A program made the translations under genes and the position numbers. A stretch of 64,000 nt of DNA, taken from Actinomyces oris. GTDB taxonomy: Bacteria > Actinomycetota > Actinomycetes > Actinomycetales > Actinomycetaceae. Within the stretch, counting starts at the first letter, position 1. Each line of letters opens with the position of its first letter. Location: positions 1,240,001-1,304,000 of the forward strand of contig NZ_CP014232.1 in NCBI RefSeq assembly GCF_001553935.1. The letters are read 5' to 3'. The notes under the pieces were generated by a model that had not been told where the DNA came from, ran no database searches, and saw nothing but the letters and a program-made list of their open reading frames with translations. Positions 1-64,000 of this stretch are shown one piece after another.

Positions 1-235
1 CACACAGGTGCATGAGGACGGTCAGGACGAGGAAGGCGATCGCCACGCCCACGGTCTGCGCCGGGGAGGAGCCGGTGCGGTTGAGGGCGGTGAGCACGAA
101 GCCGCCCAGCCCCAGGACCAGGGCGACGCCGAGCAGCGCCGCCTCCGCCCACCGTCCCGAGTACTTCGCGACGCCGGCCGGTTGGATGGTCGCGACGCCC
201 GCGGGGGCGCCCAGGGGGCCGGGAGCAGCAGTCAT
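1..235 (-). CDS. FtsW/RodA-family SEDS protein, N-terminal part (runs off left edge)
   Basis: Only the first 78 codons lie in the window. The ATG at 235 comes one base after the TGA of the PP2C phosphatase gene, so it is the next gene of the same operon. The translation begins MTAAPGPLGAPAGVATIQ, followed by a Trp-containing amphipathic stretch and two hydrophobic segments (ALLGVALVLGLGGFVLTAL and VGVAIAFLVLTVLMHL). In actinobacteria the gene after the PstP-type phosphatase is an FtsW/RodA peptidoglycan glycosyltransferase, so the family call rests on gene order plus membrane topology. No catalytic region is visible, so the identity is inferred. Confidence 0.7.
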   Translation of the reverse strand, partial: MTAAPGPLGAPAGVATIQPAGVAKYSGRWAEAALLGVALVLGLGGFVLTALNRTGSSPAQTVGVAIAFLVLTVLMHLC

Positions 236-236
236 C

Positions 237-1667
237 TCACCCCTCCTGCCCGGGCTTGGCGGGCTGGGTCGGTGCGGCTGAGGTCGGCGACGGAGCGGCG
301 GAGGGCGGGGAGATGGAGGACGAGGGCTTGGCCGTGGGACTCGAGGTGCCCTGCGGGGTGGCGGCCTGCTTGCGGTAGGAACGGACCGTCTTGTCCACGT
401 AGGTCTCCGCGGCGCTCATCGACGGCTGGGTGACGGTGGCCTGGAGCCGCTCGCGGATGTTGTGGTCGAGGCTTTCCACGGGCAGGTCCGCGTAGGTCTT
501 GACCGAGTGGCTCAGCTTGAGCGGGCCGACGGACTGGGGGATCCCCTGGTAGATGGCGACCTCGCCCTTGTAGGTGGAGACGTAGTAGCGGGTCTGGGTC
601 CAGCGGTAGAACAGGGCGCTGGCACCGACGAGCGTGGCCAGCAGGACGAGGCTGCCCACGAAAACCCGACGGCGATGGCGGCGTCGGGCCTTCTCCTGGG
701 TGGCGGCCTCGGCGGCGATGGCCTCGCTGACCTCGGAGGACTCCTTGGCGGAGGCGGCCTCGGGCTTGTCCTCCAGGGTGGCCATGAGGGCCGCGGCCTT
801 GGCGGCGGGGCTGGCGGCCTCGGGCTCCTGGGCCTTAGCCTGCTCGTCACCGGCACGGTGGGCGGCGGCGGCGCGCTCCTGGGCGAGGCGCTCGGTGGCG
901 GCGCTGCCCACCACCTGCGGGACGGTCTGGGGCTCGGGGTCGTCCTTGACGACGTCGAAGACGACGGCGGTGACGTTGTCCGGTCCGCCGGCGCGCAGGG
1001 CCAGGTCGATGAGCTGGTCGGCGGCCTGACCGGGGTCGGCGACGCCGGCCAGGACCTCACCGATGGTCTCGGCGGTCACCGGGCCGCTCAGGCCGTCGGA
1101 GCACAGCAGCCAGCGGTCGCCGGGAACGGCCTCGCGGATCGACTCGTCGAGCTGGACCTCGCCCTCGGTGTCCCCCAGGACGCGCAGGAGGACCGAGCGC
1201 TGGGGGTGCTGGCGGGCCTGGTCCCGGGTCAGGCGCCCGGTCTCCACGAGGTACTCCACGAAGGTGTGGTCGGTGGTGACCTGGGTGAGGGTGCCGTCGC
1301 GCAGCATGTAGGCGCGCGAGTCGCCCACGTGGACCATGGCGAGCTTGTTGCCGCTGCGCATGACGCCGATGCAGGTGGTGCCCAGGCCGGCGAGGTCGGG
1401 GTCCTGCGAGGACAGGGTGACGAGCTCGGTGTGGGCGGCCTGGACGGCGTCCCGCATGAGGCCCAGCAGCTCGCCGGCCTGGTGGGAGTCGGCGTCCAGG
1501 GGCATGAGGTGCTCGACGGCGACCGCCGAGGCGATGTCTCCGCCCGCAGGTCCGCCCATCCCGTCGCACAGGAGGCACAGGTGGGGGCCGGCGTAGCCCG
1601 AGTCCTGGTTGGACTGGCGGACCAGGCCGACGTCGGAGCGTGCGGCGAAGCGCAGGGAGATGGTCAT
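237..1667 (-). CDS. pstP: PP2C-family Ser/Thr protein phosphatase, membrane anchored
   Basis: A 476-residue metal-dependent phosphatase expected to dephosphorylate Ser/Thr kinases and their targets in cell-wall and division control. PP2C motifs appear in order: the metal-binding DGMGG (35-39), VGDSRAYM (114-121), CSDG (189-192) and GGPDNVTAVVFD (227-238). An Ala/Glu-rich linker (250-330) and a basic patch precede one membrane segment (about 335-356). The extracellular tail of about 120 residues ends Pro/Ser/Thr-rich. The ATG at 1667 overlaps the stop of the FHA gene upstream (ATGA), which fixes the start; longer in-frame extensions would run into that gene. The next gene, FtsW/RodA-like, starts one base after its stop. 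This matches the pstP operon of mycobacteria and relatives, though no pkn kinase gene is inside the window. Confidence 0.93.
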   Translation of the reverse strand: MTISLRFAARSDVGLVRQSNQDSGYAGPHLCLLCDGMGGPAGGDIASAVAVEHLMPLDADSHQAGELLGLMRDAVQAAHTELVTLSSQDPDLAGLGTTCIGVMRSGNKLAMVHVGDSRAYMLRDGTLTQVTTDHTFVEYLVETGRLTRDQARQHPQRSVLLRVLGDTEGEVQLDESIREAVPGDRWLLCSDGLSGPVTAETIGEVLAGVADPGQAADQLIDLALRAGGPDNVTAVVFDVVKDDPEPQTVPQVVGSAATERLAQERAAAAHRAGDEQAKAQEPEAASPAAKAAALMATLEDKPEAASAKESSEVSEAIAAEAATQEKARRRHRRRVFVGSLVLLATLVGASALFYRWTQTRYYVSTYKGEVAIYQGIPQSVGPLKLSHSVKTYADLPVESLDHNIRERLQATVTQPSMSAAETYVDKTVRSYRKQAATPQGTSSPTAKPSSSISPPSAAPSPTSAAPTQPAKPGQEG

Positions 1668-2140
1668 GAGCGCAGCTCCAGCGTCGTTTGGCCGATTCTG
1701 ACAGGAATGTTCATGGGGAGCTCCACGGCGCCGTGCACGGGGCGGCCGTCCATCATGGTTCCGTTGGTGGATCCGAGGTCCTCCAACCACCAGGCGCCGT
1801 CCTTGGGGAAGACGCGGGCGTGGCGCGATGAGGCGTAGGAGTCATCGAGGACCAGGGTGCAGGAGGGGGAGCGGCCGATGATGATCGACGAGGGGCTCAG
1901 GGGCACGGTCGAGCCGGCCAGGGGGCCCTCGGTGATGACCAGGCGGGTGGCGCTGCGGCGCCGACCCCTGGGAGGAGGGCCTGAGGGCTGCTCGGAGCCG
2001 CCCATGGAGCGTCGACGCGACGGGCCGGCGACGGGGGAGTCGGCCATATCGCGGCGCATGACGCGCACGATGAGGTACAGGAAGAACCACAGCAGGACTA
2101 AGTAGCCCAGCCGCAGGATTGTGAAGGCGAGTGCGCTCAA
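1664..2140 (-). CDS. fhaB: FHA-domain protein with N-terminal membrane anchor (FhaB/FipA type)
   Basis: A 158-residue protein with a single hydrophobic segment at residues 5-27, a basic Pro/Gly-rich linker, and a C-terminal FHA domain. The phosphothreonine-pocket residues are visible: GRSPSC (89-94), SSRHARV (104-110) and GSTNGT (123-128). FHA domains bind phosphothreonine on kinase substrates; FhaB homologues link the PknA/PknB-PstP system to division. The start codon is TTG (2138-2140) and overlaps the TGA of fhaA, and its own TGA overlaps the phosphatase ATG, so translation is probably coupled along the operon. The TTG start is unusual but is the only one consistent with the overlap and with the usual family length. 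Confidence 0.9.
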   Translation of the reverse strand: MSALAFTILRLGYLVLLWFFLYLIVRVMRRDMADSPVAGPSRRRSMGGSEQPSGPPPRGRRRSATRLVITEGPLAGSTVPLSPSSIIIGRSPSCTLVLDDSYASSRHARVFPKDGAWWLEDLGSTNGTMMDGRPVHGAVELPMNIPVRIGQTTLELRS

Positions 2141-2844
2141 CCGTTGACTCCGCTGTTCTGGGTGCCATCCCAGAACAGGATCTGGGTGCGGCCGATGGTG
2201 AGGGTGTTGCCGTCCACGAGCGTGACGGCGTCGACCCTCTGGCCCTCGACGAAGGTTCCGTTGGTGGAGCCCAGGTCGCTGGCGATGGCGTTGCCGTGCG
2301 TCAGACGGATCTCCAGGTGACGGCGGGAGACGCCGGAGTCGTCGACGATGATGTCCGCCTCAGAGCCACGCCCGATGACGGTGACCGGTCCGGTGAGCAG
2401 GTAGCGCTGGCCGTTGATGTCGACGATCGGGTGCGCCGGGGTGGCGGTGGCGGAGGCGGCCGGGGCGGCGGCGCCGCGCCGCGTGGAGGACTCGATCTCG
2501 ATCGCCGGGGCGTTGGGGTTGTTGTTGACGAGGAAGGAGACCTCGACCGGGCCGACGAAGGAGTAGCCCTGGTCCGCGGCGTGCGAGGTGGCGACCTCCT
2601 CCATCTGGCGCACCATCTCGTCCTGACCCCAGGCGGTGATGCGCTCGATGCTCGGCGGGGTGAGGTGGATGCGGAAGATGTTGGGAACCACGGAGCGGTC
2701 GCGGGCGAAGGACGCGGCGCGCTTGTCCATGGTCTCGCGGAGCTTCGAGGCGATCTCGATGGGCTCGATGTCGTCCGAGAAACGGGACATGGCGCGGTTC
2801 GTGACGTTCTCGACGCCCTTCTCGAACTTGTCCAGGAATCCCAT
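2137..2844 (-). CDS. fhaA: FHA-domain protein with N-terminal DUF3662 (FhaA type)
   Basis: A 235-residue protein beginning MGFLDKFEKGVENVTNRAMS, the typical start of DUF3662/FhaA proteins. That domain covers about residues 1-110, followed by an Ala-rich linker and a C-terminal FHA domain with GRGSEADI, SRRHLEI and GSTNGTFVEG motifs. FhaA homologues bind phosphorylated kinase targets such as the MurJ-like flippase in mycobacteria. The start at 2844 is preferred over an ATG 18 nt upstream because a GGGGAGG ribosome site lies 8 nt before it. This is the first gene of the four-gene minus-strand operon seen here; its promoter must lie in 2845-3100, between it and the divergent tRNA gene. Confidence 0.93.
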   Translation of the reverse strand: MGFLDKFEKGVENVTNRAMSRFSDDIEPIEIASKLRETMDKRAASFARDRSVVPNIFRIHLTPPSIERITAWGQDEMVRQMEEVATSHAADQGYSFVGPVEVSFLVNNNPNAPAIEIESSTRRGAAAPAASATATPAHPIVDINGQRYLLTGPVTVIGRGSEADIIVDDSGVSRRHLEIRLTHGNAIASDLGSTNGTFVEGQRVDAVTLVDGNTLTIGRTQILFWDGTQNSGVNG

Positions 2845-3101
2845 GGACAGTACCTCCCCCAAATATGGTGTGGCGGCCCCCGGGATGGAGCCGGGAGACG
2901 GGACTGTCCCGCCTCGCTATGGGCCTGCACGGACCTGCGTGCAGGCCGATACCGTTCCCATCGTAACGGTAGCGAAGCCATCGCAGGGAAGACGGCCCCC
3001 TCTGTGTGAGGTAATTGTGTCGTGAGCGGTCTCACGGCCGGATATGGCGGTGAGGATTGGACGTGGGCCGGGATGGCAGGCTAGTCTCATGCTCGCTTCT
3101 C

Positions 3102-3185
3102 GCGCGAGTGGCGGAATTGGTAGACGCGCACGGTTCAGGTCCGTGTGATCTTACGATCATGGGGGTTCGAGTCCCCCCCCGCGCA
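3102..3185 (+). tRNA. tRNA-Leu (anticodon CAG)
   Basis: The sequence shows a class II tRNA: acceptor 5' strand GCGCGAG, D-arm with GGCGGAATTGGTAGACGC, anticodon stem CACGG/CCGTG around the loop TTCAGGT (anticodon CAG), a short variable arm (TGATCTTACGATCA), and T-arm GGGGGTTCGAGTCCCCC. The acceptor 3' strand is CCCGCGC with discriminator A. One acceptor pair is A-C. CCA is not encoded. It reads CUG, the commonest Leu codon in this GC-rich genome. Confidence 0.93.
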
Positions 3186-3193
3186 CAGAACGG

Positions 3194-3223
3194 AAAGGCC
3201 CGGACCAGATGGTCCGGGCCTTT
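3194..3223 (+). terminator. Rho-independent type hairpin after tRNA-Leu
   Basis: A perfect 13-bp stem, AAAGGCCCGGACC / GGTCCGGGCCTTT, around the loop AGAT, beginning 8 nt after the tRNA. The T-tract is only TTT, as is common in high-GC actinobacteria. Confidence 0.75.
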
Positions 3224-3278
3224 CGCTGTCCCCGGTTCCCGTGTCGGCCGCCTTGCTCGGGTCCCGTAGCGGGGCGGC

Positions 3279-3845
3279 CTACTCGACGGGGGTGGGTTCT
3301 ACTACCCGCGCGTGCAGGCGGCGCAGCAGGTACCAGGCGGCCAGGGCCCCGGCCCAGGCGCCGACGGCGTTCTGGCCGACATTGGCCAGCGAAGGGCGCC
3401 GCTCCAGCATCGGCAGGAGGCTCTGGAGCACCTCGGCGCTCAGCCCGACCACGCAGCCCACCAGCGCCCACATCCACCAGGGGATGTCCCGCCAGCCCGC
3501 GACCGCGCAGAAGGTGGCCGGAGCCAGCATCACCAGGTTGAGGACGATGTCCTTGCCCTCGGAGCTGAGGAAAGCCGGCCCCACGGTGTCCTTGAGCTCG
3601 GCGACCTCGCGCCCGGAGGGCCACACCACCGCCACGCAGACGATGGCCAGCAGGATGACCGCCGCGACGCGGGCAATCCGCTCGTGAGAGGCGTGGCGCG
3701 GCAGGAGGGCCTCAGAGGACCTCGACCCGGAGGCTCTGCCGCCCGACGGCGAAGCGGCCGACGCCGGCGATGTCCCCCAGGAGGTGTCAGGGGACTCGGC
3801 GGACGTCAGTGCGTCGGGCGCGGGCTGCTGGGCGGGCACGCTCAC
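3279..3845 (-). CDS. VanZ-like family membrane protein
   Basis: About 188 residues if it starts at the GTG at 3845; the true start is uncertain. A Pro/Ser/Ala-rich cytoplasmic N-terminus is followed by about four membrane segments: ARVAAVILLAIVCVAVVW, DIVLNLVMLAPATFCAVAGW, MWALVGCVVGLSAEVLQSL and a C-terminal VGAWAGALAAWYLL. The pattern of N-L-V-M-x-P followed by S-E-x-x-Q and D/N-V-x-x-N-x-x-G (here SLANVGQNAVGAWAG) is the VanZ/acetobutylicum phosphotransbutyrylase-like signature. VanZ confers low-level teicoplanin resistance in some Gram-positives, but most chromosomal family members have no known role. A strong terminator hairpin just upstream separates it from the cstA operon. Confidence 0.75.
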   Translation of the reverse strand: MSVPAQQPAPDALTSAESPDTSWGTSPASAASPSGGRASGSRSSEALLPRHASHERIARVAAVILLAIVCVAVVWPSGREVAELKDTVGPAFLSSEGKDIVLNLVMLAPATFCAVAGWRDIPWWMWALVGCVVGLSAEVLQSLLPMLERRPSLANVGQNAVGAWAGALAAWYLLRRLHARVVEPTPVE

Positions 3846-3850
3846 GACGC

Positions 3851-3889
3851 TACCGCCCGCCTTCCGGGAACCCCGGAAGGCGGGCGGTA
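3851..3889 (-). terminator. Strong hairpin terminator after the cstA operon
   Basis: A perfect 18-bp inverted repeat, TACCGCCCGCCTTCCGGG and its complement, with a 3-nt loop (AAC). It lies 38 nt downstream of the small CstA-partner gene and immediately upstream of the VanZ-like gene, so it most likely ends the cstA transcript. There is no T-tract. Confidence 0.7.
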
Positions 3890-3927
3890 ACGATCGGAGC
3901 ACATCGGAGTGCGGGAGCGGCCCCGGC

Positions 3928-4215
3928 TCAGCAGCAGCTGGCGTTGATCTCCGTCTCGGCCTGCTTGGCCCGGGCGCGCCAGAACTCGCGCTCACTCATC
4001 GGGCCGTGCCCGGAACCGTGCCCTGGGCTGTGGGCGCCCCCGTGCCCGTGGGGGCACTGCGCGTGCTCGCGGGCGTAGCGCTCCAGGTAGCGGTCGTAGG
4101 CGGACTCGCCGGTCATGTCCCGCCACAGGGTGCGGGCCCGGGTCAGGACCTGTCGGACCCGACGTCGGGCGCTGGGTCGATCCGCCGGCTGCGGCGTCGA
4201 AGGAGGAGGTGTCAT
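3928..4215 (-). CDS. YbdD/YjiX-family small protein, CstA partner
   Basis: A 95-residue protein overlapping the 3' end of cstA (ATGA). The family core is recognisable: LTRARTLWRDMTGESAYDRY followed by YAREH and a C-terminal MSEREFWRARAKQAE motif. Family members (E. coli YbdD, YjiX) are short cytosolic proteins always encoded just after cstA or btsT and probably needed for transporter function. Unusually, a His/Gly-rich insertion (CPHGHGGAHSPGHGSGHGP, about residues 54-72) splits the core and the protein ends in Cys-Cys; together these look like a possible metal-binding patch, which is inference only. Confidence 0.85.
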   Translation of the reverse strand: MTPPPSTPQPADRPSARRRVRQVLTRARTLWRDMTGESAYDRYLERYAREHAQCPHGHGGAHSPGHGSGHGPMSEREFWRARAKQAETEINASCC

Positions 4216-6602
4216 GACTTCTCCGCGTGGGCCTTGTGCGGGATGAGGGCCGGGTCGCCCACCTGCTCGTACTCCCGGGAGACCTTCTTCATGAGCGAGG
4301 AGGCGATCATCGTCTCGGGCGCGTAGAAGTTGGACTCCTGGTACGGGTCCTCCGACGTCGTCGTGTCCCGGTTGCGGAGCGTCTGGACGATGCGGATGAG
4401 GGCGCAGACCATGACGAAGGCCACCATGACCAGGAAGATGATCGACAGCGTCCCCTGAATCATCGTGTTGCGCACAATAGCCCGGGTCTCCTCGATCTTG
4501 GCCGGGTCGGTGAGCGTGCCCAGCTTGGCCACGGCCTCCTGATGCTGCTGGAAGTAGCCCACGAGCGGGTCGCTGGAGAAGATCTTCTGCCATGAGGCCG
4601 TGAAGGTCACGGCCGTGTCGAAGACCAGCGGGATCGCGGGGATCCACACCCACTTCGTGTAGCCCTTGCGCACCACCATGACGGTGACCACCAGAAGCGC
4701 CACGGCCGCGATGAGCTGGTTGGCGATACCGAACAGCGGGTAGAGCGTCTGGATGCCGCCGCGCGGGTCGGTGACACCCATGAGGAGCAGCGCCCCCCAC
4801 GAGGCGACGACGACCGCCGTGGTCCCCCAGGCGCCCACGTGCCAGGACGGGTCCTTGAACTTGGGGAAGGCGTTGCCCAGCGCGTCGGAGAGCTGGAAGC
4901 GGGCCACGCGGGTGACGGCGTCGACGGCCGAGAGGATGAACAGGGCCTCGAACATGATGGCGAAGTGGTACCAGAAGCCCATCATGGCCCGGCCTCCGCC
5001 GATCTGGTGGAGGATGTGGGCGATGCCCACCGACAGGGTGGGGGCGCCGCCGGTGCGCGAGACGACGTTGGGCTCGCCGACGTCGCTGGCCAGGCGCTCC
5101 AGGGCCTCGGCACCCGTGTAGGTCTTGGGGTTGCCGTTGTCGTCCCAGGAGTCCCACTTGGGGGTGGGCTTGTGGCCCTGGGCGTCGGTGACGCCGAGGT
5201 TGCCGACGGCGACCTCGGCGAGCTTCTCGCAGTGGTGCTCGGGGTCGTCGGTGGTCTTGCAGGGGGCCGCGGCCACCGTCTCGGGGCCGGCGAGCTTATT
5301 CATGGTCGCCGTCGAGGTGTTCATGGAGAAGTAGATGCCCGGGCTCAGCGAGACCGCGGCGGCCAGCGCCATGATGGCCACGAAGGACTCCATGAGCATG
5401 CCGCCGTAGCCGATCATGCGGACCTGAGTCTCCTTCTCCACCATCTTGGGGCTGGTGCCCGAGGCGACCATGGCGTGCATGCCGGACAGGGCGCCGCAGG
5501 CGATGGTGATGAACAGGAAGGGGAAGAGGGTGCCGGCGAAGACCGGGCCCGCGGTGTTGAAGGCGAACTCGGTGACGGCGGACATCTCCACCAGGGGGCG
5601 CACGATGATGATGCCCAGGGCCAGGATCGTGATCGTGCCGACCTTCATGAAGGTCGACAGGTAGTCGCGCGGGGTGAGCAGGACCCACACCGGCAGGACC
5701 GCGGCCAGGAAGCCGTAGATGATCATGGCCCACACCAGGGTCTTGGGGGACAGGTGCAGGTAGTGGCCCAGGGGTGACTCGGCCACCCAGCGCCCGCCGA
5801 TGATGACGGCGATGAGCAGGCCGAAGCCGACGAAGGAGACCTGCGTGATCTTGCCGGGCTGGACGAAGCGCAGCCACAGGCCCATCCCGATGGCGATCGG
5901 GATGGTCATACCCACCGAGAAGACTCCCCAGGGGGAGGCGGCCAGGGCGTTGACGCAGACCATGGCCAGGACCGCCAGGACGATCATGAGCATGACGAAG
6001 ACGACGATGGTGGCCACGATGCCGCCGATCCGGCCGATCTCGTCAGTGGCCATCTGGCCCAGGGAGCGGCCGCCGCGGCGCATGGAGAAGAACAGGACGA
6101 GCATGTCCTGGACGGCGCCGGCCACGAGCACGCCGATGATGATCCACAGGGTGCCGGGCAGGTAGCCCATCTGGGCGGCCAGGACCGGGCCGACCAGCGG
6201 GCCGGCGCCGGCGATGGCCGCGAAGTGGTGGCCGTAGAGGACGACGCGGTGGGTGGGGTCGAAATCGCGCCCGTTGTTGATGCGCTCGGCCGGGGTGGCG
6301 TTGGTGTCGTCGGGGCGCATGATGCGCCGCTGGATGTAAAGGGCGTAGAAGCGGTACCCGATCGCGTAGGTGCACACGGCGGTGACCACGAACCAGATGG
6401 TGTTGACGTGCTCGCCGCGCACGACCGCCAGCATCCACCACCCCAGGACGCCCAGGGCGGTGATAGCCACCCATGTGGCGATCCGTATGGGTGTCCATCG
6501 ATTGTCAGGACGTATGCCGACGGGGACGCCGTCGGCGTTGCGGATGATCCGCTTCTCCTCCTCCGGTGAGTAGGTCGGCAGAGAGGCTTCTGTCTGGGGC
6601 AT
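4212..6602 (-). CDS. cstA: CstA-family transporter (carbon starvation / pyruvate or peptide uptake)
   Basis: About 796 residues from the ATG at 6602, or 831 from a TTG at 6707; neither has a convincing ribosome site, so the start is open. E. coli CstA has 701 residues; the extra length is a soluble N-terminal region and an extracytoplasmic loop after residue 430 containing Cys pairs (PCKTTDDPEHHCE). The family hallmark GHHFAAIAGAGPLVGPVLAA is present near the N-terminus, with about 16-18 membrane segments. CstA and BtsT proteins import pyruvate, with roles in peptide use during starvation. The gene is followed by its YbdD-like partner with a 4-nt overlap, and is divergent from the exchanger at 6867. 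Confidence 0.93.
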   Translation of the reverse strand: MPQTEASLPTYSPEEEKRIIRNADGVPVGIRPDNRWTPIRIATWVAITALGVLGWWMLAVVRGEHVNTIWFVVTAVCTYAIGYRFYALYIQRRIMRPDDTNATPAERINNGRDFDPTHRVVLYGHHFAAIAGAGPLVGPVLAAQMGYLPGTLWIIIGVLVAGAVQDMLVLFFSMRRGGRSLGQMATDEIGRIGGIVATIVVFVMLMIVLAVLAMVCVNALAASPWGVFSVGMTIPIAIGMGLWLRFVQPGKITQVSFVGFGLLIAVIIGGRWVAESPLGHYLHLSPKTLVWAMIIYGFLAAVLPVWVLLTPRDYLSTFMKVGTITILALGIIIVRPLVEMSAVTEFAFNTAGPVFAGTLFPFLFITIACGALSGMHAMVASGTSPKMVEKETQVRMIGYGGMLMESFVAIMALAAAVSLSPGIYFSMNTSTATMNKLAGPETVAAAPCKTTDDPEHHCEKLAEVAVGNLGVTDAQGHKPTPKWDSWDDNGNPKTYTGAEALERLASDVGEPNVVSRTGGAPTLSVGIAHILHQIGGGRAMMGFWYHFAIMFEALFILSAVDAVTRVARFQLSDALGNAFPKFKDPSWHVGAWGTTAVVVASWGALLLMGVTDPRGGIQTLYPLFGIANQLIAAVALLVVTVMVVRKGYTKWVWIPAIPLVFDTAVTFTASWQKIFSSDPLVGYFQQHQEAVAKLGTLTDPAKIEETRAIVRNTMIQGTLSIIFLVMVAFVMVCALIRIVQTLRNRDTTTSEDPYQESNFYAPETMIASSLMKKVSREYEQVGDPALIPHKAHAEKS

Positions 6603-6866
6603 CGGGATTCCGTTCTCGTCGTCGAGAAAAGGTGTGACGTCATCGTCTGCGGTGACTCTCCCAGGGTATTCCTCCTGGTGGCGGAAAGGAAGCAATCGTG
6701 AGACCAACGGCGGGGCGTTCGTTTCTCAACCTTGATATCAGCACCATTTATCCCACCTATTGAATAGTGCTTCCGGTGGCCGCTTCGCGGCCTCGCGCAT
6801 GACGCCGGCCGGCCCGGGCGGGGAATTGGTGGCGTGCGGTTCGGGGCGTGCGACTAACCTGGCGTC

Positions 6867-8450
6867 GTGTCCGTGCTCCATCCCGTCCTCGACGTCCTCG
6901 CGCAGGCGCCGATCCTCACCGTCTTCCTTGTCATCGGCCTGGGGACCGCCGCCGGGCAGATCCCGTTGGGACCGATCCGCTTCGGCGCGGCCGGGGCCCT
7001 TTTCGTGGGCCTCGCGGTGGGCGCCCTCGACCCCCGGCTCGGTGCCGATCTGACTCTGCTGCGCAGCCTCGGCCTGGCGCTGTTCTGCTACACGGTGGGA
7101 CTGGGCGCCGGTAATACCTTCTTCCGTGACCTGCGCAGGCAGCTGCCGCTCATGGCCCTGTGCGTCGTCGCGCTCGTGATCGCCGGCGCGGCGGGCGGCC
7201 TCTACTCCCACCTGACCGGGGTGAGCCCCGCCATGGACTCTGGCGCCTATGCGGGGGCTCTCACCTCACCGGTGCTCGACGCCGCCATCGAGGCGGCCGG
7301 GACCCAGGAGCCCGCCGTCGGCTACGCCCTGGCCTACCCCGTGGGCGTGGCCGTCGCGATCCTCATCGTGGCCGGGGTCGTGGGGCGCACCTGGCCCGGG
7401 CGCCGCGACCCGAGGCCCGCCAGCGCCGACGGGATCACCGCCACCAGCGTCTACCTCCTCCAGCGGGTGGCCCTGGGTGAGATGAAGGCCTTCAAGGAGG
7501 GCCGCATCCGCATCTCCTACCTGGAGCGCGACGGCGAGACGCGGGTCGTGGCCCCCGGTGAGGAGCTGCTGCCCGGGGACAAGGTCGTCATCGTCGGGGC
7601 GCCGGCCGCCGTCGAGTCCGCCATGCACGACCTGGGCACCGGGCTCCACAACTGCCTGGCCAAGGACCGCACCGCCGTCGACTTCCGGCGCCTGACCGTC
7701 TCCTCGACACGCGTGGCCGGGCGCACGATCGCCGAGGTGGACATGCCCGGGCGCTTCCAGGGCGTCATCACCCGCGTCAAGCGCGGCGACCTGGACCTGC
7801 TGGCCCGCGAGGACCTCGTCCTGGAGCTCGGCGACCGGGTGCTGGCGGTCGTCCCCAGCGACGAGCTGGAGAAGGCCGCCGACTGGTTCGGCGACTCCGA
7901 GCGCTCCATCGCCCAGATCGACGCCTTCTCCGTCGGGGCAGGCATGGCGCTCGGCGTGCTCCTGGGGCTGGTGGCGATCCCGCTGCCCGGTGGCATCACG
8001 CTGCGGCTCGGGGTGGCGGCCGGGCCGCTCGTCGTCGGCATGGTCCTGGGGTGGGTGGGGCGCACCGGACCCTTCGTGTGGGGGCTGCCGCACGCCGCCA
8101 ACTCCACCATCCGCCAGCTGGGGCTGCTGTTCTTCCTGGCCGCGATCGGGCTGGCCTCGGGGCCGGACTTCGCGGCCTCGGCCTTCTCGATGACGGGACT
8201 CAAGGTGGGGGTGCTCGCCGCACTTATTGTGGTGGTCAACGCGATCGTCCTGCTGGCCGGGGCGCGGTGGGCCGGGGTGTCCGCGCAGCGCGCCTCCGGC
8301 GGCCTGGCCGGGCTCGTCGGGCAGCCCGCGATCCTCGCCTTCGCCCTGTCCAAACGCGATGACGAGCGCATCGAGGCCGGCTACGCGACCCTGTTCGCCC
8401 TGGCCATCGTCGTCAAGATCGTCATGGTCCAGGTCCTCGTGGCGCTGTAA
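6867..8450 (+). CDS. AspT/YidE-type membrane exchanger with central TrkA-C domains
   Basis: A 527-residue protein with the duplicated architecture of the aspartate:alanine exchanger family: an N-terminal set of about five membrane segments (GLGTAAGQIPLGPIRFGAAG motif), two central RCK/TrkA-C type cytosolic modules (about residues 190-345, including GEELLPGDKVVIVG), and a second membrane set with the matching GITLRLGVAAGPLVVGMVLG motif. Such proteins exchange carboxylates or amino acids; substrate cannot be read from sequence. The GTG start is 6 nt after TAACCT (6855-6860) with no ribosome site, so the mRNA is probably leaderless. Confidence 0.88.
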   Translation: MSVLHPVLDVLAQAPILTVFLVIGLGTAAGQIPLGPIRFGAAGALFVGLAVGALDPRLGADLTLLRSLGLALFCYTVGLGAGNTFFRDLRRQLPLMALCVVALVIAGAAGGLYSHLTGVSPAMDSGAYAGALTSPVLDAAIEAAGTQEPAVGYALAYPVGVAVAILIVAGVVGRTWPGRRDPRPASADGITATSVYLLQRVALGEMKAFKEGRIRISYLERDGETRVVAPGEELLPGDKVVIVGAPAAVESAMHDLGTGLHNCLAKDRTAVDFRRLTVSSTRVAGRTIAEVDMPGRFQGVITRVKRGDLDLLAREDLVLELGDRVLAVVPSDELEKAADWFGDSERSIAQIDAFSVGAGMALGVLLGLVAIPLPGGITLRLGVAAGPLVVGMVLGWVGRTGPFVWGLPHAANSTIRQLGLLFFLAAIGLASGPDFAASAFSMTGLKVGVLAALIVVVNAIVLLAGARWAGVSAQRASGGLAGLVGQPAILAFALSKRDDERIEAGYATLFALAIVVKIVMVQVLVAL

Positions 8451-8553
8451 GGGGTGACCTGGTGGCGGTGGGTGGGGGAGTGCCTCAACGACCTCCTCGC
8501 GGGTCAGCCCCACGTTGAGGGCGGCCCCGGCGGTGCCGGGCTAGCCTGGCCGC

Positions 8554-8862
8554 ATGCTTGTCGCCTTCTCCGTGTCCCCGACCACCACTGACGCCCCTGA
8601 CGGATCTGTCTCCGAGGCGGTGGCCCGGGCTGTGCGCGTGGTGCGCGACTCCGGCCTGCCTTATGAGACGACCTCGATGTTCACCACGGTCGAGGGCGAG
8701 TGGGACGAGTGCATGGACGTGGTCAAGCGGGCCTGCGAGGCGGTCGCCGAGGTGAGTCCACGCGTGGCGCTCGTCCTCAAGGCCGACATCCGCCCCGGCT
8801 GGACCGGCCAGATGGCAGCGAAGGTCGAGCGCGTCGAGGCCCGCCTGCGCCAGGCCGACTGA
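8554..8862 (+). CDS. Thiamine-binding protein, MTH1187/YkoF family (DUF77)
   Basis: A 102-residue protein matching the MTH1187/UPF0045 fold: it begins MLVAFSVSP, has the conserved Y-E-T-x-x-M-x-T-x-(V)-E-G-E-W pattern (YETTSMFTTVEGEW), then VALVLKADIRPG near the C-terminus. Family members form tetramers that bind thiamine or a related ligand in the cytosol. The ATG lies 6 nt after TAGCCT (8542-8547) without a ribosome site: a leaderless start. It stands alone; a thiamine transporter gene with a riboswitch lies at the far end of the window. Confidence 0.87.
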   Translation: MLVAFSVSPTTTDAPDGSVSEAVARAVRVVRDSGLPYETTSMFTTVEGEWDECMDVVKRACEAVAEVSPRVALVLKADIRPGWTGQMAAKVERVEARLRQAD

Positions 8863-8885
8863 GCCGACTGAGCTGGCCCGGCAAA

Positions 8886-8947
8886 TCGACCAAAACTTCA
8901 TAAACGACGCGGCTCCGGGTCGATTCTGAAGATTCTGTCGAAGTGTG
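8886..8947. repeat. Dispersed palindromic repeat, family C copy 1
   Basis: An imperfect palindrome with arms TCGACCAAAACTTCATAAAC and its near complement ending GATTCTGTCGAAGTGTG, around a GC core (GACGCGGCTCCGGGTCG). It closely matches the reverse complement of the copy at 16777-16844 and, more loosely, the copy at 31660-31726. It lies just past a gene end, between convergent genes, and may act as a bidirectional terminator or be a miniature mobile sequence. Confidence 0.8.
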
Positions 8948-8980
8948 GGTGGAGAGGGAGGCGCGGGCGGCGTCAGCGAC

Positions 8981-9724
8981 TCAGCCGAGCAGGGCCAGGA
9001 CGACCGCGGCGCTGCGGGCGGCGGCCTCCTCGGCGGCGATGTGGAAGTCCTGGCCCGCCTCGGGGCCGCACAGGTCGGACACGCCGCGCACCGAGATGAA
9101 GGGGACGCCGGCGCCCGCCGCCACCTGCGCCAGCGCCGTCGACTCCATGTCGGTGCTCAGTGCTGCCGGGAAGACCTCGCGGGTGTCGGCGACGTTCGCG
9201 GCCGTCACGAAGGAGTTGCCGGCCAGCATCTGACCGACGCTCAGTCGCGCCGAGCCCGACGACGCCGTGGCGCCGCGCAGGGCCTCCTGGCCCACCTGCT
9301 CCAGTCGCTCCAGCAGGGCCGCATCCCCGGCGAAGGTCTCCGGCTGGCCCGGGGTCTGGCCGCGGGCGTAGCCGAAGGCGGTGGCGTCGGCGTCGGTGTA
9401 GGCCAGAGTTGCCGAGGCGCACACGTCGCCGACCTCGACCTGGCGGCCGAGCCCGCCGGTGGTTCCCGCCGAGACGACGGCGCTGGGGCAGACCTGAGCC
9501 AGGACCGTCGCCAGCGCGCTCGCGGCTGCCACGAGCCCGATGCCGCTGCGCACGACGATGAGCTCGCGCTCGCCGTCGGGAAGCTGGAGGGACCAGGCGC
9601 GTGCGGCCCCCGGCAGGGGCGGCGCCTGGGCGGCCGCGCGCTTGGGCAGGGCGTCGAGGAAGGGCTGGGCCTCCTCTGCCATGGCGCAGGAGACGATGAC
9701 GGGTGCGGCACTGGTGCGACTCAC
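8981..9724 (-). CDS. mtnN: 5'-methylthioadenosine/S-adenosylhomocysteine nucleosidase
   Basis: A 247-residue cytosolic nucleosidase that cleaves adenine from MTA and SAH, making S-ribosylhomocysteine, the LuxS substrate. Family motifs: AMAEEAQPF near the N-terminus with the catalytic Glu, VVSAGTTGGLG (the G-x-AGG-like ligand loop), STDMESTALAQVA (ribose-binding Met-Glu) and VRGVSDLCG containing the catalytic Asp. Normal length is about 230-250. GTG start 6 nt after TAGGCT on the minus strand (9731-9736), no ribosome site: probably leaderless. LuxS lies about 1.8 kb further on with the same promoter design, completing the two-step AI-2 pathway. Confidence 0.92.
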   Translation of the reverse strand: MSRTSAAPVIVSCAMAEEAQPFLDALPKRAAAQAPPLPGAARAWSLQLPDGERELIVVRSGIGLVAAASALATVLAQVCPSAVVSAGTTGGLGRQVEVGDVCASATLAYTDADATAFGYARGQTPGQPETFAGDAALLERLEQVGQEALRGATASSGSARLSVGQMLAGNSFVTAANVADTREVFPAALSTDMESTALAQVAAGAGVPFISVRGVSDLCGPEAGQDFHIAAEEAAARSAAVVLALLG

Positions 9725-9820
9725 GCGCCGAGCCTACAGGGGGTGGGTGGAGGGCGATGGGGTCAGTGAGGGCTGCCCTGAGGGTTGCCCTCTTTCTGGC
9801 TCCCGGCTCCCGGGCTCACT

Positions 9821-9966
9821 GGCGGGGACATTCCGCGCGGCCGGGTGCGTGTCCTTCCGGGCGGGGGCGTTCGACGCCGTCGGGGACAGGAATACGGTCC
9901 CCGCACGCGCAGGATGTCCCCGGCGGTGCGGAAAGGTCCCCGGACGCGCAGGATGTCCCCGCACGC
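9821..9966 (+). repeat. TGTCCCC-type intergenic repeat, copy 1
   Basis: Shares about 115 nearly identical bases with the copy at 11356: GGCGGGGACATTCCGCGCGG, then a GGGGAC...GTCCCC hairpin, then GCACGCGCAGGATGTCCCC. The unit GCGCAGGATGTCCCC recurs in tandem here. The 389-bp gap 9725-10113 holds this repeat plus low-complexity sequence (9975-10060) with repeated GCCTTGCCCTGCT; no gene was found there. Confidence 0.85.
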
Positions 9967-10113
9967 ATCGGGCCAGTTCGCCGTGTCCGCCGAGCCTTGC
10001 CCTGCTTCGCCCCACTGCCGGGCTTTGCCGTGTCTGCCGGGCCTTGCCCTGCTGCACCCCATCACCAGGCCTCGGGCTCCACTGGGTTCCGGTGCCCCAT
10101 GGTCTACGACGCC

Positions 10114-11082
10114 CTACTGACCCGCGCCCTCGTCGTCCCGGGAGCCCGTGGCGGCGGTGACGGCCGCGGCCGGGTTGATGGGCAGCGCCCGGCGGGACTG
10201 GTCGCGGCGCAGCAGGAAGTTCCCCAGCCGGATCGGCCAGGCCACGTGGTTGATCCGCGGCCAGCGCAGCATGACGTAGTCGACCGCGTCGTCCACCTCC
10301 AGGCGCCGCGTCGAGTTGCCGACCCGCACCCACAGCGCCGCTCCGTCGTGCCCTTTGGTCGGCTTGAGGTAGACCGGCAGCGGGGATGGGGGCGCTGTCA
10401 CCCGGCACACCTCCGCGGTCCCGTCCGGGGTGGGCGCGAAGTCCACCTGCGGCAGCGCCGCCGCGTTCGTGCCCATGCGTGTGCGCCACATGCCGCGCAG
10501 CCACAGCTCGAAACGGTCGGCGTCGGGCTGTTTGAGGGTCGTGTAGTCGGGGCCGAGCCCGATGAGGTTGCCGCCGTCATCGACGCCGAGCAGGAGCGTG
10601 CCGCCCGCGGAGTTCATGAAGGCCGCCACCGTCTTGGCCACGACCTCCTCCATGGCCTCATCGCGCTTGTCCGTGCGCAGGTTCCAGCGCGCCGAGGACT
10701 TGAACTCCAGGCGGTCGGACTCGCCCATCTGGGCGACCTCCGCGATCGGCAGCAGCGTGGGATGGTGCTGGACACGCGCCAGCACCGCGGAGGTTGCCAC
10801 CAGCACCACGACCGCCACGCCGCAGGAGGTCGCCAGCATCTTGATCGAGAACAGGTCGCCCTCGTCGAAGATCCACCCCGCCAGCAGCAGCCCCAGCCAC
10901 AGGCCGACAAGCGCGATGAGCGTGGCCGCCGCACCCGACACGGAGACTCGCCCGCGCAGCAGGAACCGCGTCAGCCGCCCCACGAGGAAGGACAGCAGGA
11001 GCAGCAGTGGCTGAGCGATGACCCACCAGATGAGGATGGGGTTGGCGGGGTTGGTGATGGTGACGGTCTCGATGCTCTCCAC
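10114..11082 (-). CDS. Membrane protein with Schlafen AlbA_2 domain
   Basis: About 322 residues from the GTG at 11082. Two or three N-terminal membrane segments (ILIWWVIAQPLLLLLSFLVG, AATLIALVGLWLGLLLAGWI, AVVVLVATSAVLA) are followed by a cytosolic AlbA_2 (Schlafen-like, divergent nucleotide-binding) domain, recognised by ESDRLEFKSSARWN and TVAAFMNSAGGTLLLGVDDGG with a following GLGPDY. AlbA_2 domains occur in DNA/RNA-interacting regulators and nucleases; a membrane-fused version has no assigned role. No ribosome site is visible. The gene is bracketed by two same-orientation copies of the TGTCCCC repeat (9821 and 11356). Confidence 0.7.
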   Translation of the reverse strand: MESIETVTITNPANPILIWWVIAQPLLLLLSFLVGRLTRFLLRGRVSVSGAAATLIALVGLWLGLLLAGWIFDEGDLFSIKMLATSCGVAVVVLVATSAVLARVQHHPTLLPIAEVAQMGESDRLEFKSSARWNLRTDKRDEAMEEVVAKTVAAFMNSAGGTLLLGVDDGGNLIGLGPDYTTLKQPDADRFELWLRGMWRTRMGTNAAALPQVDFAPTPDGTAEVCRVTAPPSPLPVYLKPTKGHDGAALWVRVGNSTRRLEVDDAVDYVMLRWPRINHVAWPIRLGNFLLRRDQSRRALPINPAAAVTAATGSRDDEGAGQ

Positions 11083-11355
11083 GTGCGTCAGGTTCTTTTC
11101 GTCTCGGTGCCTCGCGGCGCGGGCACAGGGTGGGCGGGGGTGGGCTGAGTGCGATTCGGGATGCGGTTGGTGCCGGTGCTGGTGCCGGTGCTGGACCGGG
11201 CCCGATGTCGGAGCCCGGCGACGGCGCGCCGTTCCGCTCCATGACTGTGCCAGCCCCGGTGTTGCCAGACTGTGAGGACTGTCCTCTCTGCGGTTCCTGG
11301 TCTCGGTGGTTCCTGGTCTCGGTGGCGCTTGGTTGTGCCGGCTCCGCGTCTCGCC

Positions 11356-11510
11356 GGCGGGGACATTCCGCGCGGCCGGGTGCGTGTCCTTCCGGGCGGG
11401 GGCGTTCGACGCCGTCGGGGACCGGAATCCTGTCCCCGCACGCGCAGGTTGTCCCCGGCCGGGAGGGAATGTCACCGGCTGGGAGGGAGTGTCCCCGGCC
11501 GGGCGGGACA
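11356..11510 (+). repeat. TGTCCCC-type intergenic repeat, copy 2, with 20-bp tandem units
   Basis: Same core as copy 1 (GGCGGGGACATTCCGCGCGG onward), then about three head-to-tail units of 20 bp, each of the form TGTCCCCGGCCGGGAGGGAA with small changes, ending near 11510. The whole 444-bp gap 11083-11526 has no convincing gene. Its other notable content is a short GCTGGTGCCG duplication near 11170 and repeated GGTTCCTGGTCTCGGTGG at 11295-11325. Confidence 0.85.
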
Positions 11511-11526
11511 GGGTCGCGCGGCTGCG

Positions 11527-12009
11527 TCAGGCCATGACCTGCGTCCACTCCTCGCGGGCGGCGAGGAAGTCGCGCACCGCCTCCTGGGCGGCGGCCAGCG
11601 AGTGGTTCGCCCCCCAGCCGCACTGGACCTCGTTGGCCGCCGGCACCTCCTGGGCGGTGAGGATGTCGCGGAAGGTCGCCTCCAGCAGCGGCAGGAACTC
11701 CTCGATCCCCACCCCCAGCATGAGGGCGTAGAAGCCGGTCTGGCAGCCCATGGGGGAGAAGTCGATGAGCCGGTCGGTGTGGTTGCGCATGAGCTCTGCG
11801 CTCAGGTGCTCGATGGAGTGCACGGCCTCCATCTCCAGGTGCGCGCGGTTGGGCTGGCAGAAGCGCACGTCGTACTTGACGAGCACGTCCCCGCCGGGCA
11901 GCTCCTTGCGGTCGGCCACGCGCACGTAGGGCGCGGCGACCTTGGTGTGGTCCAGGTTGAAGGACTCGACGTTCATCCTCGGCGTGCTCTGCTGGCTCGT
12001 CTCGCTCAT
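11527..12009 (-). CDS. luxS: S-ribosylhomocysteine lyase (AI-2 synthesis)
   Basis: A 160-residue metalloenzyme that splits S-ribosylhomocysteine into homocysteine and DPD, the precursor of autoinducer-2. The zinc ligands are H64 and H68 in HSIEH and C130 in [10 protein letters not shown]; the catalytic Cys is C89 in [11 protein letters not shown]. Length and motifs are complete. The ATG is 6 nt after TAGGCT (12016-12021, minus strand), so it is probably leaderless. With mtnN at 9 kb and an AI-2E transporter at 13 kb it forms a loose AI-2 neighbourhood, although each gene appears to have its own promoter. Confidence 0.97.
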
Positions 12010-12049
12010 GGGCTCAGCCTACGGGGCGGTCACGAGGCAGGATGGGGCC

Positions 12050-12874
12050 ATGACTTCACTGGCGCGCATCGTTACGGGGCCCGACGACGCCCCCACCCTG
12101 GTTCTGCTCCACGGCATCACCGGCTCCGCAGTCTCCCTGGCCGAGGCCATCGACCACTGGGTGGGCCGCGGCTACCGGGTCGTAGCGGTCGACGCCCGCG
12201 GGCACGGCCTGTCCCCGCGGTGGGAGCCGGGCCAGCTCGAGCGGGCCGGGGAGGTCCTCGTGGAGGACCTCATCGCCGTCCTGGAGGAGTTGGAGGCCGC
12301 CTCGCGCGGCCGGGCCGCCCTGGGTCTGCCGACGCCGCCCGCCCCAGTCGTCATCGGTCACTCGATGGGCGCGGCCACCGCCATGGTGGCCGCCGTCCGT
12401 CGCCCCGACCTGGTCACCGGCGTCGTCCTGGAGGACCCGGCCCGCTTCGGTACCCGCAGCCCGCGCGAGCTCCTGGCCCGCGGCGCCGCCCGGGAGCGGG
12501 CTCGCGCCGCCGAGGTCGCCGACCTGCCGGCCGCCGTCGGCCGCGCCCTGGAGACCATGCCCGACGCCGAGGCCCTCCCGGGCGTATGGGCCTCCCAGCG
12601 CACCGACCCTGGCCTGCTGCTCTCCGGCGTCGTCACCCCCGAGGTCCCCTGGGACGAGGCGATGGCGGCGCTCGCCGTCCCCGCCCTGCTGCTCACCGGT
12701 GACCGGCCTGGCAGCGCCCGCGTGGGCAGCGAGGGCCTGGCCACCGCCTCCCGCAACCCCCGTATCACCCCGGTCCTCGTGCCCGGGGCCGGCCACCAGG
12801 TGCGCCGCAGTGACCCACAGGCCTTCTACCGCGCCGTCGACGCCTGGCTGGCCGAGGTCCTGCCAGTGGACTGA
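12050..12874 (+). CDS. Alpha/beta-hydrolase
   Basis: A 274-residue cytosolic alpha/beta-hydrolase: oxyanion region LLHGITGSAVS, strand VVAVDARGHGLS, nucleophile elbow GHSMGAAT with Ser105, and the C-terminal catalytic His in PGAGHQVRR. Substrate unknown; relatives are annotated as lipases, esterases or haloperoxidases. Divergent from luxS with only 40 bp between start codons, so the two promoters overlap. CAGGAT sits 6 nt before the ATG, a weaker version of the leaderless pattern. Confidence 0.85.
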   Translation: MTSLARIVTGPDDAPTLVLLHGITGSAVSLAEAIDHWVGRGYRVVAVDARGHGLSPRWEPGQLERAGEVLVEDLIAVLEELEAASRGRAALGLPTPPAPVVIGHSMGAATAMVAAVRRPDLVTGVVLEDPARFGTRSPRELLARGAARERARAAEVADLPAAVGRALETMPDAEALPGVWASQRTDPGLLLSGVVTPEVPWDEAMAALAVPALLLTGDRPGSARVGSEGLATASRNPRITPVLVPGAGHQVRRSDPQAFYRAVDAWLAEVLPVD

Positions 12875-13057
12875 GGTTGGGTTGCAGGCAGCCGGAGAGC
12901 CACCGGCCCTCGCCGGAATGCCACCAGAGAGTCGCTGCCGCGCCACTGCCGCGCCACGGCAGCGCCACCACCGCGACCGCGGAAAGGGGGAGAGCTCCCA
13001 CGGCGCGTCTAGGACGTCGGGGCGCAGCGCGCCGCCAGTCCGTGGGAGGATGCGCCC

Positions 13058-14368
13058 ATGGCAGTTGTGTCGGACAAAGCTCGGAAGGCCGCCGTTCCCC
13101 TCCCCGGGGAGCGCACGCAGGGGGAGACCATCGCCTACCTCCTCGCGGCACTGACCATTGGCGCGGTGGGGCTCTACCTCATCCAAGACCTCTTCGCCCC
13201 GGCCTTCTTCGCCCTCACCCTCGTGGTGACGGTCCGGCCGATGGTGTCCTGGATGACGCGCCACCGGGTGCCGCGCGTGGTCGCGGCGACGGCGGCGATC
13301 GCGCTCATCTTCGCCTTCGTCGTCCTACTGTTCGCGGCCCTGGCCGTCGCCGTCGCCCAGCTCGTCGACACCCTGCCGCAGTACGCCCCCAAGTTCCAGG
13401 CGATCTGGAAGCAGGCCGAGACCCAGCTCAACAGCATGGGGGTCGACCAGTCCGCGGTGCTCAAGCAGGTCACCAATTTCCTGGACACCTCCCAGCTGGT
13501 CATGGTGGCCCAGTCGGTCCTGGGGCAGCTGACCTCGGCCAGCGCGATGCTCGGCGTCATGTCGATGGTGGTCGTCTTCCTCATGTTCGACACCGCCAAG
13601 ATCGAGATCCGCACCGCGGCCCTCGGCGTCCTTAAGCCGGGGATGGCCTCAGCCCTGGCCTCCTTCTGCGAGGCGGTGCGCTCCTACTGGATGGTCTCGA
13701 CGGTCTTCGGTCTCATCGTGGCCGTCATCAACGCGGTCACCCTGTGGTACCTGAACGTGCCGATGGCCATCACTTGGGGCGTGGTCTCCTTCATCACCAA
13801 CTACATCCCGAATATCGGCTTCGTCCTGGGCGTGGTGCCGCCGGCGATCCTGGGGCTGGTGGACTCCGGCCCGTGGACGGCGCTGTGGGTGGTGCTGTCC
13901 TACACGGCGGCCAACTTCGTCATCCAGTCCCTCATCCAGCCCAAGTTCACGGGGGACGCGGTGGGGCTCAATACGACGACGACCTTCCTGTGCCTGCTGT
14001 TCTGGTCCACTGTCACCGGGGCGATGGGGACGATCCTGGCGGTGCCGCTGACCCTGTTCGTCAAAGCCCTCCTCATCGACTCCGACCCGCGCTCGCGCTG
14101 GGTGGGGATCTTCCTGTCCGCCGGCGACTCGCCGGTGCGCGACCCCGATGAGCTCGACCAGGGCGTACTCGACCAGCTCGACCTCGACGGTGACGGCGTT
14201 GGCGAGGCCGACCCCGACTACGGCCGGGCCGTCGTCGAGAAGCGCGCTGAGGTCATCAAGGAGCGTGAGAAGGCCAGCAAGTCGGCCACGCGCGCCAGCG
14301 GCGGTGGGGACGGCGACGACGTCGAGGTCTCCGCGCCCGCGGACTCGAGCCGGGCCACCAAGGACTGA
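13058..14368 (+). CDS. AI-2E family transporter
   Basis: A 436-residue membrane protein of the AI-2E (PerM/TqsA/YdiK) family: two N-terminal segment pairs, a soluble region at about 110-160, and a conserved membrane block with MAITWGVVSFITNYIPNIGFVLG, then PPAILGLVDSG and FVIQSLIQPKFTGDAVGLN. E. coli TqsA exports AI-2; other members act as Na+/H+ antiporters, so the substrate is open, but proximity to luxS and mtnN favours AI-2 export. A charged 90-residue cytosolic tail follows. The ATG has a GGAGG site (spacing 7). Confidence 0.9.
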   Translation: MAVVSDKARKAAVPLPGERTQGETIAYLLAALTIGAVGLYLIQDLFAPAFFALTLVVTVRPMVSWMTRHRVPRVVAATAAIALIFAFVVLLFAALAVAVAQLVDTLPQYAPKFQAIWKQAETQLNSMGVDQSAVLKQVTNFLDTSQLVMVAQSVLGQLTSASAMLGVMSMVVVFLMFDTAKIEIRTAALGVLKPGMASALASFCEAVRSYWMVSTVFGLIVAVINAVTLWYLNVPMAITWGVVSFITNYIPNIGFVLGVVPPAILGLVDSGPWTALWVVLSYTAANFVIQSLIQPKFTGDAVGLNTTTTFLCLLFWSTVTGAMGTILAVPLTLFVKALLIDSDPRSRWVGIFLSAGDSPVRDPDELDQGVLDQLDLDGDGVGEADPDYGRAVVEKRAEVIKEREKASKSATRASGGGDGDDVEVSAPADSSRATKD

Positions 14369-14446
14369 GCTCAGGCCTGCGCCCCGGCGCACTGATGGCC
14401 GCAGGGCGAGCCTGGCGCTCAGGGAATCGGCGACTGCGTTTCGCCC

Positions 14447-14534
14447 CGAGAACGTACTTCTCCTCCAGATCACTGAGGTCCGTCCCCAGTCATCTGGAGG
14501 AGAACGCAGTCCTCGTGCAGAAAGTACGTTCTCG
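14447..14534. repeat. Nested palindrome between convergent genes
   Basis: An outer inverted repeat, CGAGAACGTACTT (14447-14459) with AAGTACGTTCTCG (14522-14534), encloses an inner one, CTCCTCCAGAT with ATCTGGAGGAG (about 14460-14502). It lies between the convergent AI-2E transporter and glucokinase genes and would fold on either strand, so a bidirectional terminator is the simplest reading; a remnant mobile element is the alternative. Confidence 0.65.
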
Positions 14535-14568
14535 ACGACGTGGCCTCCGGCCCGGCCGGCCGCGGCCC

Positions 14569-15516
14569 TCAGGGCTGGCGGGCCAGGTCCGCGGCCCCGA
14601 CGAGCCCGGCCTCCTGACCGCCCTCGGCCAGGACCACCGGGATGGCGGGGCGGTGGGTACCGGCCGTGAGGTTGTCGGCGAAGGCCTTGCGCGTGGGGGC
14701 GAGCAGGATGTCGCCGGCCTCGGCCAGGCCGCCGGCGATGACGATGACCTCCGGGTCCAGCAGCGCGCACATATCGGCCAGTCCCACCCCCAGCCAGTGG
14801 GTGAGCTGCTCGTAGCACTCCAGGGCGGCGGGGTCCCCCTCGCGGGCGGCTGCGGTGACGGCCTTGCCGGAGATGTGCTCCGGGTCGCCGCCGGAGAGCT
14901 CGATGATGCGGGCCGCATAGCCGGGGCGGAACTGCGCCAGCTCCCAGGCGTTGACTCCCAGGGCCGTGCCGGCGCTGTAGCGCTCCAGGCACCCGCGCAG
15001 GCCGCACCCGCAGGGGCGCCCGCCGGGAACGACGTTGAGGTGCCCGATCTCCCCGCCGAATCCGGCCGCCCCGCGCAGGAGGTGGCCGTCAACGATGATG
15101 GCCCCGCCCACGCCGGTGCCGATGGCCACGATGAGGGCGTTGCGTTTGCCGCGGGCCGCCCCGAAGCGGGCCTCGGCCCACCCGAAGGCATTGGCGTCGT
15201 TCTCGACGACGACGGGCAGGCCCACGCCCTCGGAGACGACGTCGCCGATCCGCATCCCAGTCCAGTCCAGGTTGGTGCCGTGCGCCATCGTGTTGCGGTC
15301 GGAGGACACGAAGCCCGCCGCCCCGATGCCCACGGTGGCCACGTCGGGGAAGTCCTCCCGCAGCCGGCGCACCACCATCGTGATCGTGTCAATGATCGCC
15401 TGGCGGTCGGCGGCGGGGGAGTCGCGCCGAATCGTCTGAAGAACCTTCCCCTCGTCGTCGACGACGCCGGCCGCGATCTTCGTTCCGCCGACATCCACTC
15501 CGATGCTCAGTGCCAT
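14569..15516 (-). CDS. glkA: ROK-family glucokinase
   Basis: A 315-residue sugar kinase: N-terminal phosphate loop IGVDVGGTKIA, sugar-binding ENDANAFGWAEARFG with the catalytic Asp in END, the second Gly-rich loop IGTGVGGAIIVDG, EIGHLNV, and the ROK zinc motif CGCGLRGCLERY. ROK kinases with this motif in actinobacteria are usually ATP-dependent glucokinases; a fructo- or N-acetylmannosamine kinase cannot be excluded. The ATG at 15516 has an AAGGAG site. Monocistronic on the minus strand. Confidence 0.88.
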   Translation of the reverse strand: MALSIGVDVGGTKIAAGVVDDEGKVLQTIRRDSPAADRQAIIDTITMVVRRLREDFPDVATVGIGAAGFVSSDRNTMAHGTNLDWTGMRIGDVVSEGVGLPVVVENDANAFGWAEARFGAARGKRNALIVAIGTGVGGAIIVDGHLLRGAAGFGGEIGHLNVVPGGRPCGCGLRGCLERYSAGTALGVNAWELAQFRPGYAARIIELSGGDPEHISGKAVTAAAREGDPAALECYEQLTHWLGVGLADMCALLDPEVIVIAGGLAEAGDILLAPTRKAFADNLTAGTHRPAIPVVLAEGGQEAGLVGAADLARQP

Positions 15517-15709
15517 GCTCGCGCTCCTTGGTGAAACGACCGTTGCTGACGTCGCTGGTTGCGTCGTTGCTCGTCAGACGATCAATGGGATAAGTCATGG
15601 AAGAATAGCGTCCCCCGGCCCGCCCAGGGGGCGAGTCGGGGGAGGAGCCCCGGGGTGGGGCAGGAGCACCTGAGCCGACGGGCGCCGTCGGCGTTCCGCT
15701 GCGCGGCGG

Positions 15710-16576
15710 TCAGTGCGCCGATGCCGGTGCCGCGGGGCTCGCGGACCCGGTAGTGCCCTGGGCTCCCTTGGCCTCCTTGGCCTTGGCGGCCTGGCTCTTG
15801 ACGACGGATGTCATGTAGTCGGCGTCCTGGTACCCGTTGATGTAGGTCTCGCCCACGATCATGAACGGGGTTCCCTGAATGCCGATGGAATGGACGTGGT
15901 CGGTGGACTCGGAGACGGCCTTGACGGTCTCGGCGGCGGTCATGTCAGTGCGGAACTTCGACAGGTCCGCCACCCCGGCCTTCTTGGCGAAGTCGACCAG
16001 GGAGTCCTCGGTGTAGGTCGGGTGGCCCTTGGGGTCGGCGGCGGCGTAGACGGCGTCGTGGAACTCCCAGAACTTTCCCTGCTTGGCGGCGGCCCGCCCG
16101 GCCTGGGCGGCCAGGGGCGAGGTCTCGCTGATCTGGGCCAGGTCGCGCCACTCGATGCGCAGCGTGCCCTCCTTGACCAGCTTGTTCAGCTCGGGCTCGA
16201 CATTCCGGGCGAACTGGGTGCAGAAGGGGCAGGCGAAGTCGGAGTAGATGACCATGACGACCGGCGCGTCGACCTTGCCCTTGGCCTGGCCGTCGGCCGG
16301 GTCGCGGTGGATCTCGGAGTGGATGAGCTCCAGGGTCTGCTGGTCGGCGACCGGCGGGGCCGGTACGGGCTCGGGGACCGCGGCGGCCGAATCGGAGGAG
16401 GAGGCGGGCGCCTGGCTGGCGGCGGCGGCTTGATGGCGGCGGGAGGCGACGTTCTGCAGCAGCACTGCGGCGAGGACGGCCAGGATGACGGCGATGACCA
16501 CGAGGGTGATGACCGTGGCGCGGTTGGTCCTCGACTGCGTCCGCGTCGGCGTCGAAGAAGGCGGCTGAACACTCAT
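15710..16576 (-). CDS. Membrane-anchored DsbA-like thiol-disulfide oxidoreductase
   Basis: A 288-residue protein with one N-terminal membrane anchor (ATVITLVVIAVILAVLAAVLL), an Ala/Pro/Ser spacer and an extracytoplasmic thioredoxin-fold domain of the DsbA/Thioredoxin_4 type. The active site is CPFC in VIYSDFACPFCTQFAR; the cis-Pro loop is IQGTPFMIVGETYING. In Actinomyces, secreted disulfide formers of this type fold pilins and toxins; here the role is inferred from fold. The ATG at 16576 follows CAGACT by 7 nt with no ribosome site, again leaderless-like. Confidence 0.88.
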   Translation of the reverse strand: MSVQPPSSTPTRTQSRTNRATVITLVVIAVILAVLAAVLLQNVASRRHQAAAASQAPASSSDSAAAVPEPVPAPPVADQQTLELIHSEIHRDPADGQAKGKVDAPVVMVIYSDFACPFCTQFARNVEPELNKLVKEGTLRIEWRDLAQISETSPLAAQAGRAAAKQGKFWEFHDAVYAAADPKGHPTYTEDSLVDFAKKAGVADLSKFRTDMTAAETVKAVSESTDHVHSIGIQGTPFMIVGETYINGYQDADYMTSVVKSQAAKAKEAKGAQGTTGSASPAAPASAH

Positions 16577-16776
16577 GGCAGCGAGTCTGTCAGAGGAGAC
16601 AGGCCCCGCAATACGCCTGATATGGCTGATGAGAGCACAGTTCGTCACAGCCGTCTCGGGCCGATCTCGGCAGGCCCGCCAACCTCACGGGGCGCTCACG
16701 AGCCGCTTACGGCGCGCTCACGAAGGTCACCGAAGCTCATCGGCCCCGGAGGCGCCGTCGCCCATCCTCCGACCCA

Positions 16777-16844
16777 CACACTTCGACCGAATCTTCATAT
16801 TCGACCCGGAGCCGCGTCGTTTGTGAAGTTTTGGTCGAAGTGAG
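16777..16844. repeat. Dispersed palindromic repeat, family C copy 2
   Basis: Arms CACTTCGACCGAATCTTCAT and GTGAAGTTTTGGTCGAAGTG flank a GACCCGGAGCCGCGTCG core. It is close to the exact reverse complement of copy 1 (8886-8947) and shares arms with copy 3 (31660-31726). It lies 24 nt past the end of the first CrcB gene. Confidence 0.8.
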
Positions 16845-16867
16845 GCCGGGGCCGGCCCGGTGGCGCT

Positions 16868-17365
16868 CTAACGCAGGGCTGCGCCGGCAGCCAGCCCGAG
16901 TCCGACGGCGCCCAGCGTCCCCGCCGTCATGAGGGTCGCGTGCGCCAGGGCCGGCCCCCACCGCCCGGCCAGCAGCAGGCGCGCCCCCTCGACGCAGGCC
17001 GTGGAGAAGGTCGAGTACCCGCCCAGGAAGCCGGTCCCCACGACGGTCAGCGCGGTGGCGGCCCAGGTTCCGGAGTGCGGCGGGTCTGCCGCCCGGCCCA
17101 CGAGCAGGCCCATGAGGAGGCAGGCGGTCACGTTGACGACGACCGTGCCCCACGGCATTCGCAGCATCCGCGACATCCAGGGCGCCCGCACCCCGGAACG
17201 ACGCCGCTGCCGGCCTCCCGCCGCAGCCTCCCGGGCGACTCGGCTGCCGAGGCGGCTGACCGAGGTGTCCACGCCCCAGCGGCAGGCCGCCCCCACCCCG
17301 CCGGCCAGCGCCAGGGGGAGCCAGTCGGTGAGCCAGGTTCCCAGCCCGGCGGCGGCCCCGCTCAT
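16868..17365 (-). CDS. crcB: FluC/CrcB fluoride channel subunit 1
   Basis: A 165-residue protein with four membrane segments. Signature parts: LALAGGVGAACRWGVD (G-x-x-R region), WGTVVVNVTACLLMGLLVG (the central N residue) and VGTGFLGGYSTFSTACVEGARLL, the FluC GxxGGxSTFST motif that lines the fluoride pore. Dual-topology FluC channels export cytosolic fluoride; many actinobacteria and firmicutes encode two antiparallel homologues, as here. Start overlaps the stop of the neighbouring crcB (ATGA). An Arg/Ala-rich loop (residues 48-63) is longer than usual. Confidence 0.9.
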   Translation of the reverse strand: MSGAAAGLGTWLTDWLPLALAGGVGAACRWGVDTSVSRLGSRVAREAAAGGRQRRRSGVRAPWMSRMLRMPWGTVVVNVTACLLMGLLVGRAADPPHSGTWAATALTVVGTGFLGGYSTFSTACVEGARLLLAGRWGPALAHATLMTAGTLGAVGLGLAAGAALR

Positions 17366-18099
17366 GACACCTCCGGGAGGCGGCCGCTGCCTGCGCGGTC
17401 CACTCGGCCTGCACTGCCCACACTGCCCGTGCGACCCGTGCGGCGCAGACGGCCGGCCAGCCACAGCCCGAGCCCGGCCGCCACCAGCCCGGCCACCATC
17501 GACCCCACCAGGTAGGCGGCGCCGAGGACCGGGTGGCCGCCGTCCCCGCTGGAGGTCAGGAGCCGGTGGCTCTCCAGGATGAAGGTCGAGTGCGTCGTCA
17601 GCCCGCCCAGCACCCCCGTGCCCAGGGCCAGTCGCAGGCGGGGGCGGCCTTCGCCGAGCGCCCCGAGCAGCAGCCCCAGGGCCAGGGCCCCGACGACGTT
17701 AAGGGCCAGGGTCGTGACCGGCAGGTGCCCGGGGGAGGCGGGCCAGGCCCGCTCCAGGGCCGCGCGTACCAGCGTGCCCGCGCATCCGCCCGCGGCGACC
17801 AGGGCCAGGGAGGCAGTCACGGACGGGGCCCGCCCGGCTGCCGATGGGGAGCCGGCTGCCGGCGGGGAGCTGGCTGCAGAGGGGGACGCAGCCACGGCTG
17901 GCAGCCGCCCGGCCACCCGTGGGGAGCCGGCTGCTGGCGGGGAGTCTGCGGCAGCTGCCGAGGGGGAGGGGGTCACGGACGGAGCCAGCTCAGTCCCCGG
18001 CCCGGCCCCGCCTCCGGCCCCCGACGTGGGAGCACCCCCGGCCCAGACCCCAGAGGCACCGCGGGTTCCGGCACCGGCGCCGGGGACGGCCTCAGCCAT
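17362..18099 (-). CDS. crcB: FluC/CrcB fluoride channel subunit 2 with long low-complexity N-terminus
   Basis: A 245-residue protein, twice the family length of about 125. The channel domain occupies the C-terminal half: VAAGGCAGTLVRAAL, VTTLALNVVGALALGLLLG, GTGVLGGLTTHSTFILES (the pore motif) and a last membrane helix. The first 100 residues are an Ala/Pro/Ser/Gly-rich segment with imperfect repeats of the type AAGSPRVAGRLPAVAAS. The ATG at 18099 overlaps the preceding membrane-protein gene by 8 nt; starting further in would remove the extension, but no strong internal start or ribosome site is evident. No fluoride riboswitch was seen upstream. Confidence 0.85.
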   Translation of the reverse strand: MAEAVPGAGAGTRGASGVWAGGAPTSGAGGGAGPGTELAPSVTPSPSAAAADSPPAAGSPRVAGRLPAVAASPSAASSPPAAGSPSAAGRAPSVTASLALVAAGGCAGTLVRAALERAWPASPGHLPVTTLALNVVGALALGLLLGALGEGRPRLRLALGTGVLGGLTTHSTFILESHRLLTSSGDGGHPVLGAAYLVGSMVAGLVAAGLGLWLAGRLRRTGRTGSVGSAGRVDRAGSGRLPEVS

Positions 18100-19804
18100 T
18101 GCGCTTGGCGATCTGGTAGTTGTCCTTGTTGAAGATGACGGTGTAGGTGGCCCCCTGCTTGGAGTGCTGCTCGCCCCAGGTGGCGGCATTGGTGGTGCCC
18201 CACTGGTTGGCGCTGGTCGGGGTCATGACGATGTACTCCTTGTCGGGGCCGCTCGTGCCCACCCAGGAGACCTCGGCCCGGGGCACCAGGTAGGCCAGCA
18301 GGGACAGGTCGGTGACCACCGTGGCCCCCTCGGGGATGGTGGCGATGGCCTCGTGGGCGACGGCCACCCGATGCGTCTCGGTTCTCTTCGCCTCGTCGCT
18401 CTGCTTGGCCTCGGCGGCAAGCGGGTCGAAGTTCTTGTTGGTGGCCTGCCACAGCGGGAGGTAGGGGGCGGTCAGCACCCCGGTGGCCACCGTGGTGAGG
18501 ATGCTCGTGGCCACCACGAAGCGGTGCCGCAGCGGCACCGTGAGCCAGGTGGGGAAGGCGGTTGGGCTCCGGCGCGGGCCGTCGACGTCGGACTCGCCGG
18601 CGGTGCCTGCCTCCCCGGCAGCCAGGGCGGCCTGGGCGGAGCGCCCCATGACTGCTCGGCCATCGACCCCCACCTGCCTGACGGGGTGGTCGGCCACGTA
18701 GGAGCCGTGCGCCCGGCGCCGGGCGACGACGTCGAGCAGCGCCCCCAGCGCGATCGGCATGAGGGTGGCGTTGTAGTGCCAGTTGTCCCACACCCAGTAG
18801 AACTCCACCGACCCCAGGAACCGCCACGCCAGCGTCGGCAGCACCACGAGCAGCCACGGCGAGGTGACCCCGACGATTCCACTGGTGAGGATCAGCATGA
18901 CGACCACCGTGGCCTTCTGGGTCAGGGCGTCGGGTGAGGTGGGCTGGTCCTGTGAGCTCAGGCCGTAGTCCCACACCCCGTTGATGTTGAAGGCCGGCAG
19001 GAACACCTGGATCGCGAAGAGGAAGGCCGCGATCCCGCCGACGATCATGCCCACGCCCAGGCGCAGCCCCCGCCGCCGGTTGCGGGCGGCGTCGTCCTGG
19101 GGAGCGCTTTCAGCGGCGTTCCCAGCAGCATCCCCAGCGGCGTCGAGGCCGTCGGCCCCACGGCCACCGGGCCGGATGACCGTGCACGTGCGGTACCAGG
19201 CCGGGACGGCTGAGGTGAGGATGACGGCCACTCCGATCATGAGCACCGTCAACCCCATGTCCTCCTTGACCAGGACCAGGGGCACCGACCAGGCCGTCAC
19301 CGCCCCCCAGCGCCGCTCCACGAAGGCCACCGAGGCGTAGGCCAGCAGCGGCATCGCGAAGGCGATCTCATGGAACTGTGCCGCCACGGCCCCCTGCATC
19401 CCCCAGGACAGGACGTAGACGAGCCCCAGCCCACCGGCCACCCACTGATTCGTCAGGCGGCTGGCCAGGCGGGTCAGCGGCCAGGCCGAGAACGCCAGCA
19501 GCAGGTCCTGAGTGATGAGCAGGCTCAGGGGCGTGGGGAAGAGCCTCCAGATCGGCCCCAGCAGAATGAGGATCGGATGGAAGTGGTCACCCAGGAGGTT
19601 GTATCCGTCACCCTTGACCGGCACGATCGGGGTCTGGAAGTGGGCGTAGGCCTTGGCCAGCTCGGAGAAGATCGCCAGATCCCAGCTGGGCACCGGCTTC
19701 ATCGTCTCCCACTGGACGATCGAGTAGTAGATCATCACCCAGGCGCCGATGACGACGACGATCGCAGCCGGAATCGAGTGGCGGATCTGCTCCTTGAGGT
19801 TCAC
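18092..19804 (-). CDS. DUF2079 polytopic membrane protein
   Basis: A 570-residue integral membrane protein. The DUF2079 signature is clear: SWDLAIFSELAKAYAHFQTPI, then KGDGYNLLGDHFHPILILL, followed by eight or more membrane segments and a C-terminal extracytoplasmic part. The fold resembles GT-C type glycosyltransferases, but no activity is established. The GTG at 19804 lies 7 nt after TAGGCT (19812-19817, minus strand), a leaderless-type start that rules out the longer upstream extension. First gene of an operon with the two crcB genes. Confidence 0.85.
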   Translation of the reverse strand: MNLKEQIRHSIPAAIVVVIGAWVMIYYSIVQWETMKPVPSWDLAIFSELAKAYAHFQTPIVPVKGDGYNLLGDHFHPILILLGPIWRLFPTPLSLLITQDLLLAFSAWPLTRLASRLTNQWVAGGLGLVYVLSWGMQGAVAAQFHEIAFAMPLLAYASVAFVERRWGAVTAWSVPLVLVKEDMGLTVLMIGVAVILTSAVPAWYRTCTVIRPGGRGADGLDAAGDAAGNAAESAPQDDAARNRRRGLRLGVGMIVGGIAAFLFAIQVFLPAFNINGVWDYGLSSQDQPTSPDALTQKATVVVMLILTSGIVGVTSPWLLVVLPTLAWRFLGSVEFYWVWDNWHYNATLMPIALGALLDVVARRRAHGSYVADHPVRQVGVDGRAVMGRSAQAALAAGEAGTAGESDVDGPRRSPTAFPTWLTVPLRHRFVVATSILTTVATGVLTAPYLPLWQATNKNFDPLAAEAKQSDEAKRTETHRVAVAHEAIATIPEGATVVTDLSLLAYLVPRAEVSWVGTSGPDKEYIVMTPTSANQWGTTNAATWGEQHSKQGATYTVIFNKDNYQIAKRNG

Positions 19805-19884
19805 GGCGCCGAGCCTACCCGTGTGAATCGGGGATGAACCTGGTAGCGCTAGGCTCGTGGCGTCACCCACGATCAGGAGACGAG

Positions 19885-21351
19885 ATGCCCCTCACGCCGC
19901 CGCCCGCCGATTCCACCTCGGCGGCCGAGTCCTCGCCGCCTCAGCGGCCTGACCTCGACCAGATGGTGGACCACGACGCCGAGCCCCAGCTCCAGCGCCA
20001 CCTCACCAACCGCCACGTCCAGCTCATCGCCATCGGCGGGGCCATCGGAACCGGGCTGTTCATGGGGTCGGGGAAGACGATCTCCCTGGCCGGCCCCGGT
20101 GTGTTCCTCGTCTACGCGGTCATCGGCGCCATCCTCTTCCTGGTCATGCGAGCCCTGGGCGAGGTGCTGCTGTCCAACCTGTCCTACAAGTCCTTCGCCG
20201 ACGTCGCCCACGACCTCATCGGGCCGTGGGCGGGCTTCTTCGTGGGCTGGACCTACTACGTGTGCTGGCTGGTGACGGCTGTGGCCGAGGTCATCGTCAT
20301 CACCGGGTACGTGAGGTACTGGTGGCCGGACCTGCCGTTGTGGATCGTGCCGGTGGCCACCGTGGTCCTGCTGTTCAGCCTCAACCTCGCCACCGTCAAG
20401 GCCTTCGGGGAGATCGAGTTCTGGTTCTCCATCATCAAGATCGTGGCCATCATGGCGCTCGTCGTCGTCGGTGTCCTCATGGTGCTGCGCGGGTTCACGG
20501 CGCCCAACGGCGCCCACGCCCAGTTCTCCAACATCTGGAGTGGCGGATTCTTCCCCAACGGTGCGAGCGGGTTCTTCGGGGCCTTCCAGATCGCCATCTT
20601 CGCCTTCGTGGGCACCGAGCTCGTGGGGACCGCGGCCGCCGAGGCCAAGGACCCGGAGGTCACCCTGCCCCGGGCCATCAACGCCATCCCGGTGCGCATC
20701 GTCCTGTTCTACCTGGGGGCGCTCGCGGCCATCATGGCCGTCACCCCGTGGCAGGAGATCAACCCGGAGGCAAGCCCCTTCGTGGCCATGTTCGCCCTGG
20801 CGGGGCTCGGCGTGGCCGCCAGCGTCGTCAACTTCGTGGTGCTCACAGCCGCGGCGTCGTCGGCCAACTCCGGGGTCTACTCCACCTCCCGGATGCTCTT
20901 CGGCCTGTCCTGGGCGGACAACGCCCCCCACATCTTCCGCAAGCTGACGGCCCGTTCGGTGCCGGGAGTATCCCTAGCCGTCACCTGCGCCAGCCTGCTC
21001 ACCTCGATCCCGCTGCTCTACACCTCCAAGTCCATCATCGCGGCCTTCACGACGGTGACCACGGTGGCCAGCGTCCTGTTCATCCTCGTGTGGTGCGTCA
21101 TCGTCGTGAGCTACCTGCGCTTCCTCACCCTGCGGCCCGAGCTTCACCGCGCCAGCACCTTCCGCCTGCCCGGTGAGCGTGGGGCGGCCTGGCTGTGCCT
21201 GGCCTTCTTCGCCTTCGTCATCTGGACCCTCACTCAGGCCCACGACACTCGCATCGCGGTCTTCGCCTCGCCCCTGTGGCTGGTGGTGCTGGGCGTGGCC
21301 TGGCTCGTCCACAGCAGCCGGCTCGCCAGGCAGCAGGAGCTCCAGTCGTGA
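19885..21351 (+). CDS. Amino-acid permease (APC superfamily, CycA-like)
   Basis: A 488-residue transporter with 12 membrane segments. The N-terminal motif HVQLIAIGGAIGTGLFMGSGKTI and the later VSNAxx-free stretch TLPRAINAIPVRIVLFY are typical of the AAT family that includes CycA (D-Ala, D-Ser, Gly), AnsP and AroP; the closest impression is CycA, with WTYYVCWLVTAVAE in segment 3. Substrate remains an inference. Start ATG at 19885 with AGGAGA (spacing 4); a TAGGCT box about 35 nt upstream (near 19850) is a likely -10. Its stop overlaps the start of the next gene (GTGA). Confidence 0.88.
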   Translation: MPLTPPPADSTSAAESSPPQRPDLDQMVDHDAEPQLQRHLTNRHVQLIAIGGAIGTGLFMGSGKTISLAGPGVFLVYAVIGAILFLVMRALGEVLLSNLSYKSFADVAHDLIGPWAGFFVGWTYYVCWLVTAVAEVIVITGYVRYWWPDLPLWIVPVATVVLLFSLNLATVKAFGEIEFWFSIIKIVAIMALVVVGVLMVLRGFTAPNGAHAQFSNIWSGGFFPNGASGFFGAFQIAIFAFVGTELVGTAAAEAKDPEVTLPRAINAIPVRIVLFYLGALAAIMAVTPWQEINPEASPFVAMFALAGLGVAASVVNFVVLTAAASSANSGVYSTSRMLFGLSWADNAPHIFRKLTARSVPGVSLAVTCASLLTSIPLLYTSKSIIAAFTTVTTVASVLFILVWCVIVVSYLRFLTLRPELHRASTFRLPGERGAAWLCLAFFAFVIWTLTQAHDTRIAVFASPLWLVVLGVAWLVHSSRLARQQELQS

Positions 21352-22214
21352 GTGCCGGTGGTGGGTCAGTGACACCGGAGCTGTCGGTCGGGCCGACGTC
21401 GTCGGCCTGCCTGGAGGAGCTGCTCACCTGCGGGGTGGCTGCGGTCCGCCAGGCGGCCGCCTTCGCCCTGGACCCGGGTGAGGAGCTGCGCATCGAGGCC
21501 AAGGCCCACCGCAACGACCTGGTCACCCAGGTCGACCGCGGCGTCGAGGAGCGCATCGCCGGCCACCTGGAGGCCACGGGCGTGCCCATCCACGGCGAGG
21601 AGGCGCACCGCGTCGAGGACTTCGAGACCTACCGCGGGCGGGCCTGGGTGCTCGACCCCATCGACGGGACCCTCAACTACGTGGCCACCCACCGCGACTG
21701 GGCCATCTCCCTGGCCCTGGTCGACGACGGCGCGCCCACGGTGGCCGTCCTCGCCGACCCCGTGGCGGGCCGGCTCTACACGGCCATCCGCGGGCGGGGC
21801 GCATGGGTGCAGCCGCTTTTGGCGGGGTCGGCGGGCACCGACGACGCGGCGCCGCGGGCCCTGGAGCGGCTGGAGGACCTGCCCTTGAGCGAGGGCATGC
21901 TCATCGCCCACTACCAGCTCACGCAGGATGCGGGCATCGGCCAGGCCATCGAGGCCTCGCGCGGCATGCGCTGCTACGGGGCGGCCGCCCTGGAGATGGC
22001 GGAGGTGGCCGCGGGCGGCGCGGTTGTCTATGCCCAGCCGCGGCTCCAGCCCTGGGACGTTGCGGCCGGTGCGCTGCTGTGCACCGAGACCGGCGCGGTC
22101 CTGACCCGGATGGACGGGGCGCCCTTCGACGTGCGCCGCGCCGGCTCGCTCCTCGTGGGCACCCCGACCGCCCACGCCGAGGTGCTGGGGCACCTGCGCG
22201 CCGTCGGGGCCTGA
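21348..22214 (+). CDS. Inositol monophosphatase family protein
   Basis: A 288-residue Mg2+-dependent phosphatase: metal ligands in GEEAH (the Glu of motif A) and DPIDGTLNY (motif B, canonical DPIDGTxNF), and a C-terminal LQPWDVAAGALLCTETG with the third Asp. Substrates in the family include inositol-1-phosphate, histidinol phosphate and nucleotide phosphates (CysQ). GTG start at 21348 overlaps the permease stop, so the two are translationally coupled. Here motif B has Y instead of F. Confidence 0.88.
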   Translation: MSAGGGSVTPELSVGPTSSACLEELLTCGVAAVRQAAAFALDPGEELRIEAKAHRNDLVTQVDRGVEERIAGHLEATGVPIHGEEAHRVEDFETYRGRAWVLDPIDGTLNYVATHRDWAISLALVDDGAPTVAVLADPVAGRLYTAIRGRGAWVQPLLAGSAGTDDAAPRALERLEDLPLSEGMLIAHYQLTQDAGIGQAIEASRGMRCYGAAALEMAEVAAGGAVVYAQPRLQPWDVAAGALLCTETGAVLTRMDGAPFDVRRAGSLLVGTPTAHAEVLGHLRAVGA

Positions 22215-22253
22215 GGCTCGCAGGGGCGGCGCACGTCGAAGGGCGCCCGCTTT

Positions 22254-22334
22254 CGCGCGGTCGTGCCTTATGCCTCGAGATCGAGGGTTCGAGGGTGCGA
22301 CCGCGCGACCTACCCTACGACCGCGCGGTCGTGC
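22254..22334 (+). repeat. TACCCTACGA-type palindromic repeat, copy 1
   Basis: Begins CGCGCGGTCGTGCCTTATGC and ends GACCTACCCTACGACCGCGC GGTCGTGC-like; the two ends are complementary (GCGCGGTCG / CGACCGCGC). Similar elements are at 24018-24089 and around the IS at 61079/62572. This copy and copy 2 bracket the MFS gene in the same orientation. Confidence 0.8.
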
Positions 22335-22445
22335 AGCCGGGTGAGCGCTGCGCACAGGTGGTCGCCCCGGTGTTAATCTGTGTGGCGGTCGTTTAGGTCT
22401 GGGGTGCGTGCCGCCACCCGGGAACCCTCGCGAAAGGTGCGCCAT

Positions 22446-24008
22446 GTGAGGCAGACACTCGTCTTGCTGCTGATCTGCACCGCCAGCTTCATGAACGTCC
22501 TGGACGTCACGGTCGTCTCCGTCGCGCTGCCTGACATGGGGGCCGCGCTGGGGGCGTCGCTGAGCGAGCTCCAGTGGGTGGTCAACGCCTACACCCTGCC
22601 GCTGGGGACACTCCTCATGTCGGCGGCGACGCTGAGCGGATCGATGGGGCGGCTGCGCCTCTTCCGCTGGGGGGTTGTCCTGTTCACGGCCGGCTCCCTG
22701 GTCTGCGCGCTGGCGCCGTCGGTCGGTGTCCTGGACTGGAGCCGCTTCATTCAGGGGGTCGGTGGCGCGATCTTCCTGGGCGTCGGCGTCCCCATGATCT
22801 CGGACCGCTACCAGGCCGGCCCCGCCCGGGCGCGGGCGATCGGTGTCTACGGCGCGGTCTCCGGTGCGGCGATCGCCCTGGGCCCGCTCCTTGGCGGAGG
22901 GCTCGTGCTGATGGCGGGCTGGCGCTCGATCTTCTGGGTCAACGTCCCGGTGGGCCTGGCGGTCTGGCTCGGATCGCGCTGGGTTCCCGAGGTTGGCGCG
23001 GACCGGGGCGGCGCTGCGGGCAAGGCGGCATCCAGGAAGGTCGATTGGCCGGGCACGGTGCTGTGCGTCGCCATGACGGGGGCGCTCACGCTGGCGCTCC
23101 TTCAGGGAAACACGTGGGGATGGGCCTCGCCCATGATTGTCTCCCTGCTGGCCGGCTCGGCGGCGCTGCTCGCCGCGTTCTGCCTCGTCGAGAGACGATC
23201 GGCCAGCCCCATGGTCGACGTCTCGATCCTCACCGAACCCACCTACGCCGGCAGCGTCCTGGTCGGCTTCATCATCCAGGCGGCCCTCATCGGGCCAATG
23301 GCCTTCCTGTCCCTGTACGCGCAGAACATCTACCGGCTCACCCCCGCCCAGACCGGACTGTGCTTCCTGCCCTTCAGCGCCTCCGCCCTCATCGTGGCCG
23401 CCACCTGCGGGGGAGCGGTCAGACGCCACGGAGCCAGGGCGAGCCTGCTGGGAATCGTGCTGGGCGGCGTCATCGGCTCCTGCCTGCTCATGCTCCTGCG
23501 CGGATCGAGTACCTGGCTGGTCCTCATTCCCGGGCTCGTCCTGGCGGGGGCCGCCACCGGGGCCACCGGGACGATCGTCAACCAGCTGGCGGTCTCCTCG
23601 GCCGATGAGGACACCGCGGGGATGACCTCGGGCTTCTCCGCCTCGGCCCGGCAGCTCGGCATCGTCATGGGGGTCGCGGTCATGGGTGTGAGCTATGAGC
23701 GCGTCATCCGGAGCGTGATGACGATGGCCCCGCAGATCGGTGTCCTGGGGCGGACTGCGGATCGGGAGCGTCTCATCTCCCTGGTGGCCTCCGGCAAGGG
23801 GCTGCGGGCACTGGACGGATGGCCCACCGCCATGACGGCTGACATGCGCTCCCACCTGGCACCGCTGGTCCGCTCCGCCACGGATGCGGGGCTCAGCGTC
23901 AGCCTGGGGGTGGGGGCCGCGGTGATGCTCGCCGTCGCGATCCACCTGGCCCTGACGGTCCCCGGACGGCGCGCAAAGAGCGAGGTCTCACACCTGTTCG
24001 CCTCGTGA
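22446..24008 (+). CDS. MFS drug exporter, DHA2 (14-segment, EmrB/QacA) family
   Basis: About 520 residues from the GTG at 22446; other in-frame GTG codons at 22437 and 22404 are possible starts. It opens directly with a membrane segment (TLVLLLICTASFMNVLDVTVVSVALP), where LDVTVVxVALP is the DHA2 motif D1. Later motifs: LQWVVNAYTL, GSMGRLRLFRWG (motif A), RFIQGVGGAIFLGVGVPMI and AVSGAAIALGPLLGGGL (motif C of exporters). Such proton antiporters export drugs or metabolites. It is a stand-alone gene between two copies of the same intergenic repeat; a TTAATC box at 22372-22377 may be its -10. Confidence 0.85.
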   Translation: MRQTLVLLLICTASFMNVLDVTVVSVALPDMGAALGASLSELQWVVNAYTLPLGTLLMSAATLSGSMGRLRLFRWGVVLFTAGSLVCALAPSVGVLDWSRFIQGVGGAIFLGVGVPMISDRYQAGPARARAIGVYGAVSGAAIALGPLLGGGLVLMAGWRSIFWVNVPVGLAVWLGSRWVPEVGADRGGAAGKAASRKVDWPGTVLCVAMTGALTLALLQGNTWGWASPMIVSLLAGSAALLAAFCLVERRSASPMVDVSILTEPTYAGSVLVGFIIQAALIGPMAFLSLYAQNIYRLTPAQTGLCFLPFSASALIVAATCGGAVRRHGARASLLGIVLGGVIGSCLLMLLRGSSTWLVLIPGLVLAGAATGATGTIVNQLAVSSADEDTAGMTSGFSASARQLGIVMGVAVMGVSYERVIRSVMTMAPQIGVLGRTADRERLISLVASGKGLRALDGWPTAMTADMRSHLAPLVRSATDAGLSVSLGVGAAVMLAVAIHLALTVPGRRAKSEVSHLFAS

Positions 24009-24017
24009 TCGTGCTCC

Positions 24018-24089
24018 CGCGCGGCCGTGGGTTATGCCGCGCGGTGTGGGTTCAGGGGACGACCGCGTGACTTACCCTACGAACACGCC
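24018..24089 (+). repeat. TACCCTACGA-type palindromic repeat, copy 2
   Basis: CGCGCGGCCGTGGGTTATGC at the left end and GACGACCGCGTGACTTACCC, then TACGAACACGCC, at the right end. Aligns with copy 1 with several changes. It starts 10 nt after the MFS stop codon. Confidence 0.75.
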
Positions 24090-24131
24090 GGGCATATGGG
24101 GGACACAGGTGGCCTTCGTAAGATGCCGCGC

Positions 24132-25955
24132 ATGACAAGAACACTAAGGCAGCGCCCGGCCGATTCGGGGCGCGCCATCGCGGCGCAGGCGTCCGCGCAG
24201 TCCTCGATGACAGGTGGCGCATCGCGCCGTCGTCGCACGAGCATCGGTGTGCTGGCGGTCCTCGTCGGCGGATGCCTGAGCGCCTGCGGGACGGGACTGG
24301 CCCCCGCAGCGGGCGGCTCGGCCACCGTCGCGGGCCCGATTCCCTCCGGCCTGGAGTCCTTCTACCGCCAGGCCGTCAACTGGTACCCCTGCGCCGCCAC
24401 CGACGGCGTGGAGAAGGCCTCGGAGACGACCGCCCAGGCGAGCGCCTCCACGACGGCCGCCACGGCCTCGGCGCAGGCAACCGCCGCCCCGAGCTCCGAC
24501 GGCGCGACCGGCGCGACCGGGACGGCCGGCTCCTCCGAGGAGGAGACCGACACGGCCACCTTCAGCTGCGCCGTCATCACCGTCCCCCTGGACTACGCCA
24601 ACCCCAAGGGCGAGACCATCTCGATCGCCGTGAAGAAGCGCGCCGCCACCGGCGGCCACGCCCAGGGCGCCCTGTTCATCAACCCCGGTGGCCCCGGCGA
24701 CTCCGGGGTCTCCTTCGCCGAGCGGGCGGGCAACGCCTTCAGTCCCGATCTGCTCAACGCCTACGACATCATCGGCTTCGACCCGCGCGGGGTCGGATCC
24801 TCCACGGCCATCACCTGCTCCAGCGACGACGACTCATCCTCCAGCACCGCCGAGCCCTCCACCTCCGCTGGGGCCACGGCCTCGCCATCGGCAGGAACGG
24901 AGGCCTCGGGCGGCGAGTCCTACGAGGAGTGGGCGGAGTCAACTCGGCAGTCCTTCCAGGAGCTGACCGAGCAGTGCGCCTCCCACACCGAGCCCGCCGC
25001 CCTGCTCGACCACGTCGACACCGTCTCCGCAGCCCGGGACCTCGACATCCTGCGGGCGCTGGCCGGCCAGGAGAAGCTCAACTACCTGGGATTCTCCTAC
25101 GGCACCTACCTCGCCTCCGTCTACGCTGAGACCTTCCCCGGCAACACGGGCCGCATGGTGCTCGACGGCGCCATCGACCCCTCCCTGTCCCTCGCCGAGC
25201 AGGGACTGGGGCAGGCCAAGGGCTTCGAGCAGGCGCTGCGCACCTACGTGGACTACTGCCAGAACTCCACCGGCTGCCCGCTGAGCGGGGGCACCGACGC
25301 CGGAGTCCAGCAGATCCGCGACCTCATCACTTCCGCCAACAGCACGCCCCTGGCGACCGGTGACCCGAACCGCACCGTGACCGGCTCGGACATCGTCGCC
25401 GCCCTGAGCGAGTACCTCTACACCACCGAGCAGAACTGGGAGCCCCTGAACAAGGCCCTCGACCAGGCCATCAACCACCGCGACGGCTCAGCCTTCGTGG
25501 CCTCCGAGGAGCAGGACACCTCCTCGAAGGACGACGGCGGCGGTGCCTTCCAGGCCGTCACCTGCCTGGACTACCCGGTGGAGGGTGACAAGACGACCTG
25601 GGCCGCGCAGTACGAGCAGGCCAAGCGCGAGGCCCCGGTCTTTGCGGACTCCGCGGTCGGCATGGACCTGGTGTGCAGCGTGTGGGGGCACAACGGGACC
25701 CGCAAGCCCACGCAGATCCATGCCCGCGGGGCTGCGCCGATCCTCGTGGTGGGAACCACCGGGGACCCGGCCACCCCGTACGCCTGGTCGAAGTCCCTGG
25801 CCGAGCAGCTCGACTCCGGCCAGCTGCTGACCTGGGAGGGCAATGGGCACACCGCCTACGGCGGCGACGCCTCCTGCGTCAACGACGCCGTCGACGCCTA
25901 CCTGATCTCCGGCACCATGCCCAAGAAGGGCCTGACCTGCCACGGCAACGAGTAG
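24132..25955 (+). CDS. Secreted lipoprotein alpha/beta-hydrolase, tripeptidyl-aminopeptidase type (S33)
   Basis: A 607-residue exported enzyme. Basic N-region (SRRRRTS), hydrophobic core and lipobox LSAC give a lipoprotein with lipidated Cys52. A Ser/Thr/Ala-rich spacer follows, then the hydrolase: FINPGGPGDSG (oxyanion loop), IIGFDPRGVGSST, the nucleophile elbow GFSYGTYLA (Ser322), and a C-terminal TAP-like domain with VVGTTGDPATP (catalytic Asp) and GNGHTAYG (His). The family, known from Streptomyces SlpD/SlpE and tripeptidyl aminopeptidases, removes short peptides from protein N-termini at the cell surface. The ATG follows TAAGAT by 7 nt, leaderless. A second Ser-rich insertion (about residues 235-263) interrupts the fold. 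Confidence 0.87.
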   Translation: MTRTLRQRPADSGRAIAAQASAQSSMTGGASRRRRTSIGVLAVLVGGCLSACGTGLAPAAGGSATVAGPIPSGLESFYRQAVNWYPCAATDGVEKASETTAQASASTTAATASAQATAAPSSDGATGATGTAGSSEEETDTATFSCAVITVPLDYANPKGETISIAVKKRAATGGHAQGALFINPGGPGDSGVSFAERAGNAFSPDLLNAYDIIGFDPRGVGSSTAITCSSDDDSSSSTAEPSTSAGATASPSAGTEASGGESYEEWAESTRQSFQELTEQCASHTEPAALLDHVDTVSAARDLDILRALAGQEKLNYLGFSYGTYLASVYAETFPGNTGRMVLDGAIDPSLSLAEQGLGQAKGFEQALRTYVDYCQNSTGCPLSGGTDAGVQQIRDLITSANSTPLATGDPNRTVTGSDIVAALSEYLYTTEQNWEPLNKALDQAINHRDGSAFVASEEQDTSSKDDGGGAFQAVTCLDYPVEGDKTTWAAQYEQAKREAPVFADSAVGMDLVCSVWGHNGTRKPTQIHARGAAPILVVGTTGDPATPYAWSKSLAEQLDSGQLLTWEGNGHTAYGGDASCVNDAVDAYLISGTMPKKGLTCHGNE

Positions 25956-25973
25956 ACGTGTAGCCAACGACTC

Positions 25974-26008
25974 AGCGGGCGGGCCGAGGTGCACTCGGCC
26001 CGCCCGCT
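25974..26008 (+). terminator. Hairpin terminator after the S33 hydrolase
   Basis: A perfect 15-bp stem, AGCGGGCGGGCCGAG / CTCGGCCCGCCCGCT, loop GTGCA, 18 nt after the stop codon; no T-tract. Confidence 0.7.
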
Positions 26009-26049
26009 CACGTCACTGAGGGCGTGCGTTCGACGACAGGGGCGCAGGG

Positions 26050-26319
26050 GTGACTTTCCTCGACGAACGCGCGGCGGCTCAGGCGGCAATGTCGGAGCTT
26101 CTCGCTCAGCCCGGGTCTGCGGCAACAAGCATGTGTGTTCTGGTCAGAAGCTGTTATCCCCAGTTCCGAAAATTCCGCCAGTCGAAATCTTTGCTGAAAG
26201 AGGTGAGGTTGAGTGAGAAGGGGAAGAAGTGGAACATCGTTCGTCCTTTCCGGTTACGGTGTTGGCAACGCACTAAGTCTCTTGTTTTAAGTGACAGGGC
26301 GAATCGCCCGACCGGATAG
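26050..26319 (+). pseudogene. Possible truncated gene at the left edge of the island
   Basis: A reading frame starting GTG at 26050 reads VTFLDERAAAQAAMSELLAQ for its first part, with host-like GC-rich codons, and then, from about 26135, turns into AT-richer sequence giving an unrelated basic tail (SCYPQFRKFRQSKSLLKE). The change within one frame suggests a host gene cut by incoming DNA rather than a functional 89-residue protein. No family was recognised. The remaining 26009-26338 interval holds no other supported feature. Confidence 0.3.
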
Positions 26320-26338
26320 GCGGATCGGATGAGTCCGA

Positions 26339-27043
26339 TCACACCAGATTGTGCTGCAGGGCGTACACGGCTGCTCCCACCCGGTCTTGGACTCCGAGCT
26401 TGGCGATAATGGCGGATACGTGAGTCTTGACCGTGGCCTCACTGACTCTCAATCGAGTGGCAATCTGCTTGTTGGTCTTGGCGTCCACGACAAGTGTCAG
26501 CACCTCCCGTTCTCGTTCTGAGAGGGTGACCCCGTGGGGGAGGGGGGAAGGGGGCTGCTGCGCGTGAGTCGGAACCGGGATGGACTCCGAGGGGCGGGAG
26601 GAGCCGCTTGCCCACAGTCTGGCCTGGTCGCTGATGATGGCCGATGATGTTGGTGACAGGACGAGATTGCCTGCGACCGCCTGGTGGATGGCGCCGGCCA
26701 AGGATGAGGCACCATCCTCCTTGGCAACGAATCCGCGTACCCCCAGTGCCATGGCTTCGTCAACGATGGAGTCGGCTGTAAAAGTCGTCAGGATGAGGAT
26801 CGCAATATCTGGTTTCTCCTCGAGAAGTGCTTGAGCCAGTGCGAGGCCATCCATCTTGGGCATCTGGACGTCCACGAGAACGGCTTGGACCCTGCTCTCG
26901 ACCTCCGAGGAGTGGAAGAGGTCGAGCGCCTCCTGGCCGTCCTTGGCTGTCCAGGCAACGACGATGTCGTCGTTCCTGGAGAGAAGATCCGTCAGCGTCT
27001 GACGAACCAGGGCATCGTCGTCCGCAATACCAATACTGATCAT
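26339..27043 (-). CDS. NarL/LuxR-family response regulator
   Basis: A 234-residue two-component response regulator. Receiver domain: acidic pocket ADDD (7-10), phosphoacceptor Asp58 in VLVDVQMPKMDG, Thr in LILTTFT, and Lys in VAKED. After a Pro/Ser linker comes a LuxR-type helix-turn-helix: LSEREREVLTLVVDAKTNKQ followed by IATRLRVSEATVKTHVSAI. Its ATG overlaps the stop of the kinase gene (ATGA), so the pair is coupled. It faces away from the methyltransferase, exporter and lasso genes but is the nearest regulator to them, which makes it a candidate controller. Confidence 0.92.
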   Translation of the reverse strand: MISIGIADDDALVRQTLTDLLSRNDDIVVAWTAKDGQEALDLFHSSEVESRVQAVLVDVQMPKMDGLALAQALLEEKPDIAILILTTFTADSIVDEAMALGVRGFVAKEDGASSLAGAIHQAVAGNLVLSPTSSAIISDQARLWASGSSRPSESIPVPTHAQQPPSPLPHGVTLSEREREVLTLVVDAKTNKQIATRLRVSEATVKTHVSAIIAKLGVQDRVGAAVYALQHNLV

Positions 27044-28230
27044 GACTCATCCTCGATGACTCGGGTGGGTGGCTGTGAGAGAGGGATGGAGGCGGATGTC
27101 AGCCAGGTGCCGTTGTCCATCAACGTATCCAGTGAGCCGCCGACGGTTGAGAGCCTCTCCTTCATACCAAGAATCCCCATCCCGGAGGAAGGAAACCTGT
27201 GATGCGAAGAGAGGACCCCATTGGTCACAACCAGGCGAGCCTTGTGAGCGTCTTGACTCAGGGTGATGGTGACCGGTTGATCGTGATCCGCATGTCTCAG
27301 AACATTGGAGCACATCTCCCGAAGCACCCGGGAGAGGATGGCAGCTTGAAGGCGAGTGTAGTGCCCGTCTCCCCTGCACTGGTAGGTCACGGAGTAGCCG
27401 GACGCGGAGAGGTCGTCGGCGACGGCGCGCACGGACTCCTCAAGATCCAGTACGACGGTTCCCAATCCGGCGGCGGTGTGTTCATGATCGGTGTGCTCGT
27501 CCTCGTTGCTTCTTAGGGCTCGCAGCACGAGGCGCAGCTCGTGAAGTGCGTCGGCCGCGGTGGACTCGATCGCGGCGAACTCCTGCTGAGCGGCGACGGG
27601 ATAGGAGGGATCTGCAGCCGCGCGTTGCGCCCGCAAGGCGGTCTGGGACATCGAGTAGGCGACGAGATCATGCATTTCCCGTGCAATTTCGGAGCGGATG
27701 GACTTCAGCTTCTCTGTGGCGGTTGATACTTCTTCTCTTAACGATGCCTCCGTGTGACGCAGTATAGATCCGGGAAGAAGGGTGCAGGCTGCGAGGAACA
27801 AATAAGAAACTGCATCCGGAAGGGGGCCTGTTGGTATGATGAGCGCCGCTGGGACGACTAACGCGAGAGTGAGTGCCACCCGCAGGGGAAGAAATGTCGC
27901 CAAGAAGAAAAAAAAGGCGGCGTTGGTGATGGTCATGTCGCTGGCGGGAACGTGTGGAACCTGAAGAAGCACGATCCATAGGGTCAGATAACCGAGAGAA
28001 CCCCATATGGGGAATATGGGGATCAGGAATAGAGCAACAACTGTTAAGAGAAGAAAAAAGAGGCGCTCTGGGGTAGGTGATGTGACAAGGGTGAGCATGA
28101 GTGTCATGTTGATGACACCAACCATAGTGCCAATGGCGGCATATCGCCGCTGAGTTCGAGTGGCGCTCCGTAGATGCGTGCCCGGCCACCAGTGGGAGTG
28201 GGTTCTGATGGCATCTAGGAAGTTACTCAC
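27040..28230 (-). CDS. NarL-partner sensor histidine kinase (HisKA_3)
   Basis: A 396-residue membrane kinase: about six N-terminal membrane segments (residues 34-160) with almost no extracellular loop, the HisKA_3 phosphorylation site His187 in IAREMHDLVAYSMSQ, a degenerate dimer helix, then an HATPase with EMCSNVLRHADHDQ (N box) and SSGMGILGMKERL (G box). Such intramembrane-sensing kinases often detect cell-envelope stress or peptides. The GTG at 28230 lies 6 nt after TATTAA in a strong promoter. The codons and base composition are visibly more AT-rich than those of the neighbours. Confidence 0.9.
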   Translation of the reverse strand: MSNFLDAIRTHSHWWPGTHLRSATRTQRRYAAIGTMVGVINMTLMLTLVTSPTPERLFFLLLTVVALFLIPIFPIWGSLGYLTLWIVLLQVPHVPASDMTITNAAFFFFLATFLPLRVALTLALVVPAALIIPTGPLPDAVSYLFLAACTLLPGSILRHTEASLREEVSTATEKLKSIRSEIAREMHDLVAYSMSQTALRAQRAAADPSYPVAAQQEFAAIESTAADALHELRLVLRALRSNEDEHTDHEHTAAGLGTVVLDLEESVRAVADDLSASGYSVTYQCRGDGHYTRLQAAILSRVLREMCSNVLRHADHDQPVTITLSQDAHKARLVVTNGVLSSHHRFPSSGMGILGMKERLSTVGGSLDTLMDNGTWLTSASIPLSQPPTRVIEDES

Positions 28231-28236
28231 CACACT

Positions 28237-28266
28237 TTAATACCGGATAAATTATTGGTATGTCAA
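28237..28266 (-). promoter_or_regulatory. Sigma-70 type promoter of the sensor kinase operon
   Basis: On the minus strand TTGACA (28261-28266) is followed by 18 nt and TATTAA (28237-28242), then 6 nt to the GTG start. Near-consensus -35 and -10 boxes are rare in the rest of the window. The start-codon distance implies a leaderless mRNA. The rest of the gap, 28267-28498, shows nothing else. Confidence 0.7.
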
Positions 28267-28498
28267 GTGCTATTTATGAACGTGAATTCGGGGGGATACC
28301 GGTTGTCGTGCGTTGCTGGTGGTAGGCGCTGGGGTGGGGTGGGTGAGGGTGGTACCTGACCAGCCTGCGGTGCCACTCTCCAAACCCCGCAAGCTGTCAG
28401 CACTCCCGACGAGGAACTGGGCTGCCGGTGGTCAGACAAGATCGGTTGCCTCACCCACTATGAAGGCGTGGGGTCAGGGGTGCTCGCGCCCGGGTGTG

Positions 28499-29254
28499 TC
28501 ACCGTCGATTGACGGCGCCGAGGGTGACGCTGATGTGGTGGGGCAGGACCGGGTCTGGGGTGGATCGTTGGGTGGCCAGGAAGAGGCCGGCTCCCTTGAG
28601 GTCGTTGACGAGGTCCTCGGGCGCGACGAGGTGGTGCTCGGAGACGTGCTCCTGGTCGCGGCAGCGCAGGATGGTGCGTCGCCGGCGACCCACCTGGTCG
28701 ATCTCCTCGGTGAGGTACGTATCTGGCTGGAGCTGGATGGTGCTGGTTTCAGCCGCCTCTGGGAGTACGTGATCGATGGAGGTGATGAGGGTTCCGCCGA
28801 TCGCCATGTGGGCGGCCATGCATCGTATGGCCGCTCGTCGCTGCTCAGGATTCAACAGACTGATGGATGCCATGGGGAGGCAGACCGCCTTGAACAACTC
28901 CTTGATGTCGAAGGAGACCATGTCCGCCTGCCGGAGCTTGATCCGGTCTGCAGCTCCCGACTGGATGGCCCGCCGTTCTTTCAGTCGATCGGCGAGGAGG
29001 TTGAGCACGTCGATGCTGATGTCTGTGGCGAGCACGTGGTGTCCCGCGGCTGCGATGGGCACAGTGGTGCGTCCTGAGCCGCACGCGAGCTCGAGGACTC
29101 GCAAACCGGCCAGTGCCGGATCGGGCAGGGTGTCGAGAAAGCTGAGGATCGAGGTGATCTCGGTGTTGTCCCGGCGTGCGAGCTCCCAGCGTCGGTGAGC
29201 GTCGTCGTCGGCGTAAAGGCTGGGCGTATGGTTCGCTGCTCGTTCGTGAAGCAC
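28499..29254 (-). CDS. Class I SAM-dependent methyltransferase
   Basis: A 251-residue Rossmann-fold methyltransferase. Motif I is VLELACGSGRTTVPIAAAGH, then the acidic ribose-binding ATDISIDVLN, motif II/III region RLKERR...KLRQADMVSFD, and the methyltransferase-11/25 pattern FKAVCLPMASISLLNPEQRR. A GGAGG site precedes the GTG start by 9 nt. Nothing in the sequence shows its substrate. Its place beside an exporter and a lasso-peptide cluster allows a role in tailoring or self-protection, but a stand-alone metabolic role is equally possible. Confidence 0.85.
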   Translation of the reverse strand: MLHERAANHTPSLYADDDAHRRWELARRDNTEITSILSFLDTLPDPALAGLRVLELACGSGRTTVPIAAAGHHVLATDISIDVLNLLADRLKERRAIQSGAADRIKLRQADMVSFDIKELFKAVCLPMASISLLNPEQRRAAIRCMAAHMAIGGTLITSIDHVLPEAAETSTIQLQPDTYLTEEIDQVGRRRRTILRCRDQEHVSEHHLVAPEDLVNDLKGAGLFLATQRSTPDPVLPHHISVTLGAVNRR

Positions 29255-29260
29255 GGGCTA

Positions 29261-29335
29261 TCACCTCCGGAACTCTGTGGTGGTCATCAGTGGCTCCTTC
29301 CCGTTGGAGGAGCGGAGTTCTTTCGATCTCACCAT
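29261..29335 (-). CDS. Possible leader ORF before the methyltransferase
   Basis: A 24-codon frame, MVRSKELRSSNGKEPLMTTT ending EFRR, ends 6 nt before the methyltransferase start; an internal ATG (29287) has a better ribosome site, GGAAGGAG, giving only MTTTEFRR. Its stop overlaps the methyltransferase ribosome site. It could be a translational-coupling leader; no similarity was recognised. The rest of 29255-29711 has no supported gene; TAAGGT near 29627 may be a -10 for the exporter genes. Confidence 0.25.
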   Translation of the reverse strand: MVRSKELRSSNGKEPLMTTTEFRR

Positions 29336-29711
29336 TCAACGATGGTGAGCTCTCTTGGGCATCGGTCGATCGGATGGGTCGACCGGCGGACGCGCCGAGG
29401 GGGCTGTGGGGGAACCCTGGTCGGGTAGTACGCGAGTCCGATCCGTTCATCGCAACAGATCGAGCATGCTGTGGGGCCTCGAGGTCTTGAGGCCGCCTCG
29501 ATAGATGATTCGTCGCCTCGCCCTTTGAGGTGTTCTCGAAGGCCAGGAACTCTCATGCCGACGGGTGGGGGTTTTCTCCGTCCATCGGGTACCCCACATG
29601 GGCGATCCGCGCCGTTCCTGGCCCTGCCTAAGGTTTACGGGACAAACACGGAGCAGAAGAGGGCTGCCTTCGCCCGCACCTCCTCTTCTTCACGCGAGAA
29701 AGGAGCGCCTC

Positions 29712-30665
29712 ATGATCGAGGCACGTGGATTAACGAAGCGCTACGGCGACAAGGTTGCTGTAGACAACATCTCTTTCACCGTCGAGCCGGGCACCGTTAC
29801 CGGCTTCCTGGGCCCCAACGGCGCAGGCAAGTCCACCACCATGCGCATGATCATGGGCCTGGACAAGCCGACGACCGGCACCGTGACCGTGGCCGGCAAG
29901 AAGTACAAGGACCTCAACGCCCCGCTGTGCACCGTCGGTGCCCTGCTGGACGCCAAGGGCCTGCACGGATCGCAAACGGCCCGCACCCACCTGACGCAGC
30001 TGGCTGTGTCCAACGGCATCCCCGTCAACCGGGTTGACAAGGTCCTGGACATGACCGGACTCACCTCGGTGGCCAAGAAGCGGGTCAAGGGGTTCAGCCT
30101 CGGGATGGGGCAGCGTCTGGGCATCGCCGCCGCCCTCCTGGGAGACCCTGACATCCTCATCTTCGATGAGCCCGTCAACGGTCTGGACCCCGAAGGCGTC
30201 ATCTGGGTTCGCCAGATCTGCCGCTCCCTGGCGGCCGAGGGACGCATCGTCTTCATCTCCTCCCACCTCATGGGCGAGATGGCCCAAACAGCCGATCGCC
30301 TCATCGTCATCGGCCGCGGCCGCATCCTCAGCACCGGTCCCGTGACCGACGTCATCGCCTCGGCCACCTGCGACACCGTGCGCGTCGCCTCCCCCCAGGC
30401 AACCGACCTCGCCGACCTCCTGGCCTCCCAGAGGATCGCCGTCGAGACCCCGGAGCGTGGCGTGCTCACCCTGACCGCCGCCCCTGCCGCTCGCATCGGC
30501 GAGCTCGCCGCCGCCCACGGCATCGTCCTGCATGAGCTGACCACCATCAAGGCCAGCCTCGAGGACGCCTACCTCGAGCTCACCGGCGGCAACACCGAGT
30601 ACAACACCAGCATCCCCAGGGGCCAGGCTGACCAGCCGGTCGCCCAGCAGCACGCGTTGCGTTGA
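29712..30665 (+). CDS. ABC transporter ATPase
   Basis: A 317-residue ATPase of the DrrA/CcmA-like exporter class: Walker A GPNGAGKSTTM, Q-loop region at TVGALLDAKGLHG (no Gln), signature FSLGMGQRLGIAAALLGDPD, Walker B ILIFDEP, D-loop NGLDPEG and H-loop FISSHL. The C-terminal domain (about residues 215-317) is the extra region of drug and lantibiotic exporters. ATG preceded by AAAGGAG. It forms an operon with the permease 31 nt downstream and probably exports or excludes a hydrophobic molecule; direct link to the lasso peptide is unproven. Confidence 0.9.
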   Translation: MIEARGLTKRYGDKVAVDNISFTVEPGTVTGFLGPNGAGKSTTMRMIMGLDKPTTGTVTVAGKKYKDLNAPLCTVGALLDAKGLHGSQTARTHLTQLAVSNGIPVNRVDKVLDMTGLTSVAKKRVKGFSLGMGQRLGIAAALLGDPDILIFDEPVNGLDPEGVIWVRQICRSLAAEGRIVFISSHLMGEMAQTADRLIVIGRGRILSTGPVTDVIASATCDTVRVASPQATDLADLLASQRIAVETPERGVLTLTAAPAARIGELAAAHGIVLHELTTIKASLEDAYLELTGGNTEYNTSIPRGQADQPVAQQHALR

Positions 30666-30696
30666 GCCTGACCCCGCAGACCTCAAGGAGAACCCC

Positions 30697-31533
30697 ATGA
30701 CCGCGATCACCGCATCCGGCACGAAGCTACGTGCCCCCCGCATCAACGGCCACCAAACCTTCGGCCGCGCTCTGCGCTCCGAGTGGATCAAGATCCGCTC
30801 TCTGCGCTCCACCTGGGTTACCTCTGCCGTCGCCATGGGCGTCATGGTCCTCTTCGGGGCGGCCACCGCCATCGGCTACCACGACATCCCGGAGCAGGTG
30901 GATCAGGCCAAGTACCAGATCACGTCCGCCGCGCCCTTCGGCTATATCATCGTCGCCGTCCTCGGCGCACTCCAAGTCACTGGGGAGTACGCCTCCGGTC
31001 AGATCCGCTCCAGCCTCACTGCGACCCCCCACCGGGGTCGACTCCTCATGGCCAAGGCCGCGGTCGTCGCAGTCTTCGCCTTCTTCCTGGGACTACTGTC
31101 AACCATGGCGACGTGGGCCGTCACCGTCCCCTTCCTCAAGGATGACGCCGGGAGTATCACCGACAGCGAGTACCTGGGTTTCTTCTGGGGCTCCGGACTC
31201 GCCTTCGCCGCCATCGCGCTGATGGGTCTTGCCTACGGCTTCCTCCTGCGCTCCACGGCCGGCGCCATCACGACCGTCGTCGTGGTGCTCTTCGTCATCA
31301 TGGTGCCGTTGCAGATGATGGCCTCGCAGTGGGAGTGGGCCAAAGAGCTCGCGGGTCTGCTCCCGACCTCCGCCGACGCCGCCATCACGGATCCCTTCGC
31401 CGTGGCGAACACCTGGGGCGTTGAGGATACGGCGACCTTCCTCTCCCAGGCGCAGACGGCTCTGATATTCCTCGCCTGGACTGTGCTTCCTCTGCCCATC
31501 GCGGCGGCAATCTTCCTCACGCGAGACGCCTAA
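30697..31533 (+). CDS. ABC-2 type permease partner
   Basis: A 278-residue permease with six membrane segments. The opening GRALRSEWIKIRSLRSTWVT is the typical cytoplasmic start of ABC-2 permeases (E-W-x-K-x-R-S-x-R-S-T), followed by VTGEYASGQIRSSLTATPHR, the conserved loop of the family. Ribosome site AAGGAG (spacing 7). Partner of the preceding ATPase. Confidence 0.88.
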   Translation: MTAITASGTKLRAPRINGHQTFGRALRSEWIKIRSLRSTWVTSAVAMGVMVLFGAATAIGYHDIPEQVDQAKYQITSAAPFGYIIVAVLGALQVTGEYASGQIRSSLTATPHRGRLLMAKAAVVAVFAFFLGLLSTMATWAVTVPFLKDDAGSITDSEYLGFFWGSGLAFAAIALMGLAYGFLLRSTAGAITTVVVVLFVIMVPLQMMASQWEWAKELAGLLPTSADAAITDPFAVANTWGVEDTATFLSQAQTALIFLAWTVLPLPIAAAIFLTRDA

Positions 31534-31576
31534 GGGGCGCACGCCTCGGGAGGATACGCCTCAGGGGCGCATAGGC

Positions 31577-31612
31577 CGGGGCGCCGACATCCTGCGGGGT
31601 GTTGGCGCCCCG
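31577..31612 (+). terminator. Hairpin terminator after the exporter pair
   Basis: Stem CGGGGCGCCGACA / TGTTGGCGCCCCG (13 bp with one G-T pair), loop of 10 nt, 44 nt after the permease stop. It separates the exporter operon from the lasso operon. Between 31534 and 31933 the only other items are the palindromic repeat and the lasso promoter. Confidence 0.65.
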
Positions 31613-31659
31613 TCGCGTCTGCAGCCATACGCAGTGCTCGTTCGGGTGCTGGAGGCGCA

Positions 31660-31726
31660 ACACTTCGACCGAATCTTCATAAACGACCCGGAGTCGCGTT
31701 GTTTATGAAGATTCGGTCGAAGTGTG
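31660..31726. repeat. Dispersed palindromic repeat, family C copy 3
   Basis: The most symmetrical copy: CACTTCGACCGAATCTTCAT, AAACGAC, a core CCGGAGTCGCG, then TTGTTT and ATGAAGATTCGGTCGAAGTG. Copies 1 and 2 are at 8886 and 16777. It lies between the exporter terminator and the lasso operon promoter. Confidence 0.85.
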
Positions 31727-31876
31727 TGGTGGGTGGATGGTGGTGTCGAGCTGCGGGAGATAGCCGAATCCGTCATTTCCCAAGTGGTGCTCCCGCTCGT
31801 TGGACGAATGGGTGACCAGATATCAATCGACCGGATAACCCGAATGGCGGATTACATGGCTGTCCGGAACCGGCAG

Positions 31877-31882
31877 TATTAA
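31877..31882 (+). promoter_or_regulatory. Probable -10 box of the lasso operon
   Basis: TATTAA, the same hexamer used by the sensor-kinase promoter, 51 nt before the cyclase ATG. No good -35 is present (best is TTACAT at 31852-31857, spacing 19), which fits an activator-dependent promoter. CCGGAT and its complement TCCGG lie just upstream (31830-31870). Confidence 0.4.
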
Positions 31883-31933
31883 GTCATCGACAACGACACA
31901 CCAACGAGATCAGTGAGGAAGGAGGCGAGCGCC

Positions 31934-33841
31934 ATGACGATCACCGCCCCGGAGATGACGGAATCGGATCACGCGGATAACCCGACGATCACCGTCCGGT
32001 CCGTCGATCAACAAGATAATTCCATCATCCTGCCTCAGGCATTCGCCATCGCAGTACCGGACACGGTCGAGGCTGACAACGTCATCAGCATCGCCGCCCC
32101 GCAGGCGACGATGATCGCCAGGCACGCCTCGGGCAGGCCTTGGCTCATGGTGCGCATGCCGCAGGCGTACGTCACGGCCTCAACAGCTCCCGGCACCAGT
32201 ATCGTGGTAGTAGGAACGTGCTCCGCCTCAGTCGAGGATCTCAACAGAATCGCGCGACGCGGTGCCTCGCTCTCGGAAACAGCCGCCGAGGTCATGCGGT
32301 TCGACGGGAGCTTCACCGTCTACGCGCTGCGGGATGCGACGATCCTCGCCTGCGGGCCGGCGATGCAGACGCATCGCGTCTTCCACGCCCGCATCTTCGG
32401 CACCACCATCGTCTCGGATCGCGCCGATACTCTCGCGGCCCTGGGGAGGCTCCCGCTGGACACGGCAGCCGTGACTCGCTCCCTCCTGGGCAGCCAGCCC
32501 AACTTCGACGACGCCCAGCAGCCCATGTGGAAGGGCATCACCCCGGTGTACGGCGGTCACTGTCTCACCGTGGACGCCAGCGCCTCGACTTCGACCCATG
32601 CCTGGTGGCGGCGGCCGAGTCCGCGGTTGAGCCGCTCCGAGGGCGCGGCATTACTTCGAGAAAGGCTCCAGGCGGCAGTAGCCGTGCGCTCCCAGCAGCA
32701 TCGCGAGCTGGCATGCGATCTTTCTGGAGGACTCGACTCCACGCCGGTGTGCTACTACGCCTCCACCGCACCTCAGGGGGTCACGGCTCTCACGTTTTAC
32801 AGCGATGATCCTGGCGGCCGTGAGGACCTCCGCTGGGCTGAGATCGCCGCTCAGGCGATGCCTCGAGTCAGGCATGAAGCACTCTGGCTGGGCGATGCGC
32901 CGTCGTTCTACGAGGGAATCGGCGAGATGGACATTCCCGTCGATGAGCCCACCCAGGTGCCACTCACCGCCCCCCGTATCCTCTACGCGCTCGACCGCGA
33001 TCGCGACCAGGGCGTCACCATGCACCTTCATGGCGCCGGCGGTGACCATCTCTTCCGCGGTGTCCCTGCATGGGACCACAGCATTGCCCGGCGCCACCCC
33101 ATTCTCGGCTGGAACCGGGCCCGGGCGGAGGCCGCCGCGATGAAGCAGAGCAGCCTCACGGCGCTCCGGCGCCTCATCGACCGGCGATCGTACTCGCGCT
33201 GGTTGAAGGACATGGCGTACGAATCGGTGCGTCCCTCTGCGGAGACCTTCTCCCTCAGAGCAAGCGACTGGTACATACCGCCCCGCATCCCTGCCTGGAT
33301 CGCCCAGGAGGCGCGAGAGGAACTCATCGCCTCCATGGTCGCCTCGGCCGAGCATGCCAAGCCGCTCTCCCCTGAACGTGGTGAGCATTTCGATCTGGCG
33401 AGCATCATCGACGCCTCGAGAGTGACTCGAGGAATGTCTCAGGTCGGCCTCCACCAAGGTATTGGGTATGAGTCGCCACTCATGGATGACCATGTCGTCG
33501 AGGCAGTTCTCAGTGTCGCCTACACAGATCGGGACAGCCCCATCGAGTGGAAGCCCCTCATGAAAGCAGCGATGCGCGGGATTCTCCCCGACGAATACCT
33601 GCTCCGAACCACCAAGGTGGGGGGGTCGCCACAGGCCGTTCGTGGATACGCACAGAACTTCTCGACAGTGAAGGATCTGCTGGACGAGTCCAGCCTCATG
33701 GATCTTGGGATTATTGACCGTCACGCCCTGGAGGAGTCGATTCGACCGTCGGAAACCAGTATGCCACCCACTCTGATTTCCCAGCTCATCAACACCGCTC
33801 TTTTCCTCAGGAACTCGCCCTCGGTGACGACTGCTTCCTGA
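31934..33841 (+). CDS. Lasso peptide cyclase (asparagine-synthetase-like, protein C)
   Basis: A 635-residue homologue of asparagine synthetase B. The PP-loop that adenylates the side-chain carboxylate is LACDLSGGLDSTP (SGGLDS at 264-269); a later GAGGDHLFRG is the second ATP-site motif typical of lasso cyclases. The N-terminal glutaminase-like domain lacks the catalytic Cys2, as expected for enzymes that use an internal amine and not ammonia. In lasso clusters this protein activates the Asp/Glu side chain at core position 7-9 and joins it to the core N-terminus. Start ATG at 31934 has an AAGGAGG site with 8-nt spacing. It heads an apparent operon to 39559. Length (about 600) is normal for actinobacterial cyclases. 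Confidence 0.92.
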   Translation: MTITAPEMTESDHADNPTITVRSVDQQDNSIILPQAFAIAVPDTVEADNVISIAAPQATMIARHASGRPWLMVRMPQAYVTASTAPGTSIVVVGTCSASVEDLNRIARRGASLSETAAEVMRFDGSFTVYALRDATILACGPAMQTHRVFHARIFGTTIVSDRADTLAALGRLPLDTAAVTRSLLGSQPNFDDAQQPMWKGITPVYGGHCLTVDASASTSTHAWWRRPSPRLSRSEGAALLRERLQAAVAVRSQQHRELACDLSGGLDSTPVCYYASTAPQGVTALTFYSDDPGGREDLRWAEIAAQAMPRVRHEALWLGDAPSFYEGIGEMDIPVDEPTQVPLTAPRILYALDRDRDQGVTMHLHGAGGDHLFRGVPAWDHSIARRHPILGWNRARAEAAAMKQSSLTALRRLIDRRSYSRWLKDMAYESVRPSAETFSLRASDWYIPPRIPAWIAQEAREELIASMVASAEHAKPLSPERGEHFDLASIIDASRVTRGMSQVGLHQGIGYESPLMDDHVVEAVLSVAYTDRDSPIEWKPLMKAAMRGILPDEYLLRTTKVGGSPQAVRGYAQNFSTVKDLLDESSLMDLGIIDRHALEESIRPSETSMPPTLISQLINTALFLRNSPSVTTAS

Positions 33842-33872
33842 TCCCCCACGTCAACTGACCAAAGGAAGACAC

Positions 33873-34121
33873 ATGGCAAACAAGAAAGCCGCCCCTCTGC
33901 GGGTGCAGACCGATTACGGCGAGGTGGCGCTGGCCCCGAAGAGTGGGAAGTACTGGCACCTTAATTCCACAGCGGCACAGATACTCGATGAGCTCCAGAC
34001 CGGGGGCGACGCCAGGAGCGCTACGGATGCTCTTGTGGCCACATACGGGATCAGTGCCGAGCAGGCCTCACGTGATGTCGCTTCGACCATCGCATCACTT
34101 CACCGTGAGGGTATCGTCTGA
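33873..34121 (+). CDS. Lasso peptide recognition protein B1 (PqqD-like RRE)
   Basis: An 82-residue stand-alone RiPP recognition element. The PqqD fold is seen in LRVQTDYGEVALAPKSGKYW, then HLNSTAAQILDELQTGG (the typical L-N-x-T-A-x-x-I/L-x-x-L), and a C-terminal helix with QASRDVASTIASLHREGIV. B1 proteins bind the conserved leader positions Tyr, Pro and Leu/Ile and deliver the precursor to B2. Ribosome site AAAGGAAG. In this cluster B1 is separate from B2, as is usual for actinobacteria. Its stop codon overlaps an ATG (TGATG) of a short frame. Confidence 0.9.
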   Translation: MANKKAAPLRVQTDYGEVALAPKSGKYWHLNSTAAQILDELQTGGDARSATDALVATYGISAEQASRDVASTIASLHREGIV

Positions 34122-34225
34122 TGATCCTCCTCCCAGTCCACCCGGTGAGTCACCGGGTCAGGGATGGCCCCGCCACCCCGCCTCCGTTCAAGGCCCGCTC
34201 CGAACTGCGGGGCCAGCGGCCCTGA
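34121..34225 (+). CDS. Short TGATG-coupled ORF after B1, possible remnant
   Basis: A 34-codon frame starting MILLPVHPVSHRVRDGPATP and ending SELRGQRP. Its ATG shares one base with the B1 stop, the arrangement used for translational coupling, and it occupies the place where B2 usually follows B1. It contains a hairpin (ACCCGGT/ACCGGGT, 34140-34158) and has no recognised domain. It may be a decayed start of an older B2 copy or simply non-coding sequence. Confidence 0.3.
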   Translation: MILLPVHPVSHRVRDGPATPPPFKARSELRGQRP

Positions 34226-34299
34226 ACCGTCCCAGCTGACCACGACGTCACTCCACTGATCGGATGACAGAAGAAAGAACTCGAAAGGAGGTGAGCACT

Positions 34300-34428
34300 G
34301 TGCGCAACTACATTGCACCCGAGATTCACGAGCTCGGTGGATTCGCCAAGGAGACCGGCTTCGGCATCGGCGGCGCCCAGGAGGGCTGGTGGATCATCGC
34401 AGACATCTACGGTCCGAACCCGTTCTGA
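34300..34428 (+). CDS. Lasso peptide precursor A1
   Basis: A 42-residue precursor missed by length-limited gene calling. The GTG at 34300 has a perfect AAAGGAGG site 8 nt upstream; an in-frame ATG at 34264 would add 12 residues without a ribosome site. The leader has the canonical recognition pattern YIAPEIHELGGFAKETG: Tyr4, Pro7, Ile9, Gly13 and Thr19, with spacing identical to the YxxPxLxxxGxxxxxT rule. With Thr at -2 the core begins at Phe21: ring FGIGGAQE (Phe1 to Glu8), tail GWWIIADIYGPNPF. If cleavage is directly after Thr, the ring would be Gly1 to Glu9. Two adjacent Trp and bulky Ile, Tyr and Phe residues in the tail could act as steric plugs. Confidence 0.88.
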   Translation: MRNYIAPEIHELGGFAKETGFGIGGAQEGWWIIADIYGPNPF

Positions 34429-34485
34429 TCACATTCAGAAACAATCACAGCACAGATCACCAACACAAGAAAGGAGGTCATGACA

Positions 34486-34608
34486 ATGACCGCATACGCA
34501 ACTCCGACCGTCCAGGAGCTGGGAGACTTCCAGACCCGTACAGGTGAGTGGGTCGGTCCATACACCGAGTACGTCCTCCCGTTCTGGGACTTCTCCTACG
34601 AGGGCTGA
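34486..34608 (+). CDS. Lasso peptide precursor A2
   Basis: A 40-residue precursor 57 nt after A1. The ATG at 34486 has an AAAGGAGG site with the same 8-nt spacing as A1; the ATG at 34480 is too close. Leader YATPTVQELGDFQTRTG keeps the recognition residues: Tyr4, Pro7, Val9, Gly13, Thr19. By the Thr -2 rule the core is ring EWVGPYTE (Glu1 to Glu8), tail YVLPFWDFSYEG; if cleavage follows Thr, Gly1 to Glu9. Glu as residue 1 would be unusual, which favours the second register or an unusual product. The core shares only the acceptor Glu position with A1. Confidence 0.88.
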   Translation: MTAYATPTVQELGDFQTRTGEWVGPYTEYVLPFWDFSYEG

Positions 34609-34633
34609 TCCCCCGTAACCCCGGGAAGGAAGT

Positions 34634-34658
34634 GGGGGCGGGTCCTGCACCCGCCCCC
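34634..34658 (+). terminator. Intercistronic hairpin after the precursors
   Basis: GGGGGCGGGT / ACCCGCCCCC, loop CCTGC, 25 nt past the A2 stop and 69 nt before the next gene. No T-tract. A hairpin placed just after precursor genes commonly lowers expression of the distal genes or protects the precursor mRNA; that function is inferred. Confidence 0.55.
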
Positions 34659-34727
34659 GCCCCTTCTCAGATGCAGCCGCGCGCTGACAACAACCATCGA
34701 ACGCACCCGCGCCAAAGGAGGAGAACC

Positions 34728-35633
34728 ATGCCGCAGATGACTCAAGCCCCTGCAGTCCAGGCCTCACAGCTCACCATGTCGTACGACGACAAGACCGTGC
34801 TGGCCGGAACCTCCTTCACCATCCCGCGCGGCTCCGTCCTGGCGCTCCTGGGACCCAATGGCGCAGGCAAGAGCACGACCATCGATATCCTGTGCGGGCT
34901 CAAGCGCCGCTCCTCGGGATATGTGCGGGTCCTGGGGATCGATCCCGCCCACGCCGACGAGGCGTGGCGAGCGCGAGTGGGCGTGGTACGTCAGTCCTGG
35001 CGTGATCACGAGCGCTGGCGCGTCGGCGACCTCCTGCATCACCTCAGCCAGTACTACGGCGCTTATTCCTCCTCTGAGGCGGGATGGGACCCCGATGAGC
35101 TCCTGCGCGTCGTTGGTCTGTCCTCGGTCGCTGCGAAGCGCATCCGCACGCTCTCCGGTGGCCAGAGACGGCGGCTCGACGTCGCCATCGGGCTTGTCGG
35201 CAACCCCGACATCCTCTTCCTCGACGAGCCGACCACCGGTTTCGACACCGAGGCGCGCAACGAGTTCCACGCACTCATCCATGCTCTGGTCGCGCGGAAG
35301 ACCCTGACCATTGTCCTGACCACTCACGACCTCAGGGAGGCCGAGGAGCTCGCCAGTCACGTCATCGTCCTGGCCGAGGGGACGGTGAGGTTCCAGGGCA
35401 CGGTGGAGGAGTTCGGACAGCGGGTGCAGGTCAAGGACCGCATCAGCTATACGGACCGGGGTGAGTTCCACGTGCTGGAAACACCTCCCGATGCCACCGT
35501 CCCCACTCTCAAGACGCTCGTCAACACCGCAGGCGAGTCCCTCGAGAATCTCGAGGTCCGACGCGCCACGCTGGAGCAGCTCTACCTGCGCATCACCAAC
35601 GAGGCCGCACACGCCCGGAGGGCCGCATCATGA
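34728..35633 (+). CDS. Lasso cluster ABC transporter ATPase 1
   Basis: A 301-residue nucleotide-binding protein: Walker A GPNGAGKST (42-50), Q-loop VVRQSW, signature LSGGQRRRLD (142-151), Walker B ILFLDEP (162-168), then TTHD for the H-loop. It is of the DrrA/NodI class that works with a separate ABC-2 permease, unlike the fused ABC transporter D of many proteobacterial lasso clusters. Ribosome site AAAGGAGG, ATG at 34728. The stop overlaps the next gene (ATGA). Likely exports one or both mature lasso peptides. Confidence 0.9.
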   Translation: MPQMTQAPAVQASQLTMSYDDKTVLAGTSFTIPRGSVLALLGPNGAGKSTTIDILCGLKRRSSGYVRVLGIDPAHADEAWRARVGVVRQSWRDHERWRVGDLLHHLSQYYGAYSSSEAGWDPDELLRVVGLSSVAAKRIRTLSGGQRRRLDVAIGLVGNPDILFLDEPTTGFDTEARNEFHALIHALVARKTLTIVLTTHDLREAEELASHVIVLAEGTVRFQGTVEEFGQRVQVKDRISYTDRGEFHVLETPPDATVPTLKTLVNTAGESLENLEVRRATLEQLYLRITNEAAHARRAAS

Positions 35634-36598
35634 TGGCGGCCGGAAGCCCCAGCGGAATCGTCGCCCTTGGATACCGGCGCAGCCTCATCGAGCTGAGGAA
35701 CAACCTCGGCTCTCTGCCAGGTCATCTCATGTTCCCAGTCATCGCGGTGGTCACGATCTCCATCGTCCGTCACAGCGACGCACTCGCCGGCCGGGGCGCC
35801 TCCTTCGGGAACTACGCCCTCATCGGCATCCTGCTCATCAACACGCTGCTGTCAGGCGTCATGGGTGCCGCCTCGACCGTCATGCAGGAGAGGATGGACG
35901 GCACCCTGCTCAGGTCGAGCTGTCTGCCCCACGGCACGACGGCGTACGCCATCAGCAAGGTCCTCAGCCACTTCCAGCTCGCCGTCACCGCATTCGCGGC
36001 GGCGCTCCCGCTCCTGTGGCTGGTCACGGGCCGCACGGCACTCTCCCCCGTGAGCACCGCGGCCCTCCTCGTCGTCGCTCCTGCCGGGCTCCTCTCACTG
36101 CTCCCGCTGGCCGTCGTCGTCGGCGCGACGCTCAGGAGTCCGCGCCAGCTCAGCCTTGCCTCCATCAGCGTCATGCTCATCGGAGCAGCCTCGGGGGCGT
36201 TCCATCCGATCGCAGGATCGGGAGGGCTCACGCAGGCGGGTGCGATGACGCTGCCGACCTTCTGGGTGAGTGCGAGCCTGCGCAACGCCCTCCTGCCCGA
36301 GTCCTCCCACTCGGGTGATCCCAGCGACCTCACGGTGCTGCTCGGTGGCCTCATCGTTCCCCTCATCTGGCTGGTCATCGGGATCTCGCTGGCTCGCAGA
36401 GCCCTGCGCCGCGCCTCCAGGTGCTCCGGCGGTCGACGAGGCTCGGCCCGGCACAAGGCGTGCGAGGGCGGCCAGCGCGCACGCAGAACGAGCCCACAGA
36501 ACCCACGAGCCTCCGGTGCTCGGGCGCGCCATCAAGCCGCCACGAGGCGCAGACGCCGATCCACGACGCAGACAAGACAGAGGAGCATCGCCCGATGA
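35630..36598 (+). CDS. ABC-2 type permease, partner of ATPase 1, with long basic tail
   Basis: A 322-residue protein: about six membrane segments in residues 28-262 (for example LMFPVIAVVTISIV, YALIGILLINTLLSGVMGAAS, LLVVAPAGLLSLLPLAVVVG, LTVLLGGLIVPLIWLVIGISLA), with MQERMDGTLLRSSCLPHG as the family loop. From residue 265 on there are about 58 very Arg/Ser/Thr-rich residues, unlike any permease domain. The tail ends exactly on the overlap with ATPase 2 (ATGA). The extension may be readthrough of a lost stop or a frameshifted spacer; there is no sign that it folds. Confidence 0.82.
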   Translation: MMAAGSPSGIVALGYRRSLIELRNNLGSLPGHLMFPVIAVVTISIVRHSDALAGRGASFGNYALIGILLINTLLSGVMGAASTVMQERMDGTLLRSSCLPHGTTAYAISKVLSHFQLAVTAFAAALPLLWLVTGRTALSPVSTAALLVVAPAGLLSLLPLAVVVGATLRSPRQLSLASISVMLIGAASGAFHPIAGSGGLTQAGAMTLPTFWVSASLRNALLPESSHSGDPSDLTVLLGGLIVPLIWLVIGISLARRALRRASRCSGGRRGSARHKACEGGQRARRTSPQNPRASGARARHQAATRRRRRSTTQTRQRSIAR

Positions 36599-37512
36599 GC
36601 GACATCGTCACCACCCATCAGCTCAGCAAGCGTTACGGCGACCGACAGGTCGTTCACGACGTGGACCTGCGGATTCCCGAGGGCGTCGTGTACGGGTTCC
36701 TGGGACCCAACGGCGCTGGCAAATCGACCACGATGAAGATGCTCCTGTCCCTCATCCGCCCGAGCAGCGGGAGCATCCGGATCCTCGGTGAGCCGATGAC
36801 GCGCGAGAACCGTCACAGGCTCCTGGGCCGGATCGGCTCGCTCATCGAGTCCCCTCCGGGGTACGGCCACCTCACCGGCGCGGAGAACATGCGCATCGTG
36901 CAGCACCTCCTCGGTCTGAATGACGACGACGTGCGTGACGCCGTGCGGACCGTCCATCTCGAGAGGCACATCGACAAGAAGGTGCGCGCCTACTCCCTCG
37001 GCATGAAGCAGCGCCTCGGCATTGCCATGGCGCTGGTCCGCCGGCCCCGCCTGCTCATCCTCGACGAACCGACCAACGGCCTCGACCCCGCGGGGATCGA
37101 GGAGATACGAGACCTTCTCCAGCGGCTCGCCGAGCGCGGGACAACAGTCATGGTCTCCTCGCACCTGCTCGGTGAGATCGACAAGACGGCCACCGTGCTG
37201 GGCGTCCTGGCCCAGGGACGACTGGTCTTCCAGGGGAACCGCTCGGAGATGCTCGACGTCACCGCGCCGGACATCCTGATCGACTGCGCGGCCCCATCGC
37301 GCGCCTGCGAATCCCTCTCCTCCCTCTCCCCGATCCTCGAGCAGAGGTCAGACCGCGCTCTCATCAGGCTGCGTGGGATCACACGGGAGACAACTGCGCA
37401 GGCCATCTCCAGCCTGGTCGGCCGAGGCATCGACATCTACAGCGCCGTCCCGGAGGAGCAGACGCTGGAAAGCGCGTTCATGCGGATGACGCAAGGGGGT
37501 GGCATCCGGTGA
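36595..37512 (+). CDS. LanF-like ABC ATPase (self-immunity type)
   Basis: A 305-residue ATPase of the BcrA/LanF class: Walker A GPNGAGKST (37-45), the clade markers ESPPGYGHLTGAENMRI, signature YSLGMKQRLGIA (133-144) and Walker B LLILDEPTNGLDPAGIEE. In lantibiotic clusters LanFEG pumps remove the peptide from the producer membrane. Such a set is unusual inside a lasso cluster. ATGA overlap with the permease before and GTGA overlap with the permease after imply coupled translation. It closely resembles the ATPase at 45628. Confidence 0.9.
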   Translation: MSDIVTTHQLSKRYGDRQVVHDVDLRIPEGVVYGFLGPNGAGKSTTMKMLLSLIRPSSGSIRILGEPMTRENRHRLLGRIGSLIESPPGYGHLTGAENMRIVQHLLGLNDDDVRDAVRTVHLERHIDKKVRAYSLGMKQRLGIAMALVRRPRLLILDEPTNGLDPAGIEEIRDLLQRLAERGTTVMVSSHLLGEIDKTATVLGVLAQGRLVFQGNRSEMLDVTAPDILIDCAAPSRACESLSSLSPILEQRSDRALIRLRGITRETTAQAISSLVGRGIDIYSAVPEEQTLESAFMRMTQGGGIR

Positions 37513-38297
37513 CAGCGGCAACCCGGACCTCGATCAGACCCCGCCCTTTACGCGTCCTGCGTGCTGAGTACTCCAAGATGAGGAATCTGAGAATCCTCCC
37601 CCTTCTGCTCTTCCTGCTCCTCGGTGCGGTGGGCATCGCAGTGCTCTTTGCCCTCGGCGCCGGTGTTTCCGTCGATCTCAAGGCTCCTGACGGGGATGGC
37701 TGGAAGGTGCTGCTCGGTGGCCTTCACGCCGGGGTGTGCCTCCTGGCTCCGCTCCTCATCGCGGTCATCGCCAGCAGGGTGACGGAGATCGAGCGCGCGG
37801 GCAATGGATGGCTTCTCTTTGCGGCGTCGGGAACAACACCTGGGCAGCTGTGCCGTGCGAAGTTCCTCGCCCTCGGTGCGCCACTGGCAGCCGTCTGCGT
37901 GCTGTGGGGACTGTGCGTGCCGATGTGGGGGGCACTGCTTGGCGTCCCCGCCCCAGTGCCCACCGGCAGGATCGTCGCGTACACCGCCTCGGTGTGCGTC
38001 ATCAGTCTTGTCATTCTCGCGCTCCAGCTCCTCATCTCCTTGGCATCGGACAACCAGCTGCTGGCAGTAGGAGCCGGAATGCTGGGGGTGCTCCTGAGCA
38101 TGATCGGCGCTATGGCGCCCACCTGGGCGCAATACCTCACCCCCTGGACCTATTACTCCCTCGTTGTGCCCATGACGTTCGCGGGATCCGATCCCGTGTA
38201 CCTGGACGCGCCCTTCCCCGGGGCGCTGGTACTCGCCATCGCGGGCGCCGTCGCCTTCACCATCATCACCACTCGTCTCGACCGCAAGGAGGTGTAG
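37509..38297 (+). CDS. LanE/G-like ABC permease 1
   Basis: A 262-residue protein with six membrane segments. It starts with LRVLRAEYSKMRNLRILPLLLFLL and carries the conserved loop ASRVTEIERAGNGWLLFAASGTTPGQLCRAKFLALG, whose E-R/H-x-G-N/S-x-W is typical of the lantibiotic-immunity permeases (ABC-2_4). GTG start overlaps ATPase 2. Closest in pattern to the permease at 44768 (DIEHTGSGWNLAAASGLTPG). Confidence 0.86.
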   Translation: MTAATRTSIRPRPLRVLRAEYSKMRNLRILPLLLFLLLGAVGIAVLFALGAGVSVDLKAPDGDGWKVLLGGLHAGVCLLAPLLIAVIASRVTEIERAGNGWLLFAASGTTPGQLCRAKFLALGAPLAAVCVLWGLCVPMWGALLGVPAPVPTGRIVAYTASVCVISLVILALQLLISLASDNQLLAVGAGMLGVLLSMIGAMAPTWAQYLTPWTYYSLVVPMTFAGSDPVYLDAPFPGALVLAIAGAVAFTIITTRLDRKEV

Positions 38298-38300
38298 GAC

Positions 38301-39047
38301 ATGGGAGTCTTCATTGCGGAGCTGATCAAGATCCGGCGCTCAGCGGCGTGGATTCTCGCCGCACTCGTCCCTTCCGTCACTGCCGTGGCCAGCGCCATGG
38401 GAGCCTGGACCTCTGGCGGCTTCGAGGATGGCTGGAACACCCTGTGGATCCGATCGATCGGCCTCTACGGGATGCTGATGCTCGGCGTCGGACTGTCCGT
38501 CCTGGCCTCCCTCGTCTGGCGCGCCGAGCACACCGGGAACAACTGGAACGCCATGACCGCCCAACCGGTGGCCGCCTGGAGGCTGGCCTCCGCCAAGGTT
38601 CTCGCGCTCGCCCTCCTCGCGACCTTCATGCAGGCAGTCCTCCTCCTGACCGTGCTCTTCCTGGGAAAGGTGGTGTTCCACCTGCCCGCTTGGCTCCCGG
38701 CTCGCTACTACGCCGTCAGCGTCCTCGTGGTCGTGGCCAGCGTGCCCGTCTGCGCGGCACAGTCCGCTCTGTCAGCGAGGTCCCGCTCGTTCGTTCTTCC
38801 CGTCGTGATCGGGTTCGTGCTCACGTGCGTCGGTGCCGTTCTTCTCGCCATCAAGGTCAGGGCGGCCCTGATCTACGCCTACTGCCTCCTGGCTCATACC
38901 ACTCAGCTCGGATCAGGCTCTGGGGCGGACGCGTCGGCGCTCACGATCCAGTCGGCCACCCTCACCGTCGTTCTGTCCGTCGCGCTGACCGCGCTCTGCG
39001 TTCTTGCCACAGCGCGCTACTTCAATCGGACGGACACGCACGCCTGA
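38301..39047 (+). CDS. LanE/G-like ABC permease 2
   Basis: A 248-residue permease, six membrane segments, starting MGVFIAELIKIRRSAAW. The loop WRAEHTGNNWNAMTAQPVAAW matches the E-H-x-G/N-x-W-N motif of its neighbour and of the permease at 43960 (WRMEHRGTSWNAMRTSPHSP). An AAGGAGG site lies in the end of the preceding gene, 3 nt separate the two frames. Forms the heteromeric pump with ATPase 2 and permease 1. Confidence 0.86.
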   Translation: MGVFIAELIKIRRSAAWILAALVPSVTAVASAMGAWTSGGFEDGWNTLWIRSIGLYGMLMLGVGLSVLASLVWRAEHTGNNWNAMTAQPVAAWRLASAKVLALALLATFMQAVLLLTVLFLGKVVFHLPAWLPARYYAVSVLVVVASVPVCAAQSALSARSRSFVLPVVIGFVLTCVGAVLLAIKVRAALIYAYCLLAHTTQLGSGSGADASALTIQSATLTVVLSVALTALCVLATARYFNRTDTHA

Positions 39048-39133
39048 GTCCCTCCCACCCGTCACTGACCGCCCATCGCCACCACCAGGGCATCGGCAGC
39101 AAAGCCGGCTCGCATTCAGAAAGGTGTCCTCTC

Positions 39134-39559
39134 ATGAGCCAGATGCTCCCCACCACCCGCCACTCGATCAGCCTGGTCCAGCGCACGAACATCGCCGTGC
39201 TGGTCGGCCTGTCCCGCCTCCTGCGCCATCTCAAGCCCCACCGTCTCCAGCGCCTCATGTCCTTCGTCGTGCGGGGCGCGCAGCCCGCCGACTACAGCAT
39301 CGCCCGCGACGCCAGGGATGACATCCTCTCCGCCAGCGCCGTGTGCCGCGGGGACAGGGCGTGCCTCATCAGGTCGGTGGCCGCGATGCTCCTGTGCAGG
39401 CAGCGCGGCTACGCGCCGACGTGGTGCGTCGGCGTCGTCGCCACGCCCCCCTTCGCCGCCCACGCCTGGATCGAGGCCGACGATCGCATCGTCGATGAGC
39501 CTATCGACGCGTCGTACCTGCGGACTTTCTACCGCGTGGGCGCCTCCGCCCGGGCGTGA
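39134..39559 (+). CDS. Lasso leader peptidase B2 (transglutaminase-like)
   Basis: A 141-residue cysteine protease of the lasso B2 (transglutaminase-like superfamily) type. Catalytic residues are in place: Cys77 in RACLIRSVAAMLLCRQRGY, His110 in FAAHAWIEADD and the following Asp region DDRIVDEPI. The N-terminal helix LSRLLRHLKPHRLQRLM is typical. It removes the leader after the Thr motif so that the cyclase can act. Ribosome site AAAGGTG. It is the last gene of the operon, 86 nt after the immunity permease and 5 kb away from B1; in most actinobacterial clusters B2 follows B1 directly. Convergent with the next gene. Confidence 0.88.
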   Translation: MSQMLPTTRHSISLVQRTNIAVLVGLSRLLRHLKPHRLQRLMSFVVRGAQPADYSIARDARDDILSASAVCRGDRACLIRSVAAMLLCRQRGYAPTWCVGVVATPPFAAHAWIEADDRIVDEPIDASYLRTFYRVGASARA

Positions 39560-39611
39560 CCGGCCCGCACCGACGGCACCTTCATGACGGGGCCCTGTCC
39601 GTGCACGCGCG

Positions 39612-42581
39612 CTACAGGTCTCCGACCTTCTGTAGGCGCTGGAGGCTGAGCCAGCCCACCGGGATCGGGATCCAGAAGGTCACCAGGCGGTAGACGATCG
39701 CCGTGGACAGCGCCACCCCGTAGGGGACGCCGGCGGCGACGAGCCCGGCGGTCAGGGCGAGCTCGACCGGCCCGATACCGCCGGGGGAGGGCACGATCGA
39801 GCCCACCGTGTTGGAGGCCAGGTAGGTGATGGCCAGGACCGCGAAGGGCACCGTGTAGCCGAAGGCCCACAGGCTCGCGCTGAAGGACAGGATGTAGGAC
39901 AGGCTCAGCGTGAGTGCGCCGCCCACGCCCAGGGCCAGTCGCATCGGGTTGGACATGACCCACACGAGCCGTGGCCACACCTGGCGGTAGGTGGGCTCGA
40001 TCTTGGCCCACACCCAGGTGCGCGCCTTGGGGATGGTCAGGACCACCGCCGCCACGACGACGACGGCGCCCGCGGCGACCAGCACCCAGCCCGAGGGCAG
40101 GGTCAGTCCCGTGGACTGGCCGGTCATCGCCGCCAGCACCACGAGCAGCACCACGGTGACGATGAACTGGACCACCTGGACCAGGGCCACCGTGGCCACG
40201 CCGACCGCGGTGGGCACCCCCTTGCGGTTGAGGAAGCGCAGGTTGATGGCCGCCCCGCCCACACCGGCCGGGGCCACGAGTGAGACGACGGCGCTGGCCA
40301 GGTGCACCTCGGTGGAGCGCCACAGGGAGAGCCGCTCGGGACTGAAGGCCACCAGCGTGAGTCCGGCGCCCACGTAGGTCGCCACGGAGAAGACCAGGGC
40401 CGCCAGCATCCACCAGACATTGGCCTGCGAGACGGCGGTGGAGACCTGCTGGAAGTCCATCCCGGCCATGAGCGTCCACACCGCGACCAGTCCGACCACC
40501 ACCATGAGGACAACACGCGTGGAGAAGCGGTTGAGGCGGGCCGGCTCGGCGTCGGCCGTGGGGGTCAGTGCCACGAGGGCGTCACGCAGGTCCTGGAGCA
40601 CCTGCCGGCTGGCGCCGCGCCGTCCCATGACCTCGCGGGTCTGGCGCGGCAGCACCACCCGCTGGAGCATGGGGGCGATCGAGGCCAGCTGCGCGGTGGT
40701 CAGTGAGCGGGAGGCGGCGTCGATGGCCCGCTCGGCTCCGACCGCCAGCGCCGTCAGCGCCAGGGCCTGAGCCAGGTCCACGCGGCGGGAGAGCTCGGAG
40801 GAGATCGTCTCGCCCGAGGCCCAGTCCAGGAGCCACAGCCTCCCGGACTCGTCGACGACGACGCTCGAGGCGTCGATGCTCCCGTGCGCCAGCCCCGCGG
40901 CGTGAGCGCGCTGGAGCTGGCTCCACAGCTGTTCCAGGACGTCGTCGTCGACCTCGGCCCCCAGGTCGCTGATGGAGCGGGCGCCGACGACGTGGTCGGT
41001 CACCAGCAGCATGGACTCGGCGGCCTCGGCCATCCCCAGCAGGCCGGGGGTGCGCACCTGGGCGCGGCGGGCCTCCATCGTCATGAGGGCGGCGTGCTCG
41101 GCGGCCGGGCGCAGGGACAGGTCGCGGGTGGGGGACAGGCCCTTGACGCGGATCTGGTCCCAGATGTTGGAGAGGAACCCGGCCACCTGCCGGTCGGCGT
41201 CGAGGAGGGTGACGTTGCGGCGCTCACCTGCCGAGTCCCACACGGCGTACATGCGGTGGACTGAGGCCCGCTCCTGGGACAGGGCCTCGCTGGAGGCCTC
41301 GGCCAGGACCGCGGCCAGGTCGACGTCGGTGGCCGGCTTGATCGTGTTCGCCTCCGCCGAGGTCTGCGTGCTCCCGGTCCCGGCCGTGTCCACTGGCGCC
41401 GAGTCGAGAGGGGAGGCGGCCTGTCCGCTCGATGGGGCGGCGGTCGCGTCGGTGACCTGCTCGTCAGCGGAGGCCTCGTCGGCGGCGGGCTCGAGGCCCG
41501 CGGGCTCCTGTGGCGGTGGGTTCAGCGGGTTCTCGCGCACCTGCTCACGGACCTGCTCGGTGTAGCCCAGGGGGGCGTCGGTGGTGACGACCCAGGCGCG
41601 CGCCTCGGGGGCACGGTCCATACGGACCACGCGTACGGCGTCGATCCCGGCCCGGCGCAGGGCGCGCACGAGCGTGACCCCGTGGGCGCGGCGATCCTCG
41701 ACCCCGAAGACGTAACGGACCAGCAGGCCGACGACGCGGCCCAGCAGCAGGGACAGCACCGCGCCCGGCAGGGTCAGGGCGCCGCGCAGTACCGCCATGC
41801 CCAGGACCGCCCACAGGGCGCCCCAGCCCGAGCGCATCACGGTGGAGCTGTTGCGGTCGCCGGCGGCCGTGAGCAGGCCGGCCATGGAGGCGAAGACGGT
41901 GGAGACGCCCAGCTGGGCGGTGCCCGAGGCGGTGACCGTCAGCCCCATGACCAGGGCGGTGGGGCCCCAGACCACGAGGCCGGTCATCGCGGCGACGGCG
42001 ACCAGGTGACCGGCGATCCCCGACAGGACGGCTTGGCCCAAGGAGCGCCAGGAGCGGCGCAGGACCCGGTCCAGCAGAACGGCCAGCGGCACGATGAAGG
42101 TGACCAGGCCCTCAATGGTCTGCAGGGGGAAGACAAGGATGCGGCGCAGCACCACCGCCAGGGCGTTCTGGACGTCCTGGGTGACGCCGGTCGTGGTCTC
42201 GCGGGCGTAGATCGCCAGGACGAGGACGGCGAAGATGCCCAGGAGCGTCAGGGTCAGGTCGAGCAGATCCTCCGTGCGGCGCAGGCGGTGCGCGGTGGTG
42301 TCCACCAGGAGCGTCGTCGAGCGGGGGGCGGCGGGACCGGAGACCGGGGCGGGCTCGGCCACCGGGGCGACCCCGATGACGGGGATGCCGACGGGCGAGG
42401 TGGAGGTCGACTCCGCTGAGGGTGCAGAGGATATGGAGGGCGCGGAGGCGGCCGAGGGGACGGGAGGCGCGGGTTCCTGCCGGGCGACGGCGGTGGCGGG
42501 CTCGCCGGGAGGCTCGGTGTGCATCGAGGCGTGGTCGAGGTCGCCGGCCGGCGGGGGCGAGCCTGGTGCCGCATCTGTCAT
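39612..42581 (-). CDS. Kinase-like domain fused to LPG-synthase-type membrane region (UPF0104)
   Basis: A 989-residue membrane protein. After a Pro/Ser/Ala-rich N-terminus (1-90) comes a membrane block of about six segments (110-310), a cytosolic region with a degenerate protein-kinase-like domain (about 440-690: LLVTDHVVGARSISDL, the HRD-like AHGSIDASSVVVDESGRL and DFG-like LLDWASG), and a C-terminal block of about eight segments with the lysylphosphatidylglycerol_TM signature (VSLVAPAGVGGAAINLRFL, VGSIVPSPGGIGPVELALTA). This arrangement is known in actinobacteria and suggests lipid flipping or sugar-lipid transfer; substrate unknown. The ATG is 7 nt after TAGAAT (42589-42594): leaderless. 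Confidence 0.87.
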   Translation of the reverse strand: MTDAAPGSPPPAGDLDHASMHTEPPGEPATAVARQEPAPPVPSAASAPSISSAPSAESTSTSPVGIPVIGVAPVAEPAPVSGPAAPRSTTLLVDTTAHRLRRTEDLLDLTLTLLGIFAVLVLAIYARETTTGVTQDVQNALAVVLRRILVFPLQTIEGLVTFIVPLAVLLDRVLRRSWRSLGQAVLSGIAGHLVAVAAMTGLVVWGPTALVMGLTVTASGTAQLGVSTVFASMAGLLTAAGDRNSSTVMRSGWGALWAVLGMAVLRGALTLPGAVLSLLLGRVVGLLVRYVFGVEDRRAHGVTLVRALRRAGIDAVRVVRMDRAPEARAWVVTTDAPLGYTEQVREQVRENPLNPPPQEPAGLEPAADEASADEQVTDATAAPSSGQAASPLDSAPVDTAGTGSTQTSAEANTIKPATDVDLAAVLAEASSEALSQERASVHRMYAVWDSAGERRNVTLLDADRQVAGFLSNIWDQIRVKGLSPTRDLSLRPAAEHAALMTMEARRAQVRTPGLLGMAEAAESMLLVTDHVVGARSISDLGAEVDDDVLEQLWSQLQRAHAAGLAHGSIDASSVVVDESGRLWLLDWASGETISSELSRRVDLAQALALTALAVGAERAIDAASRSLTTAQLASIAPMLQRVVLPRQTREVMGRRGASRQVLQDLRDALVALTPTADAEPARLNRFSTRVVLMVVVGLVAVWTLMAGMDFQQVSTAVSQANVWWMLAALVFSVATYVGAGLTLVAFSPERLSLWRSTEVHLASAVVSLVAPAGVGGAAINLRFLNRKGVPTAVGVATVALVQVVQFIVTVVLLVVLAAMTGQSTGLTLPSGWVLVAAGAVVVVAAVVLTIPKARTWVWAKIEPTYRQVWPRLVWVMSNPMRLALGVGGALTLSLSYILSFSASLWAFGYTVPFAVLAITYLASNTVGSIVPSPGGIGPVELALTAGLVAAGVPYGVALSTAIVYRLVTFWIPIPVGWLSLQRLQKVGDL

Positions 42582-42664
42582 GACGCCGATTCTAGGGGGA
42601 GAGCCTGGGCGGACCCTCCTACGCCGGAAGGAGCCGCGCGGCGGCGTTGGTCTGTTCAAAGTAG

Positions 42665-42715
42665 TTTGCAACGCAAACCAAAGGGCGCTATCCTGGAGCT
42701 GGTTTGAAACGCAAA
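42665..42715 (+). promoter_or_regulatory. Promoter with two operator-like repeats
   Basis: TTTGCAACGCAAA (42665-42677) and TTTGAAACGCAAA (42703-42715) are palindromic half-site pairs (TTTGc..gCAAA), 38 bp apart, on both sides of TATCCT (42689-42694), a probable -10. This is the pattern expected for repression of the downstream pair, whose second gene is a winged-helix regulator. Confidence 0.65.
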
Positions 42716-42739
42716 CCCATGTTGACGAGGAGGTTCACC

Positions 42740-43393
42740 ATGAGTGCGGCCACTGAGGATCAGAGGATCCCGGCGGGGCCCGATGAGGCCCTCGCCGTCG
42801 TCGAGGCCCAGCGGAGCGCCTATCTCAAGCGGCACAGGGTCAAGGCGACTCCGGTTCTGGTCGCCTGGGGGCTGGCCTGGCTGCTCGGCTATGCCGCCCT
42901 GGCCCTCTCCCGCAGGGCGGACTACAGCCTGCCGCTGGCGCCCTACCTATTCTTCTGCGGCTGCCTCGCGGCGGCCCTGCTGTTCACCTTCGCCTATATC
43001 GTCCCCAAGGTGCGCGGCATCCGCGGCCGGAGCAGCCGAGAGGGCACCTACTACAGTCTCGCCTGGTTCCTCGGGATGCCGCTGAGCGCCCTCATCCTCA
43101 GCCGGGTCAATGCCTTCCTGGCCGACCTCAACACGAGCCAGGCCAACGAGGTCGCCAGCGTGGTGTCCAACGCCCTGCCCTGCCTCGTCGTCGGCGTCAT
43201 CTTCCTCATGAGCGCCGCACTGTGGAATGAGGTGGTCATGGGGGTCCTGGGCGGCTGGATCCTCCTGGTCACCCTGGTGGTCACGATTGTCGGGATGCCC
43301 TGGGCCTGGTGGATCATGTCCGTGGCCGGTGGGGGCGGCATGCTGGTGGCCGCCGTCGTCGCTGCTGCCGCAGAATCGAAGCGAGGTGCGTGA
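42740..43393 (+). CDS. Conserved membrane protein, co-transcribed with a winged-helix regulator
   Basis: A 217-residue integral membrane protein with a cytosolic start (ATEDQRIPAGPDEALAVVEA) and six membrane segments, for example TPVLVAWGLAWLLGYAALAL and ALPCLVVGVIFLMSAALW. No functional family was recognised; similar proteins are found paired with PadR/ArsR-like regulators. ATG at 42740 with GAGGAGG (spacing 7). Followed after 1 nt by the regulator gene. Confidence 0.75.
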   Translation: MSAATEDQRIPAGPDEALAVVEAQRSAYLKRHRVKATPVLVAWGLAWLLGYAALALSRRADYSLPLAPYLFFCGCLAAALLFTFAYIVPKVRGIRGRSSREGTYYSLAWFLGMPLSALILSRVNAFLADLNTSQANEVASVVSNALPCLVVGVIFLMSAALWNEVVMGVLGGWILLVTLVVTIVGMPWAWWIMSVAGGGGMLVAAVVAAAAESKRGA

Positions 43394-43394
43394 C

Positions 43395-43811
43395 GTGACC
43401 GGAGGGGTCAGGGTGCAGCGGCCCGAGAGGCCGGAGAGCGCCGGCCGGGCAGAGGGGTCGGCTGAGTCGGCTGAGTCGGCCGGCGCCGGAGCCGAAGTCT
43501 TCGCTGCCGCGACGGCCTCCGCCGTCGATATCGACCCCGTTATTCACGCCCAGGCCCGGCTGCGGATCATGGCGACCCTGGCCGCCGTGCCCGTTGGCGA
43601 CGAGCTGCACTTCCCGCGGCTGCGCGAGCTGCTGGACATGACGGCCGGCAACCTGTCCACGCACCTGTCCAAGCTGGAGGGGGCGGGCTACGTGCAGCAG
43701 AACAAGACCTACGCCGGGCGCAGTCCAGCCACCTACCTGGCACTGACCCCTGAGGGGCGCATCGCCTTCGATCGGTACGTGCGCAACCTGCGCGCCCTGC
43801 TCGACGCCTGA
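43395..43811 (+). CDS. Winged-helix transcriptional regulator (HTH_34/MarR-like)
   Basis: A 138-residue regulator. An unstructured Glu/Ala-rich N-terminus (1-45) precedes a winged helix: IHAQARLRIMATLAAVPVGD, FPRLRELLDMTAGNLSTHLS, KLEGAGYVQQNKTYAGR, YLALTPEGRIAFDRYVR. This is the pattern of the small single-domain regulators that repress an adjacent membrane protein gene. GTG start at 43395 just after the preceding stop, GAGG site. It very likely binds the two TTTGnAACGCAAA repeats upstream of the operon. Nothing further is seen in 43812-43959. Confidence 0.85.
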   Translation: MTGGVRVQRPERPESAGRAEGSAESAESAGAGAEVFAAATASAVDIDPVIHAQARLRIMATLAAVPVGDELHFPRLRELLDMTAGNLSTHLSKLEGAGYVQQNKTYAGRSPATYLALTPEGRIAFDRYVRNLRALLDA

Positions 43812-43959
43812 GGTCCTCTGGGTCGGCCGCGACAAGGGGCGGCCGGCTGGTACGGGGACCCGTCCTCCAAGCATTCAGCAGGACATCGACTCCCTGCTCA
43901 ACCACTTCCCCAAAGCCGGGTGAAGGCGGGGTGGTCGAACGGTGCGCGGTGACGATCTG

Positions 43960-44763
43960 CTAGCGCACGCCGCCGGTGCGGCGGGCGACAAGGACCAGCA
44001 GACACCACATGACAGCGCCGACACCGACGATGGAGAGCAGGAGAGGAACCATGCTCGCCGCGTCCAGTTCCCCGGCCGTCAAGGCGGTCGATCCCAGAGA
44101 CAGTGTCATGCTGACAAGCCCTTGGGGGATGGCGTAGGCCAGAGGGTTCTGTGCCGCTCCCAGGCCGAATCCGAGGACGCAGCCGACGAATCCCAGTGCC
44201 ACTGGCGCGGCGAAGGACCGCATGAGCATGCTCAGCAGTGACTGCAGGGCGATGAGCGGGATGATGCTGACCACTGCCAGAAGATTGGAGGCGATGACGG
44301 TGCTGGGCATTGCGAGACCGAGACCCATCACGAATGCCCCCGAGATCCAGGCCAGCACGATGAGCGCCACCTGCATGGCCAGCACCGGAAGCACAATGAC
44401 CAGGGTCTTGGCCAGGACGACGGATACCGGGGAGTGCGGGGAGGTCCGCATGGCGTTCCAGCTCGTGCCCCGGTGCTCCATCCGCCATGCGGCGGAGGCC
44501 AGCAGGGCCACCCCCAACGAGCAGAAGAACATCGAGTAGAACAAGGATATCTGGGACGTCAGAGCTCCCCATTCCGCGGAGAAGACCCCCAGATTTCGGT
44601 AGAAGTTGAAGGTGCCGGTGATGACTGCGAGCAGCGGCAGCAGAACGGCCACCACCCACACCGAGGAGCGCTTGAGCTTGATGACCTCGGCGGCCAGCAG
44701 GGACGGGAAGCCGGTGTTGCCCGCGCGGCGGGTCGTGACGGGAATGAGTGCAGAAGTGCTCAC
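43960..44763 (-). CDS. LanE/G-like ABC permease (second set)
   Basis: A 267-residue permease, six membrane segments, starting near LLAAEVIKLKRSSVWVVAVL. Loop WRMEHRGTSWNAMRTSPHSP is the immunity-permease motif. GTG start at 44763 with GAGAGG in the end of the preceding gene; 4 nt between frames. Last gene of a three-gene operon. Confidence 0.86.
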   Translation of the reverse strand: MSTSALIPVTTRRAGNTGFPSLLAAEVIKLKRSSVWVVAVLLPLLAVITGTFNFYRNLGVFSAEWGALTSQISLFYSMFFCSLGVALLASAAWRMEHRGTSWNAMRTSPHSPVSVVLAKTLVIVLPVLAMQVALIVLAWISGAFVMGLGLAMPSTVIASNLLAVVSIIPLIALQSLLSMLMRSFAAPVALGFVGCVLGFGLGAAQNPLAYAIPQGLVSMTLSLGSTALTAGELDAASMVPLLLSIVGVGAVMWCLLVLVARRTGGVR

Positions 44764-44767
44764 GGGA

Positions 44768-45631
44768 CTACCTCTCGATCTTGTCGAGCCGGTGGGTGAC
44801 AACGGTGAAGAGGAGAACCGTCAGGATGAGGAAGCCGGCGATCCACCCCGCCGGGACGTCGATGTAGGTGACGTCCGGCTGAGAGTGCGCGGTGGCGCTC
44901 ATGGCGGCGGGAGTGATGAGGGCGTAGTACCCCCAGGGGGTCCATTGGACTATCTCAGGTGGTACGAGCAGGGTGAAGATTCCGATGAAGCCGCTGAGCA
45001 GCCCGGTGCTCATGACGATCATCTGGTTCTCCACCACGGCTGCCAGCCACAGGAAGTAGGCGCACATGGCCAGGTCCACGCAGATGAGGAGAGTCGTGTA
45101 CGTGGCCCAGGGGCCGACGTCGAGCGCCACCGACAGTCCTCTGAAACGGGCGAGCGTGATGATGCCCAGACTCTGACCCGTCACAGCTGGGACGATGAGG
45201 AGTGACAGGGCGACGAGCTTGGCCCGGCACAGGGTTCCCGGCGTCAGGCCGGAGGCGGCGGCCAGGTTCCAGCCGGAGCCGGTGTGTTCGATATCCGTCT
45301 GCCGGCTGGCGAGCACGGAGACGAGGATCGGCCCGATCATCGCGTTGAAGAAGCCCGTGGTCAGTAACAGCCTTGCCCACGGCATCGCATGCGGGTCATG
45401 GGAGCTCTCCGTGAACGACGCGCTGAAGAGGCTCATGCTGCACAAAGCCACCGATGTGCCGACGATCAGCGCCGTGATCACAGGCGTGCGCAGCCGGCGC
45501 ATCTTGAGGAGCTCGACACCCACAGCCGTCAGGAAGCCGGGTGCGGATGACTGCCGGGAACCGGGCGAGCCATGATCCGACGTCGGAGCAACGACGGCGG
45601 GGACGGAGGAGAGTGCAGCGCTGGTCGTCAC
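44768..45631 (-). CDS. LanE/G-like ABC permease (second set)
   Basis: A 287-residue permease with six membrane segments after a Ser/Pro-rich cytosolic start. Motifs: VELLKMRRLRTPVITALIVG and the loop ASRQTDIEHTGSGWNLAAAS followed by GLTPGTLCRAKLVALS, matching the lasso-cluster permease at 37509. GTG start overlaps the ATPase stop (GTGA) with GGAGG upstream. Confidence 0.86.
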   Translation of the reverse strand: MTTSAALSSVPAVVAPTSDHGSPGSRQSSAPGFLTAVGVELLKMRRLRTPVITALIVGTSVALCSMSLFSASFTESSHDPHAMPWARLLLTTGFFNAMIGPILVSVLASRQTDIEHTGSGWNLAAASGLTPGTLCRAKLVALSLLIVPAVTGQSLGIITLARFRGLSVALDVGPWATYTTLLICVDLAMCAYFLWLAAVVENQMIVMSTGLLSGFIGIFTLLVPPEIVQWTPWGYYALITPAAMSATAHSQPDVTYIDVPAGWIAGFLILTVLLFTVVTHRLDKIER

Positions 45632-46785
45632 AGCACACCTCCGCGACCGGTGAGGTCCATGAAGACGTCCTCGAGGCTCTGGGCCTTGCGCCGTACCTCG
45701 TGCAGCTCGACGCCGGCGCTCACCAGCCGGTTGATGAGCTCGGCGACCGCCTCCTTCGACATTCCCGGGATGCGCACGCCCTGTGGCGTCAGCGTCGGGC
45801 CGGTGGCAGAACCGGTGACGGGAACAGCGGTCCGGTTGGGCGAGGCGGACGCATCGGGGGCGCCGGCCGCCGTCGCCGCCGCGAGTGCCTGCGCCGGTAC
45901 GAGCCCGGCCAGGACCTGAGGGCTCAGGACGGCCTGCGGCGTCGGGGTGGCGACGAGCACGTCCGGCACCGAGCGCTCCATGAGCTCGGCGCGCGTGCCC
46001 TGGAAGACCAGGCGCCCGCCCGACAGGATGCCGAGCGTGGACGCCATGCGGTCGATTTCGTCGAGCAGGTGGCTGGAGACCATGACGGTGACGCCCTCGC
46101 CGGAGAGCTCGACCAGCAGCCGGCGCACCTCCTCGATACCGGCCGGGTCCAGGCCGTTGGTGGGCTCATCGAGGATGAGCAGCTCGGGCTGGCGGGCCAG
46201 CGCCAGAGCGATCCCGAGGCGCTGCTTCATGCCCAGTGAGTAGGTGCGCACCAGGCGGTCCTTGTGCTCGGTCAGGCGCACCAGGGCGAGGGCGCGACTG
46301 ATCTGCTGGTCGCTCAGTGCCTGCATCTTCGCCGCGATCCGCATGTTCTCCGCGCCCGTGAGGTGGCTGTAGCCGGGCGGGTTCTCGATCATCGAGCCGG
46401 TGCGCGACATGATCTCGGCTCGCGTGGTCGGGCTGAAGGGCCTCCCCAGCACGCTGATCTGCCCGCGCGTGGGCGCCAGGAGTCCCAGCAGCATCTTCAT
46501 CGTCGTCGACTTGCCCGAGCCGTTGGGGCCCAGGAAGCCGTAGACGGCCCCGCGGGGCACCACGAGGTTGAGCCCCTCGACGACGGTGCGCCTGCCGAAG
46601 GTCTTGGTGAGGTCGTGGGTCAGGACGACGGCGTCGGAGGCAGGCGCTCCCGGGGCCGGCCCGCCGGCCTGCGGGAGGCGAGCCGGAGAGGAGGTCCGGA
46701 CTGGCTGAGCCGGCGTGCTGGAGGCGGCCGCCTGCGCCTGGAGAGGTGCTGAAGGCGCTGGTGGGATGCGATGCGAGGTCGTCAT
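45628..46785 (-). CDS. LanF-like ABC ATPase (second set)
   Basis: A 385-residue ATPase: Walker A GPNGSGKSTTM, clade markers ENPPGYSHLTGAENMRI, signature YSLGMKQRLGIALALA, Walker B LLILDEPTNGLDPAGIEE. It is longer than usual because of an Ala/Pro-rich N-terminus (1-50) and an Ala/Thr-rich insertion (about 275-320) in the C-terminal domain. Close resemblance to the lasso-cluster ATPase at 36595 over the whole catalytic core. Divergent from a sensor kinase; the classic arrangement for a peptide-antibiotic sensing and detoxification module. Confidence 0.9.
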   Translation of the reverse strand: MTTSHRIPPAPSAPLQAQAAASSTPAQPVRTSSPARLPQAGGPAPGAPASDAVVLTHDLTKTFGRRTVVEGLNLVVPRGAVYGFLGPNGSGKSTTMKMLLGLLAPTRGQISVLGRPFSPTTRAEIMSRTGSMIENPPGYSHLTGAENMRIAAKMQALSDQQISRALALVRLTEHKDRLVRTYSLGMKQRLGIALALARQPELLILDEPTNGLDPAGIEEVRRLLVELSGEGVTVMVSSHLLDEIDRMASTLGILSGGRLVFQGTRAELMERSVPDVLVATPTPQAVLSPQVLAGLVPAQALAAATAAGAPDASASPNRTAVPVTGSATGPTLTPQGVRIPGMSKEAVAELINRLVSAGVELHEVRRKAQSLEDVFMDLTGRGGVL

Positions 46786-46929
46786 GGGAACAAGGATGCT
46801 CGCGTCGGACCTGGTGAGCATCAGCCCGTGGTCTGCTCCGGGAATCGGTGGGATGGCGGGACTCATACCCGGGTATGAAATCCTGGCGGCGGCCTCGGAG
46901 GCGTGCGGTCGCGACGGTACGGTTCAGGC

Positions 46930-48444
46930 ATGAGAAAGCGGCTGGGGCGTGAGGCGGCGCGGGCCGACTCGGTGGACCCCGCCCCGACCGGGCCGGCGGC
47001 GCCGGTGGGATCGACCCCGGTTGCCTGGCGCGACCCGCGCTCGGTCCCGTGGACGAGCGCGGTCGACGTCGTCATCGCTCTGGCCTTCTTCTTCCTGTTG
47101 TGCCTTGGCCGGCCCGACTCGGCGTTCTGGCTCGTCGACGGGGCGGGGCCGGTGCTCCACGCCCTGCTGGTGGGGGCCTGCGCCCTGGCTCTGGCCGTCC
47201 GGCGCCGCTGCCCGCTGCTCTTCGTTGTGGTGGCCGGCATCTGCCTGAGCGCGCACCTGGTGTTGTTCACGGGGTTCTCCGTCTTCTTCGTCGTGACCGG
47301 TCTGATCGCGGTGGAGACGACGCAGTCCCGCTTGGAGGCGCCGTGGCGGTGGGTGGCGCTCGTCCTCGAGATCGTGGGCGTGGAGCTGACGACGGCGCGC
47401 GTGTTTCACCTCATCGGCGGCTACGTCCACGCAGGTGAGGCACGGTCCGTGGTCGTCGTCAATATCTGGCTGGTGACGATTGTGGCGGCCTTCGTCGGCG
47501 CTGCGCGGCGCCGTAGCCGTGACCGCTACAACCGGGCCCTTGAGCGGGCCTCGGTGCTCGAGGCGCAGCAGGCCACCGAGCGGCGCCTCGCGGTCATCGA
47601 GACCCAGCAGCGCATCGCCCGTGACGTCCATGACCTGCTCGGCCACAGTCTCACCGTCATCGCCATGCAGGCCGAGGGAGCCCGGGCCATCCTGGCCACC
47701 GACCCGGCCTCCGCCGACGAGGCCCTGGCCGTCATCGGAGAGACCTCCCGTCGCTCCGTCGACGAGGTGCATGCCCTGGTCGACATGCTGCGTTCCGATG
47801 CCGGTGCCGCCGGTGTGGGAGGTTCCGGGGCTGGAGGCCGTCCCGCCGGTGGTGCCGGCGGCGGGGCTTCCGGCACTGTTGAGGCCGGAGCCGAGGCTGG
47901 CACCGGAACCGGAGAGGCGACGTCGGGACAGCACGTGGAGCTTCTGCGCGAACCCGTGCGTCAGGCGCAGCGGGCGGGACTGCCCGTCACCCTGGAGGCC
48001 GACCCGGCCGGCCGGGTTCCCCCGGCGGTGGCGCAGGTCCTTCACCGGGTGGCCCAGGAGTCGCTGACCAACGTGCTGCGCCACGCTCCCGGTGCGGCCA
48101 CGAGAGTCTCGCTGCGCACCGGGGCGGGGCGCGTCATCCTCGTCGTCGAGAACGCCCCGGTCCCGGAGTCGCTGGCAGGAGATGCGGATCCGATGCCGAG
48201 GACCGACGACCCGCATCGTGAGGACAGAGGCGAACAGGTGGACGCCGTGCCAGGGCAGACGCCACACGCCTCGGCCGCGACGTCTCGTCCCGCGGTGAGC
48301 GTCTCCGAAGGTCTCAGGCACGGCGGCTTCGGCCTCATCGGCATGCGTGACCGGGTTGCCCAGGTCGGAGGCACCTTCACCGCCGGTCCCACGGCTGAGG
48401 GCGGATGGAGGGTGACGACAGAGCTCCCCTGTGTTCCACAGTGA
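46930..48444 (+). CDS. NarL-partner sensor histidine kinase (HisKA_3), second system
   Basis: A 504-residue kinase: about five to six membrane segments in residues 43-192 with short loops, His234 in RIARDVHDLLGHSLTVIAMQ, then the dimerisation helix and an HATPase with RVAQESLTNVLRHAPGAA (N box) and GGFGLIGMRDRVAQVGG (G box). A Gly/Ala-rich insertion (about 297-340) and an acidic insertion in the HATPase (about 418-455) are unusual. ATG lies 6 nt after TACGGT (46918-46923): leaderless. Divergent from the LanFEG-like operon, which it probably controls. Confidence 0.92.
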   Translation: MRKRLGREAARADSVDPAPTGPAAPVGSTPVAWRDPRSVPWTSAVDVVIALAFFFLLCLGRPDSAFWLVDGAGPVLHALLVGACALALAVRRRCPLLFVVVAGICLSAHLVLFTGFSVFFVVTGLIAVETTQSRLEAPWRWVALVLEIVGVELTTARVFHLIGGYVHAGEARSVVVVNIWLVTIVAAFVGAARRRSRDRYNRALERASVLEAQQATERRLAVIETQQRIARDVHDLLGHSLTVIAMQAEGARAILATDPASADEALAVIGETSRRSVDEVHALVDMLRSDAGAAGVGGSGAGGRPAGGAGGGASGTVEAGAEAGTGTGEATSGQHVELLREPVRQAQRAGLPVTLEADPAGRVPPAVAQVLHRVAQESLTNVLRHAPGAATRVSLRTGAGRVILVVENAPVPESLAGDADPMPRTDDPHREDRGEQVDAVPGQTPHASAATSRPAVSVSEGLRHGGFGLIGMRDRVAQVGGTFTAGPTAEGGWRVTTELPCVPQ

Positions 48445-48571
48445 GAGCCACCTCTGCTCATATGGCGAACATCGCAGGGGGGCGTCGGTACCTCGTCAGC
48501 ACAAAACCGCACCAGCCGAACCCGAAGGGCGGATACTTCCGGTGAGTTACCGTCAAGAAGGGGAGGCACCT

Positions 48572-49306
48572 GTGATCCGCCTGGGTCTGGCCGATGATGA
48601 GCCGCTGTTCACCATGGGGCTGGCCATGCTGCTGGGGGCGCAGCCGGATATGGAGGTCGTCTGGCGCGCCGTCGACGGCAACGACGCCCTCAGGTGCAAC
48701 GCCGCCGACCCCGTCGACGTGCTCCTCCTCGATGTGCAGATGCCCGGGCTGGACGGGCTGTCCGCGACCCGGGAACTCATGGCCCGTGGCGTCACCGGAC
48801 GGGTCGTCATTCTGACCACCTTCGACACCGACGGTTACGTCATGGGTGCCATCGAGGCCGGTGCAGCCGGTTTCCTGCTGAAGAACACCCCGCCCCAGGA
48901 CCTCATCGCAGCGATCCGCACTGTCCACGATGGCGACTCCGTCATCTCCCCGGGACCCACTCGCCAGCTGCTCACCGCCGTGCGCACCGGCCAGTTCAGC
49001 GGCGTTCTTCCTGGGGACGGCGCTGGCCGCCATGCCTCCCAGGACTCAGTCGAGGCGGTTCGGGCCGCCGAGGCCTCCCAGCAGGTCGCGGGCCTGACCC
49101 AGCGTGAGCGCGAGATCCTGGCGCTTATCGCCCTGGGGCTCACCAACCAGGAGATCTGCGACCGGGAGTGGCTGTCCATGCCCACGGTCAAGACCCACGT
49201 GAGCCACCTGCTGTCCAAGACCGGCTGCCGAGATCGGGTTCAGCTGGTGCTGCTGGCCCTGCGCGGCGGCGTCATCGGCCTCGATGACGTCCTGGGACGG
49301 GCGTGA
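48572..49306 (+). CDS. NarL/LuxR-family response regulator, second system
   Basis: A 244-residue response regulator: acidic pocket ADDE (7-10), phosphoacceptor Asp54 in VLLLDVQMPGLDGLSA, Thr in VILTTFD and Lys in LLKNT; linker; LuxR helix-turn-helix LTQREREILALIALGLTNQE then SMPTVKTHVSHLLSKTGCRD. Start at the GTG 48572 with GGGGAGG; a GTG 30 nt upstream is a weaker choice. 127 nt after the kinase, same operon direction. Confidence 0.92.
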   Translation: MIRLGLADDEPLFTMGLAMLLGAQPDMEVVWRAVDGNDALRCNAADPVDVLLLDVQMPGLDGLSATRELMARGVTGRVVILTTFDTDGYVMGAIEAGAAGFLLKNTPPQDLIAAIRTVHDGDSVISPGPTRQLLTAVRTGQFSGVLPGDGAGRHASQDSVEAVRAAEASQQVAGLTQREREILALIALGLTNQEICDREWLSMPTVKTHVSHLLSKTGCRDRVQLVLLALRGGVIGLDDVLGRA

Positions 49307-49349
49307 AGGTGCACGCAAGCTCCTTGAATCAGCCGCCTGGAACCGGTTT

Positions 49350-49484
49350 GTGTCACTGTGGGCGACTTTTAGGGCTGATCGCCTCCTTGGTCCTCCGTGG
49401 CTTGCGAGCATCTGCCCAGGTCAGGACGGTGTGCTGGTTGCGTCGGGGCACCCAGGGCCGGGGAATAGTCGCCAAACGTGACAC
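49350..49484. mobile_element. MITE-like element, copy 1
   Basis: 135 bp with imperfect terminal inverted repeats: left GTGTCACTGTGGGCGACTTT(T), right ending GTCGCCAAACGTGACAC. The same ends, perfect, are found at 57201-57357. No coding capacity. It fills the gap after the response regulator. Confidence 0.65.
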
Positions 49485-49525
49485 TTCTCCTCGTCGGGGA
49501 GCCGCCCGGGAACGAGCGCGCCCCC

Positions 49526-52450
<2,925 letters not shown>

Positions 52451-52663
52451 GGGGTGTCCTGCCGAGTGGAGGCGCCGTGGTGGGACGCCGCCGGTCCTGC
52501 CGGTCGTGTCGCGTGCGGCCCCGTGTGCGGGGGTCGGCAGTGGGGCCGCGCACCTCGTAGTCTCCCCCGGGTGGAGGGGCCATGTCAGCCCGATGGTGGG
52601 AATTGTCCTGCTCGGCCTGCGGTGCTTGGTCCGCTGGCTGTCTGCTGGCTGTCCGCGTGCGGG

Positions 52664-52781
52664 GCCGTTTCGCGCGGCCGGTGACATTTCTCTGCGGTCG
52701 GGTGCGGTTCGCGCGTGCGGGGACAGGAATCCGGTCCCCGCACGCGCAGGATGTCCCCGGCTGCGCGGACATGTCACCGTC
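52664..52781 (+). repeat. TGTCCCC-type intergenic repeat, copy 3
   Basis: GGGGACAGGAATCCGGTCCCC hairpin followed by GCACGCGCAGGATGTCCCC, as in copies 1, 2 and 4; the left part (CGGGTGCGGTTCGCGCGT) matches copy 4 better than copies 1 and 2. The 349-bp gap 52451-52799 otherwise shows only low-complexity GC-rich sequence and the rarA promoter. Confidence 0.8.
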
Positions 52782-52799
52782 AGGCCCTACGCTCGAGGC

Positions 52800-54182
52800 A
52801 TGGCTCGCCGTACGCCCGAACCGGAATCACCCTCACTGTTCGACGCCGCCGGCCCCGACGGCTCCGGCCTCGTCGACGACCCGGCCCGCCCGCTGGCCGA
52901 TCGGCTGCGCCCGCGGGTGCTCGACGACGTCGTCGGCCAGGACCAGCTGCTCGCCGACGACGCCCCGCTGGGCCGCATGGTCGCCTCCGGCCGTTTGTCA
53001 TCGATCATCCTGTGGGGCCCGCCGGGCTGCGGCAAGACGACGATCGCTCGGCTCCTGGCCGACCGCACCGGCCTGGTCTTCGAGCAGGTCTCGGCGACCT
53101 TCTCCGGGGTGGCCGACCTGCGCAAGGTCTTCGCCGCAGCGGCCCGCCGCCGCGAGATCGGGCAGGGAACGCTCCTGTTCGTCGACGAGATCCACCGCTT
53201 CAACCGGGCCCAGCAGGACTCCTTCCTGCCCTACGTCGAGGACGGGACGGTTGTCCTGGTCGGCGCGACCACCGAGAACCCGAGCTTCGAGCTCAACGGC
53301 GCCCTCCTGTCACGCTGCCAGGTCATGGTCCTGCGCCGCCTGGATGAGGCCGCCCTGACCGAGCTGCTGGCGCGCGCCGAGTCCCTGATGGGTCGCAGCC
53401 TCGCTCTGACTGAGGATGCCCGCACCGCCCTGCTGTCCATGGCCGACGGCGATGGCCGCTACCTGCTGGGCATGGTCGAGCAGGTCCTCGCCGCCCAGGA
53501 CGCAGACGGCCCGGAACCACTTGACGTTGAAGGGCTGCGCAGCGTCATCGCCTCCCGGGCACCCCTGTACGACAAGTCCCATGAGGAGCACTACAACCTC
53601 ATCTCCGCCCTGCACAAGTCGATGCGCGGCTCCGATCCGGACGCCGCCCTGTACTGGCTGGCGCGCATGCTGAGCGGGGGCGAGGACCCGCTCTACGTGG
53701 CGCGCCGTCTGGTGCGATTCGCCAGCGAGGACGTCGGCATGGCCGACCCGGCCGCCCTTCAGATGACGCTGGCGGCCTGGGACGCTTACGAGCGCCTGGG
53801 ATCGCCCGAGGGGGAGCTCGCCATCGCGCAGGCGGTCGTCTACCTGGCCACCGCGCCCAAGTCAATCGCTGTCTACCGCGGCTACGGCCGCGCGGTGCGC
53901 CTGGCCCGACAGACCGGCTCGCTCATGCCGCCGGCCCACATCCTCAACGCCCCCACCCGACTCATGAAGGAGCTCGGCTACGGCGAGGGCTACGAGTACG
54001 ACCCGGACACGACCGACGGCTTCTCTGGTGCGGGCTACCTGCCCGACGGCGTCGAGCGCCGGCCTCTCTACGAGCCCACCGCCAACGGCCACGAGCACCG
54101 CATCCGTGAGCGGCTGGAGTACTGGGAGGGTCTGCGGGCGCGCAAACGTGGCGAGGACGTTGGTGAGGGAGGCGCCGGCTAA
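52800..54182 (+). CDS. rarA: Replication-associated recombination ATPase RarA (MgsA)
   Basis: A 460-residue AAA+ ATPase related to clamp loaders, acting at stalled replication forks. RPRVLDDVVGQDQLL is the RarA opening; Walker A GPPGCGKTT (73-81); Walker B LLFVDEIHRFNRAQQDSFLP; sensor 1 VGATTENPSFELN; the C-terminal oligomerisation domain starts near residue 250 and includes DPDAALYWLARML and ASEDVGMADPAAL. The ATG is 6 nt after TACGCT (52788-52793), leaderless. Bracketed by TGTCCCC repeats 3 and 4 in the same orientation. Confidence 0.95.
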   Translation: MARRTPEPESPSLFDAAGPDGSGLVDDPARPLADRLRPRVLDDVVGQDQLLADDAPLGRMVASGRLSSIILWGPPGCGKTTIARLLADRTGLVFEQVSATFSGVADLRKVFAAAARRREIGQGTLLFVDEIHRFNRAQQDSFLPYVEDGTVVLVGATTENPSFELNGALLSRCQVMVLRRLDEAALTELLARAESLMGRSLALTEDARTALLSMADGDGRYLLGMVEQVLAAQDADGPEPLDVEGLRSVIASRAPLYDKSHEEHYNLISALHKSMRGSDPDAALYWLARMLSGGEDPLYVARRLVRFASEDVGMADPAALQMTLAAWDAYERLGSPEGELAIAQAVVYLATAPKSIAVYRGYGRAVRLARQTGSLMPPAHILNAPTRLMKELGYGEGYEYDPDTTDGFSGAGYLPDGVERRPLYEPTANGHEHRIRERLEYWEGLRARKRGEDVGEGGAG

Positions 54183-54249
54183 CCGAGCCAGGCTGGGACT
54201 GAGATGTAGGCCAGTTCCTGACCCGCCTCTCATCGACAGGGACAATCGA

Positions 54250-54404
54250 CGCCGTCGGGGACATCTCTGTGCGGCCGGGTGCGGTTCGCGCGTTTGGGGA
54301 CAGGAATCCGGTCCCCGCACGCGCAGGATGTCACCGGCCGGAGGGGAATGTCCCCCACCGCGTGTGATGTCCCCGGTGGGAGGGGAGGGGAGTGTCCCCG
54401 GCCG
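54250..54404 (+). repeat. TGTCCCC-type intergenic repeat, copy 4
   Basis: CGACGCCGTCGGGGACA, CGGGTGCGGTTCGCGCG, the GGGGACA...GTCCCC hairpin, GCACGCGCAGGATGTCACC, and then further TGTCCCC units at roughly 20-24 bp steps up to about 54404. Convergent position between rarA and the Fe-S oxidoreductase gene. Confidence 0.8.
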
Positions 54405-54431
54405 AGCCCACGGGGTGAGGCCGACGTCCGC

Positions 54432-57023
54432 CTACTCCCCGCCGCGGCGCACGGCCTCCAGCATGAGGGTGGCCACGTCCGTGACCCGCACGTCGGCGCC
54501 CTCGGAGGCGACGCCGTCGGAGAGCATCGTGGTGCAGAAGGGGCAGGCCGTGGCGATGACCTGAGCGCCGGTGCCGATGGCCTCGCGCGAGCGCTCCACG
54601 GCGATGCGCGTCCCGATGGTCTCCTCCATGAAGGCGCGCGCCCCGCCGCCCCCGCAGCAGAAGCCCCGCTCACGGCTGCGCGGCATCTCCACCGTGGTCG
54701 CGCCGGTCGCCTCCAGCAGCTCGCGTGGCGGGGAGTAGACCTGGTTGTGGCGGCCCAGGTAGCAGGCGTCGTGGTAGGTGACCGTCGGGATGACCGACTC
54801 GCCCGTTGCCTTGCTGGCGGTCTCCCCGCCCGACGGCGCCGCCGGGGCCCCGGCCTGCGGCTCGGCGGCCTCGGTGCTCGACGTCGGGGCGTCCCCGGCC
54901 GGTGAGTCGCCGTCCTGCCCGGTGGCGGGTGCCGGCGTGGCCGGGGCGGCGGAGGCCGCTGGGGCGTCGGGCGCCGTCGAACCACCCGCGGCCTGCGGCG
55001 GCGCCGGGCGCAGCCGACCCTCGCGCACGAGCCGGTTGAGCAGCTGGGTGTAGTGGACGACCTCGTAGCGGCCCCCGATCTGCGGGTACTCCCGCGAGAT
55101 CGTGTTGAAGCAGTGCGCGCAGGTCACCACGATCCGCTGCGCCCCGACCTCGCCCAGCGTCTCCACGTTCTGCGCGGCGAGCATCTGGTAGAGGATTTCG
55201 TTGCCAGCGCGCCGGGCCGGGTCGCCGGTGCAGGTCTCGGCGTCGCCGAGGACCGCGAAGCTCACCCCCGCGGTGTGCAGCAGCTCGGCCACCGCCCGCG
55301 TCGTCTTCTTGGCCCGGTCCTCGTAGGCGCCGGCGCAACCCACCCAGAACAGGTAGTCGACGTCCGCGGCGCTCTCGACGTCGTCGCCGATGACCGGCAC
55401 CTCGAAGTCCAGGTTCTTGGCCCAGTCCAGGCGCTTGCGCGCCGGCAGCCCCCACGGGTTCCCCTTGGACTCCATCTTGCGGAACATGCCGCCGAGCTCC
55501 TTGGGGAAGGCCGACTCCATGAGCACCTGCTGGCGGCGCACATCGACGACGTGGTCGACGTGCTCAATGTCCACCGGGCACTGGTCCACGCAGGCCCCGC
55601 AGGTGGTGCAGGCCCACAGGACGTCGGCGGGGATGACCTCCCCGGCCAGGGGCGCCGGCCGTGTGGCCACACCCGTCTCGGTGGGGGCCGCCTTGGCTGC
55701 CAGCAGCGCGCCGAGCACGTCGCCGGTGTGGGCGGTCCCCGGCTCCAGGCCCAGGTTCGTCTCGCGCGCCAGACCGTCGTGCATGCCCAGCGCCTTGCCG
55801 ACCAGCCCACCGGAGGTGGGGCGGGAGGCCACCATCTCCTCGGTGACGTCGCCGGGCTCGACCCCCAGGGCGCTCGCGGCCCGCAGGTAGGGGGCGGCCG
55901 CCGCGTGGTGGTCGCGCAGCGCCATGACGAACAGCTTGGGGGACAGGGGCTTGCCGGTGTTCCACGCCGGGCACAGGTCCTGGCAGCGGCCGCACTCGGT
56001 GCAGGTGGAGAAGTCCAGCAGGCCCTTCCAGGTGAAGTCCTCGATGCGGCCCACGCCCAGGCGCACCTCGGGGCCCTCGCCGGAGTCGGCGGCCTCCATG
56101 GCCTCCTCCAGCGTGTCCATGGTGGCTTCTGTCAGGGGCTCGTCGCCGACCATGAGCGGCTGAAGCGGGCCCAGCGCCTTGGAGCCGTCCACCTCGCGGC
56201 GCGCGTAGACGTTGAGGATCGCCAGGAACCGGTGCCAGGCCACACCCATCGAGGGCTGCAGGCCCACGACGACGAACCAGGTCATCGACAGCACCACCTT
56301 GATGGTGGCGACGATGAGAATCGCGTTGGCCAGGGCGCCGGCGCTCGCGGGTGCGAGCAGCGGGCCGGTCCAGGCCGTCAGGGGGAAGTGCGTCCAGGAG
56401 GCCAGGGCCTGCTGCGCCGGGTCGGGGGAGGCGGCCAGGTGGGCGTGCTCCAGCATCCGCAGCGCCAGCACGCAGGCGACCACGCCGATGATGGTGGCCT
56501 CGACGAACTTCGCCTGGGCCGACGACGAGCCGGCGAAGCGCGAGGTGCGCGGACGCTTACCGCCGTCGGAGTCCGGGGTGTAGGGCGGGGCGGCCCGGCC
56601 AGCCCGGGTCAGGCGCCAGCGCAGGATCGTCAGACCCACGATCCCGAAGGTGGACAGCCAAGCGATGATCTCGACGACCCAGGCCCACCAGGCGGCGTGC
56701 CCGATGAGCGGCAGCGCGAAGTCGGGCCCGCCCAGCACCTGCCCGTATCCGGCCACGAGCGTGAGGAACAGCAGCGGGAAGGAGACCATGACCAGCCAGT
56801 GGGCGGCCTTGATGAAGGGGCGGCCCTTGAAGGCGGTGTGGCCCACGAGCGCCCCCAGCGTGAGCGCCAGGCGCTTGCCGACCGGGCGAAGGCGCTGCGG
56901 TGCGGTTGCGCGGCCCACGGCCATGCGGGCGCCAATAGTGAAACAGGCGCGTGCGAAAACTGCGATACCGATCGTCGTGGCGATGACGACGATGACGACA
57001 CAGACGATCTGCACGGCACTCAT
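54432..57023 (-). CDS. Membrane-bound Fe-S oxidoreductase (HdrD/GlpC-like with N-terminal membrane domain)
   Basis: An 863-residue fusion: six or so membrane segments at residues 3-320 resembling NarI-type cytochrome b subunits, two [4Fe-4S] motifs CTECGRCQDLCP (341-352) and CTTCGACVDQCP (472-483), then two CCG (cysteine-rich) domains, the first with FWVGCAGAYEDRAKKT and the second ending FCCGGGGARAF (about 787-797). This architecture is common in actinobacteria and thought to move electrons between a quinone and a soluble donor. A Pro/Ala/Ser-rich stretch of about 70 residues (near 673-742) interrupts the second CCG domain before VTYHDACYLGRHNQVY. GAGGAAACC precedes the ATG. Confidence 0.9.
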   Translation of the reverse strand: MSAVQIVCVVIVVIATTIGIAVFARACFTIGARMAVGRATAPQRLRPVGKRLALTLGALVGHTAFKGRPFIKAAHWLVMVSFPLLFLTLVAGYGQVLGGPDFALPLIGHAAWWAWVVEIIAWLSTFGIVGLTILRWRLTRAGRAAPPYTPDSDGGKRPRTSRFAGSSSAQAKFVEATIIGVVACVLALRMLEHAHLAASPDPAQQALASWTHFPLTAWTGPLLAPASAGALANAILIVATIKVVLSMTWFVVVGLQPSMGVAWHRFLAILNVYARREVDGSKALGPLQPLMVGDEPLTEATMDTLEEAMEAADSGEGPEVRLGVGRIEDFTWKGLLDFSTCTECGRCQDLCPAWNTGKPLSPKLFVMALRDHHAAAAPYLRAASALGVEPGDVTEEMVASRPTSGGLVGKALGMHDGLARETNLGLEPGTAHTGDVLGALLAAKAAPTETGVATRPAPLAGEVIPADVLWACTTCGACVDQCPVDIEHVDHVVDVRRQQVLMESAFPKELGGMFRKMESKGNPWGLPARKRLDWAKNLDFEVPVIGDDVESAADVDYLFWVGCAGAYEDRAKKTTRAVAELLHTAGVSFAVLGDAETCTGDPARRAGNEILYQMLAAQNVETLGEVGAQRIVVTCAHCFNTISREYPQIGGRYEVVHYTQLLNRLVREGRLRPAPPQAAGGSTAPDAPAASAAPATPAPATGQDGDSPAGDAPTSSTEAAEPQAGAPAAPSGGETASKATGESVIPTVTYHDACYLGRHNQVYSPPRELLEATGATTVEMPRSRERGFCCGGGGARAFMEETIGTRIAVERSREAIGTGAQVIATACPFCTTMLSDGVASEGADVRVTDVATLMLEAVRRGGE

Positions 57024-57200
57024 CGGGGCGGGTTTCCTCAGGTCTCCGAAGGCAAAGGCGGAAGCGCTGGGAGGTGGCCGGAGGCGCCCCGGAAGGTCGC
57101 CTGCGCGGCACACCGTTGGCGCTCCCCGCCAGCCTACCCGGGGGGTGACTGGGAGTTGGAAGGGGCGCGGTCTGAGTGCCGAGGCACCACAGTGGAAAAA

Positions 57201-57357
57201 GTGTCACGATTGGCGACTTTTCGGGGCGCGGCCGGCGGCCGCGAGCTAAGCCGGATCCTCGGAGACTGGCTCTGACCTGCGAAGACGCCGTGGTGCCGAG
57301 TGTGCGGAGGTCCCTCGCGAACGGTGCTCGGGCGGGAAAAGTCGCCAATCGTGACAC
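57201..57357. mobile_element. MITE-like element, copy 2
   Basis: 157 bp with perfect 21-bp terminal inverted repeats: left GTGTCACGATTGGCGACTTT(T), right its exact complement ending at 57357. No coding capacity. Shares its ends with the element at 49350. It occupies much of the 384-bp gap 57024-57407, which has no gene. Confidence 0.75.
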
Positions 57358-57407
57358 GGGACCGCAAAAAAGTGTGCCGACCCCGCTATGGGGCCGGCAC
57401 TGAGTCC

Positions 57408-57725
57408 TCAGGCGCTGATGGCGCGCTGCGCGTAGGGGGAGTCAGGGCGGCGGGCGCTGTACCACTTGGCGGCCTGGCGCAGTCCGAGCTCACGCACCAG
57501 GGTGACGGTGGCCCCGGAGATGATGGCGAAGGTGACGATCTCGGCCAGCTTGTAGTTGAGGACCTGGTCCTCCTCGCGCGGGGCCGGCTTGCCGGAGATC
57601 GCCCGCCAGCCAAGCGCCACGACCTTCTCAGCCACGAACCCGGAGGCGAGCGTGGCCACGGCCGCGGTCGCCTTCCACATGAAGTCGGTGGTCTGGTCGA
57701 TCTGGGCGGGGTCCTGGTCGCTCAT
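57408..57725 (-). CDS. DUF4235 small membrane protein
   Basis: A 105-residue protein. KATAAVATLASGFVAEKVVALGWRAISGKPAP is the DUF4235 signature (W-K-x3-A-x3-A-x4-x-K-x3-x-W-x-x-x-T/S-G-K-x-P), followed by a second membrane helix with EIVTFAIISGATVTLVRELGLRQAAKWY. Function unknown; common in actinobacteria. AAGGAGG before the ATG at 57725. Confidence 0.85.
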   Translation of the reverse strand: MSDQDPAQIDQTTDFMWKATAAVATLASGFVAEKVVALGWRAISGKPAPREEDQVLNYKLAEIVTFAIISGATVTLVRELGLRQAAKWYSARRPDSPYAQRAISA

Positions 57726-57824
57726 GAGTCCTCCTTGCGCCCGGGTCGGGCGGCGTCGTGGGTACCTGCGTGCTGGCGGCGGACCGATGGTGTCGGCCCG
57801 TTCCGCCCCGATCATGCCGCACCT

Positions 57825-57881
57825 GGGCCGACGGCGCAGCCAGTGCCCGCCCGCGTGGCGCCAACTGCCGGGCCCGGGTGG
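57825..57881 (+). repeat. 57-bp direct repeat, copy 1
   Basis: Begins GGGCCGACGGCGCAGCCAGT and ends CCGGGCCCGGGTGG. Differs from the copy at 58556 at only 4 positions. The 426-bp gap 57726-58151 otherwise contains AT-richer sequence (57910-58150) in which no gene could be supported. Confidence 0.85.
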
Positions 57882-58151
57882 GGGGATTCTCGTGGCGCCA
57901 GGCGCTTGAACGAGCAGGGCGGATGGCATCAACGCATTGGATTGTTAAGACGTTTCAGGGGAAGCCTCAGTGGTTTCCAGAAAACTGAGTGGCAGGTGCC
58001 TTGTGCTCGTCAGTTCGCCCTGTTACCTTCCTTTGTGAGGTGTTGGAAATTTCCTGATCCTCCTCGAATGGTCAGGATGTCGAGGGATCTACGGCTGGTG
58101 GGCTCGCCTGCTGAAGAATAGGCGCCGCGCTTGCTTGATGGGGGTGCATGA

Positions 58152-58490
58152 ATGCTGCGAGAGAACAGTAGCGTGAGTGCCCTACTGACGTATGTCATTG
58201 TCATTGTTTTCGCTGCGCTATTTGTTGCTGTCAACTGGTCGGGTTCGGGAAGAGTCTTGTCACTGGCCTCCGCTGCTGTCATTGCCTGCGCGTTGATGGC
58301 GCTTCACTCAAAGTCCTTCGCCGCGGCTGTCGGTGCCGCGCTTCTCCTCGTGCCGCTGCCCTTGATAGCGGTGTGGACGAACGCCGGCTCAGCGACGGGC
58401 GTCATCGGGCCGCTGGTTCTCTTGGTCGGAGTCGCCTGCTGGCGAACCTGGAGGTCCGCAAAGAAGGTGGGGCTGAAGCAATCTGGTTGA
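58152..58490 (+). CDS. Small membrane protein of unknown function
   Basis: A 112-residue protein with four hydrophobic segments (LLTYVIVIVFAALFVAVNW, VLSLASAAVIACALMAL, AAAVGAALLLVPLPLIAVW, GVIGPLVLLVGVACW) and a short basic tail. No family recognised. ATG at 58152 or GTG at 58182-58184 region are possible starts; only a weak purine stretch precedes the first. It sits between the two copies of the 57-bp repeat and has less GC-rich codons than its neighbours, suggesting recent arrival. Confidence 0.55.
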   Translation: MLRENSSVSALLTYVIVIVFAALFVAVNWSGSGRVLSLASAAVIACALMALHSKSFAAAVGAALLLVPLPLIAVWTNAGSATGVIGPLVLLVGVACWRTWRSAKKVGLKQSG

Positions 58491-58555
58491 GTCGGTCGGC
58501 TGGAGCTGGCCTATCCCTTCGTGTGTGAGGGTGGTTGGGGCGTGTGGTAGCTCCC

Positions 58556-58612
58556 GGGCCGACGGTGCAGTCGGTGCCCGCCCGCGTGGCGCCAACCGCC
58601 GGGCCCGGGTGG
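58556..58612 (+). repeat. 57-bp direct repeat, copy 2
   Basis: GGGCCGACGGTGCAGTCGGT to CCGGGCCCGGGTGG; same orientation as copy 1, 674 bp apart. Together they bracket the small membrane protein gene. Confidence 0.85.
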
Positions 58613-58737
58613 TCGTGCCGTGCGCCGCGCGTTCGGGGGTCAGGGCTCGAAGCGGTGCCCCACCCCACGAACGCGCGGGAGAGTGATGGGTGTCGTGGCG
58701 TGCGATGCCGAGCCCCTGCCTGAATGGGGCGGCGGGC

Positions 58738-59103
58738 TCAGGCCTGGGCGGGACGGATGGCGGCGTTGATCTGTGCGGCCAAGCCTGCGGGGTCGTCGAC
58801 CGTGAGGTAGAGGTGCGTGAAGCGCTCGTCCTCCAGGGTGACGACCAGGGTGTTCTCGTAACCGGAGATGTTCCAGAACTGCGCGGTGCCGTCGGCGTGG
58901 AAGGTCCCGGAGAGTTTGCTGCCGGCCTGCAGTCCGGGCCCGCGCCAGCCCTTGGGCTCGTGGCGCAGGCCGGGGTCGTGCGTGGCGCCGCGTACGTGCG
59001 CGAGCGGGAACTCCAGTCGGGAGGTGTAGGACCACATCTTGTCCAGCCCGTGCGGCTCAACGCTCAGGGAGGTATCGGTGATGGTGACGGTGTTGCGGCT
59101 CAT
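58738..59103 (-). CDS. Conserved hypothetical protein, beta-rich, 121 aa
   Basis: A soluble 121-residue protein with no signal or membrane segment. The pattern of alternating strands (TVTITDTSLSVEP, HGLDKMWSYTSRLEFPLAHVRGATHDP, GTAQFWNISGYENTLVVTLED) ending in a helix (DPAGLAAQINAAIR) resembles small PH-like domains found in actinobacteria; this is a structural impression only. ATG at 59103 with GAGGAG. Next to the TetR gene, same strand, 81 bp apart. Confidence 0.7.
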   Translation of the reverse strand: MSRNTVTITDTSLSVEPHGLDKMWSYTSRLEFPLAHVRGATHDPGLRHEPKGWRGPGLQAGSKLSGTFHADGTAQFWNISGYENTLVVTLEDERFTHLYLTVDDPAGLAAQINAAIRPAQA

Positions 59104-59184
59104 GATGTCTGCTCCTCTCGCGGGCAGGTCGGTTGGGTGGAAGTGAGCTGGTGATCTAGCAGGTGGGCGCGGGGCTGGAGCGGA

Positions 59185-59634
59185 TTACGTCGGCGGTGAG
59201 GCTGATGTCTTTCCGGTCGCTGTGGCCAAGGTCGACGTCGTAGCGCCGGCCCGCACCAGCAGGCGTCGGCCCAGCGCCTCGGCGGTGATGCCCGCCCGGC
59301 TCAAAGCGACCTCGAGGGCCTCGCGCACGGCCGGGTCCCCGGGGGCGATCTCCATGAGTGCCACAAGGATCAGGTCGAGCTCCTCGTGTCCCACCCCTGC
59401 GGCGTTGGTGGAATCGCCGGGGGTGGCCGCCGGACTCAGAGCGGCCAGCGCCTCAGTGAGGCAGCGCTGGAAGAGCCCGTCCTTGGAGCCGAAGACCCCG
59501 TAGAGGCTGGCGCGATTGACGCCGGTGGCCCGAACCAGATCGTCTACAGAGGCTCCCGCAAAACCGCGCTCGGCGAAGACCGCCGTGGCGGAGCTGATGG
59601 CCTCGCTTTCGATGAAGGTGCGTCGTCGTCCCAT
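59185..59634 (-). CDS. TetR-family transcriptional regulator
   Basis: A 149-residue regulator, shorter than the usual 190-220. The N-terminal helix-turn-helix is complete: AISSATAVFAERGFAGASVD, DLVRATGVNRASLYGVFGSK, DGLFQRCL. The ligand domain is short and ends in a Thr/Ala-rich tail, so its C-terminus may be truncated. ATG at 59634 is 6 nt after TATTCT (leaderless); two operator-like repeats cover the promoter, pointing to autoregulation. Confidence 0.87.
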   Translation of the reverse strand: MGRRRTFIESEAISSATAVFAERGFAGASVDDLVRATGVNRASLYGVFGSKDGLFQRCLTEALAALSPAATPGDSTNAAGVGHEELDLILVALMEIAPGDPAVREALEVALSRAGITAEALGRRLLVRAGATTSTLATATGKTSASPPT

Positions 59635-59640
59635 GAATCC

Positions 59641-59682
59641 AGAATAGACGTTCTGGAACGGCTAGTCAAGAACAATCGTTCT
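59641..59682 (-). promoter_or_regulatory. TetR operator pair overlapping its promoter
   Basis: AGAATAGACGTTCT (59641-59654) and AGAACAATCGTTCT (59669-59682): two 14-bp near-palindromes, centres 28 bp apart, the first covering the -10 of the TetR gene. Spacing of nearly three helical turns puts both on one DNA face. Confidence 0.65.
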
Positions 59683-59712
59683 GAAATTCTTGGGCGGGAA
59701 AGGCCGCCTCCC

Positions 59713-60780
59713 TCAGCCGATATGCCCCGTCTGCGCGCCGAGGACCAGCAGCGCGTACAGCACGGCGAAGACCCCGGCAACGGCGGCGCAGGCCAGGGCT
59801 GGGCGGCGCCGGTAGGTCAGCACGGCGACGTACTCACGCAGCCAGGCGTTGACGATGTAGAACCAGGCCGTGCGCGCCGGCGCGACCGCCCACGGCACCC
59901 CCATGTCGGAGGCCAGGATCGCGGTGCGCACCGCGTGGAAGGAGCTCGTCATCAGCAGCACCTGCGGGTCCGCCATGCCGCGCTCAGCCAACAGGTCGCG
60001 CGTGTAGGAGATGTTCGTGCGAGTCGTCGTCGAACGGTCCTCCAGGAGGATCCGCTCAGGCGGGACGCCACGGGCGATCGCGTAGTCGGCCATGGCGCGC
60101 GCCTCGCTGGTCGGCTCGTCGGCGCCCTGCCCGCCGCTCATGACCAGCAGCGGCACCCCGGGGCGCAGGCCCTCCTCGTCGCGCCAGGCCTCGATGCCTC
60201 CGGCGATCCGCGAGCCCAGCAGCGGCCCGACCTTCCCGTTGATGAGGCCGGCGCCATGGACCACGACGACGTCGGGGTGCGGCATGGCTCGGCGTCCGCC
60301 CCAGATTCGCTGCACTGCCGTCTGGCCCAAGAAGATGAGGAGGAAGACGCCCAGGTAAGCGCAGGCGCAGAACATGAGCGCGGCAACCAGCAGGGCCCAG
60401 GGGCTGCCGGTGGCCACGAGCGCGACGGCGGCCATCGGCGTGGCGATGAGTCCCAGGCCGGCCGCCAGGCACAGCAGGTTGCTCAGGCGCCGGCCCTCGC
60501 GGCGGATGAGGACGACGCCGTTGAACATGAGCAGGAACGGCATGAGGGCGATGAGCAGGAAGAAGGCGACGCTGCCCAGACCCACCGGGATCGTGAGGAC
60601 GGGGATGAGGGAGGCCAGGTGGTGCAGTGCTCTGACCGTAGTGCCGACCAAGAGCAGGAACAGGAGTCCGTTGCGAAGCCGGCGGTTGTCGCGGCGTCGC
60701 GAGAACCTGAGGAGCCCCCACCACAGCGCCAGGGCGGCGACGTCGACCAGCGGAGCGGGGAGGAACCAGGGGGTGCTCAT
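59713..60780 (-). CDS. YdcF-like (DUF218) membrane protein
   Basis: A 355-residue protein: five N-terminal membrane segments (residues 8-160), then a DUF218 domain with DVVVVHGAGLINGKVGPLLG, SGGQGADEPTSEARAMADYA, ILLEDRSTTTRTNISYTRDL and LMTSSFHAVRTAILA, then one more membrane segment at the C-terminus. The domain binds nucleotide-like ligands and is linked to envelope polysaccharide metabolism (SanA, ElyC), but its reaction is unknown. ATG at 60780 with GAGAGGAAACC. The 60781-61078 gap shows no gene. Confidence 0.87.
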   Translation of the reverse strand: MSTPWFLPAPLVDVAALALWWGLLRFSRRRDNRRLRNGLLFLLLVGTTVRALHHLASLIPVLTIPVGLGSVAFFLLIALMPFLLMFNGVVLIRREGRRLSNLLCLAAGLGLIATPMAAVALVATGSPWALLVAALMFCACAYLGVFLLIFLGQTAVQRIWGGRRAMPHPDVVVVHGAGLINGKVGPLLGSRIAGGIEAWRDEEGLRPGVPLLVMSGGQGADEPTSEARAMADYAIARGVPPERILLEDRSTTTRTNISYTRDLLAERGMADPQVLLMTSSFHAVRTAILASDMGVPWAVAPARTAWFYIVNAWLREYVAVLTYRRRPALACAAVAGVFAVLYALLVLGAQTGHIG

Positions 60781-61078
60781 GGGGTGGTTTCCTCTCGTGG
60801 TGCAGGGGGTGGGTTTGTCCTGGGTGCGGGAAAGGCGGGGCCTTCCCGGCATGGCACGGGACGGTGGGTGCTGATGGGGCGGCGCTCATCATAGAACCGG
60901 GGCCAGCTGGTGCCGCCTCGCGCTCATGCGATCAGGTTAGGAGGCGGCTGCCGGTAGGTGTGAGCGTCGTTGGGACGATTCGTGGGAGGCGGCCCTCCAC
61001 CCTTCGGAGGACGGCGTGCGCCCCGACTCCTCCCTGGGGGGAGATGGTCGGACCGGCCGGGTACCGGCCGTCGGACCC

Positions 61079-61107
61079 GCGCAGTCGTACCGTAGGTCGC
61101 GCTGTCG
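61079..61107 (+). repeat. TACCCTACGA-type repeat, copy 3, left part (split by the IS)
   Basis: CGCGCAGTCGTACCGTAGGT then CGCGCTGTCG, cut at the 13-bp target duplication. The right part continues at 62572-62601 with CGACCGTGAGGATTACCCTA then CGATCACGCG. Joined, they form one palindrome like copies 1 and 2. Confidence 0.65.
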
Positions 61108-61120
61108 AGGGTTAAAGGTA

Positions 61121-62558
61121 CTGTGTTGTCTCATGACTTCTGAGAGTTTCGGATGTCATGACATCTGAGACACTGGTGGGGTGGGTTGCCTGGGGTTATG
61201 GGTAACTCGATTTCGCCGTCTCGTCGTGAGCAGGTCATAGGTTTTGACTCCAGGACCAGTGGGATGAGCGTGGAGGAGTTCTGCGCTCAGGTGGGTATCT
61301 CGCGGGCCTCGTTCTACCGGATACGCCGACGCGCTGAGCACGAGGGCCTGGCTGCCGCGCTGACACCGCGTTCACGGGCCCCGCGCCACCCGGCGCGGGT
61401 GTGGGACCAGGGCACTGATGAGCGCATCGCCCAGGTTCGCGCCGACCTGCTCGCCGCCGGCCGGGAGGCGGGTCCGGCCTCGGTGTGGTGGGTGATGAGC
61501 CAGGGCGCCAGCGTTCCGGCTCCCTCGCGCGCGACGATCGCCCGCAGCCTACGCAGAGCCGGCCTGGTGGTCCCCGCCCCGCGCAAGCGGCCCAGGACGT
61601 CGTACAAGCGCTTCACCCGCAGCGCGGCCAACGAGCTGTGGCAGATCGACGGCTTCCAATGGCACCTGGAGGACCGTCTGGTGACCGTCTACCAGGTCGT
61701 TGACGACTGCTCGCGGGTCATCACCGCCCTGAGGGCCTGCTGGGGCGGTGAGAGCGTGGCAGGCGCCCGCATGGTCCTTGAGGAGGCCTTCGCCACCTGG
61801 GGGCGTCCGGCGGCGATCCTGTCGGACAACGCGCTGGCGTTCAACACCAGCCGTATCACTGGCCCGGGAGCCACCGAGAAGTGGCTGGCATCCCTGGGGG
61901 TGCGTCCCATCAGCGGGCGGGTGGGCCACCCTCAGACCCAGGGCAAGGTCGAGCGCTCCCACCAGCCGGCAGCCGCCTGGCTGCGCGCCCACCCGGCCAG
62001 CACCCTTGAGGAGCTCAACGCCGAGCTGGACCGCTTCACCAGCTACTACAACACCGAGCGCCAGCACCAGGGCCACGGCGTCGCACTGACCCCGCTGAGG
62101 GTATGGGCTCAGACCCCCAGGGCGCTGGCCAGCCCAGCCCCCATCGACCTGGAGCGCCTACCAGCCGGTGGCGGCCCCATCAGCCTGCCCGACCCCGCCG
62201 ATCCCGACCAGGCCGTGGACCGCGCCCGACGCACCGTGATGTCCAACGGGTGCGTGTCCTACAAGGACCGTGCACTGTCACTGGGCCAGACCATGCGCGG
62301 CGTCGAGGTCACCCTGATCGAGTACACCACGCGCCTGGACCTCTACGACCCCGACGGGCGCCGCTTCGTGTCCCTGCCCTGGCCCCAACCCACCCAGAGG
62401 CAGCAAGGCAACCGCTCCACCATCGACACCAAGAAACCGCCCTACCGACTCATCCCGCTACCACCCCGACGCCCCCGAACGTCTCACAGGTCATAACCCC
62501 AACCAGTGTCTCAGAAGTCATGACACCCAAATGTCTCAGAAGTGAGGAGACAACACAG
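61121..62558 (+). mobile_element. IS481-family insertion sequence, intact, 1438 bp
   Basis: Terminal inverted repeats begin CTGTGTTGTCTC on both ends and stay similar for about 55 bp, with an internal TGTCATGACNTCTGAGACAC motif repeated in each. The 13-bp direct repeat AGGGTTAAAGGTA lies immediately outside both ends (61108-61120 and 62559-62571), marking a target duplication. One full-length transposase gene lies inside. The intact ends and perfect duplication indicate a recent insertion. Confidence 0.93.
61198..62496 (+). CDS. IS481-family transposase (DDE)
   Basis: A 432-residue transposase. N-terminal helix-turn-helix (SVEEFCAQVGISRASFYRI), then the rve integrase core with the catalytic triad: Asp in LWQIDGFQW, Asp in AILSDNALAFN, Glu in GKVERSHQ. 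IS481 hallmark spacing and HPQTQGKVERSH are present. ATG at 61198; a TTG 12 nt earlier is possible. A C-terminal domain with Asp/Pro-rich segment follows (residues 315-432). Confidence 0.93.
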   Translation: MGNSISPSRREQVIGFDSRTSGMSVEEFCAQVGISRASFYRIRRRAEHEGLAAALTPRSRAPRHPARVWDQGTDERIAQVRADLLAAGREAGPASVWWVMSQGASVPAPSRATIARSLRRAGLVVPAPRKRPRTSYKRFTRSAANELWQIDGFQWHLEDRLVTVYQVVDDCSRVITALRACWGGESVAGARMVLEEAFATWGRPAAILSDNALAFNTSRITGPGATEKWLASLGVRPISGRVGHPQTQGKVERSHQPAAAWLRAHPASTLEELNAELDRFTSYYNTERQHQGHGVALTPLRVWAQTPRALASPAPIDLERLPAGGGPISLPDPADPDQAVDRARRTVMSNGCVSYKDRALSLGQTMRGVEVTLIEYTTRLDLYDPDGRRFVSLPWPQPTQRQQGNRSTIDTKKPPYRLIPLPPRRPRTSHRS

Positions 62559-62751
62559 AGGGTTAAAGGTACGACCGTGAGGATTACCCTACGATCACGC
62601 GGAAAGGCGATGATGTGGAAAGGCGAACGCGTGGGACAGCGATGCGGGACGGTGCCGCGGCAGAGCCCGAGTGTGAGACAGGGCTCGGGTGCGTGGCGCG
62701 GGCCGGATGGAGTTGGTGTCAGTGGGTGCCCTCGAACTACAGTTGACCTGC

Positions 62752-62881
62752 AACGACAGGGGAGCGCCCCGTCGTCGGCCCGGCCGCCACTGGCCGATGG
62801 GCCGCCTCCGACGGCGCTGAGAGTGCGGAAACCCGCAGACCCTCGAACCTGCTCCGGTTAGTACCGGCGAAGGAAGTCGAG
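62752..62881 (+). promoter_or_regulatory. TPP riboswitch (THI box)
   Basis: The conserved thiamine-pyrophosphate aptamer elements are present in order: GGGGAGC (62759-62765), CTGAGA (62817-62822), GACCCTCGAACCTG (62838-62851), then GGTTAGTACCGGCGAAGGAA. The P1 helix pairs CGAC (62753-62756) with GTCG (62876-62879). The P3 arm is extended by a GC-rich hairpin (62770-62812). A CCCGGCG/CGCCGGG hairpin between it and the ribosome site (62890-62917) can serve as expression platform. TACAGT (62738-62743) is a probable -10. It controls the thiamine transporter gene that follows. Confidence 0.93.
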
Positions 62882-62945
62882 ACCATCTCCCCGGCGCGCC
62901 GCAGGTGGTCGCCGGGCCCTCCGGAGAACCATCCAGGAGGCACAC

Positions 62946-64000
62946 ATGAGCATCCAGTCCAACCCCCGCTCGGGCCGGCCCGGCCACCCCACCCCGGCCC
63001 TCAGCCGCCGCGCCCTGCTCGCCGGAACCGCCGCCGGCGCCGTCGGCCTGAGCCTGGCCGCCTGCGGCAAGGGCAAGAAGGCCGGCTCCCAGGCCGACTC
63101 CAAGACCGTCACCGTCGTCACCCACGACTCCTTCCACGTCTCGGAGGACCTCCAGAAGGCCTTCACCTCCGAGACCGGCTACACCCTCAAGATCGCCACC
63201 TCCGGGGACGCCGGCGCCCTGGTCAACAAGCTCGTCCTGACCAAGGACGCCCCCCTGGGCGACGCCGTCTTCGGCATCGACAACACCTACGCCACCCGCG
63301 CCCTCGACCAGGGCGTTATCGACACCTCCGCCACCGTCACCCTGCCCAAGGGCGCCGAGAGCTATGTCGTCGCCGACACCCCGGCCCTGGCGCCCATCGA
63401 CGTCGGCGACGTCTGCCTCAACATCGACACCGGCTACTTCACCGGCAAGGGCCTGACGCCCCCGGCCACCTTCGAGGACCTCACCAAGCCCGAGTACAAG
63501 GGCCTGTTCGTGGCCATCAACCCCACGAACTCCTCACCCGGCATGGCCTGGCTGCTGGCCACCATCGGCCACTTCGGCGCCGGCTCCTTCGCCGACTACT
63601 GGAAGCAGCTCATGGCCAACGGCGCCCGGATCGCCGAGGACTGGAGCGCCGCCTATGAGACCGACTTCTCCGGCAGCGGCAAGGGCACCTACCCCATCGT
63701 CGTGTCCTACGCCTCCTCGCCCTCCTTCACGGTCTCCAAGGACAAGAGCTCCAGCTCCACCTCCGCCCTGCTGGACACCGCCTTCCGCCAGGTCGAGTAC
63801 GCCGGCGTCCTCAAGGGCGCCGCCAACCCCGAGGGCGGCAAGGCCTTCGTGGAGTGGATGCTCTCCAAGGCCGTCCAGGAGGACATTCCCGGCCAGATGT
63901 ACATGTACCCGGTCCTGCCCGACGCCGCCTTGCCCGAGGCCCTCACCAAGTTCGGCCAACTGTCGAAGTCGCCGGTGAAGGTCGAGCCCAAGGAGATCAC
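62946..64000 (+). CDS. thiB: Thiamine ABC transporter substrate-binding lipoprotein (runs off right edge)
   Basis: The first 351 residues of a periplasmic-type binding protein (family usually about 330-380). Twin-Arg SRRALLAGTAAGAVGLSLAAC gives a Tat-type lipoprotein signal with lipobox Cys40. The mature part begins TVTVVTHDSFHVSEDL, characteristic of ThiB/TbpA, with IDVGDVCLNID and KGLFVAINPTNSSPG later. It delivers thiamine or its phosphates to a ThiP/ThiQ pump expected beyond the window. AGGAGG with 5-nt spacing. The TPP riboswitch upstream settles the substrate class. Confidence 0.93.
   Translation, partial: MSIQSNPRSGRPGHPTPALSRRALLAGTAAGAVGLSLAACGKGKKAGSQADSKTVTVVTHDSFHVSEDLQKAFTSETGYTLKIATSGDAGALVNKLVLTKDAPLGDAVFGIDNTYATRALDQGVIDTSATVTLPKGAESYVVADTPALAPIDVGDVCLNIDTGYFTGKGLTPPATFEDLTKPEYKGLFVAINPTNSSPGMAWLLATIGHFGAGSFADYWKQLMANGARIAEDWSAAYETDFSGSGKGTYPIVVSYASSPSFTVSKDKSSSSTSALLDTAFRQVEYAGVLKGAANPEGGKAFVEWMLSKAVQEDIPGQMYMYPVLPDAALPEALTKFGQLSKSPVKVEPKEI

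What the first reader, a model, noticed from the sequence alone, without database searches (positions are those of the whole stretch)
31934..39559. A complete but unusually organised lasso-peptide gene cluster
Cyclase with SGGLDS loop and no Cys2, PqqD-like B1, transglutaminase-like B2 with Cys/His/Asp, and two precursors with the Y-x-x-P-x-I/V-x-x-x-G-x5-T leader are seen directly. The order C-B1-A1-A2-ATPase-permease-LanF-LanE-LanG-B2 differs from the usual A-C-B1-B2(-D) of actinobacteria, and immunity-type pumps sit inside. I do not know a described lasso peptide with these cores.
Basis: partly seen in the sequence, partly recalled or inferred. Interest (0 to 1): 0.88.

Follow-up and report, generated by a model that had tools for sequence, protein, structure and literature searches.

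The report
Paired lasso-peptide gene cluster in Actinomyces
A complete bacterial gene cluster for two different knotted (lasso) peptides of types that are usually found together in related clusters of other actinobacteria, mostly with a self-protection pump beside them, which hints that the two peptides may work as a pair.

Summary
In detail: an intact lasso-peptide cluster lies at 31934-39559 (cyclase, PqqD-like B1, two precursors, an ABC pair, a LanFEG-like pump, B2). In one cyclase clade of 14 loci (Actinomyces, Rhodococcus, Nocardia, Brevibacterium, Saccharopolyspora, Mobilicoccus, Streptomyces and others) 11 carry both; of the rest one has divergent forms, one is cut off by its contig end, one lacks alpha. 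A close LanF relative lies beside 10 of 80 fetched cyclases, all in this clade. Cyclase-first order is the clade's own; only B2, 5 kb from B1, is unusual. The pair is in print for Rhodococcus as a prediction (PMC11433410); my ten paper searches found no wider account. Most likely it makes two 8-residue-ring lasso peptides, secreted as bacteriocins with LanFEG self-protection. Whether they act jointly is open: their cores diverge in parallel, but few lineages carry that signal. A. israelii's relative has a broken cyclase, and the window's island was lost in G001, leaving a fusion scar; relatives carry other RiPP clusters at that site.

The parts
31934..33841 (+). lasso cyclase (C), asparagine-synthetase-like, no Cys2
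   Evidence: PF00733 123 bits; NF033561 226 bits, below its cut-off of 300; SGGLDS invariant in 41 sequences
33873..34121 (+). B1, PqqD-like leader-recognition protein
   Evidence: PF05402 56.5 bits; NF033530 69.0 against cut-off 70
34300..34428 (+). A1 = alpha precursor; core FGIGGAQEGWWIIADIYGPNPF, predicted ring F1-E8; GTG start behind AAAGGAGGT
   Evidence: PF19397 21.9 against 22.6; homologues
34486..34608 (+). A2 = beta precursor; core EWVGPYTEYVLPFWDFSYEG, predicted ring E1-E8; ATG start behind AAAGGAGGT
   Evidence: NF033521 lasso_leader_L3 19.4 against 19; homologues
34623..34668 (+). strong RNA hairpin between A2 and the ATPase, possible attenuator or mRNA stabiliser (no T-run)
   Evidence: fold of 34600-34700 -46 kcal/mol, z -2.5; not listed as a terminator
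34728..35633 (+). ABC ATPase (ABC1) of the probable exporter
   Evidence: PF00005; 46-52% identical relatives in 9 of 12 other clade loci compared
35630..36457 (+). ABC-2 permease partner (Perm1); its exact end was not tested
   Evidence: PF12698 36.3 bits; relatives 32-38% identical in the same 9 loci
36595..37512 (+). LanF-like ATPase of a self-protection pump
   Evidence: TIGR03740 252 bits, cut-off 309.75; groups with LanFs of other alpha/beta loci, support 82/87
37509..38297 (+). LanE-like permease
   Evidence: PF12730 30.9 bits; TIGR03732 20.6 bits, far below cut-off
38301..39047 (+). LanG-like permease
   Evidence: PF12730 61 bits; TIGR03732 34.3 bits, below cut-off
39134..39559 (+). 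B2, leader-cleaving transglutaminase-like cysteine protease; displaced from B1
   Evidence: NF033537 96.9 bits, PF13471 88.8 bits; alignment
29712..31533 (+). upstream ABC ATPase and permease; same island, membership in the lasso system unproven
   Evidence: only generic ABC similarity (about 28-32%) to other loci
28499..29254 (-). daptide-type methyltransferase, probably a leftover of another RiPP cluster
   Evidence: NF041820 225.6 against 175; no relative listed in the 23 loci
26339..28233 (-). response regulator and histidine kinase; lost together with the lasso genes in G001
   Evidence: regulator only 30-35% identical to those in other clade loci

Best explanation
An intact lasso-peptide cluster of a conserved two-precursor family. 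B1 binds the leaders (Y-x-x-P ... G-x-F ... T-G); B2 cuts behind T-G; the cyclase activates Glu8 and joins it to the new N-terminus, giving two 8-residue-ring lasso peptides: alpha (F1-E8) and beta (E1-E8). The ABC1/Perm1 pair probably exports them and the LanFEG-like pump clears them from the producer's membrane. They are most likely secreted together as a bacteriocin against Gram-positive neighbours, acting at the cell envelope. Shown: genes, reading frames, family assignments, the acceptor Glu8, frequent pairing, LanFEG linkage. Inferred: ring, threading, export, target, activity.
For: All enzymes are intact. A cut after T-G puts Glu at core position 8 in both cores here, in 36 of 39 beta-type and 34 of 36 alpha-type proteins listed; Glu is residue 1 in 39 of 39 beta types. 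Of the 13 other loci of the cyclase clade 10 hold both types at 70 bits or more; the types were first found by a leader-only pattern. LanF relatives at 57% identity or more lie in 10 of 80 cyclase loci, all in this clade, at most 35% in the other 70. The clade has support 100*. Window LanF groups with alpha/beta-linked LanFs of other genera rather than with resident Actinomyces LanFs (82/87). Cores are more alike (mean 63% and 67%) than the cyclases (47%) over 10 loci.
Against: No product, transcript or activity has been seen. LanF-like genes occur in 49 of 49 Actinomyces genomes, many at 52-67% identity, so identity alone proves no dedicated immunity. A. israelii's linked LanF groups with those residents (95/94*), and the window LanF sits on a long branch. 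A. israelii's cyclase frame is broken by stops, so at least one paired cluster looks inactive as sequenced. L009 has a beta-like core and a third type but no alpha; L017 has divergent forms and no close LanF; L013 shows none either (only 5.7 kb upstream held). If L009, L015 and L017 count as lacking the pair, the label needs 4 changes on the tree. ABC1/Perm1 is not found in L008, L009 and L010. B2 lies 5 kb from B1. Cyclase and LanF score below the cut-offs of their best models. The HMMs were built from ten pairs, the window's and nine of the ten counted loci.
Confidence: 0.72

Rival explanations
1. Two independent bacteriocins share one set of enzymes: alpha and beta hit different targets and are kept together only to widen the spectrum.
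For: Both cores are distinct and separately conserved; copy numbers are not fixed (L012 2 alpha and 2 beta, L014 and L018 1 and 2, L030 at least 2 and 2); the co-variation fades without the divergent lineages.
Against: Co-occurrence over many genera; core-to-core correlation beyond cyclase, B2 and leaders over 10 loci (partial r 0.75, permutation p 0.0006).
Confidence: 0.4
2. One of the two is a signal or inducer, the other the antibiotic: one peptide is read by a linked histidine kinase and switches on the operon.
For: NarL-type regulators and kinases lie beside ABC1 and beside LanFEG in L012-like clade loci.
Against: The window's own regulator is only distantly related (30-35%) and its gene pair lies behind a daptide-type methyltransferase; no receptor was tested.
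Confidence: 0.15
3. The LanFEG-like genes are resident Actinomyces genes caught between lasso genes and have no role in the pathway.
For: A kinase-regulator-LanFEG module lies beside the same right-hand neighbour gene in G035 (L110), and LanF relatives lie at this site in G040 (L119) and G018 (L122); LanF relatives in 49 of 49 genomes.
Against: Window LanF groups with alpha/beta-linked LanFs of other genera (82/87), and a linked LanF is found in 9 of the 10 other loci with both types.
Confidence: 0.15
4. A decaying cluster that no longer makes product.
For: B2 is displaced; the island is deleted in G001 and reduced to a B2 stub in G020; A. israelii's cyclase is broken.
Against: Here every reading frame and catalytic residue is intact; a 97% identical cyclase cluster stands for 1049 member sequences.
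Confidence: 0.08

Closest known systems
Rhodococcus cluster family GCF_7679 (Mar Drugs 2024, PMC11433410; passages read)
   Same: two lasso precursors in each of 11 clusters, cores EFIGPNTEAILPFEDHSKE and YGIGGQAEGWNP, predicted macrolactams EFIGPNTE and YGIGGQAE: the same two types; [quoted passage not shown]
   Different: presented as specific to a Rhodococcus clade and as prediction only; the passages I saw do not mention LanFEG, other genera or joint action
Citrulassin-type actinobacterial lasso clusters (name recalled; L025-L029, L031-L087)
   Same: homologous cyclase, Y-x-x-P...T-G leader, acidic residue near position 8; B1 and B2 in most
   Different: precursor before the cyclase, and one precursor found in each of these 62 loci; the 12 of them put into the tree form a separate branch (100*)
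Two-component lantibiotics and their LanFEG pumps
   Same: two unlike cores from one cluster plus LanFEG-type self-protection (recalled); PMC9576775 (passages) describes actinobacterial two-precursor lanthipeptide clusters, one with synergy
   Different: here the peptides are lasso peptides; no lanthionine enzyme in the cluster; synergy untested
keywimysin-related RiPP / PF19397
   Same: NCBI gives this name to some alpha and beta homologues
   Different: A1 scores just below the Pfam cut-off (21.9 against 22.6), A2 has no hit

Membership tests
lasso-peptide biosynthetic cluster | asparagine-synthetase-like cyclase with SGGxDS loop and no Cys2 | tested here: met
lasso-peptide biosynthetic cluster | B1 leader-binding PqqD-like protein | tested here: met
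   PF05402 56.5 bits against 23.4; NF033530 just under its cut-off
lasso-peptide biosynthetic cluster | B2 cysteine protease with Cys-His-Asp | tested here: met
   NF033537 and PF13471 above cut-off; residues
lasso-peptide biosynthetic cluster | precursor with Thr at -2 and acidic acceptor at core position 7-9 | tested here: met
   both precursors; the rule itself is recalled
lasso-peptide biosynthetic cluster | threaded macrolactam product | not testable with these tools
   needs mass spectrometry and NMR
albusnodin/ikarugamycin-family cyclase (NF033561) | score at or above curated cut-off | tested here: not met
   226 against 300
LanFEG lantibiotic self-protection pump | LanF model TIGR03740 above cut-off | tested here: not met
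   252.4 against 309.75: called LanF-like only
LanFEG lantibiotic self-protection pump | ATPase followed by two ABC-2 permeases next to a bacteriocin cluster | tested here: met
   36595-39047
two-peptide bacteriocin | two unlike peptides always encoded together | tested here: inconclusive
   both types in the window and in 10 of 13 other clade loci; one more divergent (L017), one cut off by its contig end (L015), one without alpha (L009)
two-peptide bacteriocin | synergy of the two peptides | not testable with these tools
   needs purified peptides

The most novel reading that the evidence does not exclude
The alpha and beta peptides are one two-component lasso bacteriocin: two threaded peptides that must act together (for instance one docking on a cell-envelope target, the other completing the lesion), with a dedicated LanFEG pump. 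A two-component lasso antibiotic did not turn up in my ten paper searches.
Probability: 0.33. Interest if true: 0.82.

Novelty: new variant of a known kind. Interest (0 to 1): 0.55.

Why it matters
The 62 lasso clusters compared here that carry their precursor before the cyclase show one precursor each. A family spread over at least eight actinobacterial families in which two unlike cores are kept together, are better conserved than the cyclase that makes them, and mostly travel with a LanFEG-type pump makes a clean test of whether lasso peptides can work as a two-component antibiotic. The window's chromosomal site also exchanges whole RiPP clusters between relatives.

Tried and rejected
Finding more loci by single-sequence scan: the first genome-contig scan gave no relative; the alignment query worked (398 relatives, the best 80 kept). 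Plasmid records: 5 records, only about 32% identical cyclases. Class-wide genome sampling (394 genomes) gave only two distant hits at E 1e-90 besides the window.

Is LanF identity special? Rejected as an argument by itself: control one search found LanF relatives in 49 of 49 genomes. I use linkage and the tree instead.

Co-evolution of the two cores: r 0.82 over 10 loci, partial r 0.75, p 0.0006, but r 0.27, p 0.16 without window, L008 and L013. With 16 pairs r 0.62, p 0.002; the 12 of them with a cyclase give partial r 0.78, p 0.0002; without those three loci 13 pairs give 0.52, p 0.056; without L017 too 0.29, p 0.03 (0.07 after leaders); without Streptomonospora too 0.16, p 0.18. Five of the 16 pairs rest on equal longest-contig length (four) or on the Rhodococcus paper (one). 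A post-hoc link (alpha residue 1 aromatic versus beta residue 7 acidic, 15 of 16 pairs agree, Fisher p 0.0009) shrinks to two independent contrasts on the tree, so it proves nothing.

Rows dropped: L002, L003 and L088 are the same DNA as L008, L018 and L011; L014 (cyclase 97% like L012) was left out of the matrices; L013 and L015 (cut short) were left out of the LanF count of changes; L009 and L015 have no complete pair and are not in the matrices; L017 is in the 16- and 12-pair sets only. With L009, L015 and L017 left out the alpha/beta label needs one change on the tree, counted as lacking it needs four.

Daptide-type methyltransferase as lasso tailoring enzyme: rejected, no relative listed in the 23 loci; a daptide cluster sits at this site in a relative. 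The first B2 family scan and the first tblastn with B2 and ABC1 were out of frame, by my error; repeated. L112 and L113 were fetched and not used.
Full report
What is there. On the + strand at 31934-39559 lies an intact lasso-peptide cluster: cyclase, B1, precursor A1, precursor A2, ABC ATPase and permease, LanF-, LanE- and LanG-like genes, B2. The genome is one 3.04-Mb contig. Its genus also holds genomes G013 and G018, whose contigs match Actinomyces israelii DSM 43320 (L008) and A. naeslundii NCTC 10301 (L018) in length and position. Of 49 genomes of the genus, the window's, G013 and G018 hold a cyclase of this kind (E at or below 1e-60); two more, and a second place in G013, have weak matches. 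Each precursor has its own AAAGGAGGT ribosome site; the starts are GTG 34300 and ATG 34486, giving 20-residue leaders. The lasso rule that Thr stands at -2 (recalled) puts the cut behind T-G, so that alpha is F1...E8 and beta is E1...E8. A strong hairpin without a T-run follows A2 (fold of 34600-34700 -46 kcal/mol, z -2.5).

The pair. A pattern for the leader alone, run on the 87 loci then held besides the window's own, found two core types beside related cyclases. HMMs built from ten pairs (the window's and nine others) then gave both types at 70 bits or more in L008, L010, L011, L012, L013, L014, L016, L018, L024 and L030; only L014 was not among the model's own sequences. With the window that is 11 of the 14 loci of one cyclase clade (support 100*). 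The other three: L017 (Nonomuraea) has divergent versions of both; L015 ends right behind alpha; L009 (Brevibacterium) has a beta-like core and a third type beside LanFEG on the other strand, but no alpha. Each of the 62 precursor-first loci (L025-L029, L031-L087) shows exactly one precursor by these HMMs, which could miss unlike ones. Tandem copies occur: L012 2 alpha and 2 beta, L030 repeated alpha-beta units, L014 and L018 1 alpha and 2 beta. L010 also has a third leader-bearing frame. In A. israelii the cyclase frame is broken by stops, so that cluster looks inactive as sequenced. L011's record is labelled Propionibacterium, but the same DNA (G172, L088) is filed in the window's family.

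Among 5.8 billion proteins the beta profile listed 45 and the alpha profile 34 proteins (P0133, P0160, P0163 and P0164 are in both lists). Of the beta-type clusters whose longest contig is 10 kb or more 10 of 22, and of the alpha-type ones 10 of 18, share a longest-contig length with a partner of the other type, including Kineococcus and Streptomonospora (the Streptomonospora alpha is a weak hit, E 0.079). The unmatched ones say nothing, as each cluster shows one contig length only. Residue 1 is Glu in 39 of 39 beta types; residue 8 is Glu in 36 of 39 beta types and 34 of 36 alpha types (in one search my cutter misplaced P0122, which one search shows correctly).

Conservation. Over ten loci the cores average 63% (alpha) and 67% (beta) identity, cyclases 47%, leaders 52% and 49%, B2 51%. 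A. naeslundii and Rhodococcus L012 share the alpha core exactly and beta at 95%, with cyclases 52% identical. The two core matrices correlate (r 0.82; 0.75 after cyclase, B2 and leaders; p 0.0006), but three divergent loci carry the signal, and it weakens in the same way with 16 pairs. I treat it as suggestive only.

The pump. LanF relatives at 57% identity or more lie in 10 of the 80 genome-contig loci, all inside this clade; the other 70 reach 35% at most (some loci are cut short by contig ends). Control: LanF relatives occur in all 49 Actinomyces genomes, many at 52-67% identity. The LanF tree puts the window's copy with those of nine of the other ten linked loci's kind (eight in its group at 82/87, L011 just outside), not with resident Actinomyces copies, although its branch is long; A. 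israelii's copy groups with the residents (95/94*). The exporter ABC1/Perm1 has relatives in 9 of the 12 other loci compared (L008, L009 and L010 lack it in the stretch held; L015 was not in that comparison). Kinase and regulator genes lie near it and near LanFEG in L012-like loci. The window's own regulator is only a distant relative.

Gene order. In all 13 other clade loci B2 follows B1 at once, and alpha and beta lie downstream (L009's third type is the exception, upstream on the other strand). Cyclase-first order is therefore normal here. The displaced B2 is the window's own oddity.

The island. Window 26448-39533 is missing in G001: its DNA matches 24018-26447 and then 39534-43815 with a few bases between. 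The joint holds the 3' end of the regulator fused to the 3' end of B2, so this is most simply a deletion of an island that was once there. G020 keeps B2 residues 106-141 (64% identical). G022 and G014 have no cluster between the same flanks. The same site holds a daptide cluster in G045 (NF041821 504 bits against 450; NF041820 and NF041823 above cut-off; the HExxH protease model just below). In G030 a class II lanthipeptide synthetase (TIGR03897 418 against 304) lies some 8 kb from the same left-hand neighbour. The daptide-type methyltransferase at 28499-29254 is probably such a leftover.

How it probably works. B1 presents the leaders, B2 cuts after T-G, and the cyclase joins Glu8 to residue 1 (established for the family, recalled; here inferred). 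Export and protection are inferred from ABC1/Perm1 and LanFEG. Since LanFEG pumps protect against peptides acting at the membrane (established for lantibiotics, recalled), an envelope target is the best guess. Joint action of alpha and beta is a hypothesis (0.33).

Known or new. The pair is in print for Rhodococcus as a prediction (PMC11433410, passages read). A 2026 review (PMC13352647, outline and term search) has no match for 'two precursor', 'multiple precursor' or 'Actinomyces'. My ten paper searches listed no paper that I could recognise as describing a two-component lasso peptide or this family outside Rhodococcus, and no other paper with the core strings sent; for most hits I saw the listing only. 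Papers in which I saw passages: PMC11433410, PMC13352647, PMC6284299, PMC8549736, PMC9576775, PMC12325987. The library lacks most subscription journals, so absence there is weak evidence.

Noticed in passing
window 31660-31725: Near-perfect 31-nt palindrome (fold -48 kcal/mol, z -11) found at 15 places in the genome, this one included, two more of them in the window (16778-16842, 8886-8947): a dispersed palindromic repeat.
   Followed up: partly
window 28499-29254: Daptide-type methyltransferase (NF041820 225.6 bits against 175) with no other daptide enzyme seen among the neighbours scanned, next to a kinase/regulator pair; 82% identical DNA in G030.
   Followed up: partly
window 26448-39533 and L110, L114-L121: One chromosomal site that holds lasso, daptide, lanthipeptide or LanF-type cargo, or nothing, in different Actinomyces genomes: a RiPP exchange hotspot.
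   Followed up: partly
window 43960-46866 (-), 46903-49306 (+): A second LanFEG-like pump with its own kinase and regulator and no precursor cluster noticed nearby; close relatives of its ATPase in G001, G014, G022, G040, G045.
   Followed up: partly
L005 1251, L006 3393: Other Actinomyces lasso-like precursors with core CLWWGDCRDFLGCG...PIC.: Cys1, Asp9 and four cysteines, like class I siamycins (comparison recalled).
   Followed up: no
P0192 and P0194: Alpha alleles from sequence collections without Glu8 (Ala in P0192, 23 member sequences; a short core in P0194), which could not form the usual ring. May be dead alleles or artefacts.
   Followed up: no
L009 7865 (-) and 12603: Brevibacterium cluster with beta-like EFPWAPEIETVLPIRDFSA and a third core GLPFLPYLEEALPFFDRDNP beside LanFEG, and no alpha: a possible partner swap.
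   Followed up: partly
L019-L023: Sister cyclase-first clusters (Streptomyces, Amycolatopsis, Actinomadura) with one to three precursors and unlike, aromatic-rich cores, no LanF relative above 32%.
   Followed up: no
L008 3066-4919; L030 19832-20718: A. israelii's cyclase frame is broken by stops, and the LanF match in Mobilicoccus falls into two overlapping pieces in different frames: either decay or sequencing errors.
   Followed up: no
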